Assembly: GCA_001788835.1 (NCBI GenBank)
Contig: MFXK01000022.1
Coordinates: forward strand, 1-64,000
DNA from: Candidatus Peregrinibacteria bacterium RIFOXYB2_FULL_33_20
Lineage (GTDB): Bacteria; Patescibacteriota; Gracilibacteria; UBA1369; GWF2-33-10
Length of the DNA stretch: 64,000 bases
Direction of reading: 5' to 3'
The notes beneath the pieces are model-generated. The model did not search any database, was not told the DNA's origin, and saw only the letters and a list, made by a program, of their open reading frames with translations. Each line of letters starts with the position of its first letter. Within the stretch, counting starts at the first letter, position 1. The position numbers were made by a program, and so were the translations under genes. Below, in pieces: positions 1 to 64,000 of the stretch.

Positions 1-297
1 TGGATGTTGCTTAGTATTTCTCATTATTGTCTCAAATAATTCTCTAGCTTCAGGAGATAATTCTGTTTTTGGTGGGTTTTTAAGTAATTCTCCCATTCTT
101 TTTCTTGGACTATTAGGTTGTTCTTTAGCTCTTGTTAAGAGCATATCTGGGGAAATTGATGTATTGGTTTGTTTTGATATACTTCCAGCTAAAGTAATCA
201 CATCTAACAGATTTTGATCAGATGATTTAGATTCAGCCCTTCTATCTGGTCCTTTATAAGTTGGGGTATCTATCATTTGAGGAGTTGTTTCAGACAT
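1..297 (-). CDS. hypothetical protein, C-terminus beyond window
   Basis: An open frame of 99 codons runs from an ATG at 297 off the left edge, so the C-terminus is missing. The visible part is hydrophilic and contains short motifs such as GPDRR and SPRKRMGELL, with no signal peptide or membrane segment. I do not recognise a family. A promoter-like TTGACA sits 52 nt upstream of the start. It is transcribed away from the neighbouring GIY-YIG element. The reading frame is clean over its whole visible length, which supports a real gene, but nothing in it indicates function. Confidence 0.6.
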   Translation of the reverse strand, partial: MSETTPQMIDTPTYKGPDRRAESKSSDQNLLDVITLAGSISKQTNTSISPDMLLTRAKEQPNSPRKRMGELLKNPPKTELSPEARELFETIMRNTKQHP

Positions 298-324
298 AAG
301 TTAAATGTTAGATTAACAAGATTT

Positions 325-354
325 AAATATCCCACGGGTTGACAATTTTGTCAA
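325..354 (-). promoter_or_regulatory. putative promoter with operator-like inverted repeat
   Basis: On the minus strand TTGACA (354-349) lies 17-18 nt before an AT-rich -10-like hexamer (about 331-325), upstream of the partial gene starting at 297. The -35 box is one arm of an inverted repeat TTGACA-AAAT-TGTCAA (339-354), so a repressor site overlapping the -35 is possible. This is sequence inspection only. Confidence 0.4.
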
Positions 355-378
355 TACAAAATTTTTTGGGATTATATC

Positions 379-862
379 GGATCAAGCAGAAAATGGTTTG
401 AAAAAAATTAATTTATCGTCAGATGTCATTCCAGATTTAGTCTGGAATCTAGTAGAGGACTAACATCGATAGTGTTTTCTGTATTTTATATGGAGGATTA
501 GTTAAAACAAATAATACAAATTTTTCCAGTTAGGATTATCTTTTTCAATTCCTGATATTACAGTATCAAATTCTTCATACCATACTAATCTTGATACATT
601 ATATTTTGATGAAAAGCTTTTATTAATTTGTTCTTTATGTTCAGTAATTCTTCTTTCTAAATTATTTGTCATTCCTACATATAAAGTACCATTGCGTTTA
701 CTAGCAATAATATACACAAAATAAGTTTTATCCATAAATAATCATTATACTTACTGGATTCCAGTCTTCACTGGAATGACCTTACGACAAATAATATCCA
801 TCATTTCTGGTTTTTTCATGAATTTTTTAAATTATTTATTCAAACTATTTTCCGCTTGATCC
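379..862. mobile_element. palindrome-bounded GIY-YIG element, copy 1 (intact-looking)
   Basis: The outer ends are imperfect terminal inverted repeats: GGATCAAGCAGAAAATGG at 379-396 and its near reverse complement ending at 862 (835-862, ending CGCTTGATCC). Inside are two palindromes of the ATTCCAG...CTGGAAT type (425-449 and 755-779) that flank the small GIY-YIG gene at 502-735. Two related copies lie elsewhere in the window: a decayed one at 52296-52736, and a short one at 32850-32987 that lacks the gene. The shared ends, shared palindromes and different internal lengths support a mobile unit. The mechanism is inferred; no obvious target-site duplication is seen. Confidence 0.65.
502..735 (-). 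CDS. GIY-YIG endonuclease domain protein, internally shortened
   Basis: A 77-aa protein of the small stand-alone GIY-YIG type (UvrC-like nuclease fold, COG2827-like). It shows Y8-V-Y-I with the usual spacing to Y19-V-G-M-T, then NLERRITEHK, where the family has its conserved Arg and His, and later VWYEEF. In typical relatives a Lys/Arg-rich helix (EKQIKxW type) follows ISGIE before the NPNWxxL end. Here ISGIE runs directly into KDNPNWKNL, so roughly 15-20 residues appear to be deleted in frame. The catalytic half is complete, but the shortened C-terminus may impair folding. It is the only gene of the palindrome-bounded element around it, and a more decayed copy lies at 52434-52589. Confidence 0.75.
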   Translation of the reverse strand: MDKTYFVYIIASKRNGTLYVGMTNNLERRITEHKEQINKSFSSKYNVSRLVWYEEFDTVISGIEKDNPNWKNLYYLF

Positions 863-868
863 ATTATA

Positions 869-2029
869 TCAAGATGTTTTTAGGATCACTATCTCATAAG
901 TATCTTTTGCAATCATAAATTCTTCATTTGTTGGAATAGACATAATATAAGATTTTGATGATTTATCGCAAATCATAACTTCTTTACCAATAGCTTTCAG
1001 GTTTTCTTTTTCATTAATTTTTAAACCAAAAAAATCCATATTTTCTATAATATCTTTTCTTATTTTAGGTGAATTTTCTCCACTACCACCGGTAAAAACT
1101 AAAATATCCAAACCATTCATTCCGGCAATATAAGCCCCAATATATTTTTTCAATCTATAAATATAAATATTATAAGCCAAAATCGCTTTTTTATCTTTTT
1201 TCTTAACTCCATCCAAAATATCACGCATGTCTGATGACTTTTCAGAAACCCCTAAAAGTCCGCTTTTTTTATTTAAAATTTCATTTATGTCATTTAAATT
1301 TAATTTTTCTTTTTTCATAATATAGAACAATGCCCCAGGATCAACATCACCAGATCTTGTACCCATAACCAAACCTTCAAGCGGAGTCATTCCCATAGAA
1401 GTATCAACTGACTCTCCATTTTTAATCGCTGTTAAAGAGACTCCATTACCCAAATGACAAGTTATTATTTTTTGCTTTTTGTAATTTAAATTTAAGATTT
1501 CACATGCTCGTTCTGCTACATATCTATGACTAGTACCATGAAACCCATATTTACGAACTTTGTATTTTTTATAATATTTAAAAGGTAAGCCATAAGTATA
1601 CGCAAAATCTGGAATTGTATGATGAAAAGCTGTATCAAAAACAGCAACCTGCTTTACTTTTGGTAAAATTTTCTTAATAGCCAAAATTCCTTTTAAATTC
1701 AAATGATTATGAAGTGGTGCAAGCTCAATGCACTTTTCAATTTCATTTATTAATTTATCATCAATCAAAATACTTGATTTAAATTTCTCGCCTCCATGAA
1801 CAACTCTATGGCCAACAGCCTTTATTTCTTTTAAATTTTTTATTGAACCGTATTTTTTATCAACTAATTTATTGAACAAAAATTTTATTCCATCTTCATG
1901 ATTTTTTATTTTTGCGCCTTTAAGTCCTATTTTATCTATAAGTCCTTTTGACAAAACAATATCAGAAGGCATATCTATCAACTGATATTTAATCGAAGAA
2001 CTTCCGCAATTTAGAATGAGAACGTTCAT
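869..2029 (-). CDS. ackA: acetate kinase
   Basis: A 386-aa ASKHA-fold acetate kinase (acetyl phosphate + ADP to acetate + ATP), the ATP-yielding step of fermentative acetate formation. It shows the N-terminal NCGSSSIKYQL signature, HRVVHGG, HLGNGVS and the GTRSGDVDPG phosphate-binding region. The length is close to the family norm of about 400. It is the last gene of the ilvB-ilvN-pta-ackA series, 102 nt after pta. No Shine-Dalgarno sequence is visible before the ATG. The 3' end lies only 6 nt beyond the end of the GIY-YIG element. Confidence 0.97.
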   Translation of the reverse strand: MNVLILNCGSSSIKYQLIDMPSDIVLSKGLIDKIGLKGAKIKNHEDGIKFLFNKLVDKKYGSIKNLKEIKAVGHRVVHGGEKFKSSILIDDKLINEIEKCIELAPLHNHLNLKGILAIKKILPKVKQVAVFDTAFHHTIPDFAYTYGLPFKYYKKYKVRKYGFHGTSHRYVAERACEILNLNYKKQKIITCHLGNGVSLTAIKNGESVDTSMGMTPLEGLVMGTRSGDVDPGALFYIMKKEKLNLNDINEILNKKSGLLGVSEKSSDMRDILDGVKKKDKKAILAYNIYIYRLKKYIGAYIAGMNGLDILVFTGGSGENSPKIRKDIIENMDFFGLKINEKENLKAIGKEVMICDKSSKSYIMSIPTNEEFMIAKDTYEIVILKTS

Positions 2030-2131
2030 AAAAATGTAAAATGAATAATGAAAAATTAATAATTATAGTTGTGCTTCGCACATTTAACTTGTATTTAAAT
2101 TCTTCCTTCATTTTTCATTTTCAATTTTTCA

Positions 2132-3145
2132 TTATTCATTATTCATTGCCTGTATCCCTGTCACAGCCACCATATCAATAATATCATCAACAGTACAAGC
2201 TCTGGAGAGATCATTCATTGGAGCACTTAACCCCTGCAAAATTGGTCCGATAGCTCTGGCTTTCGTCAAATATTGAACCAATTTATAAGCAATATTACCC
2301 GCTTCAAGTGTTGGAAAAACTAAAACATTAGCTCTACCTGCGACAGAAGATTCATCAAAAGCAGACTTTCTTCTGGCGGCAAATTCATTTAAAGCGGCAT
2401 CAGCCTGTAACTCGCCATCAATTTTCAAATCTGGATTCAAAGATTTTGCAATTTCTAAAGCTTTAATAACTTTATCACACATTGCTTCATTTTGAACACT
2501 TCCTTTAGTCGAAAAACTAAGCAAAGCAACTCTTGGATCTAAACCAGCAATGTTTTTCGCTGTCTCTGCCGAACAAATAGCAATTTGAGCTAATTCTTCA
2601 GATGTAGGGGTTGGTCTCACTGCGCAATCAGCAAAAACCAAAATTCCATTATCACCAACCCTTTTATCTTCAAAAAACATAATAAAAGCACCTGAAACGA
2701 CATTAATTCCTTGTTTTGCTTTAATTATTTGCAAAGCTGGATGCAAAACTCTGCCAGTAGAATGAGCCGCTCCAGCAACAACCCCATCAGCATCTCCATT
2801 TTTCACCAAAGTTGCGGCTAAATAAAGTGGATTTTCAGCTAATTTTATGGCTTCTTCCATAATCAAACCTTTATGCTTGCGTAATTCAAAAATCAAATTG
2901 CCATATTTTTCTTTATTTTTACTATCAAAAGGATCAACAAAAATAGCTTCCTCAATATTTTCCAAATCCATTTTTTGCGAAAATTTTATAATTTCCTGCT
3001 TATTTCCTAGCAAAGTAATTTGCGCTAATTTTTCTTTTAAAATAATATCTGCGGCTTTCAAAATTCTATCATCATTTGTTTCAGGTAAAACAATATTTTT
3101 ATTTAATTTTTTAGCTCTTTGTTTGATTTGTAAAAGTAAATCCAA
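2132..3145 (-). CDS. pta: phosphate acetyltransferase (short form)
   Basis: A 337-aa PTA/PTB-family enzyme that makes acetyl phosphate from acetyl-CoA and feeds acetate kinase encoded next to it. The conserved core is seen in NGDADGVVAGAAHSTGRVLHPALQ (residues about 112-135) and near the C-terminus in GPILQGLSAPMNDLSRA. It is the short single-domain form, without the N-terminal DRTGG regulatory domain of the E. coli enzyme. The start is TTG at 3145: an in-frame TAA lies just upstream and no closer ATG keeps the N-terminal helix. It lies 51 nt after ilvN. Confidence 0.96.
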   Translation of the reverse strand: MDLLLQIKQRAKKLNKNIVLPETNDDRILKAADIILKEKLAQITLLGNKQEIIKFSQKMDLENIEEAIFVDPFDSKNKEKYGNLIFELRKHKGLIMEEAIKLAENPLYLAATLVKNGDADGVVAGAAHSTGRVLHPALQIIKAKQGINVVSGAFIMFFEDKRVGDNGILVFADCAVRPTPTSEELAQIAICSAETAKNIAGLDPRVALLSFSTKGSVQNEAMCDKVIKALEIAKSLNPDLKIDGELQADAALNEFAARRKSAFDESSVAGRANVLVFPTLEAGNIAYKLVQYLTKARAIGPILQGLSAPMNDLSRACTVDDIIDMVAVTGIQAMNNE

Positions 3146-3196
3146 GTGAAAATTTTAAATTCTAAATTCTTAATTCTTAATTAATTCAAAATTTCC

Positions 3197-3739
3197 TCAC
3201 CCTTCCCCCCTATTCATCGCTGTAACTCCGGTTCTGGCAATTTCTTTAATCCCGAATCCTCTAACTAAATCCAAGAAAGATTCTATTTTCAATGAATCGC
3301 CTGTTATTTCAACTATAACTGAACTATGAGAAACATCAACAATTCTTGCTTTGAAAATATCAACAATCTGCATAATTTCACTTCGTGTGGATTTTGTAGC
3401 ATACAACTTGACTAATGCTAATTCACGGACAATTTTTTTATCCAATGTTAAATCGCTTACTTTCGTAATTTCAATTATTTTATAAAGCTGTTTAATTAAT
3501 TGTTCTGTGTTTGTTTTAGTCCCATCAACCATAATTGTAAGCCTGGAAATTCCTTTTTCTTCTGTGTGACCAGCCGTAATGCTTTGAATATTAAAACCTC
3601 TTCGTCGAAAAAGACCTGAAATTTTACTAATCACACCTGGTTTATTTTCCGCAAGTGCAACCACAATATGTTCTGTCTTGATCTCAACATTTTTTCTTTG
3701 AGTATAAAGACTCCGTCGTTGTTCAGTGGAAAGGGACAT
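3197..3739 (-). CDS. ilvN: acetolactate synthase, regulatory (small) subunit
   Basis: A 180-aa regulatory subunit that binds IlvB and normally confers valine feedback inhibition. The N-terminal ACT domain (residues about 24-95) has the typical ENKPGVISKISGLFRRRGFN motif. A second ALS_ss_C domain follows (about 100-175). Length and domain order are normal for the IlvN/IlvH family. It lies 86 nt downstream of ilvB, separated by AT-rich direct-repeat-like DNA, and is followed by pta. Whether it keeps valine sensitivity cannot be read from the sequence. Confidence 0.95.
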   Translation of the reverse strand: MSLSTEQRRSLYTQRKNVEIKTEHIVVALAENKPGVISKISGLFRRRGFNIQSITAGHTEEKGISRLTIMVDGTKTNTEQLIKQLYKIIEITKVSDLTLDKKIVRELALVKLYATKSTRSEIMQIVDIFKARIVDVSHSSVIVEITGDSLKIESFLDLVRGFGIKEIARTGVTAMNRGEG

Positions 3740-3825
3740 GGAAGAAAAATTTTAAATTCTTAATTCTTAATTTTAAATTAATATATTTTGTTTCCTAATT
3801 CGAAATTCAAAATTCAAAATTTTCC

Positions 3826-5556
3826 CTATAGCCCTGTTATAACCTCATCCAAACTCTTGCCTGCAGGGACCATAGGATAAACGTTTTCTTCATGTTCAAC
3901 AACAAAATCACAAAGAACTGGACCTTTTTCTTGTCTCATTTTCTTAATACACTCAATCATTTCTTTATGTGTTTTTGCTCTATAGGCTTTCATACCACAC
4001 GCTTCTGCCAATGCCTTAAAATCAGGATTATAAAGAGCTGTATGAGAATAATTTTTATCAAAAAATAACTCCTGCCACTGGCGAACCATTCCCAAATATG
4101 AATTGTTTAAAATTGCAATTTTGATTGGAATATTATCTTGCATTAACGTCACAAGTTCTTGAATATTCATCATCACACTTCCATCTCCAACAATAACCCA
4201 AACTTCTTTCTTTGGTTCAGCAATTTTTGCTCCCATTCCCGCAGGAATGCTATATCCCATAGTTCCAGATCCTCCCGAAGTTAAAAGTTGATTTGGATTT
4301 TTGAATTGAAATTGTTGGGCGACTATCATTTGATGTTGACCAACATCAGTTGCAAGCACAATATCACCTTTTGTCTGATTATAAAGTTCGGCAATAACAG
4401 CTCTCATTGAAATAGAATTTTTCCCATCACGGCCACTAGAATCTTTTAACCTATGTTGAGAAGGCAAAGGGTATTTTTTCCTCCATTCATTAATTTTTTT
4501 ATGCCAATCAGTAATTTGTGGTTTTTCAATTATTTGATTTAGTTCAATTAAAATATTTCGAGCATCCCCAACAATTGGAAGCTCGCAATGAACATTTTTA
4601 CCAATTTCAGCAGGATCGATATCAATATGAATTATATGCGCATTTGGAGCAAAATTATCAGCTTTGCCTATAATTCTATCATCAAAGCGTGTCCCAATTC
4701 CTATAATAAGATCTGCCTCCTGTACAGCATAATTTGAATGAACAAATCCATGCATCCCAAGCATACCCAAAGCATATTTATGATTTTCCGGAAAAGCTCC
4801 AAGTCCGTGCAAGGTTGTTATAACTGGTATATTTGTTTTATTTACAAATTCCATTAACTCAAGCATAGCATTAGAAATCAAGACCCCATGACCAGCAATA
4901 ATAACAGGTTTTTTTGAAGTTTTGATCCATTGCGCGGCTTCTTTTATCATTTTTTTATTACCTTGCAAATTTGGTTTATAACCAGGGATATCCACTAAAT
5001 CTGGATATTCAAATTTTTCAACAATCTGATTCTGAACATCTTTTGGAAAATCTATCAAAACAGGTCCTGGTCTACCTGTTTTGGCTATGTGAAAAGCTTC
5101 TTTAATAATCTTTGGTATATCTTCAGCATCATTAATTAAATAACTATTCTTTGTTATCGGCTGTGTAATACCAATCATATCAGCTTCCTGAAAAGCATCA
5201 GTCCCAATCATAAATGTCGGGACCTGCCCTGTAATTGCAATTATTGGCATTGAATCCATATATGCATCATAAATTCCTGTAACCAAATTTGTTGCACCAG
5301 GCCCTGATGTCGCAAGGCAAACACCAATTTTCTTATGACCTGTTACACGACTATAACCTATTGCGGCCAAAGCCGCGGCCTGTTCATGCCTTACAAGAAT
5401 ATGTCTAATTTCAGGAAAATCTGTTAACACATCATAAAAAGGTATTATCGCGCCACCTGGATAACCAAATATATCTGTCACTCCTTCAGCAATCAAACTC
5501 ATTGCCATAATATGCGCTCCAGTAAGGTTTTTATCTGTTTTTTTAAATTTATTCAT
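3826..5556 (-). CDS. ilvB: acetolactate synthase, catalytic (large) subunit
   Basis: A 576-aa thiamine diphosphate enzyme condensing two pyruvates to acetolactate, the first step of valine/leucine synthesis and also an entry to acetoin. N-terminal Pyr domain with GYPGGAIIPFYDVL and the catalytic Glu in HEQAAALAAIGYSR. The central domain lies at about 200-330. The C-terminal PP domain has GDGSVMMNIQELVTL and LNNSYLGMVRQWQELFF, which fit ALS rather than pyruvate oxidase. It is the first gene of ilvB-ilvN-pta-ackA. The 5' leader (5557-5675) holds a Leu/Ile/Val-rich leader peptide and competing hairpins, so attenuation is likely. A terminator-like hairpin ends only about 6 nt before the ATG, and no Shine-Dalgarno sequence is seen. 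Confidence 0.97.
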   Translation of the reverse strand: MNKFKKTDKNLTGAHIMAMSLIAEGVTDIFGYPGGAIIPFYDVLTDFPEIRHILVRHEQAAALAAIGYSRVTGHKKIGVCLATSGPGATNLVTGIYDAYMDSMPIIAITGQVPTFMIGTDAFQEADMIGITQPITKNSYLINDAEDIPKIIKEAFHIAKTGRPGPVLIDFPKDVQNQIVEKFEYPDLVDIPGYKPNLQGNKKMIKEAAQWIKTSKKPVIIAGHGVLISNAMLELMEFVNKTNIPVITTLHGLGAFPENHKYALGMLGMHGFVHSNYAVQEADLIIGIGTRFDDRIIGKADNFAPNAHIIHIDIDPAEIGKNVHCELPIVGDARNILIELNQIIEKPQITDWHKKINEWRKKYPLPSQHRLKDSSGRDGKNSISMRAVIAELYNQTKGDIVLATDVGQHQMIVAQQFQFKNPNQLLTSGGSGTMGYSIPAGMGAKIAEPKKEVWVIVGDGSVMMNIQELVTLMQDNIPIKIAILNNSYLGMVRQWQELFFDKNYSHTALYNPDFKALAEACGMKAYRAKTHKEMIECIKKMRQEKGPVLCDFVVEHEENVYPMVPAGKSLDEVITGL

Positions 5557-5562
5557 ATTAAG

Positions 5563-5587
5563 AAAAATCCGCTTTCATGGGCGGATT
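5563..5587 (-). terminator. intrinsic terminator of the ilv attenuator (3:4 hairpin)
   Basis: On the minus strand a 7-bp stem AATCCGC/GCGGATT with an 8-nt loop is followed by TTTTTC. It lies between the leader peptide and the ilvB ATG, so it would end transcription before the structural genes unless the 2:3 pairing forms. Confidence 0.7.
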
Positions 5588-5650
5588 AATTAATTACGCA
5601 AATCCACCCTTTATTATATAAGGACTAATGACACAATAAGGTGGAGATTT
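5563..5650 (-). promoter_or_regulatory. transcription attenuator of the ilvB operon
   Basis: Four segments can be read on the minus strand: 1, AAATCTCCACC (5650-5640, inside the leader peptide); 2, GGGTGGATT (5609-5601); 3, AATCCGCCC (5587-5579); 4, GCGGATT followed by T's (5572-5563). Segment 1 pairs with 2 (one bulge), 2 pairs with 3 (9 bp with one U-G pair), and 3 pairs with 4 (7 bp, then a T run). This is the textbook protector/antiterminator/terminator layout. Ribosome stalling at the Leu/Ile/Val codons would mask segment 1 and favour 2:3, allowing read-through. The pairings are seen directly; the regulation is inferred. Confidence 0.75.
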
Positions 5651-5658
5651 TTTTCCAT
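5614..5658 (-). CDS. ilv leader peptide (14 aa)
   Basis: A 14-codon ORF ATG...TAA encodes MEKNLHLIVSLVLI. Eight of 14 residues are branched-chain amino acids (four Leu, two Ile, two Val), packed at positions 5-14. It starts about 17 nt after the predicted transcription start and ends just before segment 2 of the attenuator. Its first codons overlap segment 1, as expected for a ribosome-controlled attenuator. The composition and position match leader peptides of branched-chain amino acid operons in other bacteria. It is far too short for routine gene calling. No strong ribosome-binding site is seen; an A-rich stretch precedes the ATG. Confidence 0.75.
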   Translation of the reverse strand: MEKNLHLIVSLVLI

Positions 5659-5681
5659 TTTTTTATAATTTAACTGAACTA

Positions 5682-5711
5682 ATTATAAATTATTTATAAA
5701 TTAAATTGCAA
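5682..5711 (-). promoter_or_regulatory. putative promoter of the ilv leader and operon
   Basis: On the minus strand TTGCAA (5711-5706) is followed after 18 nt by TATAAT (5687-5682). Transcription would start near 5675 and read through the leader peptide and attenuator into ilvB. The promoter lies directly after the end of rnc. Confidence 0.55.
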
Positions 5712-5726
5712 TGGATTTTAAAAAAA

Positions 5727-6440
5727 TCATTTTTTCTTCTTATCCCAGCCTTTCATTACCAAAGCACTTTGAGCCGCAGCTTGTTCAGCGATCTGTTTAC
5801 TCTTGCCAACACCAGTGGTAATTAAATCTTCGTTAATAAAAACCCCCATGGTAAAAGCCTTATCATGATCAGGACCTTCTTCCTTAATTAATTTATAAAT
5901 TGGGGTGATATTAAAAGTGGCTTGAGCCATTTCTTGAAATTTAGATTTAGCATCAATATGCAAACCTTTCTGCAAAATGTAATCTAAATAAATCAAAATA
6001 AATTTATTAATAAATTTATGGGCTACCTCATAGCCCTGGTCTAAATAAATTGCTCCGATCAAAGCTTCACAAGTATTAGCCAAAATATAACTTTTCTTAT
6101 CACCACCTGACTTCTGTTCACCCTTACTTAAATATAAATATTGTCCAAGATATAATTTCTCGGAAATCACTGCCAAATGCTTTCCTCGCACCAAAGCCGA
6201 TCGAAAATTTGTTAACTCCCCTTCTTGGTTATCATAATTTCTATACAAAAAATCGGTCACTACCAATTCCAACACCGCATCTCCCAGAAATTCTAATCTT
6301 TCATTAGATTCCAACTTTTCTACTTTATATTCATTCATGAAAGACTTATGGATAAAAGCATTATTCAATAAATCTTTATTGCGAAACGCAATACCAATCA
6401 TTTTTTCTAATTCATCATATTTATGAGGATCGTAGAACAT
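5727..6440 (-). CDS. rnc: ribonuclease III
   Basis: A double-strand-specific endoribonuclease for rRNA and mRNA processing. The RNase III signature NERLEFLGDAVLEL carries the metal-binding acidic residues; a second acidic cluster follows in NTCEALIGAIYLDQG. The C-terminal double-stranded RNA-binding domain runs from about DAKSKFQEMAQ to the end, including GKSKQIAEQAAAQSAL. The frame is open to an ATG at 6467, which would overlap nusB by 14 nt. I prefer the ATG at 6440, because it puts about 14 residues before the GIAF motif as in other RNase III proteins and avoids the overlap. It follows nusB and rpmF. Confidence 0.95.
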   Translation of the reverse strand: MFYDPHKYDELEKMIGIAFRNKDLLNNAFIHKSFMNEYKVEKLESNERLEFLGDAVLELVVTDFLYRNYDNQEGELTNFRSALVRGKHLAVISEKLYLGQYLYLSKGEQKSGGDKKSYILANTCEALIGAIYLDQGYEVAHKFINKFILIYLDYILQKGLHIDAKSKFQEMAQATFNITPIYKLIKEEGPDHDKAFTMGVFINEDLITTGVGKSKQIAEQAAAQSALVMKGWDKKKK

Positions 6441-6453
6441 GAAAAATTCTAAA

Positions 6454-6924
6454 TTAGGGATTATCATTCTGGCATGACTTCTCCTTGTTCATAATGGCAT
6501 TTAAAACAGCATTTACAAATTTAGGGGAAGATTCGTTGCCGAAAGTTTTGGCTAATTCAATTGCTTCATTGATGGCCACCACGGCCGGCACTTCTTGGCA
6601 GTCACCATACAAAATTTCATAAGTGCCAAGTCTTAAAATATTCATATCCACTTTGGAAATTTTATCCAAAGGGAAAGAAGGTGCGTACATTTGTATTTTT
6701 GAATCTATTTCTTCTAAACAACTATCTATATTGTTAAAAATTTTACGAATAAAATCAAGGTTTTGTTGATTTACAGTCTTAAATTTCTTTTTTTCCTGAA
6801 TAATATCAGCCAGTAACTCTTCATCGCTGGCATCAGGTTGTTCTACACAAATTCTACGAACAAAATCTTTCGCAAAAAGAGCTTGCAGTATGATTTCTCT
6901 GGCAAGATGTCGTTGGGAAAACAT
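6454..6924 (-). CDS. nusB: transcription antitermination factor NusB
   Basis: A 156-aa all-helical RNA-binding factor of the rRNA antitermination complex. It begins RHLAREIILQALFAKDF. The C-terminal half has the family pattern DKISKVDMNILRLGTYEILY...VPAVVAINEAIELAKTFGNESSPKFVNAVLNAIM, split here only for description. Length is normal. It lies between rpmF and rnc on the same strand, a common arrangement in this kind of genome. The ATG is preceded by an AT-rich leader of the type seen before many genes here, not by a Shine-Dalgarno sequence. Confidence 0.95.
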   Translation of the reverse strand: MFSQRHLAREIILQALFAKDFVRRICVEQPDASDEELLADIIQEKKKFKTVNQQNLDFIRKIFNNIDSCLEEIDSKIQMYAPSFPLDKISKVDMNILRLGTYEILYGDCQEVPAVVAINEAIELAKTFGNESSPKFVNAVLNAIMNKEKSCQNDNP

Positions 6925-7042
6925 TTAAAAATTTTAAATTCTAAATTATCTCGTAAGTATCCTCCCAGATTGAGCCTGAAATCCAGCCTGTTAGTTCAAA
7001 GTGTTCTTAAAATTCTGTACAAGCCACAATAGCATCTTTTCT

Positions 7043-7282
7043 TTACGCCTTTACTACCTTTATTTTCTCATCGCCTTTATTCATATCTATCATCTGTTTC
7101 CCTCGATATTTGCCACACTTCTGACAAACATTATGGGATAAAGTCTTGCCACCGCAATCAGGACAGATAGCTAGTTTAATTTTGTTAATCCAATAATTTG
7201 CTAAATTATTTTCCCACACTGAATGTCGAATACTACTTTTGGATTTCGATTTGCGGTATTTGGGGACTGGATGCTTAGCCAT
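7043..7282 (-). CDS. rpmF: 50S ribosomal protein L32
   Basis: A 79-aa L32 with the N-terminal AKHPVPKYRKSKSKS motif and a four-cysteine zinc ribbon (CPDCGG...CQKCGKYRG). It has a C-terminal extension of about 20 residues after the ribbon. It is the first gene of the rpmF-nusB-rnc group; the 118-nt gap to nusB is larger than elsewhere in the group. The upstream 250 nt, shared with the divergent giant-protein cluster, is very AT-rich and contains repeated AATTTAAAATTT-like sequence next to the start codon. Confidence 0.95.
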   Translation of the reverse strand: MAKHPVPKYRKSKSKSSIRHSVWENNLANYWINKIKLAICPDCGGKTLSHNVCQKCGKYRGKQMIDMNKGDEKIKVVKA

Positions 7283-7508
7283 GGCAGAAAATTTTAAATT
7301 CTAAATTTTAAATTCTAAATTAAGTGAAGAGTTATACTTAACACTCTATACTTAATACTTTATACTTTTTTAAGCTTTGCAAGTTTAATGGTACAAAACC
7401 AAAAATTCAATAGAATTTTATTTTCATACGTTAATCAATATTTTTAAGAAAAGTCCAGCATAAAGCCCTATTAACTCTCAGCTCCCAGTTCTCAATTTTT
7501 TTTATTTA

Positions 7509-7525
7509 TGCTAAAATATTAAGAT
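7509..7525 (+). promoter_or_regulatory. extended -10 promoter of the giant-protein cluster
   Basis: TGCTAAAAT followed by ATTAAGAT lies 15 nt before the ATG at 7540, so the leader would be short. The same extended -10 plus ATTAAGAT-like tail recurs upstream of the genes starting at 13539, 17032 and 43905 and, on the minus strand, 62315 and 57686. No convincing -35 is seen, as expected of an extended -10 promoter. Confidence 0.5.
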
Positions 7526-7539
7526 TATTTTAAGTGTTT

Positions 7540-10500
7540 ATGGCAAATACTCCCCCACCAGGACCAAATACTCCCCCACCAGGACCAAATACTCCCCCAC
7601 CAGGACCAAATCAACCTAACATTGTTCCTGTAAGTTTTTGGCAAAGATTAACGCGTGGTAGAGTACAAACTCTTTTAACACCAACAGAAATAAATACAGT
7701 TAAACAAACCTTAAGTCCTTTGGCTGCAGATTACGATTTACAAATAACTGACATTCAAGAAAACACGACCGCAAAAACAATAAATTATGATCGCACCACT
7801 CATACCCTCACTGTACCGAATTTCTCCGAAGATCCACAAAAATTACAAAATCAAACTAGAGAAGCTTTGAGACAAGCCAAAAATCAGGAAATAAATGAAA
7901 TACATACAAAAGCTCAAAATACTTTAACTCATTTAATAGAAAAATATAAAAGGATCAAATTTGAACCCAGTAAAATAGCTCCTTATGAAATTCCAAAGGG
8001 CATGACCTTAAATCGACCGCAGTTATCTGCACTGCAATCAAGATCTGCAGACTTAACAAAAATGCAAGTTGCTATAGGACTAGTCACTGAAAGAAGACGT
8101 GAAATCTTATCTGGTCGTGGATGGAGGCAAGATTATCTTTTTGAATTCAGATGGGACAGCCAAAACACCACTCCTTTAAATACGCAAAAACAAAATATTC
8201 TTGAAGAATCAATAAACATAAATAAACCAATTCAGATAAGCCTTCCAGCTAATTTTCCACAACACGACCTAACAACTTTAATACAGCAATGCGTAAGTGA
8301 TCAAGACTTAAAACCTAATAGAGGACAAGCTCTGGGACCTTCTTCCAATACTAGACTACATTCCCAATTAAATGACCGATATTTAGATAATCCTGTTGTT
8401 GTTGCAAAAATCGCCAAATATTTAGATGCTATTCGTTCGGCATTAAATCCATGGCCTCAGGATTTTCATTTAATTCTGTGTGATAATTTAACAAATCCCA
8501 ATCAAGTAAATACGAAATCTGAATACCACCATATTGCCCAAATAGATGTTAGATTAATATGTTCAAAATCATTAACTGATATTTTATCTGCAGTTCAGCA
8601 AACCGTGGCACAAGTGTCCGCCACCGAACAGACAATCGAGACTAATAGAGCTATGGTTGAGACTGAAGTGAATAATTTATCAGGTATAGCAGGCCTTTAT
8701 AATATACAATTCACCACGATCGCCATAGCAAAATCTTCTCTTGATGAAGAAATGAGAGCTGTTGATCCAAAAGCTTTTCCAAACAACCAAAATTCACCAT
8801 CAAGACAACCTGTCCCGTTAGTTAATATGACTAAAACAGGTAATTCCATAATTTTTGCGCTTAATTATACGGAATTACATAATCATCCAAACAGTGTGCA
8901 AAATGAAGCATTAAGGCTGGCCAGAGACGAAATTGCCACGGAAATGCAAAAAGAAGAAGCTGATGCTGAACAAGCTTTAGACAATATTCAGCAAAATTTT
9001 GTGGGCGAAGGCAAAGGCATTACTGAGGTTGATCCCAATACAATTCCACCTTTATCAGATAATTTCAGAACTGCTGGCGGGGGAACAGATCTACCTAGAT
9101 TACAAAATCACCAATTAAATCTTATTGCTCTATTATCCATCAATCAAATTTTCTCAAATTTAAGCGATTACCAAAAAATGATATTATGTGGAGATACTGA
9201 TTATCAAAGACAAAATCCAGTCCAGAGTGCCGTATTTACCAAATTAATATGGTACCCTGATGCTCAAGGCAGGCAAAATCCAAACGGATTAATTATTCCA
9301 CCAAATCGGGCACAAGCTTATCCATTGAATCCAGATGGGATATTATTTCTAGAACCACTTGGTGATTTATTAGCTTTCAATAGTCAAGAGGCAGAACAAA
9401 TACTTATAAATCTTCTTCCAGACCAGGAACCGCCGCTTTCCGCAACAATTACCCCTGAATATCAACATCCATTCATGATGGAAAGATTATTTCAATTAGA
9501 AAGAGTCCCAGCATGTGGACAATTTTTAGTAGAGAGCATTTTTGATGAAACTGTCACTAGTAATAATCCAATAGACAGATTAGATAATAGCGATCCAAAT
9601 CATCCAAAAATGATATTAAAATCCAGTGATTTTGTCGGTAAAACTAAGCAGGAAAGTGAAAATTTGCTCCTATCACTAAGAAAAGAAATCGACAGTTATA
9701 CAGAAATGGAAACCGCAAGATCAGAGCTATCAAGCCAACATAATATTACTTTACCTGATGATGCTGCTATTTGCAGGACTATACGAAGGCTTGGTTTATC
9801 TAACCGGCGCGTATTTGAGTTATATTTTCAAGGTATTTTATTAATAGCTGATAATAATAGTTTAACACCGCCACCAACAGAAATCGCTTTTGAGCCAAGT
9901 GTCACTTGCCAATTTAGAGCAGTCAATTCCCCTGCCCGACTGGTATTACCTGCAGATCCAAGTTATTTCAACGAAAATTTATTAATAACAGAGCTAACGA
10001 CACCACCTGATCGCGATCCACGTTTTGACACAATCACACAATTATGGCGAGCTCTGGAATTAGATGGGGTAATAGAATGTCCTATTGTCATTGCCAGAAT
10101 TTCAGATCCTAGTTTAAATTCCATAGAAACTTCTGATGAAATGGTGGCTTGTATACTTACGGAGGATCAGGATTCGATGGCACAAGCAAATTATGTTTTA
10201 TTATTAAATATAGTTAAGGCCCTGGAAAAAGCTTTTGCACCAACTACCATTGAACATGGAGACTTAAAATCCTCTGCCCTTTTAGAAAGCTATGCCATCA
10301 CCTTATCTAGATTTTTAAGGGCGGCGACGGTGTCAGGTTTAGCATTGCCATCTGCACACATAGACAGCCTGGAAATATTATTTGATACTGATGCTGTTTT
10401 AGAATATGACAATCCAACAAAAGCTCTCGCAATTCCAGCTCAGATGACCACTTCTAATTTGGCTTTAACCTTAAAATTATTTAGTAATGCAAATGGAGCA

Positions 10501-13011
10501 AACAACTTAACTCCTCCAGTTAGACAGCCACTAACATTAAATTTTACCCCTGGAGTTACCCCATTATCTACAACAAAATACACTCCATCGCCAAAACCAG
10601 ACTTCAAAGGCAACAGATTATCAATCATTTTAGATGAAGTCAGAGAAAAAACCCCTATTAAGCATCCTTCCATCATTTATGCTTTAACTTTTGAAAAAAT
10701 TAGAAACGAGGCAAGGAGATATCTCACTGAAGGTTGTGAAGATCCCAAAAAAACCATTGCCGCTTTGAATGATGAACATGTTCGCACTTTAATATTAAAT
10801 GCTTGTCTTAATGTAGCTAATAAGGATGAGGCCGGATTACAAATTTTACTAAATCAAGCAGCTTCTGCCACCCAATCCCATGCCCACGCAGATACTGCAA
10901 CAAATGGTCATGATGCTAGTGTCGACTTAAACGCTTTAAATTCAGCTAGCCTTATTCTTGCTTTGACGGCAACTTTTAATATATTTCCTGTAAATAATAA
11001 TGAAATAATGGCTGCTTGCCAAGAATTCAAACCTTCCGCTAATGAGATCAAAAAAATTATAAAAGAGATCGCGCACATGGAAGAACGACATGATAGCATG
11101 CCCGACCAATTAAAAGATGATCAGGCCGTCATGTCTCTGCGTGAAGACATAATTAAATTAACTGGTCAAAGAGACAGTCTCAGTGCTCAAAGCCGTGAAC
11201 TAAGATATTTGGAAGGTTTACTTGAAAGCATAATAACCTCAACGCAAAAAAACGGTTTGGCTCTTATAAATGAAAGAATTATGGAAAAATGCCAAGCTGA
11301 ATTATCAAAAACTGAATCTTTATCATTAAGACTTATCATTAGAGCATATGCAGCTCATAATGGACTGTTAGCAGAGCTATGTGATCCCCCTGACAATACC
11401 ACCACTCCGAGTCGACCACCGTATTTTGATGAACTGGAAAAAATTAAAAAAAATCCAAACTTGGCAACTAATGTTGAGTTTCACAGGATTGCTCAAGCTT
11501 CAACACCAGCAACCACACGCGAAGTAGTGCGTTTAAATTTTCTCAGCTATTTGGTAAGGCCCAAAAAGGATGCCACAGATAGACTAAAAAAAGAGGATTA
11601 TAGCGATAAATGGTGGTACCCGATTGTGCAAGCTTCACATGCTACTAGACCAGTACGACAAGATATAAGTGTTTTTATTCAGCAAGTTTCAGCAATATTA
11701 AATCAATCAGCCCAGAACAGAGCAATCCCTCAGCAAGATGAAATTATGCAGGCCATTGTCCAAATAACCACGCCAGTAGAAAATAAAACGGATGAGAAAA
11801 GAACGAACACTGAACACAAACCAAGTTTTGAAGAATTACTAATCCAAACGCTCCATGAGCTTAGTTATCTTGAACACTCAAGCTCTACATCAAGAATGGC
11901 TTATCCAGCAAGAGTGGCAAAAGTGAAACAGCAATTCAGAGAAGCCTGGATAGTTATCAGGGAAGAAGACAACTATGGTGATGCCCAATTTAGAGATGCT
12001 TTGGAAACAGAATTAAACCAGGCAACGTCATTAAAAAAGGTCATGGAACAAAAAAGACATTTAGAAAAAAGTAGTCATATGGATAGCCAAGAATTTAATG
12101 ACGAAGTTAAAGCTTTATTCACAAAGAAACATAATCATGAACATTTAACCCCAACACAAGAAAAAGAAAAAGCGCAACAAGAAAGAAGAAAAATGCAAAA
12201 TATGATAAAAAAATTACAAAAATCAGATTTAGCAGGCTCCAAAATACAAGCTGAATTATTTGAATTATTCACCAGAGTAAAAGTAAAAGCGGCTGAAGGT
12301 AAAGAAACAGAAGAGTTGAGAACCATATTCCAAGTATTACATTCCACAAAAGATGGTGATCCAACCATGCTTCACGTCAAAAATGGACCTGGTATTATAA
12401 AAACCTTGCTAGATAAAGAACTAATTGGCGTAGGACAGGTTAAAGAAATGCTAGATAAAATTGAACAGGCAATCGCAATTTTAGTTCCATCAGAACAAAT
12501 AGAAGCTATTGCCTGGGTAAGAGACCTGGAAACTTATCTATATGACCACTTAAATGGAGTCGTAAAAGTATCTGACGCAAAATATCTTACCGCTTACCCA
12601 TCCCAATTTGTGGAAGCCTATAGTAAATGTGAAACAGAATCGAAATTAGTAGCAGAACTTCAGGAAGATATTCATAAATCCCATCAAAAAGGTTTAAAAG
12701 GAGTACTTGCTGGTGTCTTAGGAGAAGAAAGCGCTATAGATATAGCTGGTCATGCTTTCAGCGAAGGTCTAGATCAATATCAAAATGGCAGAAGAATACC
12801 AGCCATCGTAGCAGAATTAGCGCCAACAGTATTACCTGAAATATTAGGGGCCACCTTAGTAGAGCTTGGTTTAGGATATTTGGCTGGTTCCGACAAAAAA
12901 TGGATAAGAAGAGGAGCTGAATTAGCACGAGGTTTCATGCATGTCGTTCAACATAAAGGCAAAGAAAATCCTCCAAAAGAGACCCCAGCTAAAAAAGCCG
13001 AACAGAAATAA
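7540..13011 (+). CDS. giant protein of unknown function (1823 aa) with proline-rich N-terminus
   Basis: I do not recognise a family. The frame extends two codons upstream to a GTG at 7534, but the ATG at 7540 follows the promoter and is the more natural start. After it come three perfect PPPGPNT units. The next about 450 residues seem to hold three diverged copies of a helix-strand-strand-helix unit (about 45-120, 285-360, 385-470), judged from recurrent patterns such as YDLQITDI, DFHLILCDN and YNIQFTTIA each followed by a strand and a helix. The middle is mixed; from about 1170 it is largely helical and charged. No signal peptide or clear membrane helix is seen. The C-terminus has a Gly/Ala/Leu-rich amphipathic stretch and ends in a Lys/Pro/Glu tail. 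It is the first of six co-directional unknown genes. Confidence 0.85.
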   Translation: MANTPPPGPNTPPPGPNTPPPGPNQPNIVPVSFWQRLTRGRVQTLLTPTEINTVKQTLSPLAADYDLQITDIQENTTAKTINYDRTTHTLTVPNFSEDPQKLQNQTREALRQAKNQEINEIHTKAQNTLTHLIEKYKRIKFEPSKIAPYEIPKGMTLNRPQLSALQSRSADLTKMQVAIGLVTERRREILSGRGWRQDYLFEFRWDSQNTTPLNTQKQNILEESININKPIQISLPANFPQHDLTTLIQQCVSDQDLKPNRGQALGPSSNTRLHSQLNDRYLDNPVVVAKIAKYLDAIRSALNPWPQDFHLILCDNLTNPNQVNTKSEYHHIAQIDVRLICSKSLTDILSAVQQTVAQVSATEQTIETNRAMVETEVNNLSGIAGLYNIQFTTIAIAKSSLDEEMRAVDPKAFPNNQNSPSRQPVPLVNMTKTGNSIIFALNYTELHNHPNSVQNEALRLARDEIATEMQKEEADAEQALDNIQQNFVGEGKGITEVDPNTIPPLSDNFRTAGGGTDLPRLQNHQLNLIALLSINQIFSNLSDYQKMILCGDTDYQRQNPVQSAVFTKLIWYPDAQGRQNPNGLIIPPNRAQAYPLNPDGILFLEPLGDLLAFNSQEAEQILINLLPDQEPPLSATITPEYQHPFMMERLFQLERVPACGQFLVESIFDETVTSNNPIDRLDNSDPNHPKMILKSSDFVGKTKQESENLLLSLRKEIDSYTEMETARSELSSQHNITLPDDAAICRTIRRLGLSNRRVFELYFQGILLIADNNSLTPPPTEIAFEPSVTCQFRAVNSPARLVLPADPSYFNENLLITELTTPPDRDPRFDTITQLWRALELDGVIECPIVIARISDPSLNSIETSDEMVACILTEDQDSMAQANYVLLLNIVKALEKAFAPTTIEHGDLKSSALLESYAITLSRFLRAATVSGLALPSAHIDSLEILFDTDAVLEYDNPTKALAIPAQMTTSNLALTLKLFSNANGANNLTPPVRQPLTLNFTPGVTPLSTTKYTPSPKPDFKGNRLSIILDEVREKTPIKHPSIIYALTFEKIRNEARRYLTEGCEDPKKTIAALNDEHVRTLILNACLNVANKDEAGLQILLNQAASATQSHAHADTATNGHDASVDLNALNSASLILALTATFNIFPVNNNEIMAACQEFKPSANEIKKIIKEIAHMEERHDSMPDQLKDDQAVMSLREDIIKLTGQRDSLSAQSRELRYLEGLLESIITSTQKNGLALINERIMEKCQAELSKTESLSLRLIIRAYAAHNGLLAELCDPPDNTTTPSRPPYFDELEKIKKNPNLATNVEFHRIAQASTPATTREVVRLNFLSYLVRPKKDATDRLKKEDYSDKWWYPIVQASHATRPVRQDISVFIQQVSAILNQSAQNRAIPQQDEIMQAIVQITTPVENKTDEKRTNTEHKPSFEELLIQTLHELSYLEHSSSTSRMAYPARVAKVKQQFREAWIVIREEDNYGDAQFRDALETELNQATSLKKVMEQKRHLEKSSHMDSQEFNDEVKALFTKKHNHEHLTPTQEKEKAQQERRKMQNMIKKLQKSDLAGSKIQAELFELFTRVKVKAAEGKETEELRTIFQVLHSTKDGDPTMLHVKNGPGIIKTLLDKELIGVGQVKEMLDKIEQAIAILVPSEQIEAIAWVRDLETYLYDHLNGVVKVSDAKYLTAYPSQFVEAYSKCETESKLVAELQEDIHKSHQKGLKGVLAGVLGEESAIDIAGHAFSEGLDQYQNGRRIPAIVAELAPTVLPEILGATLVELGLGYLAGSDKKWIRRGAELARGFMHVVQHKGKENPPKETPAKKAEQK
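7546..7608 (+). repeat. three perfect 21-bp tandem repeats (PPPGPNT coding)
   Basis: Three identical 21-nt units AATACTCCCCCACCAGGACC+A lie in frame at the 5' end of the giant gene. Exact identity at third codon positions points to recent slippage or expansion. Confidence 0.9.
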
Positions 13012-13041
13012 ATTTTAAATAAATTACTTAATAACTTGTCT

Positions 13042-13422
13042 ATGTCTTACGAAGATCTTGAACGTAAAATCAGACACTTAATTCTAAACAATATTGAGTA
13101 TGGAAAACTATCAATAATTGATGGAGCGGCAATTGCCCATATTCTCTTTTTGGCAAAAGATGAAAACACGCTCAAAACATATGTAAAAAAACTATCTCAA
13201 GAATTCATAATTTTTGATGAAATATTTGAAGATGAAAAAACGAAAATGCAAGAAAATTTAGAACAAATAGTCCAAAATTTTGTAGAAAACATTATCAAAG
13301 ATGATCCTTTGCTGGCGACTCAAATATCTACCATCGCCTTAAATAAGAATGTTAGTTTTGATGAGCTTAAGCAAAAATTTCCGCAATTTGCTGAATATTT
13401 ATCAAAAGCAAAAAATTTATAA
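13042..13422 (+). CDS. small hypothetical helical protein
   Basis: A 126-aa protein from the ATG at 13042; the frame is open to a TTG two codons upstream (13036), but the ATG is preferred. It is predicted to be mostly helical and acidic, with no membrane segment. Visible patterns include YEDLERKIRHLILNNIEYG at the start and FDELKQKFPQFAEYLSKA at the end. It lies 30 nt after the 1823-aa gene and before the next promoter, so it is probably co-transcribed with that gene. Size and position would suit a partner or chaperone of a giant protein, but this is only inference. Confidence 0.7.
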   Translation: MSYEDLERKIRHLILNNIEYGKLSIIDGAAIAHILFLAKDENTLKTYVKKLSQEFIIFDEIFEDEKTKMQENLEQIVQNFVENIIKDDPLLATQISTIALNKNVSFDELKQKFPQFAEYLSKAKNL

Positions 13423-13506
13423 AAGCTGTTGCGCAATATTTACACGGAAAATCTACACCAAATTATCACTAACAATCAAAAGCTAAAAGTGAAAAACGAT
13501 TTTTTG

Positions 13507-13523
13507 TGCTATAATTATAAGAT
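13507..13523 (+). promoter_or_regulatory. extended -10 promoter upstream of the 1122-aa gene
   Basis: TGCTATAAT followed by TATAAGAT ends 15 nt before the ATG at 13539. It matches the shared TGnTATAAT-ATTAAGAT signature. No good -35 is visible. Confidence 0.55.
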
Positions 13524-13538
13524 TCTTTTTATTACGCT

Positions 13539-16500
13539 ATGGGCCTAAATACATCTGCACAACCAGGGATCCCAGACTCGCAAGAAGAACTGGAAGTCCG
13601 CAGTGGGGGAAGTCAAGCTCAAGGCGAACTCAGTGCTGATCAATGTAAACAAATTAATGAACAAACAGAACAAGTCCCGCCAACAGACAGATTAAAAGAA
13701 TTAGAACAACAATTACTATCTGCCACGCCCGGTTCACGCGAAGCTAAAAAAACCGCAGAAGCCAGAGCACAAGAAATCGCTGTTAAGGTTAATATTCCAT
13801 TACCAAATATTGTTCCAACAGCAGCTCCACACCCTCAAGAACATCCTGTTCATAAAGTGGTCTCAAGGGTGGTTGGCATAACTAAAGGGAAAATTTTGGC
13901 GATCATCCCTCACCAGAGTTCTCAAGCTGAACAAATTGAAAAAGGAATTCAGCCTGGATCAGCCGAATCAAAATTTGAAGCGGAAATTAAACACAGAAAA
14001 GGCATTGCCAAGCTTAGTTCTAAATTATTACCTGGGCTTAGCTACTCAAAAGACTTAGAGGCTATTTTGAGTTCTATTGAAGCTAAATTTAGCCAATCAA
14101 AAGCCATGGCCGAGAGTAAAGAACCAAAAGAAACAGTGGATTATGCCCCTTTCATGCAAGAATTAGAACAAAAAACTATTACAACGCTCCTTGCAATTAC
14201 TAAAAAATTAGAAGAAACGTTATTGCATTATATACAGTCAGCGCAAATATGCAGAGACCACTTTTGGAACATAGAAAAATTTGAAAAAGAAGAACTGGAA
14301 GCAATATTGCAAGCACAAGAGCTAAGCAATACTTTTCATAATCCCTTAATAAGCTTTGAAGCCAAAATCGCCAAATTTCACCAAAGCCTTGAGAAATCCA
14401 GACCTGTCATAAATGTTTTAGCTAATTATACTGAAAACACTGCCGGCAAGGTTCAGCATGATTTAGCTGAAAAATCTCTGCAAGAACAAAGAATTGATGG
14501 ATTCACCCAACGTGATACGAAATTTAGTGCTCAAAGCACAGCCCTGACAACCTTAAACATACGCGATCCTGAGACCAGAAGCAATTTTTTGCAACAAACT
14601 GCAAATTTAGATTCTCAGTCAAAAACCTCAGCCACCCAAAAAATTGATGAAGCTTTATATGTCATTGACAATATTTTTCTTAAACCTGATGGTCTTCTTA
14701 GCGAAAGCCAAGCCAAGAGAAAAGAACTTAATCAAATCACCCAAAAATTTATCCAAAGCCGTACAGAGATGGAATCAGATTATTATCTAACTTCTAAACA
14801 CTTAAAAGCTTTAGCTGATAATTTAAAAAAAATCTCCCCTTTTATCGAAATGCTAGACAGTCTCATTGAATCTACAATGACAGAAGCTGATTATTTAGAA
14901 AATGAAATTCTAGATATACCAGCGACTCAGACAGTCAAAGGTTTAAGTCATAAGCATTTTAAGGACACCATTGCCCAAGCCAGAAGTCTGACCAGTGCAG
15001 GCAGAATTGAAACGCCAGCTCACGCAATAGAAATGTTCAAAACACAAAATAAATTAAGAGAAATGGTGCAAAAAGTAACTGAATATAAATCAGTTTCTTT
15101 TGATGAACAAATAACAAGGTGTGCTAAAAACATTCTACCAGACTTAGAAGAAGCTCAATTTACCCAACTAGTGGATTTAGAAGAAAAAGCTTTTACAGCC
15201 GCACAAGTAATTTTTGAGGAGACTAAATATAATGAACTTAAATCTCAATATGAAGCCTTAGAAAAAGGTACAGAAAAACTAGCTTTCCTTCGTGATGTTT
15301 TAGCAAAATCAGTTGAAACTGAAACTAAAACAGAAAATCCTGAAATTAAAAAAATAATAACAGAAATTGATAGAATAAAAACCCTGCCAACAGATCAATT
15401 AATCGCAGAATATAGGATGCTAATGCCTGACGCTAAGCTTGATCTTACAAAACCAGACACAATTAATGCTATGGAAGGGGCTCTAACCAGAAATTATCAA
15501 GCAAAACTGGCTATTCTGCAAAAAGCGCAAAGTGAGGCTCCAAAAACAAAGGCAATAGCTGAATTCAATACGGTAAAACCTTCTTTAGATGCTATCCACA
15601 GCGGTTATGAGGCAAAAAATAAAGGAATCCTTGACCAGGTTAAAGCTCAATCAAAAGCTTTAGCCGAAGCCATCAGAAAAGTCCGATCTGAAGATAGTGA
15701 TTTCAGCAAAATACGTGCTAATCATGCCGCTTTAAATCAAGCCCTCACCACATTCAGAAAATTTGCCAAAGAAGAATTATGTAGAAATGATGAGGAAATG
15801 CTAACGGCATTTGAAAATTCATTAGACAGCGCCATGACCTCCCAATCAGCTGACAAAATGGTGAATCATTATATTGAAGAGCTTTATACTTTACAAAAAA
15901 CATATGGCAAGATTCCTCAGGCCAAATGGAAAACTTTGCGTGCTGGTATTATGAAATTAAGAGAAAACAGCTTTTTATTTGATAGCCAAGCTTTAATCAT
16001 GGCTCATTATATTATTAACTCCTCTCCCCTCAAAGCCCCTCATATTCCTGAATTTGCTAGAATTAAAAAAATCTACTTCCTTTCTGGCGGATGGGCAAGG
16101 CTGGAAAGACAATCAAGGTATTTACATGATGGACTTATGCGTGGCAAATTAAGGAATTTAGGCGAAAATTCATCGTTCACTTATTTATTAGAAAGCAAAT
16201 TAGGCATAAGATTCGGAGAAGATATAAGAGTGAAAGATGATGGTACCATATTAAACTCAGCCCAAGAAATAGAACTTGATGACCTAACAACAGAATTAGA
16301 CAGAATAAATAATAAAATCACAGGCTGTGAAGAAAATCTAGGCAAAACAGAAAAAGAAAAAACCAAACAAAAGCTTTCTGCCAAACTTACAAAGTATCAA
16401 ACAGAAAAAACTGAGCTGGAAAAAAGAAAAAATGAGCTAGAAACAAATATGAAAGGCACAGAAAAAGGTGCTAGACAGACTGGATACGAAGCAACGCTAA

Positions 16501-16907
16501 GAGAATCTGTCCTGGATTTCTATCTACATCCACAAAATTTTGTCAAAGTGACTTTAAGGAAAATACCAGGTTTAAGAAAACTACCAAGAGTTATTTCCTC
16601 TACCAGCGAAAAATTTGACAAACTACAATCACGACAAAACATTTCTGTAAAAGAGGGACTAAAAAATGTAGCTTATACTGCCAAAGATCTAGCTGAAAAA
16701 AGCATGCACGCCCCATTGCATGTAGTTAAGGGAACAAAAAAAATCATAGCCAAGGTGGCCAGCCCTTTTAACGAACAGGCTCGAATTGCTGATTCAGAAA
16801 GAAAACGACAAAAAGTAGGCAAAGAAAGTGATGCTATTAGAGCTGATTTGAGCAGTGTTTTAGGTGAAAATTTTTTCAATAATCAACCTATAAATGAAGC
16901 AGCTTAA
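13539..16907 (+). CDS. large coiled-coil protein of unknown function (1122 aa)
   Basis: I do not recognise a family. The protein is rich in Glu, Lys, Gln and Ala with long heptad-like stretches throughout (for example about 190-700, and again at about 920-980, where a short GCEENLGKTEKEKTKQK helix is seen), suggesting extended coiled coils. The N-terminal 50 residues are polar and probably disordered. Around residues 105-125 there is a short hydrophobic segment (HKVVSRVVGITKGKILAIIP) followed by a polar linker. The C-terminal 130 residues are basic and amphipathic (for example HAPLHVVKGTKKIIAKV). It has its own extended -10 promoter and lies third in the cluster. A scaffold or structural role is possible but not shown. 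Confidence 0.85.
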   Translation: MGLNTSAQPGIPDSQEELEVRSGGSQAQGELSADQCKQINEQTEQVPPTDRLKELEQQLLSATPGSREAKKTAEARAQEIAVKVNIPLPNIVPTAAPHPQEHPVHKVVSRVVGITKGKILAIIPHQSSQAEQIEKGIQPGSAESKFEAEIKHRKGIAKLSSKLLPGLSYSKDLEAILSSIEAKFSQSKAMAESKEPKETVDYAPFMQELEQKTITTLLAITKKLEETLLHYIQSAQICRDHFWNIEKFEKEELEAILQAQELSNTFHNPLISFEAKIAKFHQSLEKSRPVINVLANYTENTAGKVQHDLAEKSLQEQRIDGFTQRDTKFSAQSTALTTLNIRDPETRSNFLQQTANLDSQSKTSATQKIDEALYVIDNIFLKPDGLLSESQAKRKELNQITQKFIQSRTEMESDYYLTSKHLKALADNLKKISPFIEMLDSLIESTMTEADYLENEILDIPATQTVKGLSHKHFKDTIAQARSLTSAGRIETPAHAIEMFKTQNKLREMVQKVTEYKSVSFDEQITRCAKNILPDLEEAQFTQLVDLEEKAFTAAQVIFEETKYNELKSQYEALEKGTEKLAFLRDVLAKSVETETKTENPEIKKIITEIDRIKTLPTDQLIAEYRMLMPDAKLDLTKPDTINAMEGALTRNYQAKLAILQKAQSEAPKTKAIAEFNTVKPSLDAIHSGYEAKNKGILDQVKAQSKALAEAIRKVRSEDSDFSKIRANHAALNQALTTFRKFAKEELCRNDEEMLTAFENSLDSAMTSQSADKMVNHYIEELYTLQKTYGKIPQAKWKTLRAGIMKLRENSFLFDSQALIMAHYIINSSPLKAPHIPEFARIKKIYFLSGGWARLERQSRYLHDGLMRGKLRNLGENSSFTYLLESKLGIRFGEDIRVKDDGTILNSAQEIELDDLTTELDRINNKITGCEENLGKTEKEKTKQKLSAKLTKYQTEKTELEKRKNELETNMKGTEKGARQTGYEATLRESVLDFYLHPQNFVKVTLRKIPGLRKLPRVISSTSEKFDKLQSRQNISVKEGLKNVAYTAKDLAEKSMHAPLHVVKGTKKIIAKVASPFNEQARIADSERKRQKVGKESDAIRADLSSVLGENFFNNQPINEAA

Positions 16908-17000
16908 CCAAGACAATGGTATAAGAACATAATTAGCGAGTAAATCCAATTGAATTTTACAAGACACCCCCAATTAAAGCATCACTAATTACGCAATATC

Positions 17001-17017
17001 TGATATAATATTAAGAT
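17001..17017 (+). promoter_or_regulatory. extended -10 promoter upstream of the 1445-aa gene
   Basis: TGATATAAT followed by ATTAAGAT (17001-17017) ends 14 nt before the ATG at 17032. It is the closest match to the shared signature. Confidence 0.6.
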
Positions 17018-17031
17018 ATTTTTTATTTATT

Positions 17032-20000
17032 ATGTCTTACATAACCAAACATAAGGTCTTCCTTTCAGATGTTTCTTTAAGAAACAGAGTAATTCACTTT
17101 GCTGGAGCCCAACCAAGTAGTGGACCATCGGTACCTTATGATCCTGATACAGATCCGGAGTTGCAGAATTATGAAACACAAGCGGAACAGATTCATCAGG
17201 TTGCCAGACAAAGTTTGCAAGCAGTGCAGGAAAATGTGGAAAAAGAACAGCAACTAAGAAGGAGCAATCCTTATGTCGAAGCAATTTATGGTGTTGTTGA
17301 TGATCGGACTCAAATACCTGGCTTAGAAGAGAGATATTTCGATCAACCGGAAACTATATTAGAGATATTAGGTTATATGAGACAGCAAAAGAGTATCGAT
17401 TCCGATAAAGACGCCAGGATTTTAGGCAAAATGTTAGATCCTCAAACTCAGATATTTTATTATAATCTCTTTAAAACTTTCCCTAACGAACTACCAGACT
17501 TAAATGATCCAAATTTTAAACGTAATTTCTATGATAAATTCCCAGCCAACCAAAGACCTGATATTAGTAAAGGATACCCGAAAGCCATGATTGTGATGTA
17601 TGAAAAGCTAAATGAATTTAAGAGAAAGTTAAAAGACTCTTATCACCGAATAAAAACCAATGAAGACATGTTAGAAATGGCTACAGACACTGCTAGTACT
17701 GCAAAAAATGTTTTTGAAAGATATTTTGTAAGCTTGCAGAGAGCTGGCCGGCAAATTCCTGAAAAATATTGGGCAATGGCTACTGGCATAGGATTAATCC
17801 TCGCTTGTACCAAGCAATATAGAGAGGTTGGTTTAGGGATTCTTGGCGCCTCAGTTTTAGGACAGGTGACTACCAGCGCAGAAACACCTTCTGCTGACAC
17901 AAAATGTACAAAAGAATATAAACAAGTTTATAAAAAGAGAGTCCTAAGACAAGGTATAGCAGGCGACAGAGCAATTAGCATGTTACAAAATATGTCAGTT
18001 ACCATCACCGGAGGAAAAAGTTTTAATCAAATTTGGGAGGCTTATACTACTGCAAAAAACAAACAATCTATTGATGAAATATATCAAAAATTTTCCAAAG
18101 AAGGACAGGTCCAGCAAAATGACATACCAAGGATAGAACATCGCTTAATTAACATCAAAAGCCAACAGGTGGCTTTCGAAGCTATGTTCGCGTTCGAAAA
18201 TAGATTTAAAGATCTAATTGATGACCTAAAAAAACCATATCCATTGGCTAACGGCAATACCATTATTCCCTGGGAATATATGATCCAAATGCCATTCGGT
18301 GATGTCGTCAATGAATTAACTAGGATGTCTAGAGAAAAACAATTAGGCGAAAATGGTCAAACTGTCACAAGTTATGTCATTAATTTTATCACCAGCACAT
18401 CAGCTGATATTAGTAGAAAAATCATGACAGAAGTAAATGAATTTGAAGAAGAATTTGGTGGCAACGGTGGTAAATTGTCATCAACCGCAAAGAATATTCT
18501 TAATGTGCCTGATGCTGATTTCTCAAGCGAAAGACAAACCCTACGAATGTACGGACTAGAATTTAAATTAACAAAATGGCTCAATGCAGATGGAAAAGAA
18601 ATTTACGGTACAGATACGAAAAATGCCGCAGGCGGCAAATTATATTATTACGATGCCGCAGGCGTAAGACAAGAATTAACCCTCTGGTTTGAAGAATCTG
18701 GAAAAACACAAGAAAATGAGACTAAACACATCCAAGAAATAGTCAAGAACAATATCATAAGAGAGAAAAACGCCTTAACCAAAAAACCAACTGGAGTTAA
18801 TCTAGCAGATCCAATTTGGGACGTAAAAAAAGAACAATGGCAAATAGACATAGATCTACCCGATTACCTGTCAACTCAAAAAACTCAAAAAAAGTTAAAT
18901 TTAAGCTTTGACATCGCTTTCAATGATGTACGCGAGAATCAATCGCCATACACCATCAGATTTAACGATCCGCAAGAAAAAAACAGCAAATATAATGAAC
19001 TTTTACCATATTTAGAAAGAGTTTATCTTCAACAGTTGACAGAAAACATGTCCAAAAATTTTGGGGTGAATACAGAAAATATCAAAATCAAACCTGATCA
19101 ACTTTTTGGTGTTGATGGTCAATTTAAAAACATCAATTCATTATCAATAGAAATAACTTTTGATGACAAAAAAGAACCGATGTTAGCCACAGCTAATTTT
19201 GATATCAATACCAAAACCTGGAGCCTGGAAATGATGCAGGCTGATAACTATGAAAAGTACCTGCATCTGATGTTAAAAAATTTAAAATCAGAATTATACA
19301 GTGTCCCAGAAAAACTCCTGGGAATCCCTATCCCTGGATTTCTCAGATCTTATTGGACCACACATTTTGAAGGTGTTTACAGTCCAGACAGCGCCACTTG
19401 GGAAGGTTTTATTACCGCTTTGGAGAGCTATCTTTTATCTAATTTAAATTCTAAAACCACTGATTCAGCGAAAAAAGACTATTTAAACGAAATGAGTAAA
19501 AAAATAGGAGAAACTATCAGCAAAATGAAAGATTATCAGACTGGCGGGACAAGGGAAGGAGAGGCTCTGCCTCCTGATATATTTCAGGGATGGCAAGAAA
19601 ATCTACAAAATCTCAATTTTAACCCGGATTATGAACTTGATGGTAAAAAATTACTCAAAAATTTAGATGATTTGAATTTCAATCAAGAAATTAAATTCAA
19701 AATTTATCTTAAATACAGAAACGACATTGAACAAGAATTAAAAGGACACGAAAACGAACCTCAGGCGCAGGAATATGCAAAATATGTAGCCCTAAAATAT
19801 AACGACGTTTATCAATTTATATATTCATTCTTCAAACGCGACTATGAAGATTTCGATGCGCATAAAGAATATTTAGATTTAGGCAAACATATTCCCACCT
19901 ATGAAGATTTCAAAAACCAAAATAAATGCGTAAGAAGAACTGAAAAAGATCCTGCAACAAAAGAAGAGATCGAATATGCCTATAATGCACAAATAGAAAA

Positions 20001-21369
20001 TGCCTTAATCAACATAGAACAAGAACTATTCCAAGAAAAAGATGTACAAAGCTTACTGCAGGTACCAAGACTTTTGGTCAAAGCCTCTGCCTTACGAATC
20101 AGATCGGAATATTTAAATAAAATTAAAAAAGGAGAAACAATCGATCCCCAAGCTTACAAAGACTATTTAGAAAAACGATTATATTTCGGAAATTTCTCTT
20201 CTATTGGCAATCAAACTAGTATCGAAAAAATACTACGCTATACCTACTCTGGCGCTGAGGATATCATTAGTTACATCAAAGAGCAAGGATTAGGCGGATT
20301 GCTTGGTAAATTAGCAAATATGCTGGGGGGAGCCATTGGTGATCTGATTGGCGCTATTCTTCATGGGACAATGTACGGCATCAAAAATGCTTTTGTAAGA
20401 ACTTTTGAAGGGGAAGAAGAATTCAAAACAAGCCACCCAGAGATATTACATGGCATTAGACCAATCTCAACAGACGCGCAATCTGCTTCAGGTGAAATTC
20501 CACCTGCCTCATCCGGACCTGATTTCAGACCATTACGTGTTGATCAACTTCAAGAAGATAATATCCCTTTCGTATTTGAAAAACCTGTTGATGAGAATGG
20601 AAATGTGATTTCAGATATTCATTTACAAACTTTTTATCCTGGGGAAATCTTAATTTATCAAGGTCAAAGAGTTATTAATTTAGGCAGTGTTAAACATGAA
20701 GAATATGTAGTGCAAAATGTGGAGGATAAAAGTATTTTCATAGTCCGAAAAAGAGAATTAACAAAAGCTCTTGGCAAACAACCATTAAACACATCAGCAA
20801 ATGCAATGCCTGGCGATATGATGACAATCATTGAAAATGGGGAATTAATAGATGTGGAAATAACAAAAGTTGGTGAAGGAGCAAAACCATATATAAAATA
20901 TCAATATTTAAATCATGCAATAGGTGAAACTCCAAAAACAGCTATTATATATTTAGGTGAACAGGCTTCAGGAATAATAGATCAAGAAGTTACCATACCT
21001 TCAGATATAACAAAAATAATGACTTTCTACGCTCATGGAACATCTATTGAATTATCAAGAACAAAAAAACAGATTCCACAAAGAAGCACAAATAATAAAT
21101 GTATAGTTTATGATTACAGTTATGATTTAAATTTATCTCCAGACGAAACCACTTACGCCTTGGATCAAAGCAAAGAAAGAGAATATGATTATTTACACGT
21201 TGTTTCCTCAGCCCAACCAAATAATGGGAATATTGGCGAAATAAGGATTAATAAATCAAGCCCAAAATCAATAGAGGTAAGAGAAAAAAACATTTCTAAT
21301 CAATGGAATGACTGGCATGTTATAGAGATCAACCAAATGCAAATATGGTTGGACAAGGTAAGTACATAA
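17032..21369 (+). CDS. giant protein of unknown function (1445 aa)
   Basis: I do not recognise a family. A polar N-terminal region (1-240) is followed by a hydrophobic stretch at about 245-285 (ATGIGLILAC and VGLGILGASVLGQV) that could be one or two membrane segments. The central 400-900 region looks alpha/beta, with several Tyr/Asp-rich stretches. A Gly-rich hydrophobic patch at about 1090-1125 (GLGGLLGKLANMLGGAIGDL) resembles a membrane-inserting or amphipathic helix pair. The last about 280 residues look beta-rich. No enzyme motif is evident. It is followed after 29 nt by the 317-aa membrane protein gene, with which it is probably co-transcribed. Confidence 0.85.
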   Translation: MSYITKHKVFLSDVSLRNRVIHFAGAQPSSGPSVPYDPDTDPELQNYETQAEQIHQVARQSLQAVQENVEKEQQLRRSNPYVEAIYGVVDDRTQIPGLEERYFDQPETILEILGYMRQQKSIDSDKDARILGKMLDPQTQIFYYNLFKTFPNELPDLNDPNFKRNFYDKFPANQRPDISKGYPKAMIVMYEKLNEFKRKLKDSYHRIKTNEDMLEMATDTASTAKNVFERYFVSLQRAGRQIPEKYWAMATGIGLILACTKQYREVGLGILGASVLGQVTTSAETPSADTKCTKEYKQVYKKRVLRQGIAGDRAISMLQNMSVTITGGKSFNQIWEAYTTAKNKQSIDEIYQKFSKEGQVQQNDIPRIEHRLINIKSQQVAFEAMFAFENRFKDLIDDLKKPYPLANGNTIIPWEYMIQMPFGDVVNELTRMSREKQLGENGQTVTSYVINFITSTSADISRKIMTEVNEFEEEFGGNGGKLSSTAKNILNVPDADFSSERQTLRMYGLEFKLTKWLNADGKEIYGTDTKNAAGGKLYYYDAAGVRQELTLWFEESGKTQENETKHIQEIVKNNIIREKNALTKKPTGVNLADPIWDVKKEQWQIDIDLPDYLSTQKTQKKLNLSFDIAFNDVRENQSPYTIRFNDPQEKNSKYNELLPYLERVYLQQLTENMSKNFGVNTENIKIKPDQLFGVDGQFKNINSLSIEITFDDKKEPMLATANFDINTKTWSLEMMQADNYEKYLHLMLKNLKSELYSVPEKLLGIPIPGFLRSYWTTHFEGVYSPDSATWEGFITALESYLLSNLNSKTTDSAKKDYLNEMSKKIGETISKMKDYQTGGTREGEALPPDIFQGWQENLQNLNFNPDYELDGKKLLKNLDDLNFNQEIKFKIYLKYRNDIEQELKGHENEPQAQEYAKYVALKYNDVYQFIYSFFKRDYEDFDAHKEYLDLGKHIPTYEDFKNQNKCVRRTEKDPATKEEIEYAYNAQIENALINIEQELFQEKDVQSLLQVPRLLVKASALRIRSEYLNKIKKGETIDPQAYKDYLEKRLYFGNFSSIGNQTSIEKILRYTYSGAEDIISYIKEQGLGGLLGKLANMLGGAIGDLIGAILHGTMYGIKNAFVRTFEGEEEFKTSHPEILHGIRPISTDAQSASGEIPPASSGPDFRPLRVDQLQEDNIPFVFEKPVDENGNVISDIHLQTFYPGEILIYQGQRVINLGSVKHEEYVVQNVEDKSIFIVRKRELTKALGKQPLNTSANAMPGDMMTIIENGELIDVEITKVGEGAKPYIKYQYLNHAIGETPKTAIIYLGEQASGIIDQEVTIPSDITKIMTFYAHGTSIELSRTKKQIPQRSTNNKCIVYDYSYDLNLSPDETTYALDQSKEREYDYLHVVSSAQPNNGNIGEIRINKSSPKSIEVREKNISNQWNDWHVIEINQMQIWLDKVST

Positions 21370-21398
21370 CAAAATTAAAACATAAATTTTAATAAAAA

Positions 21399-22352
21399 AT
21401 GCGTAAACCTAATTTAGCTAATCAAGATAAAAACTCCGCATTCACCGCACTAGAAGCAGGCTGGTTCCTTCCAGAAGATGTAGCCCCTCAAGCAGATCAA
21501 ATCCATCCTGCCTACTTAGATTCACAAACAGAATTAAGAGCAACTTTAATGGAAACACTGCAAACATCTGATGATAGATTAGGCGAAGTCAGGGAAATGT
21601 CGCCTGAAATAAGAGAAAAATCATCAACAATAGTTGATCAAATATTAAAAAGACTACAACAAGCTGGATTGATAGGAACAGGATTAATGGCCGCAGCTTG
21701 CTCACCAAACAATAATATTGCCTCACAATTAATCGGCACAGCTGCTTCAAAAGGGCAGCAACATTCACCAACAGTCAGACCGGAAGATGTATTGGAACAT
21801 GTAAAACAAATGACCACAGCCTACACGTATGGTATGCCTGAAGTAATGATTGGGGCGAATGTACCTTATATAGTGATTAAAATACTTGAACATTTTGGAG
21901 TTGAAATGTCATCTGTAAAATGGAAAGTCGGCGTTTATTTAGTGTCAGCTGTTGGCGTTTGTTTAGCGGCAGGACTTGCTCCTGACCAGATAGTTAATCT
22001 AATGATAGATAAACTAGGGCTAGTTTGGTTTGCATCTACAGCCGCTCTACTAAAAGAAATCGGGGAAATAGCTCATTGGGCTGAACACAGGATAAGAAGC
22101 TGGGCGCTACCTTCAGCTTTATCAGCAGTCACTGTATTTCTTGCGGCTGGTGTCCCAAATTCAGCATGGGAAATGACACAGGTAGCTTTATCAATACCAG
22201 CTGTTTTTGCCTTAGCCTATTCTGATAAATCAAAACATGGTGGTTCTACCCCGGTCCCTCCCACCACCACACCTACCACGCCTACTCTCACCACACCAGG
22301 AGGAACATTGCCTACCACTGGTGGTGACGTTGGTTCTTTTGCCAGTCCATAA
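21399..22352 (+). CDS. multi-pass membrane protein with Pro/Thr-rich C-terminal tail
   Basis: A 317-aa protein of unknown family. The N-terminal about 85 residues are polar, followed by a moderately hydrophobic GLIGTGLMAAAC segment. From about 145 to 285 there are roughly four hydrophobic helices (VPYIVIKIL, VGVYLVSAVGVCLAAGL, LGLVWFASTAALL, LSAVTVFLAAGV and a last VALSIPAVFALAY). The tail is low complexity with many Thr and Pro, ending TTGGDVGSFASP, suggesting an exposed flexible linker. It lies 29 nt after the 1445-aa gene and 20 nt before the 155-aa gene, so the three form one unit. Confidence 0.8.
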   Translation: MRKPNLANQDKNSAFTALEAGWFLPEDVAPQADQIHPAYLDSQTELRATLMETLQTSDDRLGEVREMSPEIREKSSTIVDQILKRLQQAGLIGTGLMAAACSPNNNIASQLIGTAASKGQQHSPTVRPEDVLEHVKQMTTAYTYGMPEVMIGANVPYIVIKILEHFGVEMSSVKWKVGVYLVSAVGVCLAAGLAPDQIVNLMIDKLGLVWFASTAALLKEIGEIAHWAEHRIRSWALPSALSAVTVFLAAGVPNSAWEMTQVALSIPAVFALAYSDKSKHGGSTPVPPTTTPTTPTLTTPGGTLPTTGGDVGSFASP

Positions 22353-22372
22353 TAATATTATAATTTTTTATA

Positions 22373-22840
22373 ATGTCAGAAACACAACAGCAGCCTGAGG
22401 CAGAAAATAAGAAGAAAGAACCTGTTAAAAATGAACCTGATTTAAAAATTGCCCCAACAGAATTAGAAAAAAAGATTGGCATAATTCGTGGTGTTACAAC
22501 AAGATTTAGACAAATGATAAGAAGTTCAGTTGGGATTTTTTTACAGCCACAAAAAGCTCCCAAACATGTACAAAAGATCACTGATTTTATGGCCACCGCA
22601 GAATTAGCGCCTTTTGAAATGGCTGGCAAGTTACCACTCTTAAACTATGTGACAAAGGTGGCTCGTACAGGCGTCGGAGCAGCATTAAGAGCCGTACGTT
22701 TAATTTCACATGACACCTGGATTAATGAATATGATCCATATCATGTCTTCGAAGATGATGACACTCCAAAAAAAACTAATACAAATCCTCCCACCACCCA
22801 GGAAAAACCTCATAATAAAGCAGACAAAAAAGCGGCATAA
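22373..22840 (+). CDS. small hypothetical protein closing the giant-protein cluster
   Basis: A 155-aa protein with charged ends and a moderately hydrophobic amphipathic centre (about 70-115, including LPLLNYVTKVARTGVGAALRA). The C-terminus is Asp- then Lys/Thr/Pro-rich (KKTNTNPPTTQEKPHNK), similar in style to the tails of the larger proteins in this cluster. No family is recognised. It is last in the run, and a hairpin with a T run follows at 22858. Confidence 0.7.
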   Translation: MSETQQQPEAENKKKEPVKNEPDLKIAPTELEKKIGIIRGVTTRFRQMIRSSVGIFLQPQKAPKHVQKITDFMATAELAPFEMAGKLPLLNYVTKVARTGVGAALRAVRLISHDTWINEYDPYHVFEDDDTPKKTNTNPPTTQEKPHNKADKKAA

Positions 22841-22857
22841 TATTTTTTTCATCTAAA

Positions 22858-22890
22858 ACTTGGCATTCAATCAGGCCCAAGTATTTTTTG
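22858..22890 (+). terminator. probable terminator of the giant-protein cluster
   Basis: ACTTGG and CCAAGT form a 6-bp stem with a 13-nt loop, followed by A and six T's (22884-22889), just after the stop codon of the 155-aa gene at 22840. The stem is short, so confidence is moderate. Confidence 0.45.
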
Positions 22891-23016
22891 CTATACCCCA
22901 TTAGCCGATAAATTAAATGTATAACCTGTCTGTGATTTTTTTATTTGTTCAAGTTCACTTTTAGAACTAGAAAGGACATGAGCCTCTGGAATAGAATCTG
23001 TTTTTTCAATTATCTG
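22891..23016 (-). pseudogene. possible C-terminal gene remnant
   Basis: In the 258-nt gap before the metallopeptidase gene, the minus strand has a 41-codon open frame directly behind an in-frame TAG, ending at 22891. Its translation (QIIEKTDSIPEAHVLSSSKS, continuing to TFNLSANGV) reads like the end of a real protein, but no start codon or family is found. It may be a decayed gene tail or chance. Confidence 0.2.
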
Positions 23017-23098
23017 CTATTGACTTTTTTATATTTTTCTGTTTAAATGATTCCCTTTTAAAAAATTACAAGTTTTACACCATCACACTTTTTCCTCC

Positions 23099-23974
23099 AT
23101 GTTTCATTCCCTTTTAAAACTCAGCTTAATTGGATTAATCTGCCTACCTCTGCTAAACCAAAGCCTAAATATTGAACCACAGGTTATTGCTGAAAATAAC
23201 AACAGGCAGATAATTCTCCACCACAGCTCAACAACAGAATCAGAGGCTCAACTCAAAATTAAAAATTTAGAATTCAAAATCTCCTCCATCTCTCTCCCCT
23301 GCCCGGATGATAACTGTATTATCGATTTTGAAATCCAAAACAAAAAAGACCTAACAGATGCTGAAATCGAAACAATCATTAGTTATCAAGATCTTTTCCA
23401 AAAAACCATAGTCAAAATTCCCTACAATCTCTGGCAACCGCTAAACAAAGTAATTTTTAGTTTTGATAAGAATATTGTAAGAGGAGCGGCTAATGGGAAC
23501 CAAATTAGACTCAGAATTGTAAACATTACTGATGAAGAATTTACAGCTGTTTTGATACATGAACTCGGGCATATAGCTGATCTCGGTTCTTTGCAAGGCG
23601 ACACCGATTCCACCAAAAGCAATTTTCCTGACGGTAAAATCGCCACTTACGCGAATGACCCCAGCGTAAAATTTTATGCCGCCTACTGGACAAATTCGAG
23701 GCAAATTAAAGATACTGATTCTGACCAGCAAAATTTCATTTCAGGTTATAGCCGAACAGACTGCTTTGAACATTTTGCGGAAACATTTTTAACCTATGTC
23801 CTTCATTCAGATATGCTTAAATACAAAAATCCTGACCAATATAATTATTTCAAAGATAATGTTTTCAATCGTTTTGAATATGCTAATTTTTCCAAAATAA
23901 ACGAATCTGATTTCAATCATTACTTCTACGACAGCACCAAACAACCATATAATTTTGAAGGATTCTTAGAGTAA
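23099..23974 (+). CDS. secreted zinc metallopeptidase-like protein
   Basis: A 291-aa protein with an N-terminal signal peptide (basic/hydrophobic 1-20, LLKLSLIGLICLPLLN) and a zincin motif H154-E-L-G-H158 in AVLIHELGHIAD. Downstream, ECFEHFAETF-like sequence (DCFEHFAETF, E224-E228) offers the third zinc ligand in the position typical of gluzincin-type enzymes. It has two Cys in a CPDDNC motif (about 68-73). It resembles uncharacterised bacterial zincins; the substrate is unknown. It is likely exported and acts outside the membrane. It stands alone between relic-containing gaps. Start chosen at the ATG giving a complete signal peptide. Confidence 0.75.
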   Translation: MFHSLLKLSLIGLICLPLLNQSLNIEPQVIAENNNRQIILHHSSTTESEAQLKIKNLEFKISSISLPCPDDNCIIDFEIQNKKDLTDAEIETIISYQDLFQKTIVKIPYNLWQPLNKVIFSFDKNIVRGAANGNQIRLRIVNITDEEFTAVLIHELGHIADLGSLQGDTDSTKSNFPDGKIATYANDPSVKFYAAYWTNSRQIKDTDSDQQNFISGYSRTDCFEHFAETFLTYVLHSDMLKYKNPDQYNYFKDNVFNRFEYANFSKINESDFNHYFYDSTKQPYNFEGFLE

Positions 23975-24033
23975 TAAAGCTCCGCTTGATCCGTGTCTTT
24001 CACTTTAACTTTCAGTACCATAAAATTTTCTTT

Positions 24034-24150
24034 TTAGGGTAAAATTATTTCTGCTAACGCATTGTTAATCAGCTTCCTAGCTTGTTCACTTTCTAAAATA
24101 TGGTGAAGAATCAGTTTATTACGAAATTTACAAGACCGCATAACTTGCAA
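24034..24150 (-). pseudogene. possible small ORF or gene remnant
   Basis: In the 229-nt gap before the 368-aa gene the minus strand has a 38-codon frame (TTG at 24150, internal ATG at 24141) ending in TAA at 24034. The product would be basic and helical (MRSCKFRNKLILHHILESEQ, then ARKLINNALAEIILP). No family is recognised. The gap also contains CCGCTTGATCC at 23980, like the tip of the GIY-YIG element. Confidence 0.2.
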
Positions 24151-24203
24151 AGAAATAATTTAATGATTAAACTCTTATTAAATTCAAAATTTAATTTTCG
24201 TAT

Positions 24204-25310
24204 ATGTCAATGACAATTCCAGGAGGAAGAATAGAAGAAATTACCACACCAACACCTGATGAATCTACTCAAAATCCTGAAATTAGGCTTACAAGAAAAA
24301 ACAAAAGAAATAGATTATCAGCTTTATTTAGTGCAGGACTTGCCTTGACTGCCGTAGGACAAGAAGAATGTCCTTCAAATGTTATATTAGAAGTAGAAAC
24401 ACAACCTTTAACTGATACAAAGGCAATACCAAGAGAAATTCAGATAATGGCTTCTATCAACGTATATAATCAAAGTGATCCTGAAGAATTAGCTATATTA
24501 GAAGAACTTTCATTTGATGATGCTAGTGCAGATCATGATGAAGGTTTAGATGGATGTTACTTATCAGATGAGAATGGAACACAAATAAGTGATGCAATTG
24601 CTCCAGATACAGATGGTTCATTAACTTTGCAAATAAATACAGGTGCAGATGCCTCTTACATATTTGGAGACGGTGAACATTCTACCTTAAATTTAGATTG
24701 CGATATTGCTCCAGGTATCACTAATGGTGGATGGTGTTATGCCCCTACCAATCTTGTTGCTTCAGATGAACATGATCACCAAAATGTAAATATTACTTAT
24801 TACACTGATAAAACTTGCGTCAAGGTTGTTCCTCCACAATCTAGTTGTGAATTAGAAGTTGATTCTCTTGGCCTTCTTTGGATAACAGTAAAACCTGGGG
24901 ACCCAGATTTAGTTCTTAAAAATCTACAATTCAATGCTCATGGCTGTGATGTAAATCTAAAAAATATGGAATTTACATTAAATGATAATTCTACCATTCC
25001 ATATCCAGGAGGATTAGCAAATTGTGTATTAAGCGATATGTATTATTCTAATATGTCAGACACAAGAGTACCCGATACAGATGGTTCCTTGCCATTTACA
25101 ATTCTAAGTACCCATCAAACAATTCCTGATGGGGATTCGATTGTATTTAGCTTAGAATGCGCTGTATTACCTAATGCACAATCCGAAACAAAATTTGGTT
25201 ATTTACCAACTACAATCACTGCTACCGATTCAAATGATTCACCAGTAGCTATTACTGAGACCTCATATTATGCAGCAGATGAAGGAGAATATGTTACAGT
25301 AGTCAAATAA
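24204..25310 (+). CDS. exported protein with two related Cys-containing beta domains
   Basis: A 368-aa protein, family not recognised. The N-terminal 45 residues are polar, then basic (RKNKRNRL), then weakly hydrophobic (SALFSAGLALTAVGQEEC), which may be an atypical signal or anchor. Two similar domains follow, at about 60-205 and 215-365. Both contain a CxLSD-type motif (GCYLSDENG, NCVLSDMYY), then PDTDGSL, then a Cys before an AP/LP turn, then an acidic SDEHDH/TDSNDS stretch and a final strand with TYYTD/SYYAA. The repeats suggest a duplicated immunoglobulin-like surface module with Cys pairs. ATG at 24210 is an alternative start. Confidence 0.75.
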   Translation: MSMTIPGGRIEEITTPTPDESTQNPEIRLTRKNKRNRLSALFSAGLALTAVGQEECPSNVILEVETQPLTDTKAIPREIQIMASINVYNQSDPEELAILEELSFDDASADHDEGLDGCYLSDENGTQISDAIAPDTDGSLTLQINTGADASYIFGDGEHSTLNLDCDIAPGITNGGWCYAPTNLVASDEHDHQNVNITYYTDKTCVKVVPPQSSCELEVDSLGLLWITVKPGDPDLVLKNLQFNAHGCDVNLKNMEFTLNDNSTIPYPGGLANCVLSDMYYSNMSDTRVPDTDGSLPFTILSTHQTIPDGDSIVFSLECAVLPNAQSETKFGYLPTTITATDSNDSPVAITETSYYAADEGEYVTVVK

Positions 25311-25374
25311 TTATTTGCAGATAGCTTTTTATTAGAAATTACTTTAGTCTTTTTCCTGCTTTAATTTAAAATTA

Positions 25375-25584
25375 ATGGATATTTTTGAATTAGTTTCAAA
25401 TTTTCTAAAAAATATTCCAAAAGACAAAATCCCACTTATTATTCTTCTTGGTCCAACCGCTTCAGGCAAAACAGGATTGAGCGTTGAACTTGCGAAAAAA
25501 TTTAATGGTGAAATTATTTCAGCTGATTCACGACAAATTTATAAGGAAATGGATATCGGGACTGCAAAAATTAAAAGATTATGA
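25375..25584 (+). pseudogene. miaA: truncated miaA, 5' fragment
   Basis: It encodes the first 67 residues of a tRNA dimethylallyltransferase, including the P-loop [11 protein letters not shown], and then stops. From 25407 to 25576 it is identical to the intact miaA at 28220-28389 except for one C/T difference, while the first 11 codons differ more. Identity ends abruptly at 25576, where a DUF559-like fragment begins. The near-perfect identity indicates a recent duplication or gene conversion. Confidence 0.85.
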
Positions 25585-25699
25585 TTTACTTCGAGAAGAT
25601 ATTTTAGAAAGTTTAGATTACGAAATTTTAAGATTTAAAAATGAAAAAATTATAAATGATATAGAAGGAACAATTCTTAAATTAGAAAAATATTTATAA
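25574..25699 (+). pseudogene. DUF559-type endonuclease, C-terminal fragment
   Basis: A 41-residue tail in a different frame from the miaA fragment: REDILESLDYEILRF followed by KNEKIINDIEGTILKLEKYL. This matches the end of small DUF559 (Vsr-like) proteins, which typically read R...LxxxGYxVLRFxNxxVxxNIEGVL. No N-terminal part is present, so it is a remnant joined to the miaA break. Confidence 0.6.
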
Positions 25700-25704
25700 A
25701 AAAA

Positions 25705-25735
25705 TCCCCCTCTCTTAATGTAAGAGGGTTGGGGT
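25705..25735. repeat. C/G-tract palindrome, terminator-like on the minus strand
   Basis: An 8-bp hairpin (CTCTCTTA/TAAGAGGG with one wobble, loop ATG) is flanked by C5 and G4 tracts. On the minus strand it is followed by seven T's. No minus-strand gene leads into it, so it is more likely a dispersed palindrome than a working terminator. Confidence 0.35.
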
Positions 25736-25750
25736 GAGTTAATTCGTTAG

Positions 25751-25780
25751 AATTTTTTCAAACCAATTTCCGCTTGATCC
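25751..25780 (+). repeat. solo end of the GIY-YIG element
   Basis: AATTTTTTCAAACC followed by AATTTCCGCTTGATCC matches the right end of copy 1 (835-862) and the reverse complement of its left end. No second end or nuclease gene is present here, so it is an orphan end next to the broken miaA and DUF559 pieces. Confidence 0.5.
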
Positions 25781-25876
25781 AAAATCAAATGATCCAAAAT
25801 TATTTGACTTAATTTGAATTAATTGCAAATATAATAAACTTTCTTTAAAAAAGCTTTTAAAATTTAAAATTACATT

Positions 25877-28117
25877 ATGAGTGATGTAGAAGTAATAGGA
25901 AGTAGTTGGAAAGAAGTACGCATTGATTTAACTACTAATAATTTAGCTACAGTTGCTAAATATATAGAAGGGAATGGGCTTGTTGAATATGGGTTTATAA
26001 GAATTCAAGGTGGAGAACAGTTAAGGATTTTCGATTTTGATGATAGGCTACCTACAAGATCAGATATTATTGCTTCTTTAGAATTAATAATTAAGGAAAG
26101 TTCTTCAATCGTTATTTCAGGTAGTGGATTAACTGATCCCGGAGATTTAGGTAGTTATGTAGATGAATCTCGGGAAGAGGTTGGCTGTGGGGCGAAAACT
26201 GTTCGTGGTGGACCTATTAGTTCGCAAATGGGAAAGGCAAGAGGAAGTGTAGTTGGTGCGCTTCAAAGATCAGGGGATGAGAGGGCTGTTGATGAAGAGT
26301 TAGATGATGAAGATCGTGTCCGACAAAAAAGGAAATTGTTAGTTGCAAGTTTTAGAGTTGAAGATATTCGAAGAGGAGAAGATTTATTGAGAATGTTATG
26401 TGAAGAAGGAGAAATGGATTCATTAATAAATCAACCGGAAATTTTAAGTAGTAGGTTCAGAGCTGTTGCAAAAACATTAAAAGGTTATGATCGAATTGTT
26501 GTTGATTGTGGGGGAGGAAGAAATCAATGTTATTTTTTAAGCAGTGATGATTGGTATGATTTTTTTAATAAGTTAAATTTGATATTAAAACTTCCAATTA
26601 GGATATTGAAGCCTGAAGATGCAGTTCAATCTGCAGAAATTAGTGAAGATGGAGATTCGATTTCGTGTGAAGTTTATGCAGGTACTATATCTCAAGAAGA
26701 TGCGGAGACTTTAAATACATTTTTAGATGATTTTTTAAAAAATTCTAATGATAGATATAATGCTTATGGAAGCATTCTTATTCAATTGTTAAATGAAAAA
26801 GGAATAGCAGCGTTAAATACTAGTTGGAGTAGAATAGGAGAGAAAGAAAAAGGAGGCTATAATGAAAGAGACATTGGAATAAATGGTCAAGAAGTTGCTT
26901 TGTCTAAATTAGAGCGTTTAGCATTAAAAGAAAAAGGAGATTCTGGTAGATATAACCGTATGCATGTGGAATTGAAAGATAGAGAGTTAATAAAAATTTA
27001 TCTTTCATGTAATACTTCTCAAGTTGGAGGATTAAGAATAAAACTTATTAAAAAACCAAAAAACCCTGCGGAAAAATATTTAAATTCTTCTCCAGTTACG
27101 AGTGCTTTTAGAGCAGAACAAGGCGGTGGAGGAGAGGCTGAAATGCGACTAGGGGGTGTTAATGAAAGTTTGATTGGACATCAACAGGTAGAAATCACTT
27201 CTGGTGAAATTTTAGCTATTGCTAAATATATAAAAAATAACGGAAATAAGAACAAAAGAGAATTAAGAGTTAGATGTGAAAATCAGGTCATTGTTTTAGA
27301 TTTTTCTAATACTAATTTGAGTACAAAAAAAATTGTTGAAAAATTAAATTATGTTGTTACTTCTAATAATAGTATTAGAATTCTTGTTTCTGATGGCGAT
27401 TTAACTGATCCTGGAAATTTAGGTCGTTATATAAATGAACCTTCTGATGCCGTTGAAAAGAAAAAAACGGTATTAATAAGATTAACAAAAACTAATGGAT
27501 GTTTTATAGAAAATTATATTCAAGTTCATTTACCTGAAATTGGAGTTGTTCGATTTAAGCATCCTAGTAGAAATGGTATGTCAGAAGAAATTATTATAGA
27601 AAATGGTCAAGTGATTTGGCCAGAAAGGATGCGGGTTGTTTTTGGTGAATACTATTTTGAAAATTGTTTTTCTGAAATTGATAATGTAGTTATAATTACT
27701 AGTAAATCTTCATTGCCTGATTTTGTTGAAAGTGATGATGCTTTAGTAAGTGCGACCGATAAACAAAAAAAATCAAATTTGGAGAAAGATTCAACATCAC
27801 AAATAGATGCCTTAGGCCATGGAGACTCTGATCAAAAATCAGGATGTGGGGAGATAGGCGCATCTATTGAAAAATCTCCAGAGCCGATACATATTTTAAG
27901 TGAAAATATATTTCCATGTGAAATTGAAAGAATTAATAAATGGATACAGGAAGGTAATTCATTGATTTTGATAAATAAAAAAGATAAAGAAGTTCAGGTC
28001 GGTGATTGTAATGGTTTTGTTTGTGAGGGTAAGTGCTTGTATAAAAATAATAATAAGCGACGTCCTAAGTTTGTTTTTGAAAATTTTAAAGAGATTAGAT
28101 TTGTGAAGAAGGGATAA
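25877..28117 (+). CDS. hypothetical protein (746 aa) with a duplicated domain
   Basis: I do not recognise a family. A unit of about 80 residues occurs twice. The first copy (about 15-95) has ATVAKYIEGNG, a QLRIFDF strand, SIVISGSGLTDPGDLGSYVDE. The second (about 445-530) has AIAKYIKNNG, QVIVLDF, SIRILVSDGDLTDPGNLGRYINE. The SGxLTDPGxLGxYxxE ending is nearly the same in both. Between them lie other alpha/beta regions, one with YDRIVVDCGGG. A C-terminal segment has cysteines in DCNGFVCEGKC. Gly/Glu-rich linkers separate the parts. No signal peptide. It uses G-rich and GTT codons more than its neighbours and lies between a broken and an intact miaA, suggesting acquired cargo. Confidence 0.8.
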   Translation: MSDVEVIGSSWKEVRIDLTTNNLATVAKYIEGNGLVEYGFIRIQGGEQLRIFDFDDRLPTRSDIIASLELIIKESSSIVISGSGLTDPGDLGSYVDESREEVGCGAKTVRGGPISSQMGKARGSVVGALQRSGDERAVDEELDDEDRVRQKRKLLVASFRVEDIRRGEDLLRMLCEEGEMDSLINQPEILSSRFRAVAKTLKGYDRIVVDCGGGRNQCYFLSSDDWYDFFNKLNLILKLPIRILKPEDAVQSAEISEDGDSISCEVYAGTISQEDAETLNTFLDDFLKNSNDRYNAYGSILIQLLNEKGIAALNTSWSRIGEKEKGGYNERDIGINGQEVALSKLERLALKEKGDSGRYNRMHVELKDRELIKIYLSCNTSQVGGLRIKLIKKPKNPAEKYLNSSPVTSAFRAEQGGGGEAEMRLGGVNESLIGHQQVEITSGEILAIAKYIKNNGNKNKRELRVRCENQVIVLDFSNTNLSTKKIVEKLNYVVTSNNSIRILVSDGDLTDPGNLGRYINEPSDAVEKKKTVLIRLTKTNGCFIENYIQVHLPEIGVVRFKHPSRNGMSEEIIIENGQVIWPERMRVVFGEYYFENCFSEIDNVVIITSKSSLPDFVESDDALVSATDKQKKSNLEKDSTSQIDALGHGDSDQKSGCGEIGASIEKSPEPIHILSENIFPCEIERINKWIQEGNSLILINKKDKEVQVGDCNGFVCEGKCLYKNNNKRRPKFVFENFKEIRFVKKG

Positions 28118-28187
28118 TTTAATTTATCGTAATTTTGAGATTGATAATTTTTCCTGTAAATTTAAGAAGCTTTTTTAAAGTTGCAGA

Positions 28188-29120
28188 ATGAATCCAGAAG
28201 ATTTGATTTCAAGTTTCTTAAAAAATATTCCAAAAGACAAAATCCCACTTATTATTCTTCTTGGTCCAACTGCTTCAGGCAAAACAGGATTGAGCGTTGA
28301 ACTTGCGAAAAAATTTAATGGTGAAATTATTTCAGCTGATTCACGACAAATTTATAAGGAAATGGATATCGGGACTGCAAAAATTAAAAAAGAAGAAAGG
28401 CAAGACGTTCCGCATCATTTAATAGATGCTGTTTTACCAAATGAAAATTTTACAACTTTTGATTTCAAGAAATTAGCAGAGGAAAAGATTCTCGATATTC
28501 AGAAAAGAAATAAAATTCCATTTATTGTTGGCGGAACTGGACTTTATATTCGTGCTGTAATTGAAAATTTTACATTAGGAGCAACTCCGCCAAATTGGCA
28601 GTTAAGAAAACAACTTGAAGAAGAAGCTTCACAATATGGAAAAGAATATGTTTGGAAAAAATTAAAAGCTTTGAACGAAACAGAAGCAATGAAAATTCCT
28701 CCAAATAATTTGCGATATGTGATAAGGGGGATAGAAAAAGTGGTCAGTAGTCAGTGGTCAGTAGTCAGTAAGAACAAAAATTCCTGCTTTCAGAAAAATG
28801 ATAATAAGTATCATATTTTAAAGTTTGCTATCGATTGGCCTCGTGAGGTTTTATATGACAGAATTGATAAGCGTGTTGATAAACAAATTGAAGATGGTTT
28901 GATTGAAGAAACTAAATATTTGTTATCAAAATATGATCGAAATTTACCTTCAATGAGCAGTCTTGGTTATTTACAAATTGCAAAATTTTTAAACAACGAA
29001 ATGACGCTTGATGAGGCGAAAGATTTGTTAAAAAAAGAAACAAGGCATTATGCTAAAAGGCAGATGACTTGGTTTTCGAAGGAGAAGGAGGTGGTGTGGA
29101 TAAATGGTTTAAATATATAA
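28188..29120 (+). CDS. miaA: tRNA dimethylallyltransferase
   Basis: A 310-aa enzyme transferring a dimethylallyl group to A37 of tRNAs that read UNN codons. P-loop GPTASGKT at 26-33, [41 protein letters not shown] and the C-terminal ETRHYAKRQMTWF are all present. Length is normal. One oddity: a TCAGTAGTCAGTGG-type simple repeat (28742-28770) is inserted in frame and codes VVSSQWSVVS within the helical insert region. The first 200 nt are almost identical to the broken copy at 25375, and its last about 60 nt recur at 30679. Confidence 0.93.
   Translation: MNPEDLISSFLKNIPKDKIPLIILLGPTASGKTGLSVELAKKFNGEIISADSRQIYKEMDIGTAKIKKEERQDVPHHLIDAVLPNENFTTFDFKKLAEEKILDIQKRNKIPFIVGGTGLYIRAVIENFTLGATPPNWQLRKQLEEEASQYGKEYVWKKLKALNETEAMKIPPNNLRYVIRGIEKVVSSQWSVVSKNKNSCFQKNDNKYHILKFAIDWPREVLYDRIDKRVDKQIEDGLIEETKYLLSKYDRNLPSMSSLGYLQIAKFLNNEMTLDEAKDLLKKETRHYAKRQMTWFSKEKEVVWINGLNI
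28742..28770 (+). repeat. GTCAGTAGTCAGTG simple repeat inside miaA
   Basis: Four near-tandem copies of (G)GTCAGTA/TCAGTGG lie in frame in miaA. Such TCAGT-type iterations are usually intergenic, so a coding location is unusual. It lies in a region of MiaA that tolerates insertion. Confidence 0.7.
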
Positions 29121-29146
29121 ATTTTTTATATATTCAGATTATCAAA

Positions 29147-29713
29147 TTATTCACAATCAAAAGTTTCTATAGCAGTGTGCCTACTATTAGTTGCTCCATT
29201 AGGGTATATTATAGAAGTTTGCACAAAAGCATTTGCCATAGTTCCTTCACCTGTAACGCTAATTGCAGAATTTATAGATGAAGTACCGTTTAAAGTACTT
29301 ACAGAATAGTAGCCACTAAATGGATTTTCTCTAGTGTTAACAACCATATCATAACCACTTGATAATTTCCATTTACAACTCATCCATTGAGAATCATTAT
29401 CTGATGTCCCGAGACTGGAACAATATTCTCCAAAAGGACCTTCCCATATTTCCCCACTATTAACATCATCTGAAACTGTTATTAATGCTTCTCGTAATCC
29501 AGATTGGATTCCATCATGTATTATATATGGCTCTGTGACTAATTCTTCCATCTGGTTTTTAAGAATTCTAGCTAAATCCCCTCCATCAGTTGACGCAAAA
29601 CATTCTCCTGCACTTGTTCCTGTTTCATCACGATTACCAGCCCTAAGATCTAAATCCGGACTACAGCCTGTTAACATACTTATTAATGTTGGTACTAAAA
29701 GAGCTGATTTCAT
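29147..29713 (-). CDS. putative lipoprotein of unknown function
   Basis: A 188-aa protein with a lipoprotein signal peptide: MKSALLVPTLISMLTGC, with the lipobox LTGC at 14-17, so it is probably lipid-anchored at the outer face of the membrane. The mature part is polar with several cysteines (for example ECFAS, EYCSS, MSCKW and the C-terminal FDCE), which suggests disulfides. No family is recognised. It converges with miaA, 26 nt apart. A TTGACA (29780-29775) with a weak -10 (TAAAGT) lies upstream. Confidence 0.75.
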   Translation of the reverse strand: MKSALLVPTLISMLTGCSPDLDLRAGNRDETGTSAGECFASTDGGDLARILKNQMEELVTEPYIIHDGIQSGLREALITVSDDVNSGEIWEGPFGEYCSSLGTSDNDSQWMSCKWKLSSGYDMVVNTRENPFSGYYSVSTLNGTSSINSAISVTGEGTMANAFVQTSIIYPNGATNSRHTAIETFDCE

Positions 29714-29812
29714 AATTTTTAAACTAATGGGATGGATAATGCTAAGATAACACTTTAAATCATTATTATTTTTTTGTCAAGATGGACGAAAATTTTATAA
29801 AAAATAAAAATC

Positions 29813-29927
29813 TTAATCTTTTGCATCTAATGCGAAACTTAATCTTTACTATATTTATTTTTAGAATCAAAATGTTTTTTAGAAGATATTTATTAATTCT
29901 CGTTTTATGAATCTTATAAATTCCAAA
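29813..29927 (+). repeat. 115-bp direct repeat, copy 1 (promoter and start of dinD-like gene)
   Basis: This copy starts at TTAATCTTTTGC and ends in the seventh codon of the dinD-like gene. A second copy of equal length lies at 32287-32401, with about six differences. It contains the near-palindrome TTTTGCAT-CTA-ATGCGAAA (29819-29837), perfect in the other copy, which may be an operator. Confidence 0.85.
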
Positions 29928-30704
29928 AATATTTTTGAACAAATAAAGCATGTTAATGAATATGGACAGGAATATTGGAGTGCAAGGGAGCTGATGCCAA
30001 TGCTTGGTTATATTGAATGGAGAAAATTTGAAGGTGTAATTGGGAGAGCAAAAGATGCTTGCAAAAATAGTGGTAATAATATTTTAAACCATTTTGGCGA
30101 TTCCGCCAAAATGGTTGCGATAGGTTCTGATACTAAAAGATCATTAAATGATTATAATTTGTCTCGTTATGCCTGTTATCTTATTGCTCAGAATGGAGAT
30201 TCACGAAAAGAAGAAATTGCACTTGCTCAAACCTATTTTGCTTTACAAACGCGTAAACAAGAAATGTCAGAACAACTTATAGAAGACAGGAAAAGAGTAT
30301 TACTTCGAGATGAGCTTACTAATAGAAATAAAGACCTTGCTAAAGCCGCGAAAACAGCTGGAGTAACGAAATTTGGTGTATTTCAAGATTATGGATATAT
30401 GGGACTTTATGGCGGACTTAGACAAAAAGACATTCATGACAAGAAAAATCTTAAACCTAATGAAAAAATTCTTGATCACATGGGAGCTGAAGAGCTTGCC
30501 GCAAATCTTTTTCGCAGTACTCAAACAGAAGCAAAACTAAAACGTGAAAATATTATTGGCGAACAAAAATCCAACAAAACTCATTTTGAAATTGGGAAAA
30601 AAGTTAGATCTACAATTAAAGAACTTGGAAGTGAAATGCCAGAAAATTTGCCAAAAATGGAACATGTAAAAAATGCTAAAAAAAGAAACCAGGCATTATG
30701 CTAA
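29907..30704 (+). CDS. dinD: DinD-like DNA-damage-inducible protein, altered C-terminus
   Basis: A 265-aa protein of the DinD family (E. coli DinD antagonises RecA-mediated steps). Family features: YWSARELMPMLGYIEWRKFE near the N-terminus, FGDSAKMVAIGS, DYNLSRYACYLIAQNGDSRK, then FGVFQDYGYMGLYGGL and ILDHMGAEELAANLFRSTQT. The usual end after LPKMEHVKN is missing: the frame runs into a duplicated miaA tail and stops there out of the miaA frame, giving a final KKRNQALC. The loss is only of the terminal residues, so it may still work. The first codons and upstream region are part of a 115-bp direct repeat. Confidence 0.88.
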   Translation: MNLINSKNIFEQIKHVNEYGQEYWSARELMPMLGYIEWRKFEGVIGRAKDACKNSGNNILNHFGDSAKMVAIGSDTKRSLNDYNLSRYACYLIAQNGDSRKEEIALAQTYFALQTRKQEMSEQLIEDRKRVLLRDELTNRNKDLAKAAKTAGVTKFGVFQDYGYMGLYGGLRQKDIHDKKNLKPNEKILDHMGAEELAANLFRSTQTEAKLKRENIIGEQKSNKTHFEIGKKVRSTIKELGSEMPENLPKMEHVKNAKKRNQALC

Positions 30705-30759
30705 AAGGCAGATGACTTGGTTTTCGAAGGAAAAGGATGTTAATTGGGTAAAATTATAG
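30679..30759 (+). pseudogene. miaA: miaA 3' fragment
   Basis: 26 codons plus a stop match the C-terminus of MiaA (KKETRHYAKRQMTWFSKEKD, then VNWVKL). The first about 55 nt match the end of the intact gene with only a few differences. It overlaps the end of the dinD-like gene in another frame and provides its stop codon. Confidence 0.85.
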
Positions 30760-30832
30760 ATTTAGATTCGTTAGAGGGAATGCTAAAATCTATATAGAAA
30801 TAAGTAATTTTAAAATATTTAGAATTATTATT

Positions 30833-32290
30833 ATGGGGAAAAGTAACTTAAGTGAAAAAAATAATTTAAAACAAGAACTTTGCGAAAAATTTGGAGTTCA
30901 GGATTTAGGAATTGATGATAATAATATTATGCGCAGTCTTATGGCTTGGTATCCAAATAAAAAATTTTATCAAATTAAATCTGCAAAATCAGGAAAAAAT
31001 ATTATTGCTCTTTATCCTGAAAATACATTTGTGCCTGTTTATAGTCATGATGAATGGAATAGTGATGATTATATTTTGCCATATTTAAATATAGATTTTT
31101 CAAAAAGTTTTTTTGAACAATTTCATGAATTACAAAAAATTGCTCCAGTTATAGCGCTTCTTTCAAATATGCAGGAAAATGCTGAGTTTTGTCAGGATAG
31201 TGAAGGATTGAAAAATTGTTATACGGTTTTTGATTCTCTTAATTGCAGGGATGTTCATTATTCAGTGCGGATTTACAATTCAAATTCCTGTGTTGATGTT
31301 TATTGGGTAATGGATAGTGAACTTTTGTACGATTGCGTGTATATGTTCTCATGTTATAACACAAAATATTCTTTTCATTGCAAACAAGTGTCAGATTCTT
31401 GTTTTTTGTACGATTGTAGAAATACACAAAATTCGTTTATGTGCTTTGGGCTTAGAAATCAAAAATTTTGTGTTTATAATAAACAATACACCAAATCAGA
31501 ATATGAAAATTTTATAAATAATATTGATTTCACAAATTATGAAGAAATAATGAAATATAAAAAATATTTTTTAGAGGAAATTATTTCTAAAAATAGGCAA
31601 AATGTTAATTCACTTGATAATTGTGAAGATAGTGAAGGCGCATATATTAAAAATTGCAGTAAAGTTTCCAAAGCTTATGAAAGTTTTAATTTAAAAGACT
31701 CATATAATGTATTTCAATGCGGAAGTGGAAGAGATATTTTGCATGCTTTTATGTGTAATGATCGGGTTGAACTTTGTTTTCAATCTTCAGCTACTGGAAT
31801 TGATGTTTATAATACAAGAAATTGTGTTTTTACTTGGCACAGCAGTGATATGCAATATTGTTATTTATGTATCAATTGTCATAGTTGTTTTGGATGTGTT
31901 GGCTTAAAACGAAAAAGTTATTGTATATTTAATAAACAATTTACAAAAGAAGAGTACTTTGAAAAATGTGATCAGCTTATTGTGCATATGAAAAGAACGG
32001 AAGAATATGATAAATTCTTTCCAATTAATCTGAGTCCTTTTAAATATGAGGATACCATTGCTTATGATTTTTTTGATTTAAGTAAAGCAAATACTTTTTA
32101 TAAAGAATATGAACTTTTAAAAAATTCTGGACACGAAATTAATGAAAATTCGATTCAAATCTGTCAAATCTCTACTAAAAATTTTAAATTTATCGAACCT
32201 GAATTAAAATTTTATAAAAAACATAAAATTCCACTACCAAAAATTGATTTTGCGATGAGATATAAACAAAGGATGGAAATGATGTATTAA
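30833..32290 (+). CDS. Cys-rich repeat protein of unknown function (485 aa)
   Basis: No enzyme family is recognised. The protein is rich in Cys, Tyr, Asn and Ser, with about 20-residue units resembling pentapeptide or beta-solenoid turns (for example NCYTVFDSLNCRDVHYS, NTKYSFHCKQVSDSCFLYDC, NTQNSFMCFGLRNQKFCVYN). Two similar halves each end in a QKFCVYNKQYTKSEYENF / KSYCIFNKQFTKEEYFEK motif, at about 220-235 and 360-375. The second is followed by FFPINLSPFKYEDTIAYDFF. Proteins with NKQ(Y/F)TKEEY and SPF.Y motifs occur in Patescibacteria as uncharacterised families (from memory, not checked). No signal peptide, so the cysteines are probably reduced or bind metal. It lies between the direct repeats. 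Confidence 0.75.
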   Translation: MGKSNLSEKNNLKQELCEKFGVQDLGIDDNNIMRSLMAWYPNKKFYQIKSAKSGKNIIALYPENTFVPVYSHDEWNSDDYILPYLNIDFSKSFFEQFHELQKIAPVIALLSNMQENAEFCQDSEGLKNCYTVFDSLNCRDVHYSVRIYNSNSCVDVYWVMDSELLYDCVYMFSCYNTKYSFHCKQVSDSCFLYDCRNTQNSFMCFGLRNQKFCVYNKQYTKSEYENFINNIDFTNYEEIMKYKKYFLEEIISKNRQNVNSLDNCEDSEGAYIKNCSKVSKAYESFNLKDSYNVFQCGSGRDILHAFMCNDRVELCFQSSATGIDVYNTRNCVFTWHSSDMQYCYLCINCHSCFGCVGLKRKSYCIFNKQFTKEEYFEKCDQLIVHMKRTEEYDKFFPINLSPFKYEDTIAYDFFDLSKANTFYKEYELLKNSGHEINENSIQICQISTKNFKFIEPELKFYKKHKIPLPKIDFAMRYKQRMEMMY

Positions 32291-32401
32291 TCTTTTGCAT
32301 CTAATGCAAAACTTAATCTTTACTATATTTATTTTTAGAATCAGAATGTTTTTTAGAAGATATTTATTAATTTTCGTTTTATGAAGATTATAAATTCCAA
32401 A
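32287..32401 (+). repeat. 115-bp direct repeat, copy 2
   Basis: This is the second copy of the repeat at 29813-29927, exactly 2474 nt downstream. It overlaps the last codon of the Cys-rich gene and contains a perfect palindrome TTTTGCAT-CTA-ATGCAAAA (32293-32311). It ends with ATGAAGATTATAAATTCCAA, matching the start of the dinD-like gene. Confidence 0.85.
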
Positions 32402-32467
32402 GTTAAAAAAGCCTCTGTTATAACTAAATTTGAAATAAATATTGCTCTTATTAGCCATATCTTATAG
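32381..32467 (+). pseudogene. short ORF: start of a second dinD-like gene, truncated
   Basis: A 28-codon ORF starts in the second direct repeat copy at the ATG equivalent to that of dinD (MKIINSK versus MNLINSK). It then diverges (VKKASVITKFEINIALISHI) and ends. It is most simply a remnant left by the duplication. It stops 9 nt before mazG. Confidence 0.4.
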
Positions 32468-32476
32468 ATTCAAGAC

Positions 32477-32842
32477 ATGAAAGAATTTCAAAAATTATTA
32501 GATTTGGTGGAAAAACTTAGAGCGCCAAATGGTTGTCCTTGGGATCGCAAGCAAACGATTGAATCTTTGGCAAAATGCGTAAAGGAAGAAGCTAATGAAG
32601 TACTCGAAGCTATTGAAAAAAAAGATTATGAAAATTTAAAAGAAGAAATTGGCGATGTGATTTTAACTTTGTCCATGATTTGTCAGATTGCAAAAGAAAA
32701 CAAATTATTTGACATGCAAGATTGCTTAAAAGATGTTTCTAAAAAAATAATAAGCAGACACACCTGGGTCTTTGGCAAAGACAAAGCAGAAACAGCCGAA
32801 GAAGCATTAAAATTGTGGAAAAAGAATAAAAGGGAACTGTGA
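32477..32842 (+). CDS. mazG: MazG-family nucleotide pyrophosphohydrolase
   Basis: A 121-aa single-domain all-alpha NTP pyrophosphohydrolase of the house-cleaning type. The MazG signature begins LRAPNGCPWDRKQT and continues with the metal-binding EExxE and ExxD motifs (KEEANEVLEAI, EEIGDVILTLSM), then HTWVFGK. The E. coli protein has two such domains; the single-domain form is common. It lies just after the direct repeat. The stop is TGA. Confidence 0.93.
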   Translation: MKEFQKLLDLVEKLRAPNGCPWDRKQTIESLAKCVKEEANEVLEAIEKKDYENLKEEIGDVILTLSMICQIAKENKLFDMQDCLKDVSKKIISRHTWVFGKDKAETAEEALKLWKKNKREL

Positions 32843-32849
32843 ACTTAAT

Positions 32850-32987
32850 GTCATTCCAGCGAAGGCTGGAATCCAGTAAACATCCTCTTGTTTTTTCTAA
32901 CTAATTCTCCGTACAAAACAAAAAACAACACTATCGGCCAAAGTTCTCCACTGGATTCCAGACTAAATCTGGAATGACACCTTACGA
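32850..32987 (-). mobile_element. nuclease-less (MITE-like) copy of the GIY-YIG element
   Basis: 138 bp bounded by two ATTCCAG/CTGGAAT palindromes. In reverse orientation it matches the left part of copy 1: palindrome with ATTTAG loop, then CGATAGTGTT, a GGAGAATTAGTTAGAAAA stretch (copy 1: GGAGGATTAGTTAAAACA), then directly the right palindrome. The nuclease gene is missing and the outer inverted repeats are not seen. This is the structure expected of an internal-deletion derivative. It lies between mazG and recJ. Confidence 0.65.
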
Positions 32988-33097
32988 CAGACCAACAATC
33001 AAAATTAACCATTTAACAATTTCTTTCCTCCCTACTCAAAGCTCAAAGCCCATAGCTCACAGCTTTTCCACTCCCTCACACTTTACAAACTCTATTC

Positions 33098-34768
33098 ATG
33101 TCTTTCTTAAATAAAAAATGGAAAATACTTAATGAAGATAAAAATTTACCTTTGATCAAAAGGCTTCTTATAAATAGAGGAATTACTAATGAGACTGAAG
33201 AAGAAAATTTTTTTTCAAATAATTATTCTTTTCATGACCCATTTCTGTTCAAAGATATGGATAAAGCTGTTGAAAGAATTGCAAAAGCAATCAAAAACAA
33301 TGAAAGAATAATGATTTTTGGTGATTATGATGTTGATGGCATTTCAGGTTCAGCAATCCTAATCCATACTTTACGCAAATTGAATGCCAATGTTTCATAT
33401 AGACTGCCAAGCCGCCAAAAAGATGGTTATGGCCTTCAAAATCACTTTATTGAGGAATTTAAAAATTTGAAGGTCAAATTAGTTATTACAGTGGATAACG
33501 GTATTGCCTGCAAGGAACCAATTGATCTCGCTAAATCCTTGGATATCGACGTGATTGTGACTGATCACCACGGGCTACCTGAAAATTTTCCTGATCAAGC
33601 CTATGCCATCATTCATCCCAGACAACAAGATTGCCAATATCCGTTCAAAGATTTAGCAGGGGCCGGAGTGGCTTTCAAACTGGCGCAAGCTTTATTAAAA
33701 TCTCTAAAAATCAAAGAGGCGGAAGATTTTATTGAGGATTTGTTTGATTTGGCCTGCCTCGGCACCATTGCTGACTGCACATCGCTTACCCATGAAAATC
33801 GAGCGATAGTCAAAAAAGGGCTGAAAAAATTACAAAACAGCAAATGGAAAGGCCTAAATTTAATCAAAAAAAAAGCCGGCATTGAAAGCATGACTGATAA
33901 TGACACTTATGTAGTTGGATTTAAAATCGGCCCTAGAATAAATGCCGCAGGGAGAATTGATAATCCTTATTATGCTTTACAAGCTTTGCTTGATGAGAAT
34001 GGCAAGGCAGAAAAATTCGTCAACAAACTAGAACAATTGAATAGTCAAAGGCAACAAATCACCGATAAAGCTTTAAAATATTTGGAGGCTAATTTCGAGG
34101 ATGTTCTAAAGAATGAAGATATTTGCATCCTAAATCACAAAGATTGGCCATCAGGCATTATCGGGTTACTCGCTGGTAAAATTTCAGAAAAATATGGCAA
34201 GCCAGCCTTTATCATGGAAGATCGGGGCGGGATTTTGATTGGCTCAGTCAGATGCCCTGAATATTTCGATGCTTTTGAGGCTATAACCCATACCAAACAA
34301 TATTTGGAGCATTTCGGCGGACACCAACAGGCCGCAGGATATAGTATAAAAAAAGAAAATTTAGCTCAATTCACACAGGCCTTAAAAACATTTGCCAAAG
34401 AAAAAATTGCCGGTAAAGATACCAATCCGATTCTGGAAATAGACACTATTATTGACGCAAAAAATTTAAATTTAGAGACAGTCGCTTTGATCAATACCTT
34501 CGCTCCTTATGGTGTCGGGAATAAAAAACCAATGTTTATATTAGAAAATGTAAATCTGCAAAATTTAAAAAAAGTCGGGTCAGAAGGTAAACATTTAAGT
34601 CTTAATACTGTATGTCAAAATCAAGTAATCAAGAGTATTGCTTTCAGTTTTGGTCAATTTTTTGAAAAAATTACCAGCGACAAACACTATAATATCGTTT
34701 GCCATTTATCATCTAATAAATGGAACAACTACGAAAAGCTGGAACTCCAGATAATAGATTTGACTTAA
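33098..34768 (+). CDS. recJ: single-stranded-DNA exonuclease RecJ
   Basis: A 556-aa DHH-superfamily 5'-3' exonuclease for recombination and repair. Motif I IFGDYDVDGISGSA, motif III VTDHHGLP, further Asp/His motifs, and the DHHA1 domain with FGGHQQAAGYSI near residue 405. The C-terminal OB-like domain (about 450-556) is present. Length is in the family range. It is followed by another DHH protein with its own promoter. Confidence 0.95.
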   Translation: MSFLNKKWKILNEDKNLPLIKRLLINRGITNETEEENFFSNNYSFHDPFLFKDMDKAVERIAKAIKNNERIMIFGDYDVDGISGSAILIHTLRKLNANVSYRLPSRQKDGYGLQNHFIEEFKNLKVKLVITVDNGIACKEPIDLAKSLDIDVIVTDHHGLPENFPDQAYAIIHPRQQDCQYPFKDLAGAGVAFKLAQALLKSLKIKEAEDFIEDLFDLACLGTIADCTSLTHENRAIVKKGLKKLQNSKWKGLNLIKKKAGIESMTDNDTYVVGFKIGPRINAAGRIDNPYYALQALLDENGKAEKFVNKLEQLNSQRQQITDKALKYLEANFEDVLKNEDICILNHKDWPSGIIGLLAGKISEKYGKPAFIMEDRGGILIGSVRCPEYFDAFEAITHTKQYLEHFGGHQQAAGYSIKKENLAQFTQALKTFAKEKIAGKDTNPILEIDTIIDAKNLNLETVALINTFAPYGVGNKKPMFILENVNLQNLKKVGSEGKHLSLNTVCQNQVIKSIAFSFGQFFEKITSDKHYNIVCHLSSNKWNNYEKLELQIIDLT

Positions 34769-34826
34769 AGGAAAATTTTTATTACAATAACATCTTCTCT
34801 AAATCAGAAAGGCCATTAACTTATAT

Positions 34827-34855
34827 TTGACATATTATAAATTTTATTTTATAAT
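34827..34855 (+). promoter_or_regulatory. consensus sigma-70 promoter
   Basis: TTGACA (34827-34832), a 17-nt spacer and TATAAT (34850-34855): a full consensus promoter. It is about 37 nt upstream of the ATG of the DHH phosphoesterase gene at 34893. Confidence 0.8.
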
Positions 34856-34892
34856 ATAATAATGTAAAAAATAAAACCCAAAAAACACTCTT

Positions 34893-36323
34893 ATGACCGA
34901 AAATTCACATGACATGCAGACTAGAATCGTGGAACTTCTAAAAAAAAGCTCCAACATCTTAATCGCCCTGAGCGGTCCTGATGGTGATTCAATTGGCGCA
35001 GGATGCGCTTTGGCTTTGATTTTAAAAAAATTAAATAAAAAAGCTACTTTGATCGCGCCAGAAATCGTGTCCGAAGAATTTAAATTTTTACCAGCCGCTA
35101 CTGAAATCAAAGATGAATTGTCAAATATCAATAACGATTTAATCATTGAAGTTGATACGCAAAAAAATAAAACCGCTTCTGTCAGGTATCAAATAAAAGA
35201 TGAGAAATTACAGATCATTTTATCACCGCTAGAAGGCAATTTAGACGAAAAAAATATCATTTTTAAACAAGGCGACATACCTTATGATTTATTAGTAACA
35301 GTAGATACTGGCGATAGGCATCAATTAGGCAAAATGCACACCGAACACGCTAATATTTTTGATAGATTAACCGTAATCAATATCGATCATCATTCTAGTA
35401 ATTCCAAATTTGGCGATATCAATTATATTATCAGTGATGCCGCTTCCACCACGGAAGTTATTTATCCAATTTTAGAAGAATTGCAAGGCAATGAAGATTT
35501 AGTGGACGCGGATATTGCCACTCTGCTTTTAGCAGGTTTAATTGCCGATACTGGTAGTTTTATTCATTCCAATACCTCGCCAAGCGCTTTCAAATTAGCT
35601 TCTAAATTGTTAGCCAAAGGCGCCAGACAGCAAGAAATTATCAAATATTTTTTCAAAACCAAACCTCTGGCCATGCTCAAATTATGGGGTGCAACTCTAA
35701 ACAAACTGCAATTTGATCCGACCTATAAACTGGCTTGGTCATCAGTCACTCAAGATGATCTAATTAGTTGTCAGGCTGAACCAGATCATGCCGAAGGTAT
35801 TATCGACGAACTGCTTACTAACGTTCCCACTACACTAATCGCCATGTTGCTGAAAGAAAAAGAAAAAGGCTTAATTTCAGGCAGCCTGCGATCAACTACT
35901 GATGAGGTCAATGTCAGCGATATTGCTAAAATCTTTAACGGTGGTGGACATGTGCGCGCAGCCGGATTCAAATACAAATATGAAGGAAGTTTTACCGATG
36001 CGGAAAAGGAAATTCTGGATAAAATCAGAACCAGTCTGGCCTCTCAAATGAAAATACCTCAACACGCACAGCAATCAGCTTCAGAGAAAATTCAAAAATT
36101 CTCCATCGAAATCAATGGTAATCGCTATGACTTTAGTGAGAATGACATTAAAGAAATGGTGGTTAAATTCTTAAGCTCTAAACAAGAAAATACTCAAGCT
36201 CCTGACAACAAATCTCAAAATACCAACCCGAACAATATTCCAAATCATTCTACATCAGCGCTAAAAGAACTTAAAGAAGGTGAAACTTTAAATCTAAAAA
36301 AATACTATAAATTTGACAATTAA
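34893..36323 (+). CDS. DHH-family phosphoesterase (NrnA/PAP-like)
   Basis: A 476-aa DHH/DHHA1 protein of the type that degrades oligoribonucleotides, pAp or cyclic dinucleotides. The DHH domain has ALSGPDGDSIGAGCALALIL, VTVDTGD, and INIDHHSSNSKFGD. The DHHA1 domain ends in the glycine motif FNGGGHVRAAGF at about 350. Compared with typical NrnA (about 320 aa) it has an insertion between the first two motifs (about 85-130) and a C-terminal extension of about 100 polar, Asn/Gln-rich residues. The exact substrate cannot be told. Transcribed from a consensus promoter. Confidence 0.88.
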   Translation: MTENSHDMQTRIVELLKKSSNILIALSGPDGDSIGAGCALALILKKLNKKATLIAPEIVSEEFKFLPAATEIKDELSNINNDLIIEVDTQKNKTASVRYQIKDEKLQIILSPLEGNLDEKNIIFKQGDIPYDLLVTVDTGDRHQLGKMHTEHANIFDRLTVINIDHHSSNSKFGDINYIISDAASTTEVIYPILEELQGNEDLVDADIATLLLAGLIADTGSFIHSNTSPSAFKLASKLLAKGARQQEIIKYFFKTKPLAMLKLWGATLNKLQFDPTYKLAWSSVTQDDLISCQAEPDHAEGIIDELLTNVPTTLIAMLLKEKEKGLISGSLRSTTDEVNVSDIAKIFNGGGHVRAAGFKYKYEGSFTDAEKEILDKIRTSLASQMKIPQHAQQSASEKIQKFSIEINGNRYDFSENDIKEMVVKFLSSKQENTQAPDNKSQNTNPNNIPNHSTSALKELKEGETLNLKKYYKFDN

Positions 36324-36344
36324 ATTCAATACTATTGAATTTAA
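36320..36344. terminator. AT-rich hairpin between convergent genes
   Basis: TTAAATTCAAT and ATTGAATTTAA form a perfect 11-bp stem with a 3-nt loop. It overlaps the stop codon at 36323 and lies between two converging genes. There is no long T run, so it is a possible bidirectional terminator only. Confidence 0.4.
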
Positions 36345-36387
36345 CAAGCATTAAAAACTACGGAGTATATACTTTAATCCGGATTTT

Positions 36388-37119
36388 TTATAGTAACTCA
36401 TCTGGAATTTCAAAATTTCCGTAAACTTCCGATACATCATCATCATCATCTAGTGCGTCAATTAAATTAATTAACTTATCAGCCGTTTCTTTACTGCCAA
36501 TTTTCATCAAATCTTTGGGTACTTGTTTCAGAGATGCCTTGTCCACCTGAAAACCCTGCTTTTCCAGCGCCGACTTAACATTCATAAAATTTTCTACTTT
36601 TGTATAAACAATCACAAAATCCTCCTCTATTTTGATATCATCAGCGCCAGCTTCAATAGCCATCATTTCCAGTTCATCATCTGATTTAGTTTTGCCCCCC
36701 TCAATCACGCCTTTTTTCTCAAACATCCAAGCTACACTGCCACCTGAAGCCAAATTACCGCCTTTTTTGTCCAGCAACGTGTGGATATTTGAATGTGTCC
36801 GATTCTTATTATCAGTCAAACATTCAATCATCAAAGCCACTCCGCCTGGACCATAAGCTTCATAAGTTACTTCTTCAATGATGACTGATTTATCCTCGCC
36901 ACTCCCCTTTTTTATGGCTCTTTGAATATTATCGTTCGGCAAATTATCTTTTTTGGCATTATCAATCGCCAACCTTAAAGAAGCGTTCATATCAGGATCG
37001 CTTCCGTGTCTTGCCGCCATGGCAATTAGCTTGGCATGTTGACTAAAAACTTTGCCTTTTTTAGCGTCAGCTATACCTTTTTTATGCTTTATTTGTGCCC
37101 ATTTACTATGACCAGACAT
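36388..37119 (-). CDS. yebC: YebC/PmpR-family regulator
   Basis: A 243-aa protein of the YebC family, known as DNA-binding regulators and, more recently, as translation factors acting on stalled ribosomes at proline-rich sites. It begins MSGHSKWAQIKHKKGIADAK with the family GKVFSQHAKLI motif, then GPGGVALMIECLTDNKNRT and ASGGSVAWMFEKKG. The length is typical. Gene order after it is malic enzyme. The many proline-rich stretches in this window make a translation role plausible, but that is inference. Confidence 0.95.
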   Translation of the reverse strand: MSGHSKWAQIKHKKGIADAKKGKVFSQHAKLIAMAARHGSDPDMNASLRLAIDNAKKDNLPNDNIQRAIKKGSGEDKSVIIEEVTYEAYGPGGVALMIECLTDNKNRTHSNIHTLLDKKGGNLASGGSVAWMFEKKGVIEGGKTKSDDELEMMAIEAGADDIKIEEDFVIVYTKVENFMNVKSALEKQGFQVDKASLKQVPKDLMKIGSKETADKLINLIDALDDDDDVSEVYGNFEIPDELL

Positions 37120-37170
37120 AAAATAGAATTTAAAATTTAAATAAGAAAGACCTCACAGCCCTTTTCCCCA

Positions 37171-38313
37171 TTACACCTTAGCTTTGACCGCTTCAGCCAC
37201 TACCTTGGCGACATCCATTTCCAAAGCGTACGGAATAATTTTATCCTCAGTGGGGTAAGGAATCAAACCGGCTATTGCTTCCGCCGCCGCAATTTTCATT
37301 TCATTCGTAATTTTTCTTGCTCTAGCATCAAGAGCCCCCCGAAAAATTCCTGGAAAGGCCAAAACATTATTAATTTGATTAGGAAAATCAGATCGGCCGG
37401 TAGCCACAATTCTAGCACCGCCTTTCTTAGCTTCATCTGGTAGAATCTCCGGATTAGGATTAGAAAGTGCAAACACAATAGAATCTTTGGCCATTGTTTT
37501 CACCATTGCAGCGGTAAGCAAATCTGGCTTGGACATGCCGATAAAAATATCCGCTCCCTTAAGCACTGTCTCCAAATTTCCCGATAATTTATTTTTATTG
37601 GTGACTTTTGCATATTTAATTTTTTCATCATTTAAACTATCTCGGCCATCATAAATTGCACCTTTAGTATCGCACAAAATCACATCTTTAATGCCATAAT
37701 CCAACAAAATCTTACAAACCGCGATACCAGCTGATCCTGCCCCTGACAAAACCGCCGTGCACTCCTTAAATTTTTTATTAACAATTTTCAAAGCATTAAT
37801 TAACCCAGCCAAAACCACAATTGCCGTGCCATGCTGATCATCATGAAAAACCGGAATATCTAAGGCTTCAATCAATCTCCTTTCCACTTCAAAGCATCTT
37901 GGCGCCGAAATATCCTCTAAATTAATACCGCCAAAAGTAGGGGCAATTGCTTTCACTACGCGAATAATTTCTTCCGGATCTTGAGTGTCCAAACAAATCG
38001 GCACAGCATCAACATTAGCAAAACGCTTAAAAAGACAGGCTTTACCAGACATAACAGGATAACCAGCCAATCCTCCAATATTACCCAATCCTAAAACAGC
38101 CGATCCATCACTCACCACTGCCACCAGATTAGATTTTTCCGTATATTTATAAGCTAATTCTGGATTCTCAGCAATCCGCAAACATGGCTCAGCCACTCCT
38201 GGAGTATAAGCAGTAGATAAATCATCGCGGCTTTCCAAAGGCACTTTCAATTTAATCTCCAGTTTACCATGATTTTTTTCATGCATTGCCAGAGAAGCCT
38301 GTTTATAATCCAT
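37171..38313 (-). CDS. NAD-dependent malic enzyme (malate dehydrogenase, decarboxylating)
   Basis: A 380-aa short malic enzyme converting malate to pyruvate and CO2. It shows AYTPGVAEPCLRIA, VVSDGSAVLGLGNIGGLAGYPVM, INLEDISAPRCFEVE, VFHDDQHGTAIVVLAGL and the dinucleotide-binding SGAGSAGIAV. It lacks the C-terminal phosphotransacetylase-like domain of MaeB, as is usual for the short bacterial form. It would supply pyruvate to the ilv/pta/ack pathway. Cofactor preference (NAD over NADP) is not certain from the sequence. Confidence 0.93.
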   Translation of the reverse strand: MDYKQASLAMHEKNHGKLEIKLKVPLESRDDLSTAYTPGVAEPCLRIAENPELAYKYTEKSNLVAVVSDGSAVLGLGNIGGLAGYPVMSGKACLFKRFANVDAVPICLDTQDPEEIIRVVKAIAPTFGGINLEDISAPRCFEVERRLIEALDIPVFHDDQHGTAIVVLAGLINALKIVNKKFKECTAVLSGAGSAGIAVCKILLDYGIKDVILCDTKGAIYDGRDSLNDEKIKYAKVTNKNKLSGNLETVLKGADIFIGMSKPDLLTAAMVKTMAKDSIVFALSNPNPEILPDEAKKGGARIVATGRSDFPNQINNVLAFPGIFRGALDARARKITNEMKIAAAEAIAGLIPYPTEDKIIPYALEMDVAKVVAEAVKAKV

Positions 38314-38408
38314 AAGTAAAATTTAATAATTTGACGATTTTTGCAATTAATTTACTAAAAAACCAGTATGCTTGTAAAGACCCCAATTTAAAAACTCACC
38401 TCCGCCCC

Positions 38409-38561
38409 CTACTGATTTTGTTGTAAGTCCCTTGATGGACCTTCAGTAGGTAGATTCTGTGGTGCTGGCGTTTGCTTATTGCTGTTTTGCGTTAAACCGC
38501 AAGCATTTAAATTAAAGATAATAATGCTAAAAATTATCAGGAAAGTAATTTTTTTTAACAT
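38409..38561 (-). CDS. small lipoprotein (50 aa)
   Basis: A 50-codon ORF: a hydrophobic signal MLKKITFLIIFSIIIFNL followed by lipobox LNAC and a Gln/Pro/Asn-rich mature tail of about 29 residues. This is a typical short lipoprotein. Nothing more can be said about function. It lies 95 nt upstream of the malic enzyme gene on the same strand and may share its transcript. Confidence 0.65.
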   Translation of the reverse strand: MLKKITFLIIFSIIIFNLNACGLTQNSNKQTPAPQNLPTEGPSRDLQQNQ

Positions 38562-38618
38562 AAATTTAGGAAAAAAATTATAACTATTTTATTATATCTC
38601 TAAAAAAAATATTTGATA

Positions 38619-38648
38619 TTGACAAAAACACATTAAGTTCTATATATT
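38619..38648 (+). promoter_or_regulatory. putative sigma-70 promoter
   Basis: TTGACA (38619-38624), an 18-nt spacer and TATATT (38643-38648) lie upstream of the ATG at 38678. Confidence 0.65.
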
Positions 38649-38677
38649 AATTTTCCTAAAATTTAACTTACAAATTC

Positions 38678-38929
38678 ATGACAGAATCAAATTGTACGGG
38701 ATCTGATTTTATTTATCGGCTCAATGAACAATACGACAGTCAATATATGGACTCACCAGATAATGATAATAGTAACCAAGATGTTCTACCTAGTCTTCAA
38801 GGTATGCCACCTGAAAGGCTATCTAGAATAGCCAAGAAGGTAGGAGCTGAAAAAGCTAGTCCAGAAGCTATTCTAAAGGCCTATAGAGATGTACGTGCAT
38901 TATGCGACAATAAACTCAATGAATTTTAG
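38678..38929 (+). CDS. small hypothetical protein (83 aa)
   Basis: A polar, acidic N-terminal half (Asp/Asn/Ser-rich) and a helical C-terminal half (MPPERLSRIAKKVGAEKAS then PEAILKAYRDVRALC). No signal peptide and no known family. A good promoter precedes it. It converges with the SLH-domain gene, 2 nt apart. Confidence 0.6.
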   Translation: MTESNCTGSDFIYRLNEQYDSQYMDSPDNDNSNQDVLPSLQGMPPERLSRIAKKVGAEKASPEAILKAYRDVRALCDNKLNEF

Positions 38930-38931
38930 CT

Positions 38932-40266
38932 TTAAAAATCACTTGTTCTCCCTGTCTCAATATCTAAGATAGTATCATATTGCCTTAAATATTTCAGAGT
39001 AACATCGGCTTCCGCGCTGTAATAGTAATCCACCGGCCCCGCTCCCACACCGATCGGGTCGGTTTCGATAATCACGGCATCGACAAACAACGCCAAAGTC
39101 TCCTGCCCCTTGCCATCCACCTGAATATTCTGGTTGGCAGTGGACAAAATTTCATCAACATTAGAATCATCAATAGTGTCATCAGGGACGTACTTCAAAC
39201 TGGCAATCATAGCGTTCATATCTCTCAAAAACACTTCATTTAATTTATCCTTAGCCAATCCAATATATAAAATCAAAAATTTTTGATTAGGGAGATACAA
39301 ATATTGTTCTTCTGAAAACCAAGTATTGGTTTCATTAATTTTCACAAAAGTAGGAATATCACCATTCATAGTTTGTTTGCAATTATCAAGGCAATTGTTT
39401 GATAAGCTCTTAAATAGATCCGTTGAGCTTACATTATCCTGATTGCCATTCAAAACAAGCTGCATATAAGCCCCTAGGGGACTTTGGCTTAAATAATACA
39501 TCTGGTTATTAGTTTTATCCTGATGCCAAATTGTAACATCATGATCATTTTTAATAATTTGAAAATCAAAAGGATATTTAACCTGGAAATTTAATCTTGC
39601 CATTTCCAGCGTTGGCCAATTCAAAGATACGTCAAAAGCGGACAGATGATTTTCTCTAATATACATAGCCCGATAAATAATTTCAAAAAGCTCACCTCGG
39701 CTTAAAGTTTTTTCAGGATGAGACAAACCATCAGCCTGAAGTTCAATCAGATTCCGATCAAAAGCGGCTGTCAAATAAGGTTGATACCATTCTTGCCCCT
39801 CTGTCGGCACTGATACGCTTACGTCAAAAGTTAAAATAATCATTTTCAAAGCCTCAGCTAAATTCACAGTGCTAGCGGGTTTGAAAGTGTTGTCATCATA
39901 ACCTTTCACAATCCCCGCATTAAAAGATCTCTTGATGTAATCATAGAACCAATCTGACTCTGTCACATCACCAAAAGCCACTGCCGCCCCCGCCTCAGGT
40001 GCAACATGCGCAAGGGCACCATTACCATCCAAATCCACTGCTTCCAACATCACTTTTAAAGCTTCAGCCCTATTAATATCCTGATCAGGTCTAACTAAAC
40101 CATCTTCATAACCTTTGACAATATTTTTTGCCTGCAGGTATTCAATCGCCGCTTTATTCCGGTGATCAGCAGGTAAATCAAAAAAGGCTAAAGCCTGAAA
40201 AGCATGTAACAAAGAGATTAGACCCAATAAAACTAAAAAAACTTTATGGATTTTCCCAAAGATCAT
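38932..40266 (-). CDS. S-layer homology (SLH) domain protein
   Basis: A 444-aa exported protein: signal peptide 1-28 (IHKVFLVLLGLISLLHAFQALA), then three SLH domains (about 30-85, 92-150, 155-205) with the usual motifs IVKGYEDGLVRPDQDINRAE, IVKGYDDNTFKPASTVNLAE and a weaker third LSRGELFEIIYRA. SLH domains anchor proteins to cell-wall polymers. The C-terminal half (about 215-444) is a beta-rich region of unknown function. It is likely a surface protein. Transcribed away from the bactofilin-like gene. Confidence 0.9.
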   Translation of the reverse strand: MIFGKIHKVFLVLLGLISLLHAFQALAFFDLPADHRNKAAIEYLQAKNIVKGYEDGLVRPDQDINRAEALKVMLEAVDLDGNGALAHVAPEAGAAVAFGDVTESDWFYDYIKRSFNAGIVKGYDDNTFKPASTVNLAEALKMIILTFDVSVSVPTEGQEWYQPYLTAAFDRNLIELQADGLSHPEKTLSRGELFEIIYRAMYIRENHLSAFDVSLNWPTLEMARLNFQVKYPFDFQIIKNDHDVTIWHQDKTNNQMYYLSQSPLGAYMQLVLNGNQDNVSSTDLFKSLSNNCLDNCKQTMNGDIPTFVKINETNTWFSEEQYLYLPNQKFLILYIGLAKDKLNEVFLRDMNAMIASLKYVPDDTIDDSNVDEILSTANQNIQVDGKGQETLALFVDAVIIETDPIGVGAGPVDYYYSAEADVTLKYLRQYDTILDIETGRTSDF

Positions 40267-40389
40267 TTAAAAAAAATATTAATTCAAACGTCATCAGATT
40301 ACTTGATAAAAGACAGATTGACAATATTTTCATCGACAGCCATTCCTAAATAAGGTATAAAGTATCTGTTTATAATTTTATTTAAAATT

Positions 40390-41547
40390 ATGGGTAAAAT
40401 GAAAATTTTAAGCCTATCATTATTGGCTGTTTTTGTGTGTGTCAATATTGCTTTTGCCGCCACTTTTATGGCAAAAGAAAATTTCACTGTCAAAGATGAA
40501 ATTCCTAATGATGCTTACTTAGCTGGACAACAAATCAATATTAACAACCAGATCAACGGCGATTTAATTGCTGTGGGCGGAGATATTTTGATCAATGCCG
40601 ATGTAGCAGGAGACGTGAATATTGCCGGCGGGCAAATCTCTGTGCTTGGTAATATTGGCGATGATGCTCGCATGGCTGGTGGTAAAATTACCATTAAAAA
40701 CAGTGTTCAGGGCGATGTGATCATTTTCGGTGGAGATGTCGCCATTGAAAATAGCGCGGTAATTGATGGTGATTTGATTGTTCGCGCCGGCAATATCATC
40801 ATGAGTGGTTTAGTCAAAGGTAAGATGAATACGGCTAGTAGCTCTGTCATCGTTAATGGTGCTATTGAAGGCAACACAAAAATTGAGGCAGGAACAATAT
40901 CTTTTGGGCAAAATGCTAAAATCGGCGGTAATTTAGAATATAGTACAAATCAAGCTCAACTTGATTTAAGCGAAACTCAGGTTGCCGGCCAGATTATTTA
41001 TCATCAAAAACTAACAAAAAAAACTAACGAAAAAGAGGAGAATACTTTTAAAAGCTACATCTCAAAACTAACTGAACATCTAGGATTTTTTATTTATTCC
41101 ATTTTATCAGCGATTCTGCTTCTAATCATTATTACCACTATTGATAGAAGTTTCTTCACGGAGGCGGCAAAAAAACTTAATATATCATTTAGTTCCAACA
41201 TCCCAAAAGGACTATTGTATTTCATTGCCACTCCCATTGTCGGATTTTTATTTATGGTTACGATTATTGGGCTACCGATCGGGATATTTATTATTGCCGT
41301 GTATACTTTCACCATCTATCTAGCTAAGGTAGTGACGGCGATCACTTTGGCCAAATTAATTGACACCCAACATAAAATGAAATGGAGCAAAGGCTGGATC
41401 TTCTTTATCAGTTTACTACTTTTTATTGCCCTCAAAGTGATTGCTTTCTTGCCAATCATCGGCTGGATCATTAATCTGGTCATCATTTGTGCGGCTTTTG
41501 GCGCTTTAATCGAGACCAAAATGGAAAGGGTGAAGAAGGTATTATAA
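40390..41547 (+). CDS. bactofilin-like polymer-forming membrane protein
   Basis: A 385-aa protein: signal peptide (MKILSLSLLAVFVCVNIAFA), then a repetitive beta-helical region (about 35-195) with hexapeptide-like strands (INGDLIAVGGDILINADVAG, GDVNIAGGQISVLG, GDVIIFGGDVAIENSA). This resembles polymer-forming cytoskeletal (bactofilin/DUF583) domains, here probably extracytoplasmic. After a short Lys/Glu linker come about four hydrophobic segments (about 235-380). The combination is common among uncharacterised bacterial membrane proteins. ATG at 40399 is an alternative start. Confidence 0.85.
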   Translation: MGKMKILSLSLLAVFVCVNIAFAATFMAKENFTVKDEIPNDAYLAGQQININNQINGDLIAVGGDILINADVAGDVNIAGGQISVLGNIGDDARMAGGKITIKNSVQGDVIIFGGDVAIENSAVIDGDLIVRAGNIIMSGLVKGKMNTASSSVIVNGAIEGNTKIEAGTISFGQNAKIGGNLEYSTNQAQLDLSETQVAGQIIYHQKLTKKTNEKEENTFKSYISKLTEHLGFFIYSILSAILLLIIITTIDRSFFTEAAKKLNISFSSNIPKGLLYFIATPIVGFLFMVTIIGLPIGIFIIAVYTFTIYLAKVVTAITLAKLIDTQHKMKWSKGWIFFISLLLFIALKVIAFLPIIGWIINLVIICAAFGALIETKMERVKKVL

Positions 41548-41556
41548 GACAAAGGA

Positions 41557-41633
41557 TGGTGGACGGTATTGGGGTCGAACCAATGACCTTTCGCACGTCA
41601 AGCGAACGCTCTAGCCAACTGAGCTAACCGTCC
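41557..41633 (-). tRNA. tRNA-Val (GAC)
   Basis: A full cloverleaf is seen on the minus strand: acceptor GGACGGT/ACCGTCC, D-arm GCTC...GAGC, anticodon stem TTCGC/GCGAA with loop TTGACGT (anticodon GAC), T-arm ATTGG-TTCGACC-CCAAT. The 3' CCA is encoded (41557-41559). Confidence 0.95.
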
Positions 41634-41769
41634 GAGCAAAGAGATTTTACAGAAAAATCCAACAAATTCAACCTTGGATTTTCCAGTTTTCCATGTTATA
41701 AAAGTTCCGTACCTTGAAAACTACACTTTATAAATTGATTTCTACAGCTTTTTCCTTTTTTCTAAAAAA

Positions 41770-41846
<77 letters not shown>

Positions 41847-41863
41847 AAAACCCCCGCAGTCTC

Positions 41864-41893
41864 TAATTGCAATAATATTGCAATTAAGTTTTT
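41864..41893 (+). terminator. terminator after the CAU tRNA
   Basis: TAATTGCAAT and ATTGCAATTA form a 10-bp stem with a 3-nt loop (AAT), followed by AG and T5. It lies 17 nt after the tRNA. The rest of the 491-nt stretch 41548-42038 contains only the two tRNAs and the typA upstream region. Confidence 0.7.
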
Positions 41894-42038
41894 ATCATTC
41901 TCACCTGCCTAGAATCTTACATTCATTTCTCCCCCACTGATCACTTAACCGCTAACCACTTCTCTCTCGCTATTCCCTTGCTATATCACATTTTTCCTGT
42001 AAAATCTTTTAGCTTTCAAAAATTCCTGTCAAATTCAA

Positions 42039-43838
42039 ATGGAAATTAGAAATATCGCAATTATCGCACACGTTGATCATGGCAAGACCACATTAGTTGA
42101 TGCTTTGCTGAAAGCTGGCGGTGCTTTTGAGGATTATCAGCATATAGAAGAAAGAGTCATGGATAGCAATGATTTGGAAAAAGAACGAGGCATTACCATT
42201 TATGCCAAGAATGCCGCGATTACCTACAAAGACACCAAAATCAATATTGTTGACACTCCGGGACATGCTGATTTCGGTTCTGAAGTGGAACGGGTTTTGC
42301 GTACAGTTGATGCTACTTTACTCTTGATTGATGCCGCTGAAGGCCCCATGCCTCAAACCAAATTCGTGTTAAAAAAATCACTGGAACTAGGACTCAAAGT
42401 CTTAGTGATAATTAACAAAATTGATAAACCTTTAGCTAGACCTGATGCCGTAATAGATGCTACTTTTGATCTATTCGCTTCCTTAGGGGCGAACGATAAG
42501 CAACTAGATTTCCCTTATATCTATGCTATTGCTAAACAAGGTATTGCCATTCGCAACCTTAATGATGAGAAAAAAGATATAACACCGTTATTAGATTTTA
42601 TTTTGGAAAATGTCAAAACTGCGGAACAAAACATTGACACTCCTTTTCGCATGCAGCCTGCTTCTCTGGCATATAATAATTACCTAGGACGTATCGCTAT
42701 CGGTCGAGTCTATGAAGGTCAATTAAAAAGCAACCAAAATGTGTTTATCCTTGGGCAAAATGGCGAAAAACGGCAAGCAAAAGCCTCCAAAGTCTTCACT
42801 TTTAAGGGACTTAAACAGGTGGAAGTGGAAGGAATTAGTGCTGGCGATATCGTAGCCATTGCCGGGATCCCTGATATTTATGTGGGTGAAACTATTTCTA
42901 CCGATGAAAATGCTGAAGCCTTACCTGCCATCAAAATTGATCCGCCGGCTTTAGCCATGGAATTTATGGTTAATGATTCACCTTTTGCTGGCTCAGAAGG
43001 CAAGTATGTCACTAGCCGGCATATCAAAGAAAGACTAGAAAGAGAATTGGAGTCAAATGTAGGACTTAAGATAGAATTTTCTCCCAATAACGATTCAGTG
43101 AAAGTCTATGGACGTGGCGAACTACATCTAGCAGTATTAATTGAAAATATGAGGCGCGAGGGATATGAACTTCAGGTATCGCAGCCAAAAGTCATCATGC
43201 AAGAAATAAATGGCGTCAAAAATGAACCAATCGAATTTGCCATCATCAATGTTCCAGATAACATGGCTGGCAAAATCATTGAACTTATGTCCAAAAGAAA
43301 AGGCCAGTTAAAAAACATGAAATCAGAAAATAGCCATACCTCGCTAGAATTTGAAGTCCCTACCAGGGGCTTGCTTGCTTTCCATTCAGTGTTTACTTTA
43401 CTGACGAGAGGTGAGGGTACTTTTTATCATGCCTTTGATCACTTTGAGCCTTACAAAGGCGAAATCGACAAAAGAACGGTGGGATCAATGATTTCAGGAG
43501 AAAACGGATCAACCATGGCTTATTCTTTATGGAAATTGCAGGAGAGAGGTCCTCTTTTTGTTCATCCAGCTACGGAAATTTACGAAGGTATGATTATTGG
43601 CGAACACAATCAAGGCACTGATATTGTGGTAAACGCCACGAAAAATAAAAAACTGACCAATATGCGAGCATCAGGCAGTGATGAGGCTTTGGCTTTGGTC
43701 ACGCCGATTGAAATGACACTGGAAAAAGCCTTGGAATACATCAAGGATGATGAATATGTGGAAATCACCCCAAAAAACATCCGTTTGCGTAAAAAATTTC
43801 TCACAGAAATTGATCGAAAAAGGCAGGGAAGGCAATAA
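42039..43838 (+). CDS. typA: translational GTPase TypA/BipA
   Basis: A 599-aa ribosome-associated GTPase related to EF-G. G1 [16 protein letters not shown]2 ERGITI, G3 [10 protein letters not shown]4 NKIDKP; then domain II, domains III and V, and the BipA-specific C-terminal region with [13 protein letters not shown]. Length matches the family. It is monocistronic and lies between the tRNAs and a surface-protein gene. Confidence 0.97.
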
Positions 43839-43864
43839 AACATCTTTTTTCCTAGCCGCTAAAA

Positions 43865-43881
43865 TGTTATAATATTAAGAT
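43865..43881 (+). promoter_or_regulatory. extended -10 promoter of the CARDB-like gene
   Basis: TGTTATAAT followed by ATTAAGAT, 23 nt before the ATG at 43905. It matches the signature upstream of the giant-protein genes. Confidence 0.6.
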
Positions 43882-43904
43882 TTATATCTTAATTCTATTT
43901 TTTT

Positions 43905-44858
43905 ATGGCCCATAAAAAAGCTTTATATGTCTCTGTCACACTGACAATTGCCATTGCGGTAATCGCTTCCTTAGTTATCAATTCCAATGTTGATGATTTT
44001 CAAGGTAGCTTAAAAAACACAGTTGCCCCAATGATTCAAAATGCCAGATTTAATTATCAGGGTAATAATTCTGGTTCTGCTACAGACGATAGTAAAAAAA
44101 TCAACTTCGCTTCAGATTCAACTTTGAATAAATATGATAGTACTGCGCAGCGAATTACAGCCAATTTCTCTTATACGTTTAATGATGCCTTTGTTACTGC
44201 TAATCCTAGCGCTCAAATCAAGATCAACGCTAAAATCAATGATGCTTCATCCGGTTCATTAACTACAGAACTTGCGCAAACCACTGTGACCTTAGATACT
44301 TCTACTAATAGTGGAACATATTCTAATGGTCTATATACCGTTACTAAATATCTCAGTATTAGCCTACCATCAAACATATCATTAGCAGTAAACACAGCCT
44401 ATCAAGCAGTCATCACTCTTGATCCTGATAATAATTATGTGGAAACATCTGAAACTGATAACAGTTCAACTGTTTCATTTACTTACAATATCGCGCCATC
44501 ACAATATCCTGATATCATAGCAAAAAACATTAATGTAAACAAAGTGCCGCTCGCTGATGGCACTACCCCAGAACATATTACTTATGATATTTGTGTCGAT
44601 AATTACAATGATGTGGCCTCTCAAGTATATAACGGCAAACAAATTACCGTTGAATTGAAAGTTAATAGTCAATTAGCTAATAATCAATACACGCTTGGTA
44701 CTGATCTAGCCCAAAATAAATGCAAACATTTTGACGGCATTGTTAATTCGATGAATCCAGGAGATACTATCCAAGTTGATTTAAAAGTTGACTCTACCAA
44801 TCAAGTAACTGAGTCTAACGAAAATAATAATCAGACCAGTCAATCTTTTGTTTATTAA
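43905..44858 (+). CDS. membrane-anchored protein with CARDB-like domains
   Basis: A 317-aa protein with an N-terminal hydrophobic anchor (LYVSVTLTIAIAVIASLVI) and a mostly extracellular beta-rich body rich in Asn, Thr and Ser. Two CARDB-type immunoglobulin-like domains (about 60-195 and 205-317) each end with the characteristic DxxNxVxESxExNN pattern (DPDNNYVETSETDN and DSTNQVTESNENNN). Such domains act in surface adhesion. Its promoter is of the TGnTATAAT-ATTAAGAT class. A strong terminator follows. Confidence 0.82.
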   Translation: MAHKKALYVSVTLTIAIAVIASLVINSNVDDFQGSLKNTVAPMIQNARFNYQGNNSGSATDDSKKINFASDSTLNKYDSTAQRITANFSYTFNDAFVTANPSAQIKINAKINDASSGSLTTELAQTTVTLDTSTNSGTYSNGLYTVTKYLSISLPSNISLAVNTAYQAVITLDPDNNYVETSETDNSSTVSFTYNIAPSQYPDIIAKNINVNKVPLADGTTPEHITYDICVDNYNDVASQVYNGKQITVELKVNSQLANNQYTLGTDLAQNKCKHFDGIVNSMNPGDTIQVDLKVDSTNQVTESNENNNQTSQSFVY

Positions 44859-44880
44859 CAAAAATTAATAATTCTAAGCA

Positions 44881-44912
44881 AAAATAGCTGGGTAACCCCA
44901 GCTATTTTTTTA
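44881..44912. terminator. strong bidirectional terminator
   Basis: AAAAATAGCTGGG and CCCAGCTATTTTT form a perfect 13-bp stem with a TAAC loop; T runs lie on both strands. It sits between two converging genes (ending at 44858 and 44916). Confidence 0.9.
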
Positions 44913-44915
44913 TGT

Positions 44916-46874
44916 TTAAGATTTCAACCAAACAAATTTCCTCTTTCCCAACTGCAATAATTTTTTCTCTCCTTCTGATAAAGAAAGTTCTGTTTCAATG
45001 CTTTCTACTTTCTCTCCCTCAATCCTTACTCCCCCCCCCTCAATTGCCCTTCTCGCTTCACCTTTTGAAGCGCAAAACCCTAGTGCTACCAGAACATCAA
45101 TAATTTTCAGTTTTTCATCCCCGATCCCCGACTTCTCGAGGACTGTTGAGGACAAATTTTCCATTTTCCATTCTGGAATATTATCAGGCAGTCCGCCTTT
45201 CTTAAAAATTTCATCAAATTCTTTCGCTGCCTTCATCGCTTCTTGCTCTCCATGATACAATTTAGTAATGGCAAAAGCTAATTTAGCTTTCACATTTCTT
45301 GGGTTAGCACCATTATGCAATTCTTTCTCAATTTTTTTAATTTCCGCAGTAGAAACTTCAGTCGCCAGTTCAAAATAATTAATAATCAGATCGTCAGGAA
45401 TAGACATGGTTTTGCCATACATCTCTTTCGGCGTATCCAAAATCGCGATGTAATTGCCCAAAGACTTGCTCATTTTTTCTTTCCCATCAAGCCCCACCAA
45501 AATCGGCACGGTCAAAACATTTTGAGGCTTAAGTCCTAATGATTTCTGGATCGGTCTGGCACACATCATATTAAACAATTGGTCAGTGCCGCCAACTTCC
45601 ACATCAGCCTTCAAAGGCACACTATCATAGCCTTGCATCAGGGGATACATAAATTCCACCAAATTTATTTCCTTATCATTCCTGATTCTTTCCTGAAACA
45701 TATCTCGCTCCAACATCTGAGCCACTGTGAAATTGCCAGCTAATTTCAATACTTCCGCAAAAGTCATATTCTCCAGCCAATCAGCATTATAAACAATCTC
45801 AATTTTATTTATATCCAAAATTTTTGCTGCCTGATCCAAATATGTTTGGGCGTTTTTCATTACTTCTTCTTTCGTCAAAATTTTTCTAGTTTGAGATTTA
45901 CCGGTCGGATCACCAATCTGCGCAGTAAAATTACCAATTAGCAAAACTATCTGATGTCCTGCCTCTTGAAACTGTTTCAATTTACGTAAAACCACCGCAT
46001 GTCCTAAAGTCAGATCAAAACCAGTCGGATCAATACCAAGTTTAATTCTCAATTTTCTGCCACTCCACAAATCAGCAAGTAAGTCTTCTCTAACATTAAT
46101 TTCTGCTACGCCCCTGCTGAGAATATCATTAACCAAAGTTGCTTTTGTCTCAAAAACTTTTCTATTAAGACTTGGTAATTTTTCGCTTAAATGATTTTTA
46201 TCTAAAACATAACGATAAATTTTACCGCCCACAGTAATTTCAATAAGTTTAGCCAATTCATCCATAATCAGTTTAAGCTCATGATCAGTTTTGCCCAAAA
46301 ATTCAATCCTAATTAGCGCATTTTGAGTGCATTTCTGAATTTTTTGTTTATCACTCTGTTTCCAGACCCAATTCCGGCACATCACTTCATGTCCATCAGT
46401 AAAAACAATTTCGCCCTCATTACAATTTTCATAATTTTCTTTACCAAGTTGCAAAAATTTATCAACGTTATTAGCAAATCTAATTTCGAAATCATCACCA
46501 GCCATGTTTAAATCATAAGCGCCAATCGGCACCAAATATTCCAACGAAACCGTGTTATATAAATCCACCAAAGAACTCTGGCTTCTGATCCATTGATTGT
46601 CTTTCACGATTCTATTAACCAGGGATTGAATTGAAGAGGGATATTGCTTTGAATCTATCTTGGCATTTTCCATGTTTTTTTCCCAAAAAACTAGTTCTGG
46701 AATGTTTGGCAAATCTTTTAAGGCATATTTTTTCTGAATATCTTCCTGCACCATCTGGAATTTTTCTTTAAGTTCAGGATTACTAGCGGTATTATCAAGT
46801 CCAGTAATCACCATCACCCCGACTTTCATCTCAGGAAATTTGGTTATTAGTTCCTGATTAATAGAAATTTGCAT
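44916..46874 (-). CDS. tyrS: tyrosyl-tRNA synthetase with N-terminal B3/4 (editing-type) domain
   Basis: 652 aa, against about 420 for normal TyrRS. The C-terminal about 420 residues are a complete class I TyrRS: HIGH-type motif DLTLGH (His292), KMSKS at 467-471, GDPTGKS, VEVGGTDQLFN, and a C-terminal S4 RNA-binding domain (about 590-652). The N-terminal about 230 residues are a B3/4 domain as in PheRS beta and stand-alone proteins: VGVMVITGLDN, YLVPIGAYDLN, GEIVFTDGHEVMCRNWVWKQ. In PheRS this domain hydrolyses Tyr-tRNA(Phe). Fused here, it may check amino acid pairing or substitute for other editing. It is the last gene of pyrH-frr-rseP-tyrS, 18 nt after rseP. Confidence 0.93.
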   Translation of the reverse strand: MQISINQELITKFPEMKVGVMVITGLDNTASNPELKEKFQMVQEDIQKKYALKDLPNIPELVFWEKNMENAKIDSKQYPSSIQSLVNRIVKDNQWIRSQSSLVDLYNTVSLEYLVPIGAYDLNMAGDDFEIRFANNVDKFLQLGKENYENCNEGEIVFTDGHEVMCRNWVWKQSDKQKIQKCTQNALIRIEFLGKTDHELKLIMDELAKLIEITVGGKIYRYVLDKNHLSEKLPSLNRKVFETKATLVNDILSRGVAEINVREDLLADLWSGRKLRIKLGIDPTGFDLTLGHAVVLRKLKQFQEAGHQIVLLIGNFTAQIGDPTGKSQTRKILTKEEVMKNAQTYLDQAAKILDINKIEIVYNADWLENMTFAEVLKLAGNFTVAQMLERDMFQERIRNDKEINLVEFMYPLMQGYDSVPLKADVEVGGTDQLFNMMCARPIQKSLGLKPQNVLTVPILVGLDGKEKMSKSLGNYIAILDTPKEMYGKTMSIPDDLIINYFELATEVSTAEIKKIEKELHNGANPRNVKAKLAFAITKLYHGEQEAMKAAKEFDEIFKKGGLPDNIPEWKMENLSSTVLEKSGIGDEKLKIIDVLVALGFCASKGEARRAIEGGGVRIEGEKVESIETELSLSEGEKKLLQLGKRKFVWLKS

Positions 46875-46892
46875 GAAAAAAAATTAACAAAA

Positions 46893-48311
46893 CTATGAAG
46901 CCTTAACAAATATCAGCCTCATAACATCTTTATAAGTGATTAAAAGGATTAATAGCAATAAAAGAATATAACCAATCTGATGGGCAAAAGCTTCAATTTT
47001 GGCATTCGATTTTTTACCCATCACCACTTCAATCAAAATGAATAATAATCTTCCGCCATCCAAAGCTGGTATTGGCAAAATATTCAAGACGGCCAAACTC
47101 AAAGATAAAACCGCGGTCAACCTGATCAGCGAATTAAACCCTTCCTTAATTGTTAGATGAACCATTTGCGCGATTCCCACCGGACCAGACACGCCTTCAG
47201 GCACATTACCAGTAGAGAAAATAGTATAAAAAACCGAAGAGATCCCAATAAAAGTCGCTTTGGAAAGTCTTTTAATTTCCACAAACGCTTCCTTCAAAGA
47301 TAAATACCATGGCAATTTAACCTCTTGAATATTTAAAATACTATAAGGTATTAAACCCTCCACTAAATCGAAATTGAAAATTCCCATCCTGAAAACTGGT
47401 TCTAACACTAAACCCAGTTTGCCATTTCCCGGGATATCAACCTCCACGATTTTTCTCGCGCCATCCAGGTCCTCAATCGTGTACTTAGCTTGTTTGCCAG
47501 CATTAGCATTATTATAATTAATCAAATCATAAGGACTAGCCATATTATGTCCATCAATCATTAAAATTTTCTGACCAGCTTCAAAACCAAAACTTTCGGC
47601 CGCGCTATCTGCCAGAACTTCACTAATCCCCACATATCCAAGCAATGGAAAATTAAGGATGACTTCTTGTTCCTCTCCATCAACCATTCTTTTTACCAAC
47701 ATGGTTTGAGGCAAGCCCTTAGCTAATGTATTGTAAAAATCCGAAATTTCCCAAATATTTTGTCCATCAACTTTCCAAATGACATCACCATTAACCAGTC
47801 CATAAATATTATCATCATTTAAGTTTTTTACCTGGAAATGAGGCAGATAAATCAGGGATTTATCCTGAATTTCGCCTTGTTGAATTTCAATTTGGTTGTC
47901 GGCAATCGCTTGTAAAACATCTTTTTCATCGACAAACAAGGGCTTAATACCAATAAAAAAGCCAAAAGCCAATAGGAAGAAAGCTAACAAAAAGTTCATG
48001 ATCACACCGCCACAAACAATCAGAATTCTAGCTCGAGCAGATTTTGCCACAAAACTTCTTTTATTTTGACTGATCTTCTTGTCAGTCGAATCTTCACCAT
48101 ATAATTTCACAAATCCGCCAAACGGAATGGCGTTAATAGAATAAATCGTTTCCCCGTATTTCTTTCCAAAAATCCTAGGCGGCAAGCCAAAACCGAATTC
48201 CTCCACTTTTACTTTGGCACGCTTGGCCATGAAAAAGTGACCCCCTTCATGAATCAAAACCAACAAAGAAAAAATTAAAAAGAAAGCGATAATTGATAAA
48301 ACAACAGACAT
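46893..48311 (-). CDS. rseP: RseP-type site-2 zinc protease (M50)
   Basis: A 472-aa intramembrane metalloprotease. First membrane helix with H21-E-G-G-H25, then the conserved EEFGFGLPP...YSINAIPFGGFVKL region. A PDZ-containing periplasmic part follows (about 140-330). The C-terminal membrane region has NILPIPALDGGR, supplying the third zinc ligand. It cleaves membrane-embedded anti-sigma factors or leftover signal peptides; the target here is unknown. It lies 30 nt downstream of frr in a pyrH-frr-rseP arrangement seen in many bacteria, without uppS, cdsA or dxr between them. Confidence 0.94.
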   Translation of the reverse strand: MSVVLSIIAFFLIFSLLVLIHEGGHFFMAKRAKVKVEEFGFGLPPRIFGKKYGETIYSINAIPFGGFVKLYGEDSTDKKISQNKRSFVAKSARARILIVCGGVIMNFLLAFFLLAFGFFIGIKPLFVDEKDVLQAIADNQIEIQQGEIQDKSLIYLPHFQVKNLNDDNIYGLVNGDVIWKVDGQNIWEISDFYNTLAKGLPQTMLVKRMVDGEEQEVILNFPLLGYVGISEVLADSAAESFGFEAGQKILMIDGHNMASPYDLINYNNANAGKQAKYTIEDLDGARKIVEVDIPGNGKLGLVLEPVFRMGIFNFDLVEGLIPYSILNIQEVKLPWYLSLKEAFVEIKRLSKATFIGISSVFYTIFSTGNVPEGVSGPVGIAQMVHLTIKEGFNSLIRLTAVLSLSLAVLNILPIPALDGGRLLFILIEVVMGKKSNAKIEAFAHQIGYILLLLLILLITYKDVMRLIFVKAS

Positions 48312-48341
48312 TTGAAAATTTTAAATTAACTAAAAGCTTTT

Positions 48342-48902
48342 TTAAACCGTCATCACTTCTTGTTCTTTCTTTTTCTTCAGATCTTCAACTTTCTGATTAA
48401 ATTCATCCACTCTAATTTGTAACCTGTCTTCTGCCCCTTTTAACTCATCTTCAGCAATTTCGGAATTATTTTTCATTTCTTTTAACTTGCTAATACAATC
48501 TTGCCTTGCCTGTCTAATACCTATTTTTGCATCTTCAGTCATTTTATGCACTACTTTCACCAAATCTTTTCGCCTCTCTTCTGTTAAAGGCGGAATGTTC
48601 AATAATAAACAAGCTCCCATATTAGTTGGTGTCAGTCCAATATTTGCTTCCAAAATCGCTTTTTGGATGCCATTTATTAATGATTTATCCCAAGGATCAA
48701 TTTTAATACTTTTAGGGTCTGGAATGCTAATACTGGCTAAATTTTTCAAAGGCTGAGTGGCTCCATAAGCTTCCGCTTTGATAGTTTCCACTAAATTCGG
48801 ACTTGCTCTTCCCACCTGCAATCTGGCAAATTCATTACTCAAAAACTGCAAACTTTTATCAAATGAAACAATAGCTTGATCAATAATTTGTTGTGAAGAC
48901 AT
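48342..48902 (-). CDS. frr: ribosome recycling factor
   Basis: A 186-aa factor that, with EF-G, splits post-termination ribosomes. It shows the RVGRASPNL-like motif (LQVGRASPNLVETIKAEAYG), then PLKNLASISIPDPKSIKIDPWDKS and PPLTEERRKDLVKVVHK. Length is normal. It lies between pyrH (25 nt) and rseP (30 nt), the usual place. No Shine-Dalgarno sequence is seen. Confidence 0.97.
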   Translation of the reverse strand: MSSQQIIDQAIVSFDKSLQFLSNEFARLQVGRASPNLVETIKAEAYGATQPLKNLASISIPDPKSIKIDPWDKSLINGIQKAILEANIGLTPTNMGACLLLNIPPLTEERRKDLVKVVHKMTEDAKIGIRQARQDCISKLKEMKNNSEIAEDELKGAEDRLQIRVDEFNQKVEDLKKKKEQEVMTV

Positions 48903-48927
48903 AAAATTAGTTTATAAAGTAAAAAAA

Positions 48928-49638
48928 TTATAAAGTAATCATCGTTCCTATCTTCTGTCCAGTCGCAGCTTTCATTATGTTCCCCTCTTTATTTAAATCA
49001 AACAACAAAATCGGCAGGTTGCCATCACGGCATAAGGCTACCGAAGTTGCATCCATAAATTTTAAATCCTTGGACAGAACATCAGTGTAAGTCATCTTTT
49101 CAAATCTTTGCGCATCAGCAAATTCCATCGGATCCTTATCATAAACGCCATCAACCTTGGTAGCTTTGAGCAACACATTACAATTTAATTCCAAGGCTCT
49201 CAAAGCCGCAGCCGAATCAGTAGTAAAATATGGGTTGCCTATGCCTCCAACCAAAATCACTACTTTGCCTCTGTCCAAATGTATTCTAGCCTGCCTGACC
49301 ACATAATCCTGCACTAACTGCGGCATAGAAATAGCTGAGCAAACACGAGTATCAATTCCATTAACTTCCAAAGCGTGCTGCATCGCCACTCCATTCATGA
49401 TTGTCGCTAACATACCCAAATTATCAGAAGTCACTCTATCCAAGCCAGTACCGGTATTATCCCGATATCGCCAAATATTACCAGCGCCAAGAACGATAGC
49501 GACCTGCACGCCAGTTTTGACCACCTCAGCAATTTGTTTAGACAAATTATTCAAAACCTCAAAATCAATCCCCATTTGTTTATCACCCAATAATACTTCT
49601 CCCGATAACTTCAACATGATACGTTTAAATTGAGGCAT
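48928..49638 (-). CDS. pyrH: uridylate kinase (UMP kinase)
   Basis: A 236-aa amino acid kinase-fold enzyme making UDP from UMP. It begins KRIMLKLSGEVLLGD, has VLGAGNIWRY, GTGLDRVTSDNLGMLATIMNG, then VGGIGNPYFTTDSAAALRALEL and LKATKVDGVYDKDP. First gene of the pyrH-frr-rseP-tyrS group. The 131-nt space to the divergent nadE holds promoters for both directions. Confidence 0.97.
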   Translation of the reverse strand: MPQFKRIMLKLSGEVLLGDKQMGIDFEVLNNLSKQIAEVVKTGVQVAIVLGAGNIWRYRDNTGTGLDRVTSDNLGMLATIMNGVAMQHALEVNGIDTRVCSAISMPQLVQDYVVRQARIHLDRGKVVILVGGIGNPYFTTDSAAALRALELNCNVLLKATKVDGVYDKDPMEFADAQRFEKMTYTDVLSKDLKFMDATSVALCRDGNLPILLFDLNKEGNIMKAATGQKIGTMITL

Positions 49639-49706
49639 ATCAAAAATTTAATCTATCCCTATCTTAAAATAAGCTCTTTTTTATAGCAAGTAAAAGCTAT
49701 TGATTC

Positions 49707-49734
49707 TTGATTAAAAACGACATTAGTTTAATAT
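49707..49734 (+). promoter_or_regulatory. putative promoter of nadE
   Basis: TTGATT (49707-49712), a 16-nt spacer and TAATAT (49729-49734), 35 nt before the ATG at 49770. Confidence 0.45.
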
Positions 49735-49769
49735 CATCTACGAAAAAAAATTAGCTATTTAATAAGTAC

Positions 49770-50747
49770 ATGAAAATTCGCAATACCTATAAATTCGATT
49801 TTCTTGAGCAAGATCTAATAAAAACATTAAAAATATTTAGAAAAAAAAGAAATTTCAAACCTGAAACATATTTAAAAAGAAAAATCGAACTACTCAACTC
49901 TTATATGAGTAAATCAAAACTTAAAGCTTGCGTTGTAGGAGTAAGTGGAGGGATTGATTCTGCAGTAACTTTGGGTCTTATTTGCCAGGCCTCAAAAATA
50001 AAACACTCCCCTATCAAAGAAATAACAGCTGCGCTTATGCCAATCATGAATTCTGATGGCGCCACAAATCAGAAAGAAGCCCTAATGAAAGGACAACAAA
50101 TTGCAAAAAACTTTGGAATCAAAGCCAAAATAATAGATTTATCCTCAGTGCATAAATTATCAAAAGCCACTATAGATCAATCAATGAATATTAAAGGAAA
50201 TGCGTGGGCGGCCGGACAGTTAGCGTCATACATTAGAACACCAATTTTATATTATCTAACAAGTTTATTAACTCAAAATAATTTGCCAGCCATTGTCTGT
50301 GGGACAACAAATAAAGATGAAGGATCTTATCTTGGCTATTATGGAAAAGCTTCTGATGGCATGGTTGATGTCCAACTCATATCAGACATTCATAAAAGTG
50401 AAGTTTATGAACTTGGCAACCTTCTAAATATACCAAAAAATATTACTGAAGCTGCTCCTTCGGGAGATATGTTTGACGGAAAAAATGATGAAGAAGTGTT
50501 TGGCGCACCCTACGATTTTGTAGAACTTTATTTGGAATATTTATCAATAAAAAATAAAAAAATAAAAACCACCATACAAAAAACCTGGTCAGCAAAAGCA
50601 AAAAATCAATTTAAACAGCTATCAGACAATCTTGAAGCTTTACATAATTATAATAAACATAAATATTTAGTGGCTTCACCGGCTATGCACTTAGATATTT
50701 ATAAATATTCTATTCCAGAAGGGTGGTCGAGTAAAATTTATGCCTAA
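49770..50747 (+). CDS. nadE: NAD synthetase, ammonia-type
   Basis: A 325-aa single-domain NAD+ synthetase converting nicotinic acid adenine dinucleotide to NAD+. The N-type ATP pyrophosphatase P-loop SGGIDSA starts at residue 59. Further motifs are NIKGNAWAAGQLASYIRTPILYY-like (split for brevity), CGTTNKDEGSYLGYYGK and DIHKSEVYEL. There is no glutaminase domain, so it would use ammonia. The last 8 nt overlap the start of the next gene, so the two are translationally linked and probably work together in NAD metabolism. Confidence 0.93.
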   Translation: MKIRNTYKFDFLEQDLIKTLKIFRKKRNFKPETYLKRKIELLNSYMSKSKLKACVVGVSGGIDSAVTLGLICQASKIKHSPIKEITAALMPIMNSDGATNQKEALMKGQQIAKNFGIKAKIIDLSSVHKLSKATIDQSMNIKGNAWAAGQLASYIRTPILYYLTSLLTQNNLPAIVCGTTNKDEGSYLGYYGKASDGMVDVQLISDIHKSEVYELGNLLNIPKNITEAAPSGDMFDGKNDEEVFGAPYDFVELYLEYLSIKNKKIKTTIQKTWSAKAKNQFKQLSDNLEALHNYNKHKYLVASPAMHLDIYKYSIPEGWSSKIYA

Positions 50748-52284
50748 ACAAATGACAAATTTAAACACCTCAGATCCCAATTGGTTATCAACGCCATTAC
50801 AAAAAATTGTTAATAAAATTGATAATTTATCAGATAAAAACCCCTATAATAAATTCGCTATACTCCTTACGACTGGCGCATTTTGTCCTATACATGAAGG
50901 ACATATAGAAATGATGGAACTGGCGAAGAAAGAACTTGAAGATCAAGGTATATGTGTTCTAGGTGGATATTTATCCCCGGCAAATGATGAGTATGTGAAA
51001 TATAAATGTAAAAACACCGCCATTTCAGCTTCACATAGAATAGTTCTATGTAACCAAAAAATAGCAAAAAATGACTGGCTGATGGTTGATAAATGGGAAA
51101 GTTATTATAATGATAAAGATATATATTTTACATATGTCATAAAAAGACTAAAAAGATACATCTCAAAACATATTAAAAAAATTAGAAATATAGACCTTTA
51201 TTATGTATTTGGCGCTGATAATGCTGATTTTGTTTTTGATTTCACCAAAGAAGGCAGATGTATATGTATCCAAAGACCAGGTTATGAAAATAATTTTCAA
51301 AAAATTTCCAGCAATTCATGCATTACAAAAAATATAAGAATAATTTTAAGTAAATACTCCACCTCCAGACCAAACAAATCATCAAGTAGCATGAAAATAC
51401 CAGACCTTAAGGAAAGACCACTCTACCCCGACATGTCTTATTTAATTCGAGACGAAGGAAATATAACAATTGAAAACTGGACTCATAATCGCCAAATATC
51501 TGGCCTTTCCAAAGCCCGGGAAAATTTATTAAAAAATCTAAAGTTATTAATTAAAGAAATTTTTTATGATCCAAATCGCCAATATAACCTAACCATACAA
51601 ACTCTTAAAGTAAATGAACAATATAAATTTTTCAAAAAAAATACAAAAAATACAAAAAACATCAGTCTGGATCTATATTGTAAGGATAAATACGTTATTG
51701 ATGTTTCAAGAGAATTTGCCATCAGCGATAATCAAGAAAATGCAGAAAAAATCATACCTAGACCTAATAAAGAAAGTTTATCCAGACAAATAAAAAAAAT
51801 CCCTGCAGGCAAATACGTTCTAATAGATGATGATGCAGCTTCAAGATATACGCTCTCAAAAATTCGTAAAATGTTATTGGGAAAAAATATCAAGATAAAA
51901 AGTACTTTATTATTATCCAGAATTAATAATTTAAAAAAAATAAATATATTTGATGTGATTGATTTTCGGGATTTCCTGATCGGTTCCCGAGATGGAGGTC
52001 TGGTAGTAACACTGCCAAATGGTAAAATTGTTAGATCCCCTTATACCCTGCCATATGTATCAAATATTACTAGAGCTAAAATACCACCTTCAAAAGATAT
52101 GTTTTTTTCCATAAAAATTTGGGAATTAAACAAAAAATTTTTCAAAAGCCTCAATCCACCTATTCTACTCAAAGAAACTGATAAATCATTCCAGCAGCTT
52201 ATGAAATACATAGGTTTCAAATCAAATACTCCCATGGAAAACATCTGTGATTGGCATCTTCAAAGGTTAAAAAATTTTAATTAG
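50740..52284 (+). CDS. nicotinate-nucleotide adenylyltransferase-like protein fused to a PRTase-like region
   Basis: 514 aa. The N-terminal about 220 residues are a nucleotidyltransferase (HxGH) domain: GAFCPIHEGHIEMMELA at 46-62, a YYVFGADNADFV motif, and a Ser-rich segment where NadD has its ISST motif. The C-terminal about 240 residues contain VLIDDDAASRYTL at 360-372, similar in pattern to the PRPP-binding loop of phosphoribosyltransferases, then a FRDFLIGSRDGGLVV stretch; this part is only tentatively assigned. The gene overlaps nadE by 8 nt. One polypeptide could thus join base to PRPP and add AMP, with NadE finishing NAD+. The pairing supports the NadD assignment; the substrate is inferred. 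Confidence 0.7.
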   Translation: MPKQMTNLNTSDPNWLSTPLQKIVNKIDNLSDKNPYNKFAILLTTGAFCPIHEGHIEMMELAKKELEDQGICVLGGYLSPANDEYVKYKCKNTAISASHRIVLCNQKIAKNDWLMVDKWESYYNDKDIYFTYVIKRLKRYISKHIKKIRNIDLYYVFGADNADFVFDFTKEGRCICIQRPGYENNFQKISSNSCITKNIRIILSKYSTSRPNKSSSSMKIPDLKERPLYPDMSYLIRDEGNITIENWTHNRQISGLSKARENLLKNLKLLIKEIFYDPNRQYNLTIQTLKVNEQYKFFKKNTKNTKNISLDLYCKDKYVIDVSREFAISDNQENAEKIIPRPNKESLSRQIKKIPAGKYVLIDDDAASRYTLSKIRKMLLGKNIKIKSTLLLSRINNLKKINIFDVIDFRDFLIGSRDGGLVVTLPNGKIVRSPYTLPYVSNITRAKIPPSKDMFFSIKIWELNKKFFKSLNPPILLKETDKSFQQLMKYIGFKSNTPMENICDWHLQRLKNFN

Positions 52285-52295
52285 CTGATTTTCAA

Positions 52296-52736
52296 GGATC
52301 AATTATTTTTTAGTTTGAAAAAAATTAATTTGTTTAAAATTTAATAATCGTCAGCCGTCATTCCAGTGAAGACTGGAATCCAGTAAAGGACTTTTTCGAT
52401 AGTATTGAACTTTATAATATCCAAAAGTTAGGTAAAACAAATAATATAAATCTTTCCAGTTAAGATTATCTTTTTCAATTCCTGATATTGCAGTATCAAA
52501 TTCTTCTTTCTAAATTATTTGTTATTCCTACATATGAAAGTACCATTACATTTACTAGCAATAATATACACAAAATAAGTTTTATCCATAAATAATGAGT
52601 ATATTTACTGGATACCAGCCGGAGTTTACCCCAATGAAGATTGAGGCTGGTATGACTTGTAGACAAAAATATCCATCATTTCTGGTCTTTTCATGAATTT
52701 TTTAAATTATTTCTTCAAACTAATTTTCGCTTGATC
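52296..52736. mobile_element. GIY-YIG element, copy 2 (decayed)
   Basis: The ends match copy 1 at 379-862 (left GGATCAATTA...TTTGAAAAAAATTAATTT, right ATTTTCGCTTGATCT), and the inner palindromes are at 52357-52380 (intact) and about 52611-52655 (degenerate). The nuclease gene is deleted internally. It fills most of the 515-nt gene-free stretch 52285-52799. Confidence 0.7.
52434..52589 (-). pseudogene. GIY-YIG nuclease gene remnant
   Basis: The start matches the gene at 502-735 (MDKTYFVYIIAS), and the end matches the DTAISGIEKDN(P)NWK region. Compared with copy 1, about 70 nt coding the central part (around NNLERRITEHK to YEEF) are deleted, and the frame is broken by substitutions and small indels. 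It cannot encode a functional nuclease. Confidence 0.75.
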
Positions 52737-52747
52737 TAATTTTTAAC

Positions 52748-52776
52748 TTGACATAAATGATAAATTTATTTATAAT
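52748..52776 (+). promoter_or_regulatory. consensus sigma-70 promoter
   Basis: TTGACA (52748-52753), a 17-nt spacer and TATAAT (52771-52776), 24 nt before the ATG at 52800. It lies directly outside copy 2 of the GIY-YIG element. Confidence 0.8.
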
Positions 52777-52799
52777 AAAAACTTCTTTTATTTTTCCAC

Positions 52800-53546
52800 A
52801 TGTCCACTCTAACGCCACCATCATTATCAATATTATTAGAGAATAATGAGTTTTGGGAGCCATTAAATCCGAAAGGTTTATTACAAAGATTAAAAAAAAT
52901 AAATTCAAGTATTCCCAATCAAGACCTGCAGATGCTGATAGGTCTTATCGAAGAAAATTTAAAAGAATTCTTATCAGCTAAATCGTTGTACTGTGAATGC
53001 GATGGTATTATTTTAGATATTGATCGAGATGACTCAGACTCCACATTAATGAATAAACTAGAAACTTTTTTACATCAACTAGAAGCTAAAGTAAATGATA
53101 TTAAGCCGCAAATTGAAATTGTCGGACCAGCAGCTTATGGCGATTTAATGGAACAGGTAAGAGCTATGATATTTTCGGTTATTAAGACATACGATCAACA
53201 AACGATTAGGATAGGCGGGCAAATGGTTACCATGGAAGGGCTAGATAATATATCGGTTAAAGTAAGCACTTATGATCCAGATCGGATGGAAGGGCAAGTG
53301 CTAGTACAAGCAGGACTAGTAATAGCCATGCTTGGCGAAGGCACTGTAAATATGCTGACACAGGTTACAGGTCTAGGTGCATACCTAAACAGACATTTGT
53401 TATTACCTATATCTGTAACTGAAAATCCCGGCTTACCATCATTAATGGAGCATATTATGCCAATAAGAATATCTGACCTAAATAATCCAACAAATGACTC
53501 AAAACGGAGAGCCTTAGGATTCTCAATAAAAAAGAAATTGCCATGA
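52800..53546 (+). CDS. hypothetical protein (248 aa) with one copy of the neighbour's repeat
   Basis: No known family. Residues about 35-105 (LQMLIGLIEENLKEF then CDGIILDIDRDDSDSTLMNKLETFLHQLEAKV) match the about 95-aa repeat found four times in the facing 503-aa protein. The C-terminal part (about 110-248) is different: alpha/beta, with VRAMIFSVIKTYDQQTIRIGG and AGLVIAMLGEG. No signal peptide. It ends 1 nt from the stop codon of the converging gene. A strong promoter precedes it. The shared repeat suggests it acts with the operon on the other strand. Confidence 0.78.
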   Translation: MSTLTPPSLSILLENNEFWEPLNPKGLLQRLKKINSSIPNQDLQMLIGLIEENLKEFLSAKSLYCECDGIILDIDRDDSDSTLMNKLETFLHQLEAKVNDIKPQIEIVGPAAYGDLMEQVRAMIFSVIKTYDQQTIRIGGQMVTMEGLDNISVKVSTYDPDRMEGQVLVQAGLVIAMLGEGTVNMLTQVTGLGAYLNRHLLLPISVTENPGLPSLMEHIMPIRISDLNNPTNDSKRRALGFSIKKKLP

Positions 53547-53547
53547 A

Positions 53548-55059
53548 TTATCCACTCTGCGATATATATGAAGGCCAAGAAACACGAGTAGAACGTGATG
53601 ATGGGCTTGTCGTTCCTCTCAGTTGTCTAACTTCATCTTTAAGTTGTTTTATTTCCGCTGCCTCTTGCGTTACCTGAGCCTGAAATTGTGATATTTCAAT
53701 TTCCTTTTGTTTTATTTTTTCTCTAAATTCTTCTTCTTTTTTTATGGCATTTTCTTCAATTTGTTTAATTCTTTCTTTTACTTTTTTTTCTATTTCTTCA
53801 TCTATATTTACTTGACGAGAAAGCTTATTTATAAAATCTTTTAATTTTTCTCTTAATTTTCTATCTGAATCAGCTGGGTAGACATCTAAGATTGCTCCAT
53901 CTACATCGATATATACTGATCGTTCAACCCCCAGTATGCCGGTTTCTATACAATCTATTAACATATTATAATCTATATTATCTCCATAATGACCACGCAT
54001 TGCTTTTAATTGAGCTTCTATGTCTCTCCAATATATATCATCTAATTTCTGCTCTTCTTCTTCTGAAGCGAGCTGTTTAAGTTGGCCTACAAAAAAAAGA
54101 ATTTTTCTTTTCATTAACTTATCTGAATCTTTTTTGTCAATAATAAGATGCACAGGTCCAATATCTAGGACTAATGATTGTGCCACTCCTAGTTCATTAT
54201 TCTCTATCATTTCTTTCATGGCTTGCAGTCCGGGATAAAGGCTGACAGGAAAAATACTTTGAACATTGTCAAGTGCAGCTAATATATCTGTCCAATATTT
54301 TTTTTCAGCTTCAATTTCTTCCATGGCTTGATCAAAATCAATTATTGTATCAAACTTATCTTTATGTAATGCTTGAAAATCAGATACGAATCTTAATAAT
54401 TTGATAAGAATTGAATCAAGCGATTCACCCCTTTGAATATTAAGATTTACCGCCTTTTCAGTGTTAATTGCAAATGGAACTACCAAACCAAGCATATTCT
54501 GATCAATTAAATCTAATAATTCAGCAACTTGACTGGAAGTAGTAGTGCCTGAGAATTGTTTTTTGATGGCTATGAGTCCGGCGGTAATTGTATTCCAGAC
54601 CCTCCCCCGATCTTTGTTATCACCAACCGCTTCTCTGACTTTGATTTTAGTATCAAAATCATCTTGATGTAATACCTTCATTTCTTTGATAAATTTCACT
54701 AATTTACCAATGATAGAATCATCGCTATCACCACTATTTATATTTAATTTGACTGACTCATGTTCAAAAACAAAATCGCTTTTACCAAGCTCTTTTTTAT
54801 GAATTAATTCTCTTAATTCTGAAAGTCCGGAATAACAAGGGTCTTCTCTTAACAGTTGTTTCAAAAGAGTTATTTGCGCAACGATATCTCGCCAATATGT
54901 TTTTTCTTTACCCTCGATTAGGGGCTTAACTACTGTTTGTAAAGCTTCTCTTGTTACGATTGGCTCGCCGGGCGCAACAATAGCTCCCTCTAATGGCTGT
55001 ACTTGCCCATCTTCTTCTCTTCCTATACCTTCTATGTCGTTATTTGAGAGGACTGTCAT
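53548..55059 (-). CDS. four-repeat coiled-coil protein (503 aa)
   Basis: No known family. Four tandem repeats of about 90-100 residues (about 55-150, 155-250, 255-340, 345-420). Each starts with a YWxDI or VWxxI helix, then a (E/D)LI(x)(x)xxLG segment, a strand and a conserved DSDxxIxxKLxxFIxxLxxL helix: NSGDSDDSIIGKL, QRGESLDSILIKL, DKKDSDKLMKRKI, PADSDRKLREKL. The last about 80 residues (425-503) form a long charged coiled coil with a Ser/Thr tail. It overlaps the AAA+ gene by 4 nt (ATGA), so the two are translationally coupled. It may be an adaptor for the AAA+ protein. Confidence 0.82.
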   Translation of the reverse strand: MTVLSNNDIEGIGREEDGQVQPLEGAIVAPGEPIVTREALQTVVKPLIEGKEKTYWRDIVAQITLLKQLLREDPCYSGLSELRELIHKKELGKSDFVFEHESVKLNINSGDSDDSIIGKLVKFIKEMKVLHQDDFDTKIKVREAVGDNKDRGRVWNTITAGLIAIKKQFSGTTTSSQVAELLDLIDQNMLGLVVPFAINTEKAVNLNIQRGESLDSILIKLLRFVSDFQALHKDKFDTIIDFDQAMEEIEAEKKYWTDILAALDNVQSIFPVSLYPGLQAMKEMIENNELGVAQSLVLDIGPVHLIIDKKDSDKLMKRKILFFVGQLKQLASEEEEQKLDDIYWRDIEAQLKAMRGHYGDNIDYNMLIDCIETGILGVERSVYIDVDGAILDVYPADSDRKLREKLKDFINKLSRQVNIDEEIEKKVKERIKQIEENAIKKEEEFREKIKQKEIEISQFQAQVTQEAAEIKQLKDEVRQLRGTTSPSSRSTRVSWPSYISQSG

Positions 55060-57686
55060 TGTTTAAATTTATTCTTATTAAGATCGAAAATTAGTCTAGC
55101 AAAACCAGATGTTCCGTCTAGTATGTCCTTAAAATGTTGAAGATTTATTGCACGAGCTGGATCTTTTAGGATTTCAGGAATTTTGTTAAACTTTATAAGG
55201 TCCACCTTTGCCACATTTTTGAGTGCTGGATCTTGCCTTGGCATGGCTTCATATTTATGGCCATACCTCTCAATATATGGTATTAAATCATTTAAGGCGT
55301 TAGCTATATCTGAGATAAAATCAGACGGTCGTCTAAAGGTGGCAGGCGTTAGCGCAGGAAGACTGGTATCTCGTGTCAAAGCTAAAACTTGCCGTTCATA
55401 GTCTTTATATTTACTAGTATATGTACGAGATTCTTTATAAATCGTTGCTAATGCCGCTAATCTATCATTAAAACCAACAATAAGTTGTGTGGCGGCCTCA
55501 AGCAGTTCTTCCAATGAAGCAGCCTGAGCGTCTTTTAAGGTATTAATTAAATCGGCAACATGTAGCCAGAGAACTGTCGTTTGTTTTAATTCCATTTGTT
55601 CAATCAATTGATTGGTAATTCTAACTTTTTTGCTTTCAAAATCATCATCAGGTGTAAACACAACAGGAAAAACCCTTGGCTTTTGTCCCTCACAAAACTC
55701 TACATATTTATTATAAAATTCTTCTATTTTACTTTTCAAAGGATGTTCTGTGATTTGAATATCTCTTTTATTAAAAGGGTCTAACATGGCTACTTCAGAG
55801 GGTTCCAAATGCTTTTGGGTAGTAATTTCTAATCTAGCGTTTGCAAATATATCCTTCGTAACAGAAGTTGTAAGAGACGTAAAGTCTGCATCATTGACAT
55901 ACACAAGCCCTTCATCTTCAGTTTGAAAAACTTCTCTTTTCCAGCCATGAAAAAATCCATGTCTATATAATATTTGAATAAGAATCTTTCTATCTGGATT
56001 GCCTAATCCAGCTCTTTTTATAAATTCCAATAATTTAGCCTCAATATAAGTTAAGAATTTTATGCGAGCGCCTTGTTTATCCTTTGCATATTTCACCTCT
56101 TTCCATTGATTAAATAAGCCTATTAAATAACCAGATTCAAATACAGAATTTTTCAAATGAACACTTTTATACTCTTTTTGAATTTCTTCAGCCGCTAAAA
56201 CTAATTCAAGTAATGGCGATGTCTGATCAGTACCAATTTTTCCACCAACTTCATCAATAGATAAATCCATGCTACCATCCTTTCGTGCAAGTTTTGGTAT
56301 TAAGAATCTATCATACATTTCTTGCGGGGTATAATATGGTACCTCAAAGCTACCGAACGTGAACTCTCTTCTGTAATCAGCAGGCAGCTCACTTCTGTCT
56401 TTATGATGCGCTCCTTTTTCGTTCCTCGTAACTATTACACGAAAATGAGGTGGAATTGTATACATTTGACCTGTATCTCTATGAAAAAAAAGATCACCCG
56501 GTTTAAGACCAAGTAAAAATTTTATTTCAGCTAACTGTTTTGGATCAATTCTATTATCTTCATCTATAATAAGGACTGTATCGTTTTCAATAGCCTGAAT
56601 TGCTGTGCCAGGATTTCTTTTACCTTGACCTGCCGCAGAACCATAGAATGTACTGGCATAAACACCGGGACCACCTGATAACACCACTGGTTCCCTGCCA
56701 TCACAAAATAATTTTGCGGCATAAATAGCTATTTGTGTTTTACCTGTCCCCGTTGGTCCTGTAAACTCAACATTATCACCATTCCTTAAACAGGATAAAA
56801 TATACTTTGAAGCATCATGATTCCCACGAATCATTTTCAATCTGGATTCCGTTTCTACATATTTCTGTCTTTTTAAACCTCTGACGGTTTTGCGTGGTGT
56901 CCATTTCTTGACAATTGTAGCATCTCTTATAATTTCCTCTATTCTTAATGCTTGAGCTATTCGATAATCTTTGGCTTTTAGTTCGTCAATTGTAGTGTCA
57001 GATTGCTTTATAAGATTATATAATCTCTCTAAAACCTGCTCATCACTTCTATTATAATCTCTGCCTTCTGAAGAAACCCTATTATGGATATTTTGAATTT
57101 CCAAAGCAGCATCACTCATTAAATCCCGCAAGATTGTGACAAATTGCTGCCCTGCAAATGTTTTGTCATCAACATTTAGTTTCATTGATTTTTTTTTACC
57201 AGTTCCATCACGTTTTACAAGTTCACCTTTTTCATAAGCTGTTTTCATTTTTCTCATCCTATGATATTTTTCAATTATAATCTTAAAATAATCTTGATAG
57301 GCTTTTAATATATTTTTATTACTCAAAAGCTCCCTCAATCTACCAACAACTTCATTTATTTCCTGTTGTTTTGAATAATTAGGATCCTTACTCTCTAAAT
57401 ATCTTGCTATTAAATCATCGTCAAATAAATCACTAAAATCCACACCATCAGAACCAAATATTAAAGCAGGTAAATTCGCTTCCTGCACAGTATCAATCTG
57501 TTGTTTACGTCCTTTTATTTCATTTATTCTTCCAATTAACGCTCTAACCTCAAAAACATATGGCATCAAATTTTTATCAATTTGCTCTAATCCTTCTCCC
57601 TCTTCTACTAAATCCTGCCTGTCTTCACTTCTAAACCTTTGCGCTAATTGACCTGCCGTAGATAATCTAAAATGTGTATTTTCCAT
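55056..57686 (-). CDS. MoxR/AAA_5-type AAA+ ATPase (876 aa)
   Basis: The central domain (about 285-470) is an AAA+ ATPase of the dynein-related/MoxR type: Walker A GPTGTGKT at 310-317, Walker B VLIIDEDN with Asp375-Glu376, sensor-1-like VIVTRNEKGAHH, and an Arg-finger region ELPADYRREF. The N-terminal (1-280) and C-terminal (480-876) helical regions are long and match no family I know; ordinary MoxR proteins are about 330 aa. The gene lies between a TGase/VWA giant gene and the repeat-protein gene. AAA+ ATPases next to VWA proteins are typical of MoxR-VWA, NorQ-NorD and Mg-chelatase systems, which remodel or load cofactors into target proteins. Confidence 0.88.
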   Translation of the reverse strand: MENTHFRLSTAGQLAQRFRSEDRQDLVEEGEGLEQIDKNLMPYVFEVRALIGRINEIKGRKQQIDTVQEANLPALIFGSDGVDFSDLFDDDLIARYLESKDPNYSKQQEINEVVGRLRELLSNKNILKAYQDYFKIIIEKYHRMRKMKTAYEKGELVKRDGTGKKKSMKLNVDDKTFAGQQFVTILRDLMSDAALEIQNIHNRVSSEGRDYNRSDEQVLERLYNLIKQSDTTIDELKAKDYRIAQALRIEEIIRDATIVKKWTPRKTVRGLKRQKYVETESRLKMIRGNHDASKYILSCLRNGDNVEFTGPTGTGKTQIAIYAAKLFCDGREPVVLSGGPGVYASTFYGSAAGQGKRNPGTAIQAIENDTVLIIDEDNRIDPKQLAEIKFLLGLKPGDLFFHRDTGQMYTIPPHFRVIVTRNEKGAHHKDRSELPADYRREFTFGSFEVPYYTPQEMYDRFLIPKLARKDGSMDLSIDEVGGKIGTDQTSPLLELVLAAEEIQKEYKSVHLKNSVFESGYLIGLFNQWKEVKYAKDKQGARIKFLTYIEAKLLEFIKRAGLGNPDRKILIQILYRHGFFHGWKREVFQTEDEGLVYVNDADFTSLTTSVTKDIFANARLEITTQKHLEPSEVAMLDPFNKRDIQITEHPLKSKIEEFYNKYVEFCEGQKPRVFPVVFTPDDDFESKKVRITNQLIEQMELKQTTVLWLHVADLINTLKDAQAASLEELLEAATQLIVGFNDRLAALATIYKESRTYTSKYKDYERQVLALTRDTSLPALTPATFRRPSDFISDIANALNDLIPYIERYGHKYEAMPRQDPALKNVAKVDLIKFNKIPEILKDPARAINLQHFKDILDGTSGFARLIFDLNKNKFKQ

Positions 57687-57708
57687 TTAAAGTGATTATT
57701 TTTAAAAA

Positions 57709-57722
57709 ATCTTTATATTATA
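57709..57722 (-). promoter_or_regulatory. promoter of the AAA+ gene
   Basis: On the minus strand TATAAT (57722-57717) is followed by ATAAAGAT, close to the shared tail ATTAAGAT. The AAA+ gene starts at 57686. So the AAA+ gene can be expressed separately from the giant gene upstream. Confidence 0.5.
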
Positions 57723-57731
57723 TATCAGAAT

Positions 57732-60700
57732 CTATACTTTATCAAGTATGTGATGCCACGCGGCCGCTTTCTTGCGTGGATAATCTAATAAATTTCTACA
57801 GTGATATCCTGCTTCTGTTGGATCATAAGGGTTAAAATAAGCATTTTTTACTTCTCCGCCATCATTGCCTAAACCATAAGCAATAACTATAATCCCCAAT
57901 CTTCTAAGTTTGGCAAGTGCAGGTGTTAATTTATTTATATCCTTTGTTCCGCCATCAGAACTTACTTCCACTACTTCTAATATTGGTTCTATATCCTGAA
58001 CATATTTTTCCAGAATAAATTCTTTCCAATCATTGAATAATTCAATTAAAGTTTTTTCACTAAAATCATAGCTAGATAAAAAATCTGTTTGATCTGATGT
58101 CAGGGCATAAGGGTCAATAATGTGCAACATCACGTTATTCAACGGATCATCCTGCAAAACCTGTAATTCATTTTGTTCAGGCACAGTTAATCTTCTTTGT
58201 TGGCTCTGGTTATATAAATCATACCATCTGACTAAATTAGTGTTTCTTGTGCCTTGCACTCTTAAATTATCTAAATGAACTTGTGCTTCAGGTGTAATTT
58301 CACGGCTATATTCTTGTTCTTCTAACTCTGCAAAAGCGTTTATCTCTCTAACAAGAAAACCTAACCTTATTTGGTCTATAGTAAGAGGGGTTTCAGCAGC
58401 TTCTTGTTGATTTTTTTGGATAATCGCTAGATTCTCATCTATAATTTCCTGATGTATAGCAATTAAGGGATCAAAATCATTTGTCCCTCCGGTAGTATTC
58501 TCTGCCATTTTCCACACCGCCGCCTGTTCAAGTTCGTTAAAGTTTGGCGATAAGGCTTTTAATTTTCTGAATTGCACCAAATTACCATTTTCATCCGCGA
58601 CCGTAGGAGTCCCGAACATCCATGTCTCAGATTCAAACCTTAAATCTCTGCCTAATTGATCAGATATTTCATTTATTTCTTCCTGTTTTTCAGCAATAAC
58701 ATGATTTTCTAATACCTCTATCTGCTGTTGGGTTCTCATCTTATCGCCCTGTCCGTAAGAAGCCGCCATACTACCACTCCCATCCAATATTTTTCGTTTA
58801 CGTACTTTTACTATTTTAAGTTCTGGTTTTTCTATGGTTTCTCTAACCATAAAAGATGGAGAAGCATCTTTACCAGCTTCTATATCGTTATCAAGCTGCT
58901 CTGGATCGATTAATATTGGATTTGGTCCATCTTCAACAGGATATCTTGGCATTTCAGCATCCACTATACTTTCAGAAATAATTCTATCATACATACTCCT
59001 CAGCTCATCAATAAGCGGCAGATTGAGAATATTATTAAGATCTTGTCTGAATTCTTTTATAAATCTAGCCAATTCTCTTATCTCTTCTATAGACAGTTGA
59101 GGATATTTATTCCTCATCTCTATTTCATTTTTATCTTTTAACTGATCTTGTTCTTGCTTTGGCGTGGATTTTGATTGGTCACTATCTTTTATAGATGTTT
59201 CTAAGTCTTCTTTCCTTTGAGTGGTATCGCCAATATTTTCTTCCATCTCTTTATACATTTTTTCAAATTCTTCATCTACATCAAAATCTTCTGCCGAATC
59301 ATCTTCAGCTAACTCTTCTTGTAATGCCTCCAGTTCTTTCTGACGTTCTTCTTCTCTTGCTTCTTTATCTGCTGCTGATTCCTCAACTATTTTAGTCTCT
59401 TCGGCTTGTTTTTCTAAACTTTTTTTCCCTTTCTGGCCTTCTTTCTCCCTACCTTCCTCTTCACTTTCTTCTCCGCCTTTTCCTTCTTTGGCTTCTTCTT
59501 CATCACTTTCAACTGTTTGATCACCTTTGCCGTCCTTCCCTTCTTTTCCTTCACCTTCTTTTTCTTCACCTCCCTTACCTTCTTCTTCACTTTCTCCGCC
59601 TTTTCCTTCTTTGTCTCCTCCTTCTCCCTCCTTGCCCTCCTTTTCATCACCATCACCCTCACCTTTGCCATCTTTCCCTTCTTTTTCTCCACCTCCCTTA
59701 CCTTCTTCTTCACTTTCTCCGCCTTTTCCTTCTTTGTCTCCTCCTTCTCCCTCCTTGCCCTCCTCTTCATCACCATCACCCTCACCTTTGCCATCTTTCC
59801 CTTCTTTTTCTTCGCCTCCCTTACCTTCTTCACTTTCTCCGCCTTTTCCTTCTTTATCTCCTCCTTCTCCCTCCTTGCCCTCCTCTTCATCACCATCACC
59901 TTTACCATCTTTTTTACTTTTCTCTTTGCCTCCTTTACCTGCTTTGTCCCCTTCACTTTTTCCATCTTTTCCGCTGCTTTCACTTTCACCTCCACTCTCA
60001 CCACTGCTTTCACCGCTGCTTTCTTCACCGCTCTCTCCTTCTTCAGATTTATTACCAGATTGAGTATCTACACCACCATCATCCACATCCTGAGAAGGCT
60101 TTTTTTGATTGTCTTTTTTATCGGATGTCTTTTTGTCATCTTTCTTCTTGTCTGCCTTTTCTTTATCATCCTTTTTCTTATCTTTTTTATCTTTCTTGTT
60201 TCTAGGATCATTTGGATCTGGATCTGGGGTTGGATCAAATCTAACCCACTGCTTACCGTCCCAGATACTAACCCAAGCATGCCCATTTGACGAATTAATC
60301 TCAGAATTACCAGCCTGATTTACACCCATCACATGATGACCAGTCATTAATCTAGCTTCTACTCCAATTTCTCTAAGCATTGCAATCATCAAGTTCGCGG
60401 CACTATAACACTCTAAATGAGGTGATTTATCCAAATTCTGAATATAATCTGCCGCAGTTGAATTCTCTCTAAGATATGATTGAAGCTTAACGGCATTATC
60501 TAATATCTCCTTTTCATTTCTACCAAACGGATAAAAATGGTTCTTTCTTATATAATCTCTAATTTTTGTAGCTTTGGCTAACCTTTCATCACGTAACAAA
60601 GATTTTTTTATAGCTCTTGCTTCTTTGATAGCATTTTCTGATGCCTGCGAAAGCGTACCTGAATACATTTTACTCAAATCCTCACTCACAGGTCGAGCTG

Positions 60701-62315
60701 ATTGAAAATTAGCTTCTTTATAAAAATCCACTTTCAAATGAAATGACTTACCATCTAGAATCCTAAAAGAAAAATTACCATTAGAATCTCTATATACAAC
60801 TACTCTATGAGCCTCCTGTAACGAATTGATATCAATAGCATAACCATAAGGCAAAGGAATTGATAAAATATTAAGACTATTCACATCACCTTCTATCTGA
60901 AATTTAGGGCCTTCAAATTGAGGGTTAGTCTTATAAACAGATTGCTTAGCAATATCTTCCCAGGTTTTATCATCTTTATCATAATGACTTTTATGATCAA
61001 CTATGCAATAACCATCTTTTTTAAAGGGTGGGAATATTTCCAGTTTATAGCCTTTTCCACTTGGATCTTTTTCAAAAGCATTTTTTCCTCCTGAATCTGG
61101 TGTCGTATATTTTTTCTTTTTTGTCGGAGAGGAAGGAGCTTGCCCACCTTGCTGATCATCTTGTCCACTTTGTTCTCCTTCCTGATCACTCCCCTGCCCT
61201 TGTTGTTCCCACGGTTCCTTCTCTTGTCCTGATTCGCTTTGATTTGAACCATCTTCACTTACTTCATCCTGCTCGGCTTCTTGAGCATCTTGCCCTGACT
61301 CACTTTGATCTCCTGCCTGGCCTTCGCTTTCTTGTGCTTGTGGCGATTGATTTTCCGCCTCTTGATGAGCTTCTTTCTCTGGTCCTATTTCTTCAATCGC
61401 TTCTTCTACTGCTTCCTCCATCCTCTCTTCTACCTTTGCATCTTCTGCTTTTGTCTTTTCCGCCCTTGCTTCCTCCTCTGCTTTCTTTTCCTCCTCTGCT
61501 TTTTTCTTCTCCTCCCTTGCTTTCTCCTCTGCTTTCTTTTCCTCCTCTGCTTTTTTCTTCTCCTCCCTTGCCTTCTCTTCTGCTTTCTTTTTCTCCTCCC
61601 TTGCTTTCTCTTCTGCTTTCTTTTCCTCCTCTGCTTTTTCTCCTATTTTTTTCTTTTTACGTGGCTTCCAGTTCTCTTTATCTTTATCCAAAAAATAACT
61701 ATATTGTGGTATAATATACTGATTTATAATAAGCAACTTTTCCCCTTCACTTCTTCTGGGGTCAATAAGTTTGAGCAGCGAAGATTGAATATCTTGTAAA
61801 GCCCCTTGCACCTCTGCATCAGTTACTTCAAGGCCGATAAGACCGACTATAAATTGTATGTGAGTTGGTAAATCATCTTTTTTCACTAATTTTTCTATAC
61901 CTGATCTTGATATTCTTTTTAATGATTCAAAGTATATAGTAGGAATGTTAGGATCATGCAAAGAAATATACTGAAAAAGCACACTATAAAATAATCTATA
62001 TTTAGATTTTGGCTCCTCCACATAATGATCATAAACCTCAATTTCACTTGTATATTTCGGATTAGATCTGAGTTTTATTTGCAGTTCTAATGACTTAATG
62101 CTTGATATTATTTGTGCTATTGCATCATCCAATTCTTTTTTCTGAAGAATATCCCCATTAATATTGACATCTATTTTATTTCCAGTCGCTTTTACGCTAA
62201 CCAACTTTTCTTGATCAGCAACGAAATGGACGTCGGCATTGGGATATACACGTTTTAATGAATTTTGGACATCAGATAAACTATGCTGCTCCGATGACTG
62301 TTCTTCAGACGGCAT
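57732..62315 (-). CDS. giant transglutaminase-like and VWA domain protein (1527 aa)
   Basis: Order: a helix-strand-strand-helix N-terminal region (about 1-80); a helical region to about 210; a Lys/Glu/Ala coiled coil (about 220-310); a Gln/Glu/Ser-rich linker (about 320-410); a mixed region (420-600); a transglutaminase-like domain with a Cys636-His679-Asp694 triad in ECYSAANL, GHAWVS and RFDPTP; a Lys/Glu/Gly tandem-repeat linker (about 735-1000); a helical region; and a VWA-type domain with MIDAS motif D1178-G-S-G-S1182 and TTGGTNDFDP. There is no signal peptide, so it is probably cytoplasmic. A VWA domain next to an AAA+ gene suggests a MoxR-VWA machine; the TGase part adds possible amide cleavage or cross-linking. 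Promoter of the shared class upstream. Confidence 0.88.
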   Translation of the reverse strand: MPSEEQSSEQHSLSDVQNSLKRVYPNADVHFVADQEKLVSVKATGNKIDVNINGDILQKKELDDAIAQIISSIKSLELQIKLRSNPKYTSEIEVYDHYVEEPKSKYRLFYSVLFQYISLHDPNIPTIYFESLKRISRSGIEKLVKKDDLPTHIQFIVGLIGLEVTDAEVQGALQDIQSSLLKLIDPRRSEGEKLLIINQYIIPQYSYFLDKDKENWKPRKKKKIGEKAEEEKKAEEKAREEKKKAEEKAREEKKKAEEEKKAEEKAREEKKKAEEEKKAEEEARAEKTKAEDAKVEERMEEAVEEAIEEIGPEKEAHQEAENQSPQAQESEGQAGDQSESGQDAQEAEQDEVSEDGSNQSESGQEKEPWEQQGQGSDQEGEQSGQDDQQGGQAPSSPTKKKKYTTPDSGGKNAFEKDPSGKGYKLEIFPPFKKDGYCIVDHKSHYDKDDKTWEDIAKQSVYKTNPQFEGPKFQIEGDVNSLNILSIPLPYGYAIDINSLQEAHRVVVYRDSNGNFSFRILDGKSFHLKVDFYKEANFQSARPVSEDLSKMYSGTLSQASENAIKEARAIKKSLLRDERLAKATKIRDYIRKNHFYPFGRNEKEILDNAVKLQSYLRENSTAADYIQNLDKSPHLECYSAANLMIAMLREIGVEARLMTGHHVMGVNQAGNSEINSSNGHAWVSIWDGKQWVRFDPTPDPDPNDPRNKKDKKDKKKDDKEKADKKKDDKKTSDKKDNQKKPSQDVDDGGVDTQSGNKSEEGESGEESSGESSGESGGESESSGKDGKSEGDKAGKGGKEKSKKDGKGDGDEEEGKEGEGGDKEGKGGESEEGKGGEEKEGKDGKGEGDGDEEEGKEGEGGDKEGKGGESEEEGKGGGEKEGKDGKGEGDGDEKEGKEGEGGDKEGKGGESEEEGKGGEEKEGEGKEGKDGKGDQTVESDEEEAKEGKGGEESEEEGREKEGQKGKKSLEKQAEETKIVEESAADKEAREEERQKELEALQEELAEDDSAEDFDVDEEFEKMYKEMEENIGDTTQRKEDLETSIKDSDQSKSTPKQEQDQLKDKNEIEMRNKYPQLSIEEIRELARFIKEFRQDLNNILNLPLIDELRSMYDRIISESIVDAEMPRYPVEDGPNPILIDPEQLDNDIEAGKDASPSFMVRETIEKPELKIVKVRKRKILDGSGSMAASYGQGDKMRTQQQIEVLENHVIAEKQEEINEISDQLGRDLRFESETWMFGTPTVADENGNLVQFRKLKALSPNFNELEQAAVWKMAENTTGGTNDFDPLIAIHQEIIDENLAIIQKNQQEAAETPLTIDQIRLGFLVREINAFAELEEQEYSREITPEAQVHLDNLRVQGTRNTNLVRWYDLYNQSQQRRLTVPEQNELQVLQDDPLNNVMLHIIDPYALTSDQTDFLSSYDFSEKTLIELFNDWKEFILEKYVQDIEPILEVVEVSSDGGTKDINKLTPALAKLRRLGIIVIAYGLGNDGGEVKNAYFNPYDPTEAGYHCRNLLDYPRKKAAAWHHILDKV
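59522..59897 (-). repeat. imperfect tandem repeats coding a Lys/Glu/Gly linker
   Basis: Three successive units of about 138, 123 and 115 bp start at 59522, 59660 and 59783 on the plus-strand numbering. They code (G/E/K)-rich sequence such as GEGDGDEEEGKEGEGGDKEG in the giant TGase/VWA protein. The units are nearly identical and differ by small in-frame indels, as expected of repeat expansion. Confidence 0.85.
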
Positions 62316-62336
62316 TATTAAATCATTAAATTTTAA

Positions 62337-62353
62337 ATCTTAACATTATATCA
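62337..62353 (-). promoter_or_regulatory. extended -10 promoter of the TGase/VWA-AAA+ operon
   Basis: On the minus strand TGATATAAT is followed by GTTAAGAT (62353-62337), 22 nt before the ATG at 62315. It matches the signature of the giant-protein cluster. Confidence 0.6.
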
Positions 62354-62462
62354 TATTTATAAAGCTGCTGAAATCTATATTCTTAATTATTTTCCTTATA
62401 AACTTGACAAATAACAATAAAAGATACTTCATAAGCTTTTTTTTATTAAGCAAAAAATCATG

Positions 62463-62508
62463 TAATAAAAACAAAAATTCCCTCTCTTAATATTACAAGA
62501 AAGGGAAT
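62463..62508 (-). terminator. terminator of the trypsin-like protease gene
   Basis: On the minus strand AATTCCCT and AGGGAATT with inner TCTT/AAGA form a hairpin, followed by TTTTTGTTTTTATT. It lies about 47 nt after the stop codon at 62555. The surrounding 239-nt gap (62316-62554) has no other feature apart from the operon promoter. Confidence 0.75.
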
Positions 62509-62554
62509 TATCATTTTACATTTCAAATATATTAATCTCCTCACTCCACTATTT

Positions 62555-63451
62555 TTACATCTCTGGAAGAACATCAAATCGAATAGTAGAATCCTGAACA
62601 TTATCTTTAATCCACGAAGTAAGTGATCCAATATCTGGAGAAGTAGTAGTTCCATGAAGATCACAAACATAAAAATAATTCCAAGTATTTACACCACTAA
62701 GATAAAATTTGCCATTAGCTGGACTTTTTAAATAAATTGGACCACCAGAATCTCCCGCACAACTACTACCAAGCTTACTGCCAGTTTTTTTGGCAATAGC
62801 CATATTAAATGTCCATCCAAATTGTTGACTAACAGGACTAAGATCTGGCCAATCCGTATCTGATGAACTCACATTTTGGACCATTGCTCCTGCTGAACGT
62901 TTTACTCCAACAGTACTAGCCGCATTAACATATCTCGTTGCTCCATAACCAATCATTACTCCTTCAGTTCGATAATCCGCCTTTGTTAAAGGTCGAGAAT
63001 TTAATACTGGAAGAGTAATATTAGAAACAGGTGTTTCAAGAGTTAAAACAGCAACATCATAATATGAATAACCAGTACTGAAATAAGTAGAAAAAGCACC
63101 AGGTAAAGTTACTGGAAAATTCGTATTATATACTCCATTAGCTACACCAACATGATATTTAACTCCATTTAATTCATAAACAAAATTAATTCCGTTATTT
63201 TCTCCAAAAGGATCAAAACCCATCGTTTCAGAATAAATACAATGTCCAGCAGTTAAAACAGTTGTAGTGCCAATAAGAGTGGCTGAACATAACGAAAAAT
63301 CATCTACTGATCCTCCTTTTATATATTCCAGATAACCTGCTTCTGGATAACCTGTTTCTACTACACCATTGCCAACAGCAATTACATTAAAAGGTAATGA
63401 TAATATTGCTATTATCAACGTGAGATTAACAATCAACATATGTTTTTTCAT
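62555..63451 (-). CDS. secreted trypsin-like serine protease (S1)
   Basis: 298 aa. Signal peptide (MLIVNLTLIIAILSLPFNVIA). Chymotrypsin-fold triad: His70 in TAGHC, Asp132 in YYDVAVLTL, Ser235 in CAGDSGGP. Cys pairs around His70 (C55/C71) and before Ser235 fit the fold's disulfides. It is therefore an exported endopeptidase. The residue six before the catalytic Ser (at the S1 pocket base) is Gly or Ser-like (KLGSSCAGD) rather than Asp, so trypsin-like specificity for Lys/Arg is uncertain. It is monocistronic and ends in a terminator. S1 proteases are not common in small fermentative bacteria. Confidence 0.92.
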   Translation of the reverse strand: MKKHMLIVNLTLIIAILSLPFNVIAVGNGVVETGYPEAGYLEYIKGGSVDDFSLCSATLIGTTTVLTAGHCIYSETMGFDPFGENNGINFVYELNGVKYHVGVANGVYNTNFPVTLPGAFSTYFSTGYSYYDVAVLTLETPVSNITLPVLNSRPLTKADYRTEGVMIGYGATRYVNAASTVGVKRSAGAMVQNVSSSDTDWPDLSPVSQQFGWTFNMAIAKKTGSKLGSSCAGDSGGPIYLKSPANGKFYLSGVNTWNYFYVCDLHGTTTSPDIGSLTSWIKDNVQDSTIRFDVLPEM

Positions 63452-63564
63452 ATGGTTTGTATTTAAAATATAAAATGGAATTTTTTTAAAACTCCTGCTA
63501 TTACTTTACATATTTATTATTAATGTTCAAGTGAATTCTTAAGTTAACTTTGAATTGTTCTATT

Positions 63565-64000
63565 TTACTCCAACTTCAATAATAAAAACATTACCGATAT
63601 ACCTAAGGCAAACCATATTAGCTGAAGAATTGATTTGGAAATTACTGTTTCTTTGTGAAGTTCAGGAATAAGGTCTGTAGATGCAATATATATAAAATTG
63701 CCAGCCGCAAATGGTATTAAAAAAGAACTTAAATTAACAAAATGAGTCCCAAAAATTAAAACAGCAATAGTCCCGATTATTGCTGTTAAAGCTGTAATAA
63801 AATTTAAGAAAATAGCTTTTTTGACTGAGAATCCGCCATGTACCAAAACTCCAAAATCACCTATTTCTTGAGGAATTTCATGTAAAATAACCGCAATTGT
63901 CGTTGCTATCCCAACAGGAATACTTACTAAATAAGCCGCTCCAATAATCAAGCCATCAATCAAATTATGAATTGCATCACCAAACAGATTCATCCACGCA
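63565..64000 (-). CDS. ZIP-family metal transporter, N-terminus beyond window
   Basis: The last about 145 residues of a ZIP (ZupT/GufA-like) divalent metal transporter. The frame stays open to the window edge (AWMNLFGD...), so the start is outside. Metal-binding motifs of transmembrane helices 4 and 5 are seen: HNLIDG and HEIPQEIGD. Three further hydrophobic helices follow, including FAAGNFIYIASTDLIPELHKE (helix 7 region) and a final SILQLIWFALGISVMFLLL. The reading end is at 63565. Substrate (Zn, Fe or Mn) cannot be told. Confidence 0.92.
   Translation of the reverse strand, partial: AWMNLFGDAIHNLIDGLIIGAAYLVSIPVGIATTIAVILHEIPQEIGDFGVLVHGGFSVKKAIFLNFITALTAIIGTIAVLIFGTHFVNLSSFLIPFAAGNFIYIASTDLIPELHKETVISKSILQLIWFALGISVMFLLLKLE

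Follow-up and report, generated by a model that had tools for sequence, protein, structure and literature searches.

The window analysed here is a 64,000-nt stretch of a contig of Candidatus Peregrinibacteria bacterium RIFOXYB2_FULL_33_20, whose genome (G000) spans 1.50 Mb in 42 contigs and is 96% complete. The original prediction, made from the sequence alone, had placed the DNA in a Patescibacteria-type genome, in agreement with the host class, which also includes Peribacteraceae and Gracilibacteria members. On the minus strand, read 5' to 3', the locus comprises nusB, rnc, a 170-nt gap, ilvB, ilvN, pta and ackA. The features of the locus are:

6924-6454, minus strand: nusB
6467-5727, minus strand: rnc, ending 140 nt upstream of the hairpin
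5682..5711, minus strand: putative sigma-70-like promoter TTGCAA-18-TATAAT, 10 of 12 matches, predicted start at about 5675
5614..5658, minus strand: leader peptide ORF MEKNLHLIVSLVLI, 14 codons, ATG to TAA
5635..5647, minus strand: segment 1, the protector strand, inside leader codons 4-8
5601..5609, minus strand: segment 2, GGGTGGATT, starting 5 nt past the end of the leader stop codon
5579..5587, minus strand: segment 3, AATCCGCCC, part of either the antiterminator (2:3) or the terminator (3:4)
5566..5572, minus strand: segment 4, GCGGATT, an intrinsic terminator together with segment 3 and the U-tract
5563..5567, minus strand: U-tract
3826..5556, minus strand: ilvB, large subunit of biosynthetic acetolactate synthase (TIGR00118, 750 bits, cut-off 538)
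3197..3739, minus strand: ilvN, small subunit of acetolactate synthase (TIGR00119, 193 bits, cut-off 57)
2132..3145, minus strand: pta, phosphate acetyltransferase, perhaps third in the operon (TIGR00651, 343 bits, cut-off 311)
869..2029, minus strand: ackA, acetate kinase, perhaps fourth in the operon (TIGR00016, 501 bits, cut-off 293)

The window also holds, at 7534-13011, a 1,825-codon ORF of unknown function that starts with a proline-rich NTPPPGP repeat.

The leader reads ATG GAA AAA AAT CTC CAC CTT ATT GTG TCA TTA GTC CTT ATA TAA. The 14-codon leader with 8 Leu, Ile or Val codons that had been claimed at 5658-5614 is correct in sequence: 8 of the 14 codons specify branched-chain amino acids (4 Leu, 2 Ile and 2 Val), and they match the products of the downstream ilvBN pathway. 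Of the Leu codons in the long ORFs of the window, CTC, which encodes the first Leu of the leader, is the least used (5%); none of the remaining leader codons is notably rare. Four competing RNA segments, with segment 1 within the leader and a terminator just before ilvB, are all present as first described, and the duplex energies are -13.2 kcal/mol for 1:2, -15.6 for 2:3 and -10.4 for 3:4.

The terminator ends in AATCCGCCcatgaaaGCGGATT-TTTCTT, and 6 nt separate the end of the U-tract from the ilvB ATG. The promoter of ilvB must therefore lie upstream of the terminator. The sigma-70-like match is not above chance level, three such matches being found in the promoter scan of the region and 2.8 expected. 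With 7 pairs, 4 of them G-C, the terminator has a short stem. It is nevertheless the sole match of the terminator scan in 5400-5900, where 0.2 are expected, and its fold has a z-score of -3.5, with none of 200 shuffles equally good.

The effect of the leader ribosome on these pairings was modelled by setting a ribosome on each codon in turn, with 10 nt 3' of the A-site codon covered, and folding the RNA downstream of it. With the A-site at any of codons 2-13, the predicted structure is the 2:3 antiterminator and the terminator is absent. With the A-site at codon 14 or at the stop, only 3:4 is left (-9.0), and with no ribosome both 1:2 and 3:4 form. Since the antiterminating positions are codons 2-13, stalling would antiterminate at seven of the eight control codons.

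The ribosome-position folds thus give the classical switch, and they support the reading as a stalling attenuator, of which the leader, protector, antiterminator, terminator and pathway are all in place. Under this reading, transcription would start near 5675, and a ribosome following RNA polymerase closely would translate the 14 leader codons. When charged Leu-, Ile- or Val-tRNA is scarce, the ribosome would stall at a control codon and cover segment 1, so that 2:3 could pair, no terminator would form and ilvB would be transcribed. With ample supply, the ribosome would reach the last codon or the stop and cover segment 2, 3:4 would form and transcription would end near 5563. If the ribosome is absent, 1:2 and then 3:4 would form, so the ground state would be off. 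We consider it probable, at about 0.86, that expression of ilvBN, and perhaps of pta-ackA, is governed by a ribosome-mediated transcription attenuator.

Chance was assessed with 20,000 dinucleotide shuffles of the 185-nt region. Some small ORF rich in branched-chain codons arose in 4,229 of them, and a leader density of at least 8 Ile, Leu or Val in 10 codons in 154. A branched-chain-rich ORF together with the full switch was seen in five shuffles, and the switch at the 8-in-10 density in none. Applied to both strands of 424.5 kb of the genome, the switch test retained 13 of 2,162 branched-chain-rich small ORFs, at 9 sites. Only the ilvB leader among these 13 combines the 8/10 density with a compact terminator and a gene 9 nt downstream; each of the other passing ORFs falls short in density, has no compact terminator or has no gene next to it. 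A second scan, of 1.47 of 1.50 Mb (98%), set out from 324 terminators located in gaps and considered 218 candidate leaders, of which the leader filter retained four. The ilvB leader is the only clean amino-acid leader in this 1.47 Mb, and it sits before the enzyme that begins branched-chain amino acid synthesis. No clean leader for His, Trp, Thr, Phe or other amino acids was found in this near-whole-genome scan.

These results bear on a simpler explanation, namely that the hairpin is a mere 3' terminator of nusB-rnc and that the leader ORF and the alternative pairings arose by chance. The gene order lends this some plausibility, since the same strand carries rnc, whose end at 5727 is 140 nt before the hairpin. 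However, only 6 nt separate the hairpin from the ilvB ATG, too few to hold a promoter; transcription of ilvB must therefore pass through the hairpin, which makes a plain rnc terminator less likely. The absence of the full arrangement at this leader density from all 20,000 shuffles and the recurrence of the design before ilvB in other genomes, described below, also stand against it, and we regard it as unlikely.

The competition between 2:3 and 3:4 would by itself suit any sensor, and a bound protein, tRNA or metabolite might choose between the two pairings, the peptide being incidental. A TrmB-family gene does adjoin ilvC in the host genome, with a similar gene in its family mate G001. However, no Rfam family, T-box or riboswitch is recovered at the gathering score; the covariance-model search gave only weak matches of at most 23 bits, far under the cut-offs and none of them plausible, which makes a protein- or tRNA-sensing attenuator less likely. 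Moreover, the leader contains codons for the amino acids that this pathway makes, and it stops immediately ahead of segment 2, an arrangement that control by a ribosome requires. We find this leader-independent design decidedly unlikely. It is very improbable that the hairpins shield the start region of ilvB and act on translation instead of terminating transcription: segment 4 and the U-tract do end 6 nt before the ATG, but segments 3 and 4 with the U-tract form a recognisable intrinsic terminator, and the genome is without Shine-Dalgarno sites to sequester.

The 3' end of the 16S rRNA is GGATGGAACATTCCCTTATAG in G000 and G001, and GGATGGATCACCTCCTTT or close to it in most of the order. The canonical anti-Shine-Dalgarno CCUCC is replaced by GGATGGAACATTCCCTTA in both the host (L207, G000 C13, ~2928-2970) and G001 (L227). 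Shine-Dalgarno motifs before the start codons of the host are at or below background (5/249 versus 13/249). Starts of this kind being usual in the genome, the lack of a Shine-Dalgarno site before the leader and ilvB is no argument against leader translation. If the attenuator works as proposed, a leader whose translation starts without a Shine-Dalgarno site would suffice for it. Altered 16S tails were also seen in G027, G014, G224 and G319.

The original prediction extended the operon into pta and ackA and proposed that branched-chain amino acid supply tunes acetate formation. The gene order on one strand supports the first part. The intergenic gaps from ilvB through ilvN and pta to ackA measure 86, 51 and 102 nt, and a same-strand terminator scan of these three gaps found none; short gaps free of terminators make a single ilvB-ilvN-pta-ackA transcript plausible. 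The second part did not gain support from relatives: pta-ackA does not follow ilvBN in any of the four examined (G236, G316, G319 and G370). The idea that acetate formation is controlled along with ilvBN therefore stays a hypothesis, drawn from adjacency in one genome. In G001, pta lies near ilvC on the opposite strand.

Leader-peptide attenuation is a textbook mechanism, and in E. coli and its relatives a leader with branched-chain codons, a protector, an antiterminator and a terminator precede the acetolactate synthase genes of ilvGMEDA and ilvBN. Compared with those attenuators, the present locus has the same layout of leader and hairpins before acetolactate synthase genes, whereas its leader is shorter (14 codons), very A+T-rich and without a Shine-Dalgarno site. 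The E. coli trp attenuator likewise has a 14-residue leader peptide and four segments, with II:III competing against III:IV (PMC1183508); its control codons are Trp codons, whereas here there are eight, for three amino acids. The proposed path from stalling through the antiterminator to ilvBN expression follows the classical model (PMC1183508). Outside Proteobacteria, the same layout of a leader peptide and terminator before the first ilv gene is described for the ilvBNC attenuator/uORF of Corynebacterium (PMC11857589, PMC10272879) and the ilv-leu attenuator of Staphylococcus aureus (PMC5794164). These systems belong to other phyla, and the likeness is one of layout, with no shared sequence claimed. 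Our literature search, which covered few subscription journals and is thus weak evidence, found no report of leader-peptide attenuation in Patescibacteria. The mechanism is known, and the host phylum would be new to it. To our knowledge, almost nothing has been established about gene regulation in Patescibacteria.

Conservation of the leader was sought first among close relatives. A DNA similarity search in 89 genomes of the order returned only short A+T-rich chance matches. G001, the single family mate among 59 relatives searched and 73% complete, has ilvC and ilvD and no ilvB. Ten other ilvB loci of the order show no clear leader, except for a possible one in G006 with a poor U-tract.

The design recurs further away. 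The closest homologue of IlvB overall, 68% identical, is that of G236, a member of another order. There ilvB is preceded by MNASFVILVNVVGIPLN, followed by sequences that pair as 2:3 and as 3:4 and by a long U-rich tail, and codon-by-codon folds give the same ribosome-position switch. In another family of the class, f33, leaders before ilvB are:

G316: MNQLNVVVLLG
G317: MNLSIVVVMLG
G315: MTQLLVVLV
G319: MQKILLVLV

These end in VVVLLG, VVVMLG, LLVVLV and LLVLV, respectively, and hairpins and a U-tract come after each. Codon-by-codon folds show the expected shift with a good fit in G316 and G317, between which the 2:3 stem is unchanged and the loop differs; the fit is weaker in G315 and G319, and the leader of G318 appears degraded. 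In another class of the phylum, ilvB-ilvN-leuA of G370 is preceded by MKKQLALVLSLIINTPTGV, a 19-codon branched-chain leader, and by a terminator of 9 pairs. This 2.0 Mb genome carries a long ilvB-ilvN-leuA-type cluster (L211, C9:8000-22000). The leaders of G315, G316, G317, G319 and G370 failed the strict automatic switch test. As a control, four of the regions upstream of 42 patescibacterial ilvB genes pass in the forward direction and none as the reverse complement. Two further loci, L159 (G224) and L201, passed loose filters and were left uncounted because they are A+T-rich or without a switch.

The expected conservation was thus not borne out in sequence, at most 1 of the 10 loci of the order (G006) having a comparable leader, and was recovered in design, in G236, f33 and G370. 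Peptide and RNA sequences of leaders from different families do not align, which implies either fast divergence or more than one origin. The same two possibilities were discussed for Firmicutes by Naville and Gautheret (PMC2965389). The closest named ilvB loci, from Omnitrophota, have no clear leader and terminator upstream. A branched-chain-rich leader and a strong terminator do precede ilvB in L030 (Chitinivibrionales, ~5813-5964) and L076 (unclassified bacterium, ~4851-4972), so the scan is able to detect such leaders.

We tentatively raise a broader scenario, which we think has a minority chance of being right: branched-chain stalling attenuation may have arisen or been kept repeatedly in Patescibacteria, operating here with a 16S rRNA that has lost the canonical anti-Shine-Dalgarno, on one transcript that would tie branched-chain amino acid supply to ATP from acetate kinase. 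If attenuation operates as proposed, at least some small-genome Patescibacteria make their own branched-chain amino acids, tuned to tRNA charging, and transcription and translation stay coupled in at least some of them. The ilvB leader would also be a short RNA switch that can be transferred to a reporter.

Elsewhere in the host genome, the pathway is represented by ilvC, ilvD and two HMGL-like (leuA/cimA-type) genes, none of which has a convincing branched-chain leader. The TrmB-family transcription regulator gene (L131, 10600-11439) is divergent from ilvC, as is the similar gene of G001 (L132, 2319-3068); it is a second candidate regulator of branched-chain amino acid metabolism. In the host, ilvC is followed by genes resembling a livK-livH-livM branched-chain amino acid transporter.

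Follow-up and report, generated by a model that had tools for sequence, protein, structure and literature searches.

A co-inherited MoxR-like AAA+ ATPase and transglutaminase-VWA protein in Patescibacteria, accompanied by a repeat protein in one Candidatus Peregrinibacteria lineage

A protein that joins a transglutaminase-like (TGase) domain to a C-terminal VWA domain, with the catalytic and metal-binding residues of both intact, is encoded beside a long MoxR-clade AAA+ ATPase in a Candidatus Peregrinibacteria genome and in other Patescibacteria. The locus is real and constitutes a MoxR-VWA variant that is neither a VMAP nor a TgpA-type system. We interpret the two proteins as a NorQD-like AAA+/VWA engine to which an acidic linker would attach a thiol enzyme whose reaction and substrate we infer, and consider it somewhat probable that the two genes form one ATP-driven enzyme machine, to which a third gene adds a lineage-specific accessory. 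An earlier note on this DNA had described a candidate new MoxR-like system; its core, a co-inherited AAA+/VWA module whose TGase triad is intact, stands, while the supposed peculiarity of the locus, conservation of a neighbouring 248-aa gene and a role in remodelling or processing large proteins were not borne out.

Locus organisation

The window, meaning the whole 64,000-nucleotide stretch analysed, derives from a 1.5-Mb genome in 42 contigs, and the named nearest relatives at the locus, from a scan with the ATPase alignment, are Candidatus Peregrinibacteria. In some genomes of the same class TGA is read through in these genes, as in Gracilibacteria. The minus-strand order is TGase-VWA gene, AAA_5 ATPase gene and repeat-protein gene, with 45 nt between the first two and a 4-nt overlap between the last two; the three reading frames, their coordinates and lengths (1527, 876 and 503 aa) and the overlap are exactly as previously described. 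The 248-aa gene is convergent with the repeat-protein gene, from which one base separates it, and a sigma-70-like match (TTGACA-17-TATAAT) lies ~24 nt upstream of it. The features are as follows.

57732..62315, minus strand: TGase-VWA protein, 1527 aa, cytosolic by sequence (ORF; no TM or signal-like segment)
61620..62315, minus strand: N-terminal domain, residues 1-232, of unknown fold, common to genome G057 (alignment)
60231..60500, minus strand: Transglut_core, residues 606-695, with C636, H679 and D694 (Pfam; triad conservation)
59031..60218, minus strand: flexible acidic linker rich in Glu, Asp, Lys and Gly, residues 700-1095, net charge -58
57735..58808, minus strand: C-terminal VWA domain with MIDAS, motifs 2 and 3 of which are separated by a large insert (homologues; profile)
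55056..57686, minus strand: MoxR-clade AAA+ ATPase, 876 aa, with long helical N- and C-terminal regions (ORF; Pfam; model)
55947..56789, minus strand: AAA+ core, residues about 300-580 (motifs; model; structure match)
53548..55059, minus strand: four-repeat and coiled-coil protein, 503 aa (ORF; model; unit profile)
54664..54909, minus strand: repeat unit 1, helix-helix-hairpin-helix (model; unit profile)
54361..54612, minus strand: repeat unit 2 (model; unit profile)
54070..54306, minus strand: repeat unit 3 (model; unit profile)
53818..54042, minus strand: repeat unit 4 (model; unit profile)
53614..53817, minus strand: C-terminal coiled coil of the repeat protein (modelled long helix, residues 399-482)
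52800..53546, plus strand: convergent 248-aa gene, unique to the window's genome (ORF; homologue search)
52842-53090, plus strand: fifth repeat copy, residues 15-97 of the 248-aa protein (unit profile)
52748..52776, plus strand: perfect sigma-70-like promoter match (consensus match, no proof of function)

Other AAA_5 matches at the loci read in the window's genome include ClpB-, ClpC-, FtsH-, RuvB-, DnaX- and ComM-like proteins, and hence no second MoxR-VWA locus was recognised among those (the weaker C13 and C38 were left out).

The TGase-VWA protein

Transglut_core scored 45.3 bits against a Pfam cut-off of 23, and C636, H679 and D694 were kept in 28/28 homologues in the TGase-VWA alignment, so that both the profile match and the Cys-His-Asp triad, invariant in relatives as well as in the window, place the protein in the transglutaminase-like superfamily. 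The window also has a complete MIDAS, consisting of D1178-x-S-x-S1182, G-G-T-N-D at 1276-1280 and D1454. Across the alignment D1178 and S1182 were conserved in 28/28 sequences and D1454 in 27/27, position 1180 was Ser or Thr, and the second MIDAS motif differed among members. Pfam detected no VWA domain in the window's own protein; the assignment follows from the MIDAS, from homologues that exceed the Pfam VWA cut-offs, and from the match of the family profile to solved VWA domains (TRAP at E 3e-5, also integrin VWA). The same profile matched the TgpA transglutaminase (3.7e-5). The linker between the two domains, about 400 residues long, has shorter acidic counterparts in genomes G057 and G062.

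No TM stretch or signal-like segment was found in the TGase-VWA protein (maximum 19-residue mean hydropathy 1.24), so the proposed action would be in the cytosol. Zincin-VWA relatives have an HExxH domain, and homology of the N-terminal domain to it found no support (hhalign probability 41.6%, active site not spanned).

The AAA+ ATPase

AAA_5 was detected at residues 308-437 with 29.5 bits (cut-off 22), and the core carries Walker A (GPTGTGKT), Walker B (LIIDED) and sensor-1 (TRNE) motifs; G310, G313, G315, K316, E376, N422, R431 and R440 were invariant among 16 diverse ATPases. The structural model had a pLDDT of about 85-92 across most of residues 300-580 and a mean of 67 overall, with a low-confidence helix beyond residue 700. 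The first 14 PDB matches of the core model were all NorQ/CbbQ chains (TM 0.71-0.77 by target), the best being the NorQ-NorD VWA complex (TM 0.75 by target), and the NorQ chains among them were mostly in complex with NorD's VWA domain. The protein is assigned to the MoxR clade by its Walker A and Walker B (DE) motifs, its sensor 1, the conserved arginines and the closest fold, in agreement with the earlier description of a MoxR-like AAA_5 ATPase. NorQ and CbbQ are MoxR-clade motors, each with a VWA partner. The NorQ/CbbQ-like core had escaped the earlier note, as had the targeting of sister-clade ATPases by retroelements described below. Viral contigs scanned for close relatives of the ATPase yielded none.

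Distribution of the pair

Searches across the order, class and phylum recovered 28 TGase-VWA fusions in Patescibacteria, and the fusion, which had been thought unusual, is therefore real but not peculiar to this locus. Homologues of the two genes were adjacent rather than scattered, with a long AAA_5 ATPase beside the TGase-VWA gene in 26/27 evaluable loci, 24 adjoining and 2 one gene away (L103, L107); the assemblies compared are fragmentary. At L097 (genome G404) no AAA neighbour of the TGase-VWA gene was detectable, and L101 was left out of the count as the contig end was reached.

The full three-gene order was also present in two Candidatus Peregrinibacteria genomes (G057 and G062), with 36-39% identity for the ATPase, 42-44% for the TGase-VWA protein and 32-36% for the repeat protein. 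A scan of 84,980 species with the ATPase alignment returned these two genomes only, indicating that the exact three-gene module is rare. The intact ATPase/TGase-VWA pair was found, by ATPase search, in 6/89 genomes of the order, a patchy distribution. On a tree built from the TGase plus VWA segments the window grouped with G057 and G062 (100/100 support) inside a nine-member clade, here clade A, with 19 rows on the other side forming the sister clade. No phages were found with the window's TGase-VWA protein and no plasmids with that of a relative, L098.

One alternative is that the pair acts as a NorQD/CbbQO-like maturation or assembly chaperone, in which the TGase would assist the processing or maturation of a single client enzyme to which the system is dedicated. 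NorQ/NorD and CbbQ are the best structural match, the domain order is NorD-like, and MoxR-type operons with a TGase exist, for example PA2875-PA2874-tgpA (PMC3507681). However, no constant client gene accompanied the nine clade-A loci compared, and the patchy occurrence speaks against a universal housekeeping client; we therefore regard this account as unlikely.

The repeat protein and the 248-aa gene

A unit model built from the window's own repeats found four units in each of two independent homologues (E 2e-5 to 2e-16; the first unit partial in G057), bearing out the earlier count of four. AlphaFold modelled the protein, with moderate confidence (mean pLDDT 68), as a series of helix-helix-hairpin-helix units with a coiled coil after them; this model had no usable match in the PDB (best E 0.81), and searches of Pfam, NCBIfam and PADLOC gave no family beyond coiled-coil noise. 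Among 241 class genomes sampled with the repeat-unit profile, only the neighbouring 248-aa gene matched besides the window's repeat protein and its two homologues. The protein is thus confined to the window and two Candidatus Peregrinibacteria genomes, and, being absent from all other class genomes sampled, is not essential to the ATPase/TGase-VWA core pair. Among the order's 88 other genomes, none held a homologue of the 248-aa gene. The expectation that gene order and the 248-aa gene would be conserved together holds for the gene order (two genomes, ~40% identity) and fails for the 248-aa gene, and the supposed dedicated repeat adaptor is confined to three genomes.

The three genes could instead form an incidental neighbourhood, with a repeat protein unrelated to the AAA+/VWA pair, and the lack of that protein in >200 other class genomes, some of which have the pair, would fit such a reading. 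We judge it very unlikely, as three genomes hold the gene order despite their divergence (36-39% ATPase identity), the genes overlap by 4 nt in the window, and the repeat-bearing rows form one clade (100/100) on the TGase-VWA gene tree.

Proposed mechanism

In the tethered-enzyme engine that we favour, the 876-aa ATPase would form a ring, as its NorQ/CbbQ relatives do, on which the C-terminal VWA domain is expected to dock in the manner of NorQD, its MIDAS metal holding a client or neighbouring protein. The acidic linker would tether the transglutaminase-like thiol enzyme to the VWA domain, and ATP hydrolysis could turn or pull the VWA domain and linker such that the bound client is presented to the Cys-His-Asp site. 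This site would most likely cleave the client, with cross-linking or deamidation also possible; transglutaminase-like folds can be non-proteolytic, which counts against cleavage. The four-repeat, coiled-coil protein may be a client-recruiting adaptor or scaffold, and the 248-aa protein, with its single repeat, could be a competitor for the surface that this protein uses.

The engine model is favoured because the triad and MIDAS are invariant in 28 diverse proteins, because a long AAA_5 ATPase accompanies nearly all evaluable TGase-VWA genes, because the ATPase core best matches NorQ-NorD VWA and CbbQ, and because the family profile finds solved VWA domains as well as the TgpA transglutaminase. 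It is further favoured by the domain order of NorD, which is alike, and by the finding that NorQ activity remodels the NorD linker (PMC13036017). The inclusion of the third gene is favoured by the 4-nt overlap and by the order kept in the two related genomes. The model is weakened by the absence of a detectable AAA neighbour at L097/G404, the narrow distribution of the repeat protein and the moderate quality of the structural models.

Diversity-generating retroelements in the sister clade

Reverse transcriptase genes were present at ten sister-clade loci (L068, L069, L070, L099, L100, L103, L104, L105, L107 and L108), and all of these except L068 (9/10) had a template/variable repeat pair, with 268/285 mismatches over all pairs lying opposite A, as in diversity-generating retroelements (DGRs). 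The variable repeat was the 3' end of the ATPase gene in seven (L069, L070, L099, L100, L103, L105 and L108) and lay elsewhere in the locus in L104 and L107. Several sister-clade loci also encoded a separate protein of about 310-340 aa with a related variable tail at its end. L018 had such tails too, with no reverse transcriptase in the part of the locus that was read. Reverse transcriptase was found at 0/9 clade-A and 10/19 sister-clade loci, a difference for which the Fisher p of 0.0098 is indicative only, the rows being related and some contigs cut. RVT_1 was absent from the window's genome, G057 and G062, and the window held no template/variable repeat pair; the sister-clade evidence bears on the window locus by family resemblance only. 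That Patescibacteria DGR loci in general carry TGase-VWA genes was rejected, as such a gene was nearby in 0/20 DGR loci drawn at random, so that the DGR link is particular to the TGase-VWA/ATPase family.

A further alternative is that the AAA+/VWA pair is a conflict (immunity-like) or recognition switch. On sensing an invader or a partner cell it would license a TGase-like protease as the effector, in line with a proposal made for MoxR-vWA ternary systems; the sensor would be the repeat protein in the window and the hypervariable ATPase C-terminus in the sister clade. Besides the ten reverse-transcriptase loci, with their A-biased repeats and variable ATPase ends, the patchy spread of the pair fits this reading, and MoxR-vWA sensors diversified by DGRs have been reported with peptidase effectors (PMC7159879, PMC10907252). 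However, no clade-A locus has a reverse transcriptase, none of the four proteins matched a conflict domain such as VMAP, TIR or caspase, PADLOC gave no match, and Patescibacteria DGRs may serve host attachment instead. We consider such a switch possible, though on the doubtful side.

We tentatively suggest that Patescibacteria may possess a distinct family of ATP-driven recognition-and-processing machines, in which an AAA+ ring and a TGase-VWA protein would be aimed by an interchangeable recognition module, either a retroelement-diversified ATPase tip (one clade) or a dedicated repeat protein (the window's lineage). If true, the known CPR AAA-type retroelement targets would have a protease as partner, and immune-like action or partner recognition would become their candidate role. 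Why ATPases are hypermutated in Patescibacteria is a standing puzzle, and the position of hypermutated ATPases beside VWA proteins with an intact thiol-enzyme site turns it into a specific, testable hypothesis. The window locus, on a DGR-free branch, offers a simple three-gene version for study.

Comparison with known systems

The closest likeness is to NorQ/NorD, which share the AAA+ core fold, the paired genes and a partner that starts with an N-terminal domain, continues with a linker and ends in a MIDAS VWA domain. In NorD this VWA domain is engaged by the NorQ pore finger (PMC13036017). In contrast, the VWA partner in the window includes a catalytic TGase-like domain and its acidic linker is far longer, the window's ATPase has 876 aa with extra helical regions versus about 250 aa in NorQ chains, and there is no nitric oxide reductase context in the window, whereas NorQ/NorD serve metal insertion into that enzyme.

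The PA2875-PA2874-tgpA operon encodes MoxR-like AAA+ and transglutaminase-like components together, PA2875 being the AAA+ MoxR-like one, and TgpA is the solved TGase matched by profile. The three genes are co-transcribed and TgpA sits in the membrane with its TGase in the periplasm (PMC3507681), whereas the window's TGase is soluble and fused to VWA rather than membrane-bound and separate.

The MoxR-vWA ternary conflict systems (Kaur et al. 2020; VMAP, iSTAND, FtsH and beta-propeller classes) combine a MoxR and vWA core with a third protein, and include peptidase-type, rarely TGase-like, domains and, in some, DGR links. By Pfam, however, the window has none of the named third components (VMAP, iSTAND, FtsH or beta-propeller), and its TGase belongs to the vWA protein instead of the third one. 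VMAP-type systems have variable effector domains or a DGR at the locus; the window's clade has no DGR, and sister-clade loci do have them.

The targets of CPR DGRs, most of which lacked recognisable domains in one survey (PMC8144416), include AAA ATPases fused to a C-type-lectin domain according to Paul et al. 2017, as cited in PMC10907252, where the CPR/DPANN DGR group clade 5F was judged unlinked to conflict-system domains. No statement of a TGase-VWA partner for DGR-targeted AAA ATPases was found in the literature, an earlier mention in Paul et al. 2017 being possible. Unlike these targets, the window's ATPase has a helical C-terminus (low confidence) and no DGR. The sister-clade ATPases, with a hypervariable C-terminus beside a DGR reverse transcriptase, do fit the CPR AAA-type targets, to which they add an enzyme-bearing VWA partner.

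Diversity-generating retroelements at TGase-VWA loci

Among the loci recovered in the Patescibacteria searches (L-numbers), the 3′ end of the ATPase gene was found to be the variable repeat of a diversity-generating retroelement (DGR) in L069, L070, L099, L100, L103, L105 and L108. This DGR-targeted AAA ATPase gene adjoins the gene for the TGase-VWA protein (a fusion of transglutaminase-like and VWA domains) in L069, L070, L099, L100, L105 and L108, and lies one gene away from it in L103. The TGase-VWA loci L104 and L107 also carry a DGR, with a reverse transcriptase and A-biased template and variable repeats, and there the variable repeat is located elsewhere than at the ATPase 3′ end. At L068, a reverse transcriptase is present and the ATPase tail is of the variable type, while a search for a template/variable pair at this locus returned none meeting the criteria used.

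Atypical loci and neighbouring genes

The TGase-VWA gene of L097 had no detectable AAA neighbour, with the contig ends checked too. In L106, the TGase region and a serine recombinase domain are read in a single frame (5539-8937), an arrangement that looks like the interruption or fusion of a TGase-VWA gene. The window has the following further features, the first two of which lie beside its own TGase-VWA gene.

62555-63451, (-): gene directly upstream of the TGase-VWA gene, for a trypsin-like protease whose N-terminus is signal-like
62476-62509: terminator-like hairpin between these two genes
7534-13011, (+): very long ORF, 1825 aa
13539-16907, (+): very long ORF, 1122 aa
17032-21369, (+): very long ORF, 1445 aa

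Zincin-like relatives

In parallel VWA proteins, an HExxH (zincin-like) motif replaces the TGase (L021, L109, L110, L111 and L112). AAA ATPases adjoin the HExxH-VWA genes in L021, L110, L111 and L112, and a reverse transcriptase is also encoded nearby in L109 and L110.
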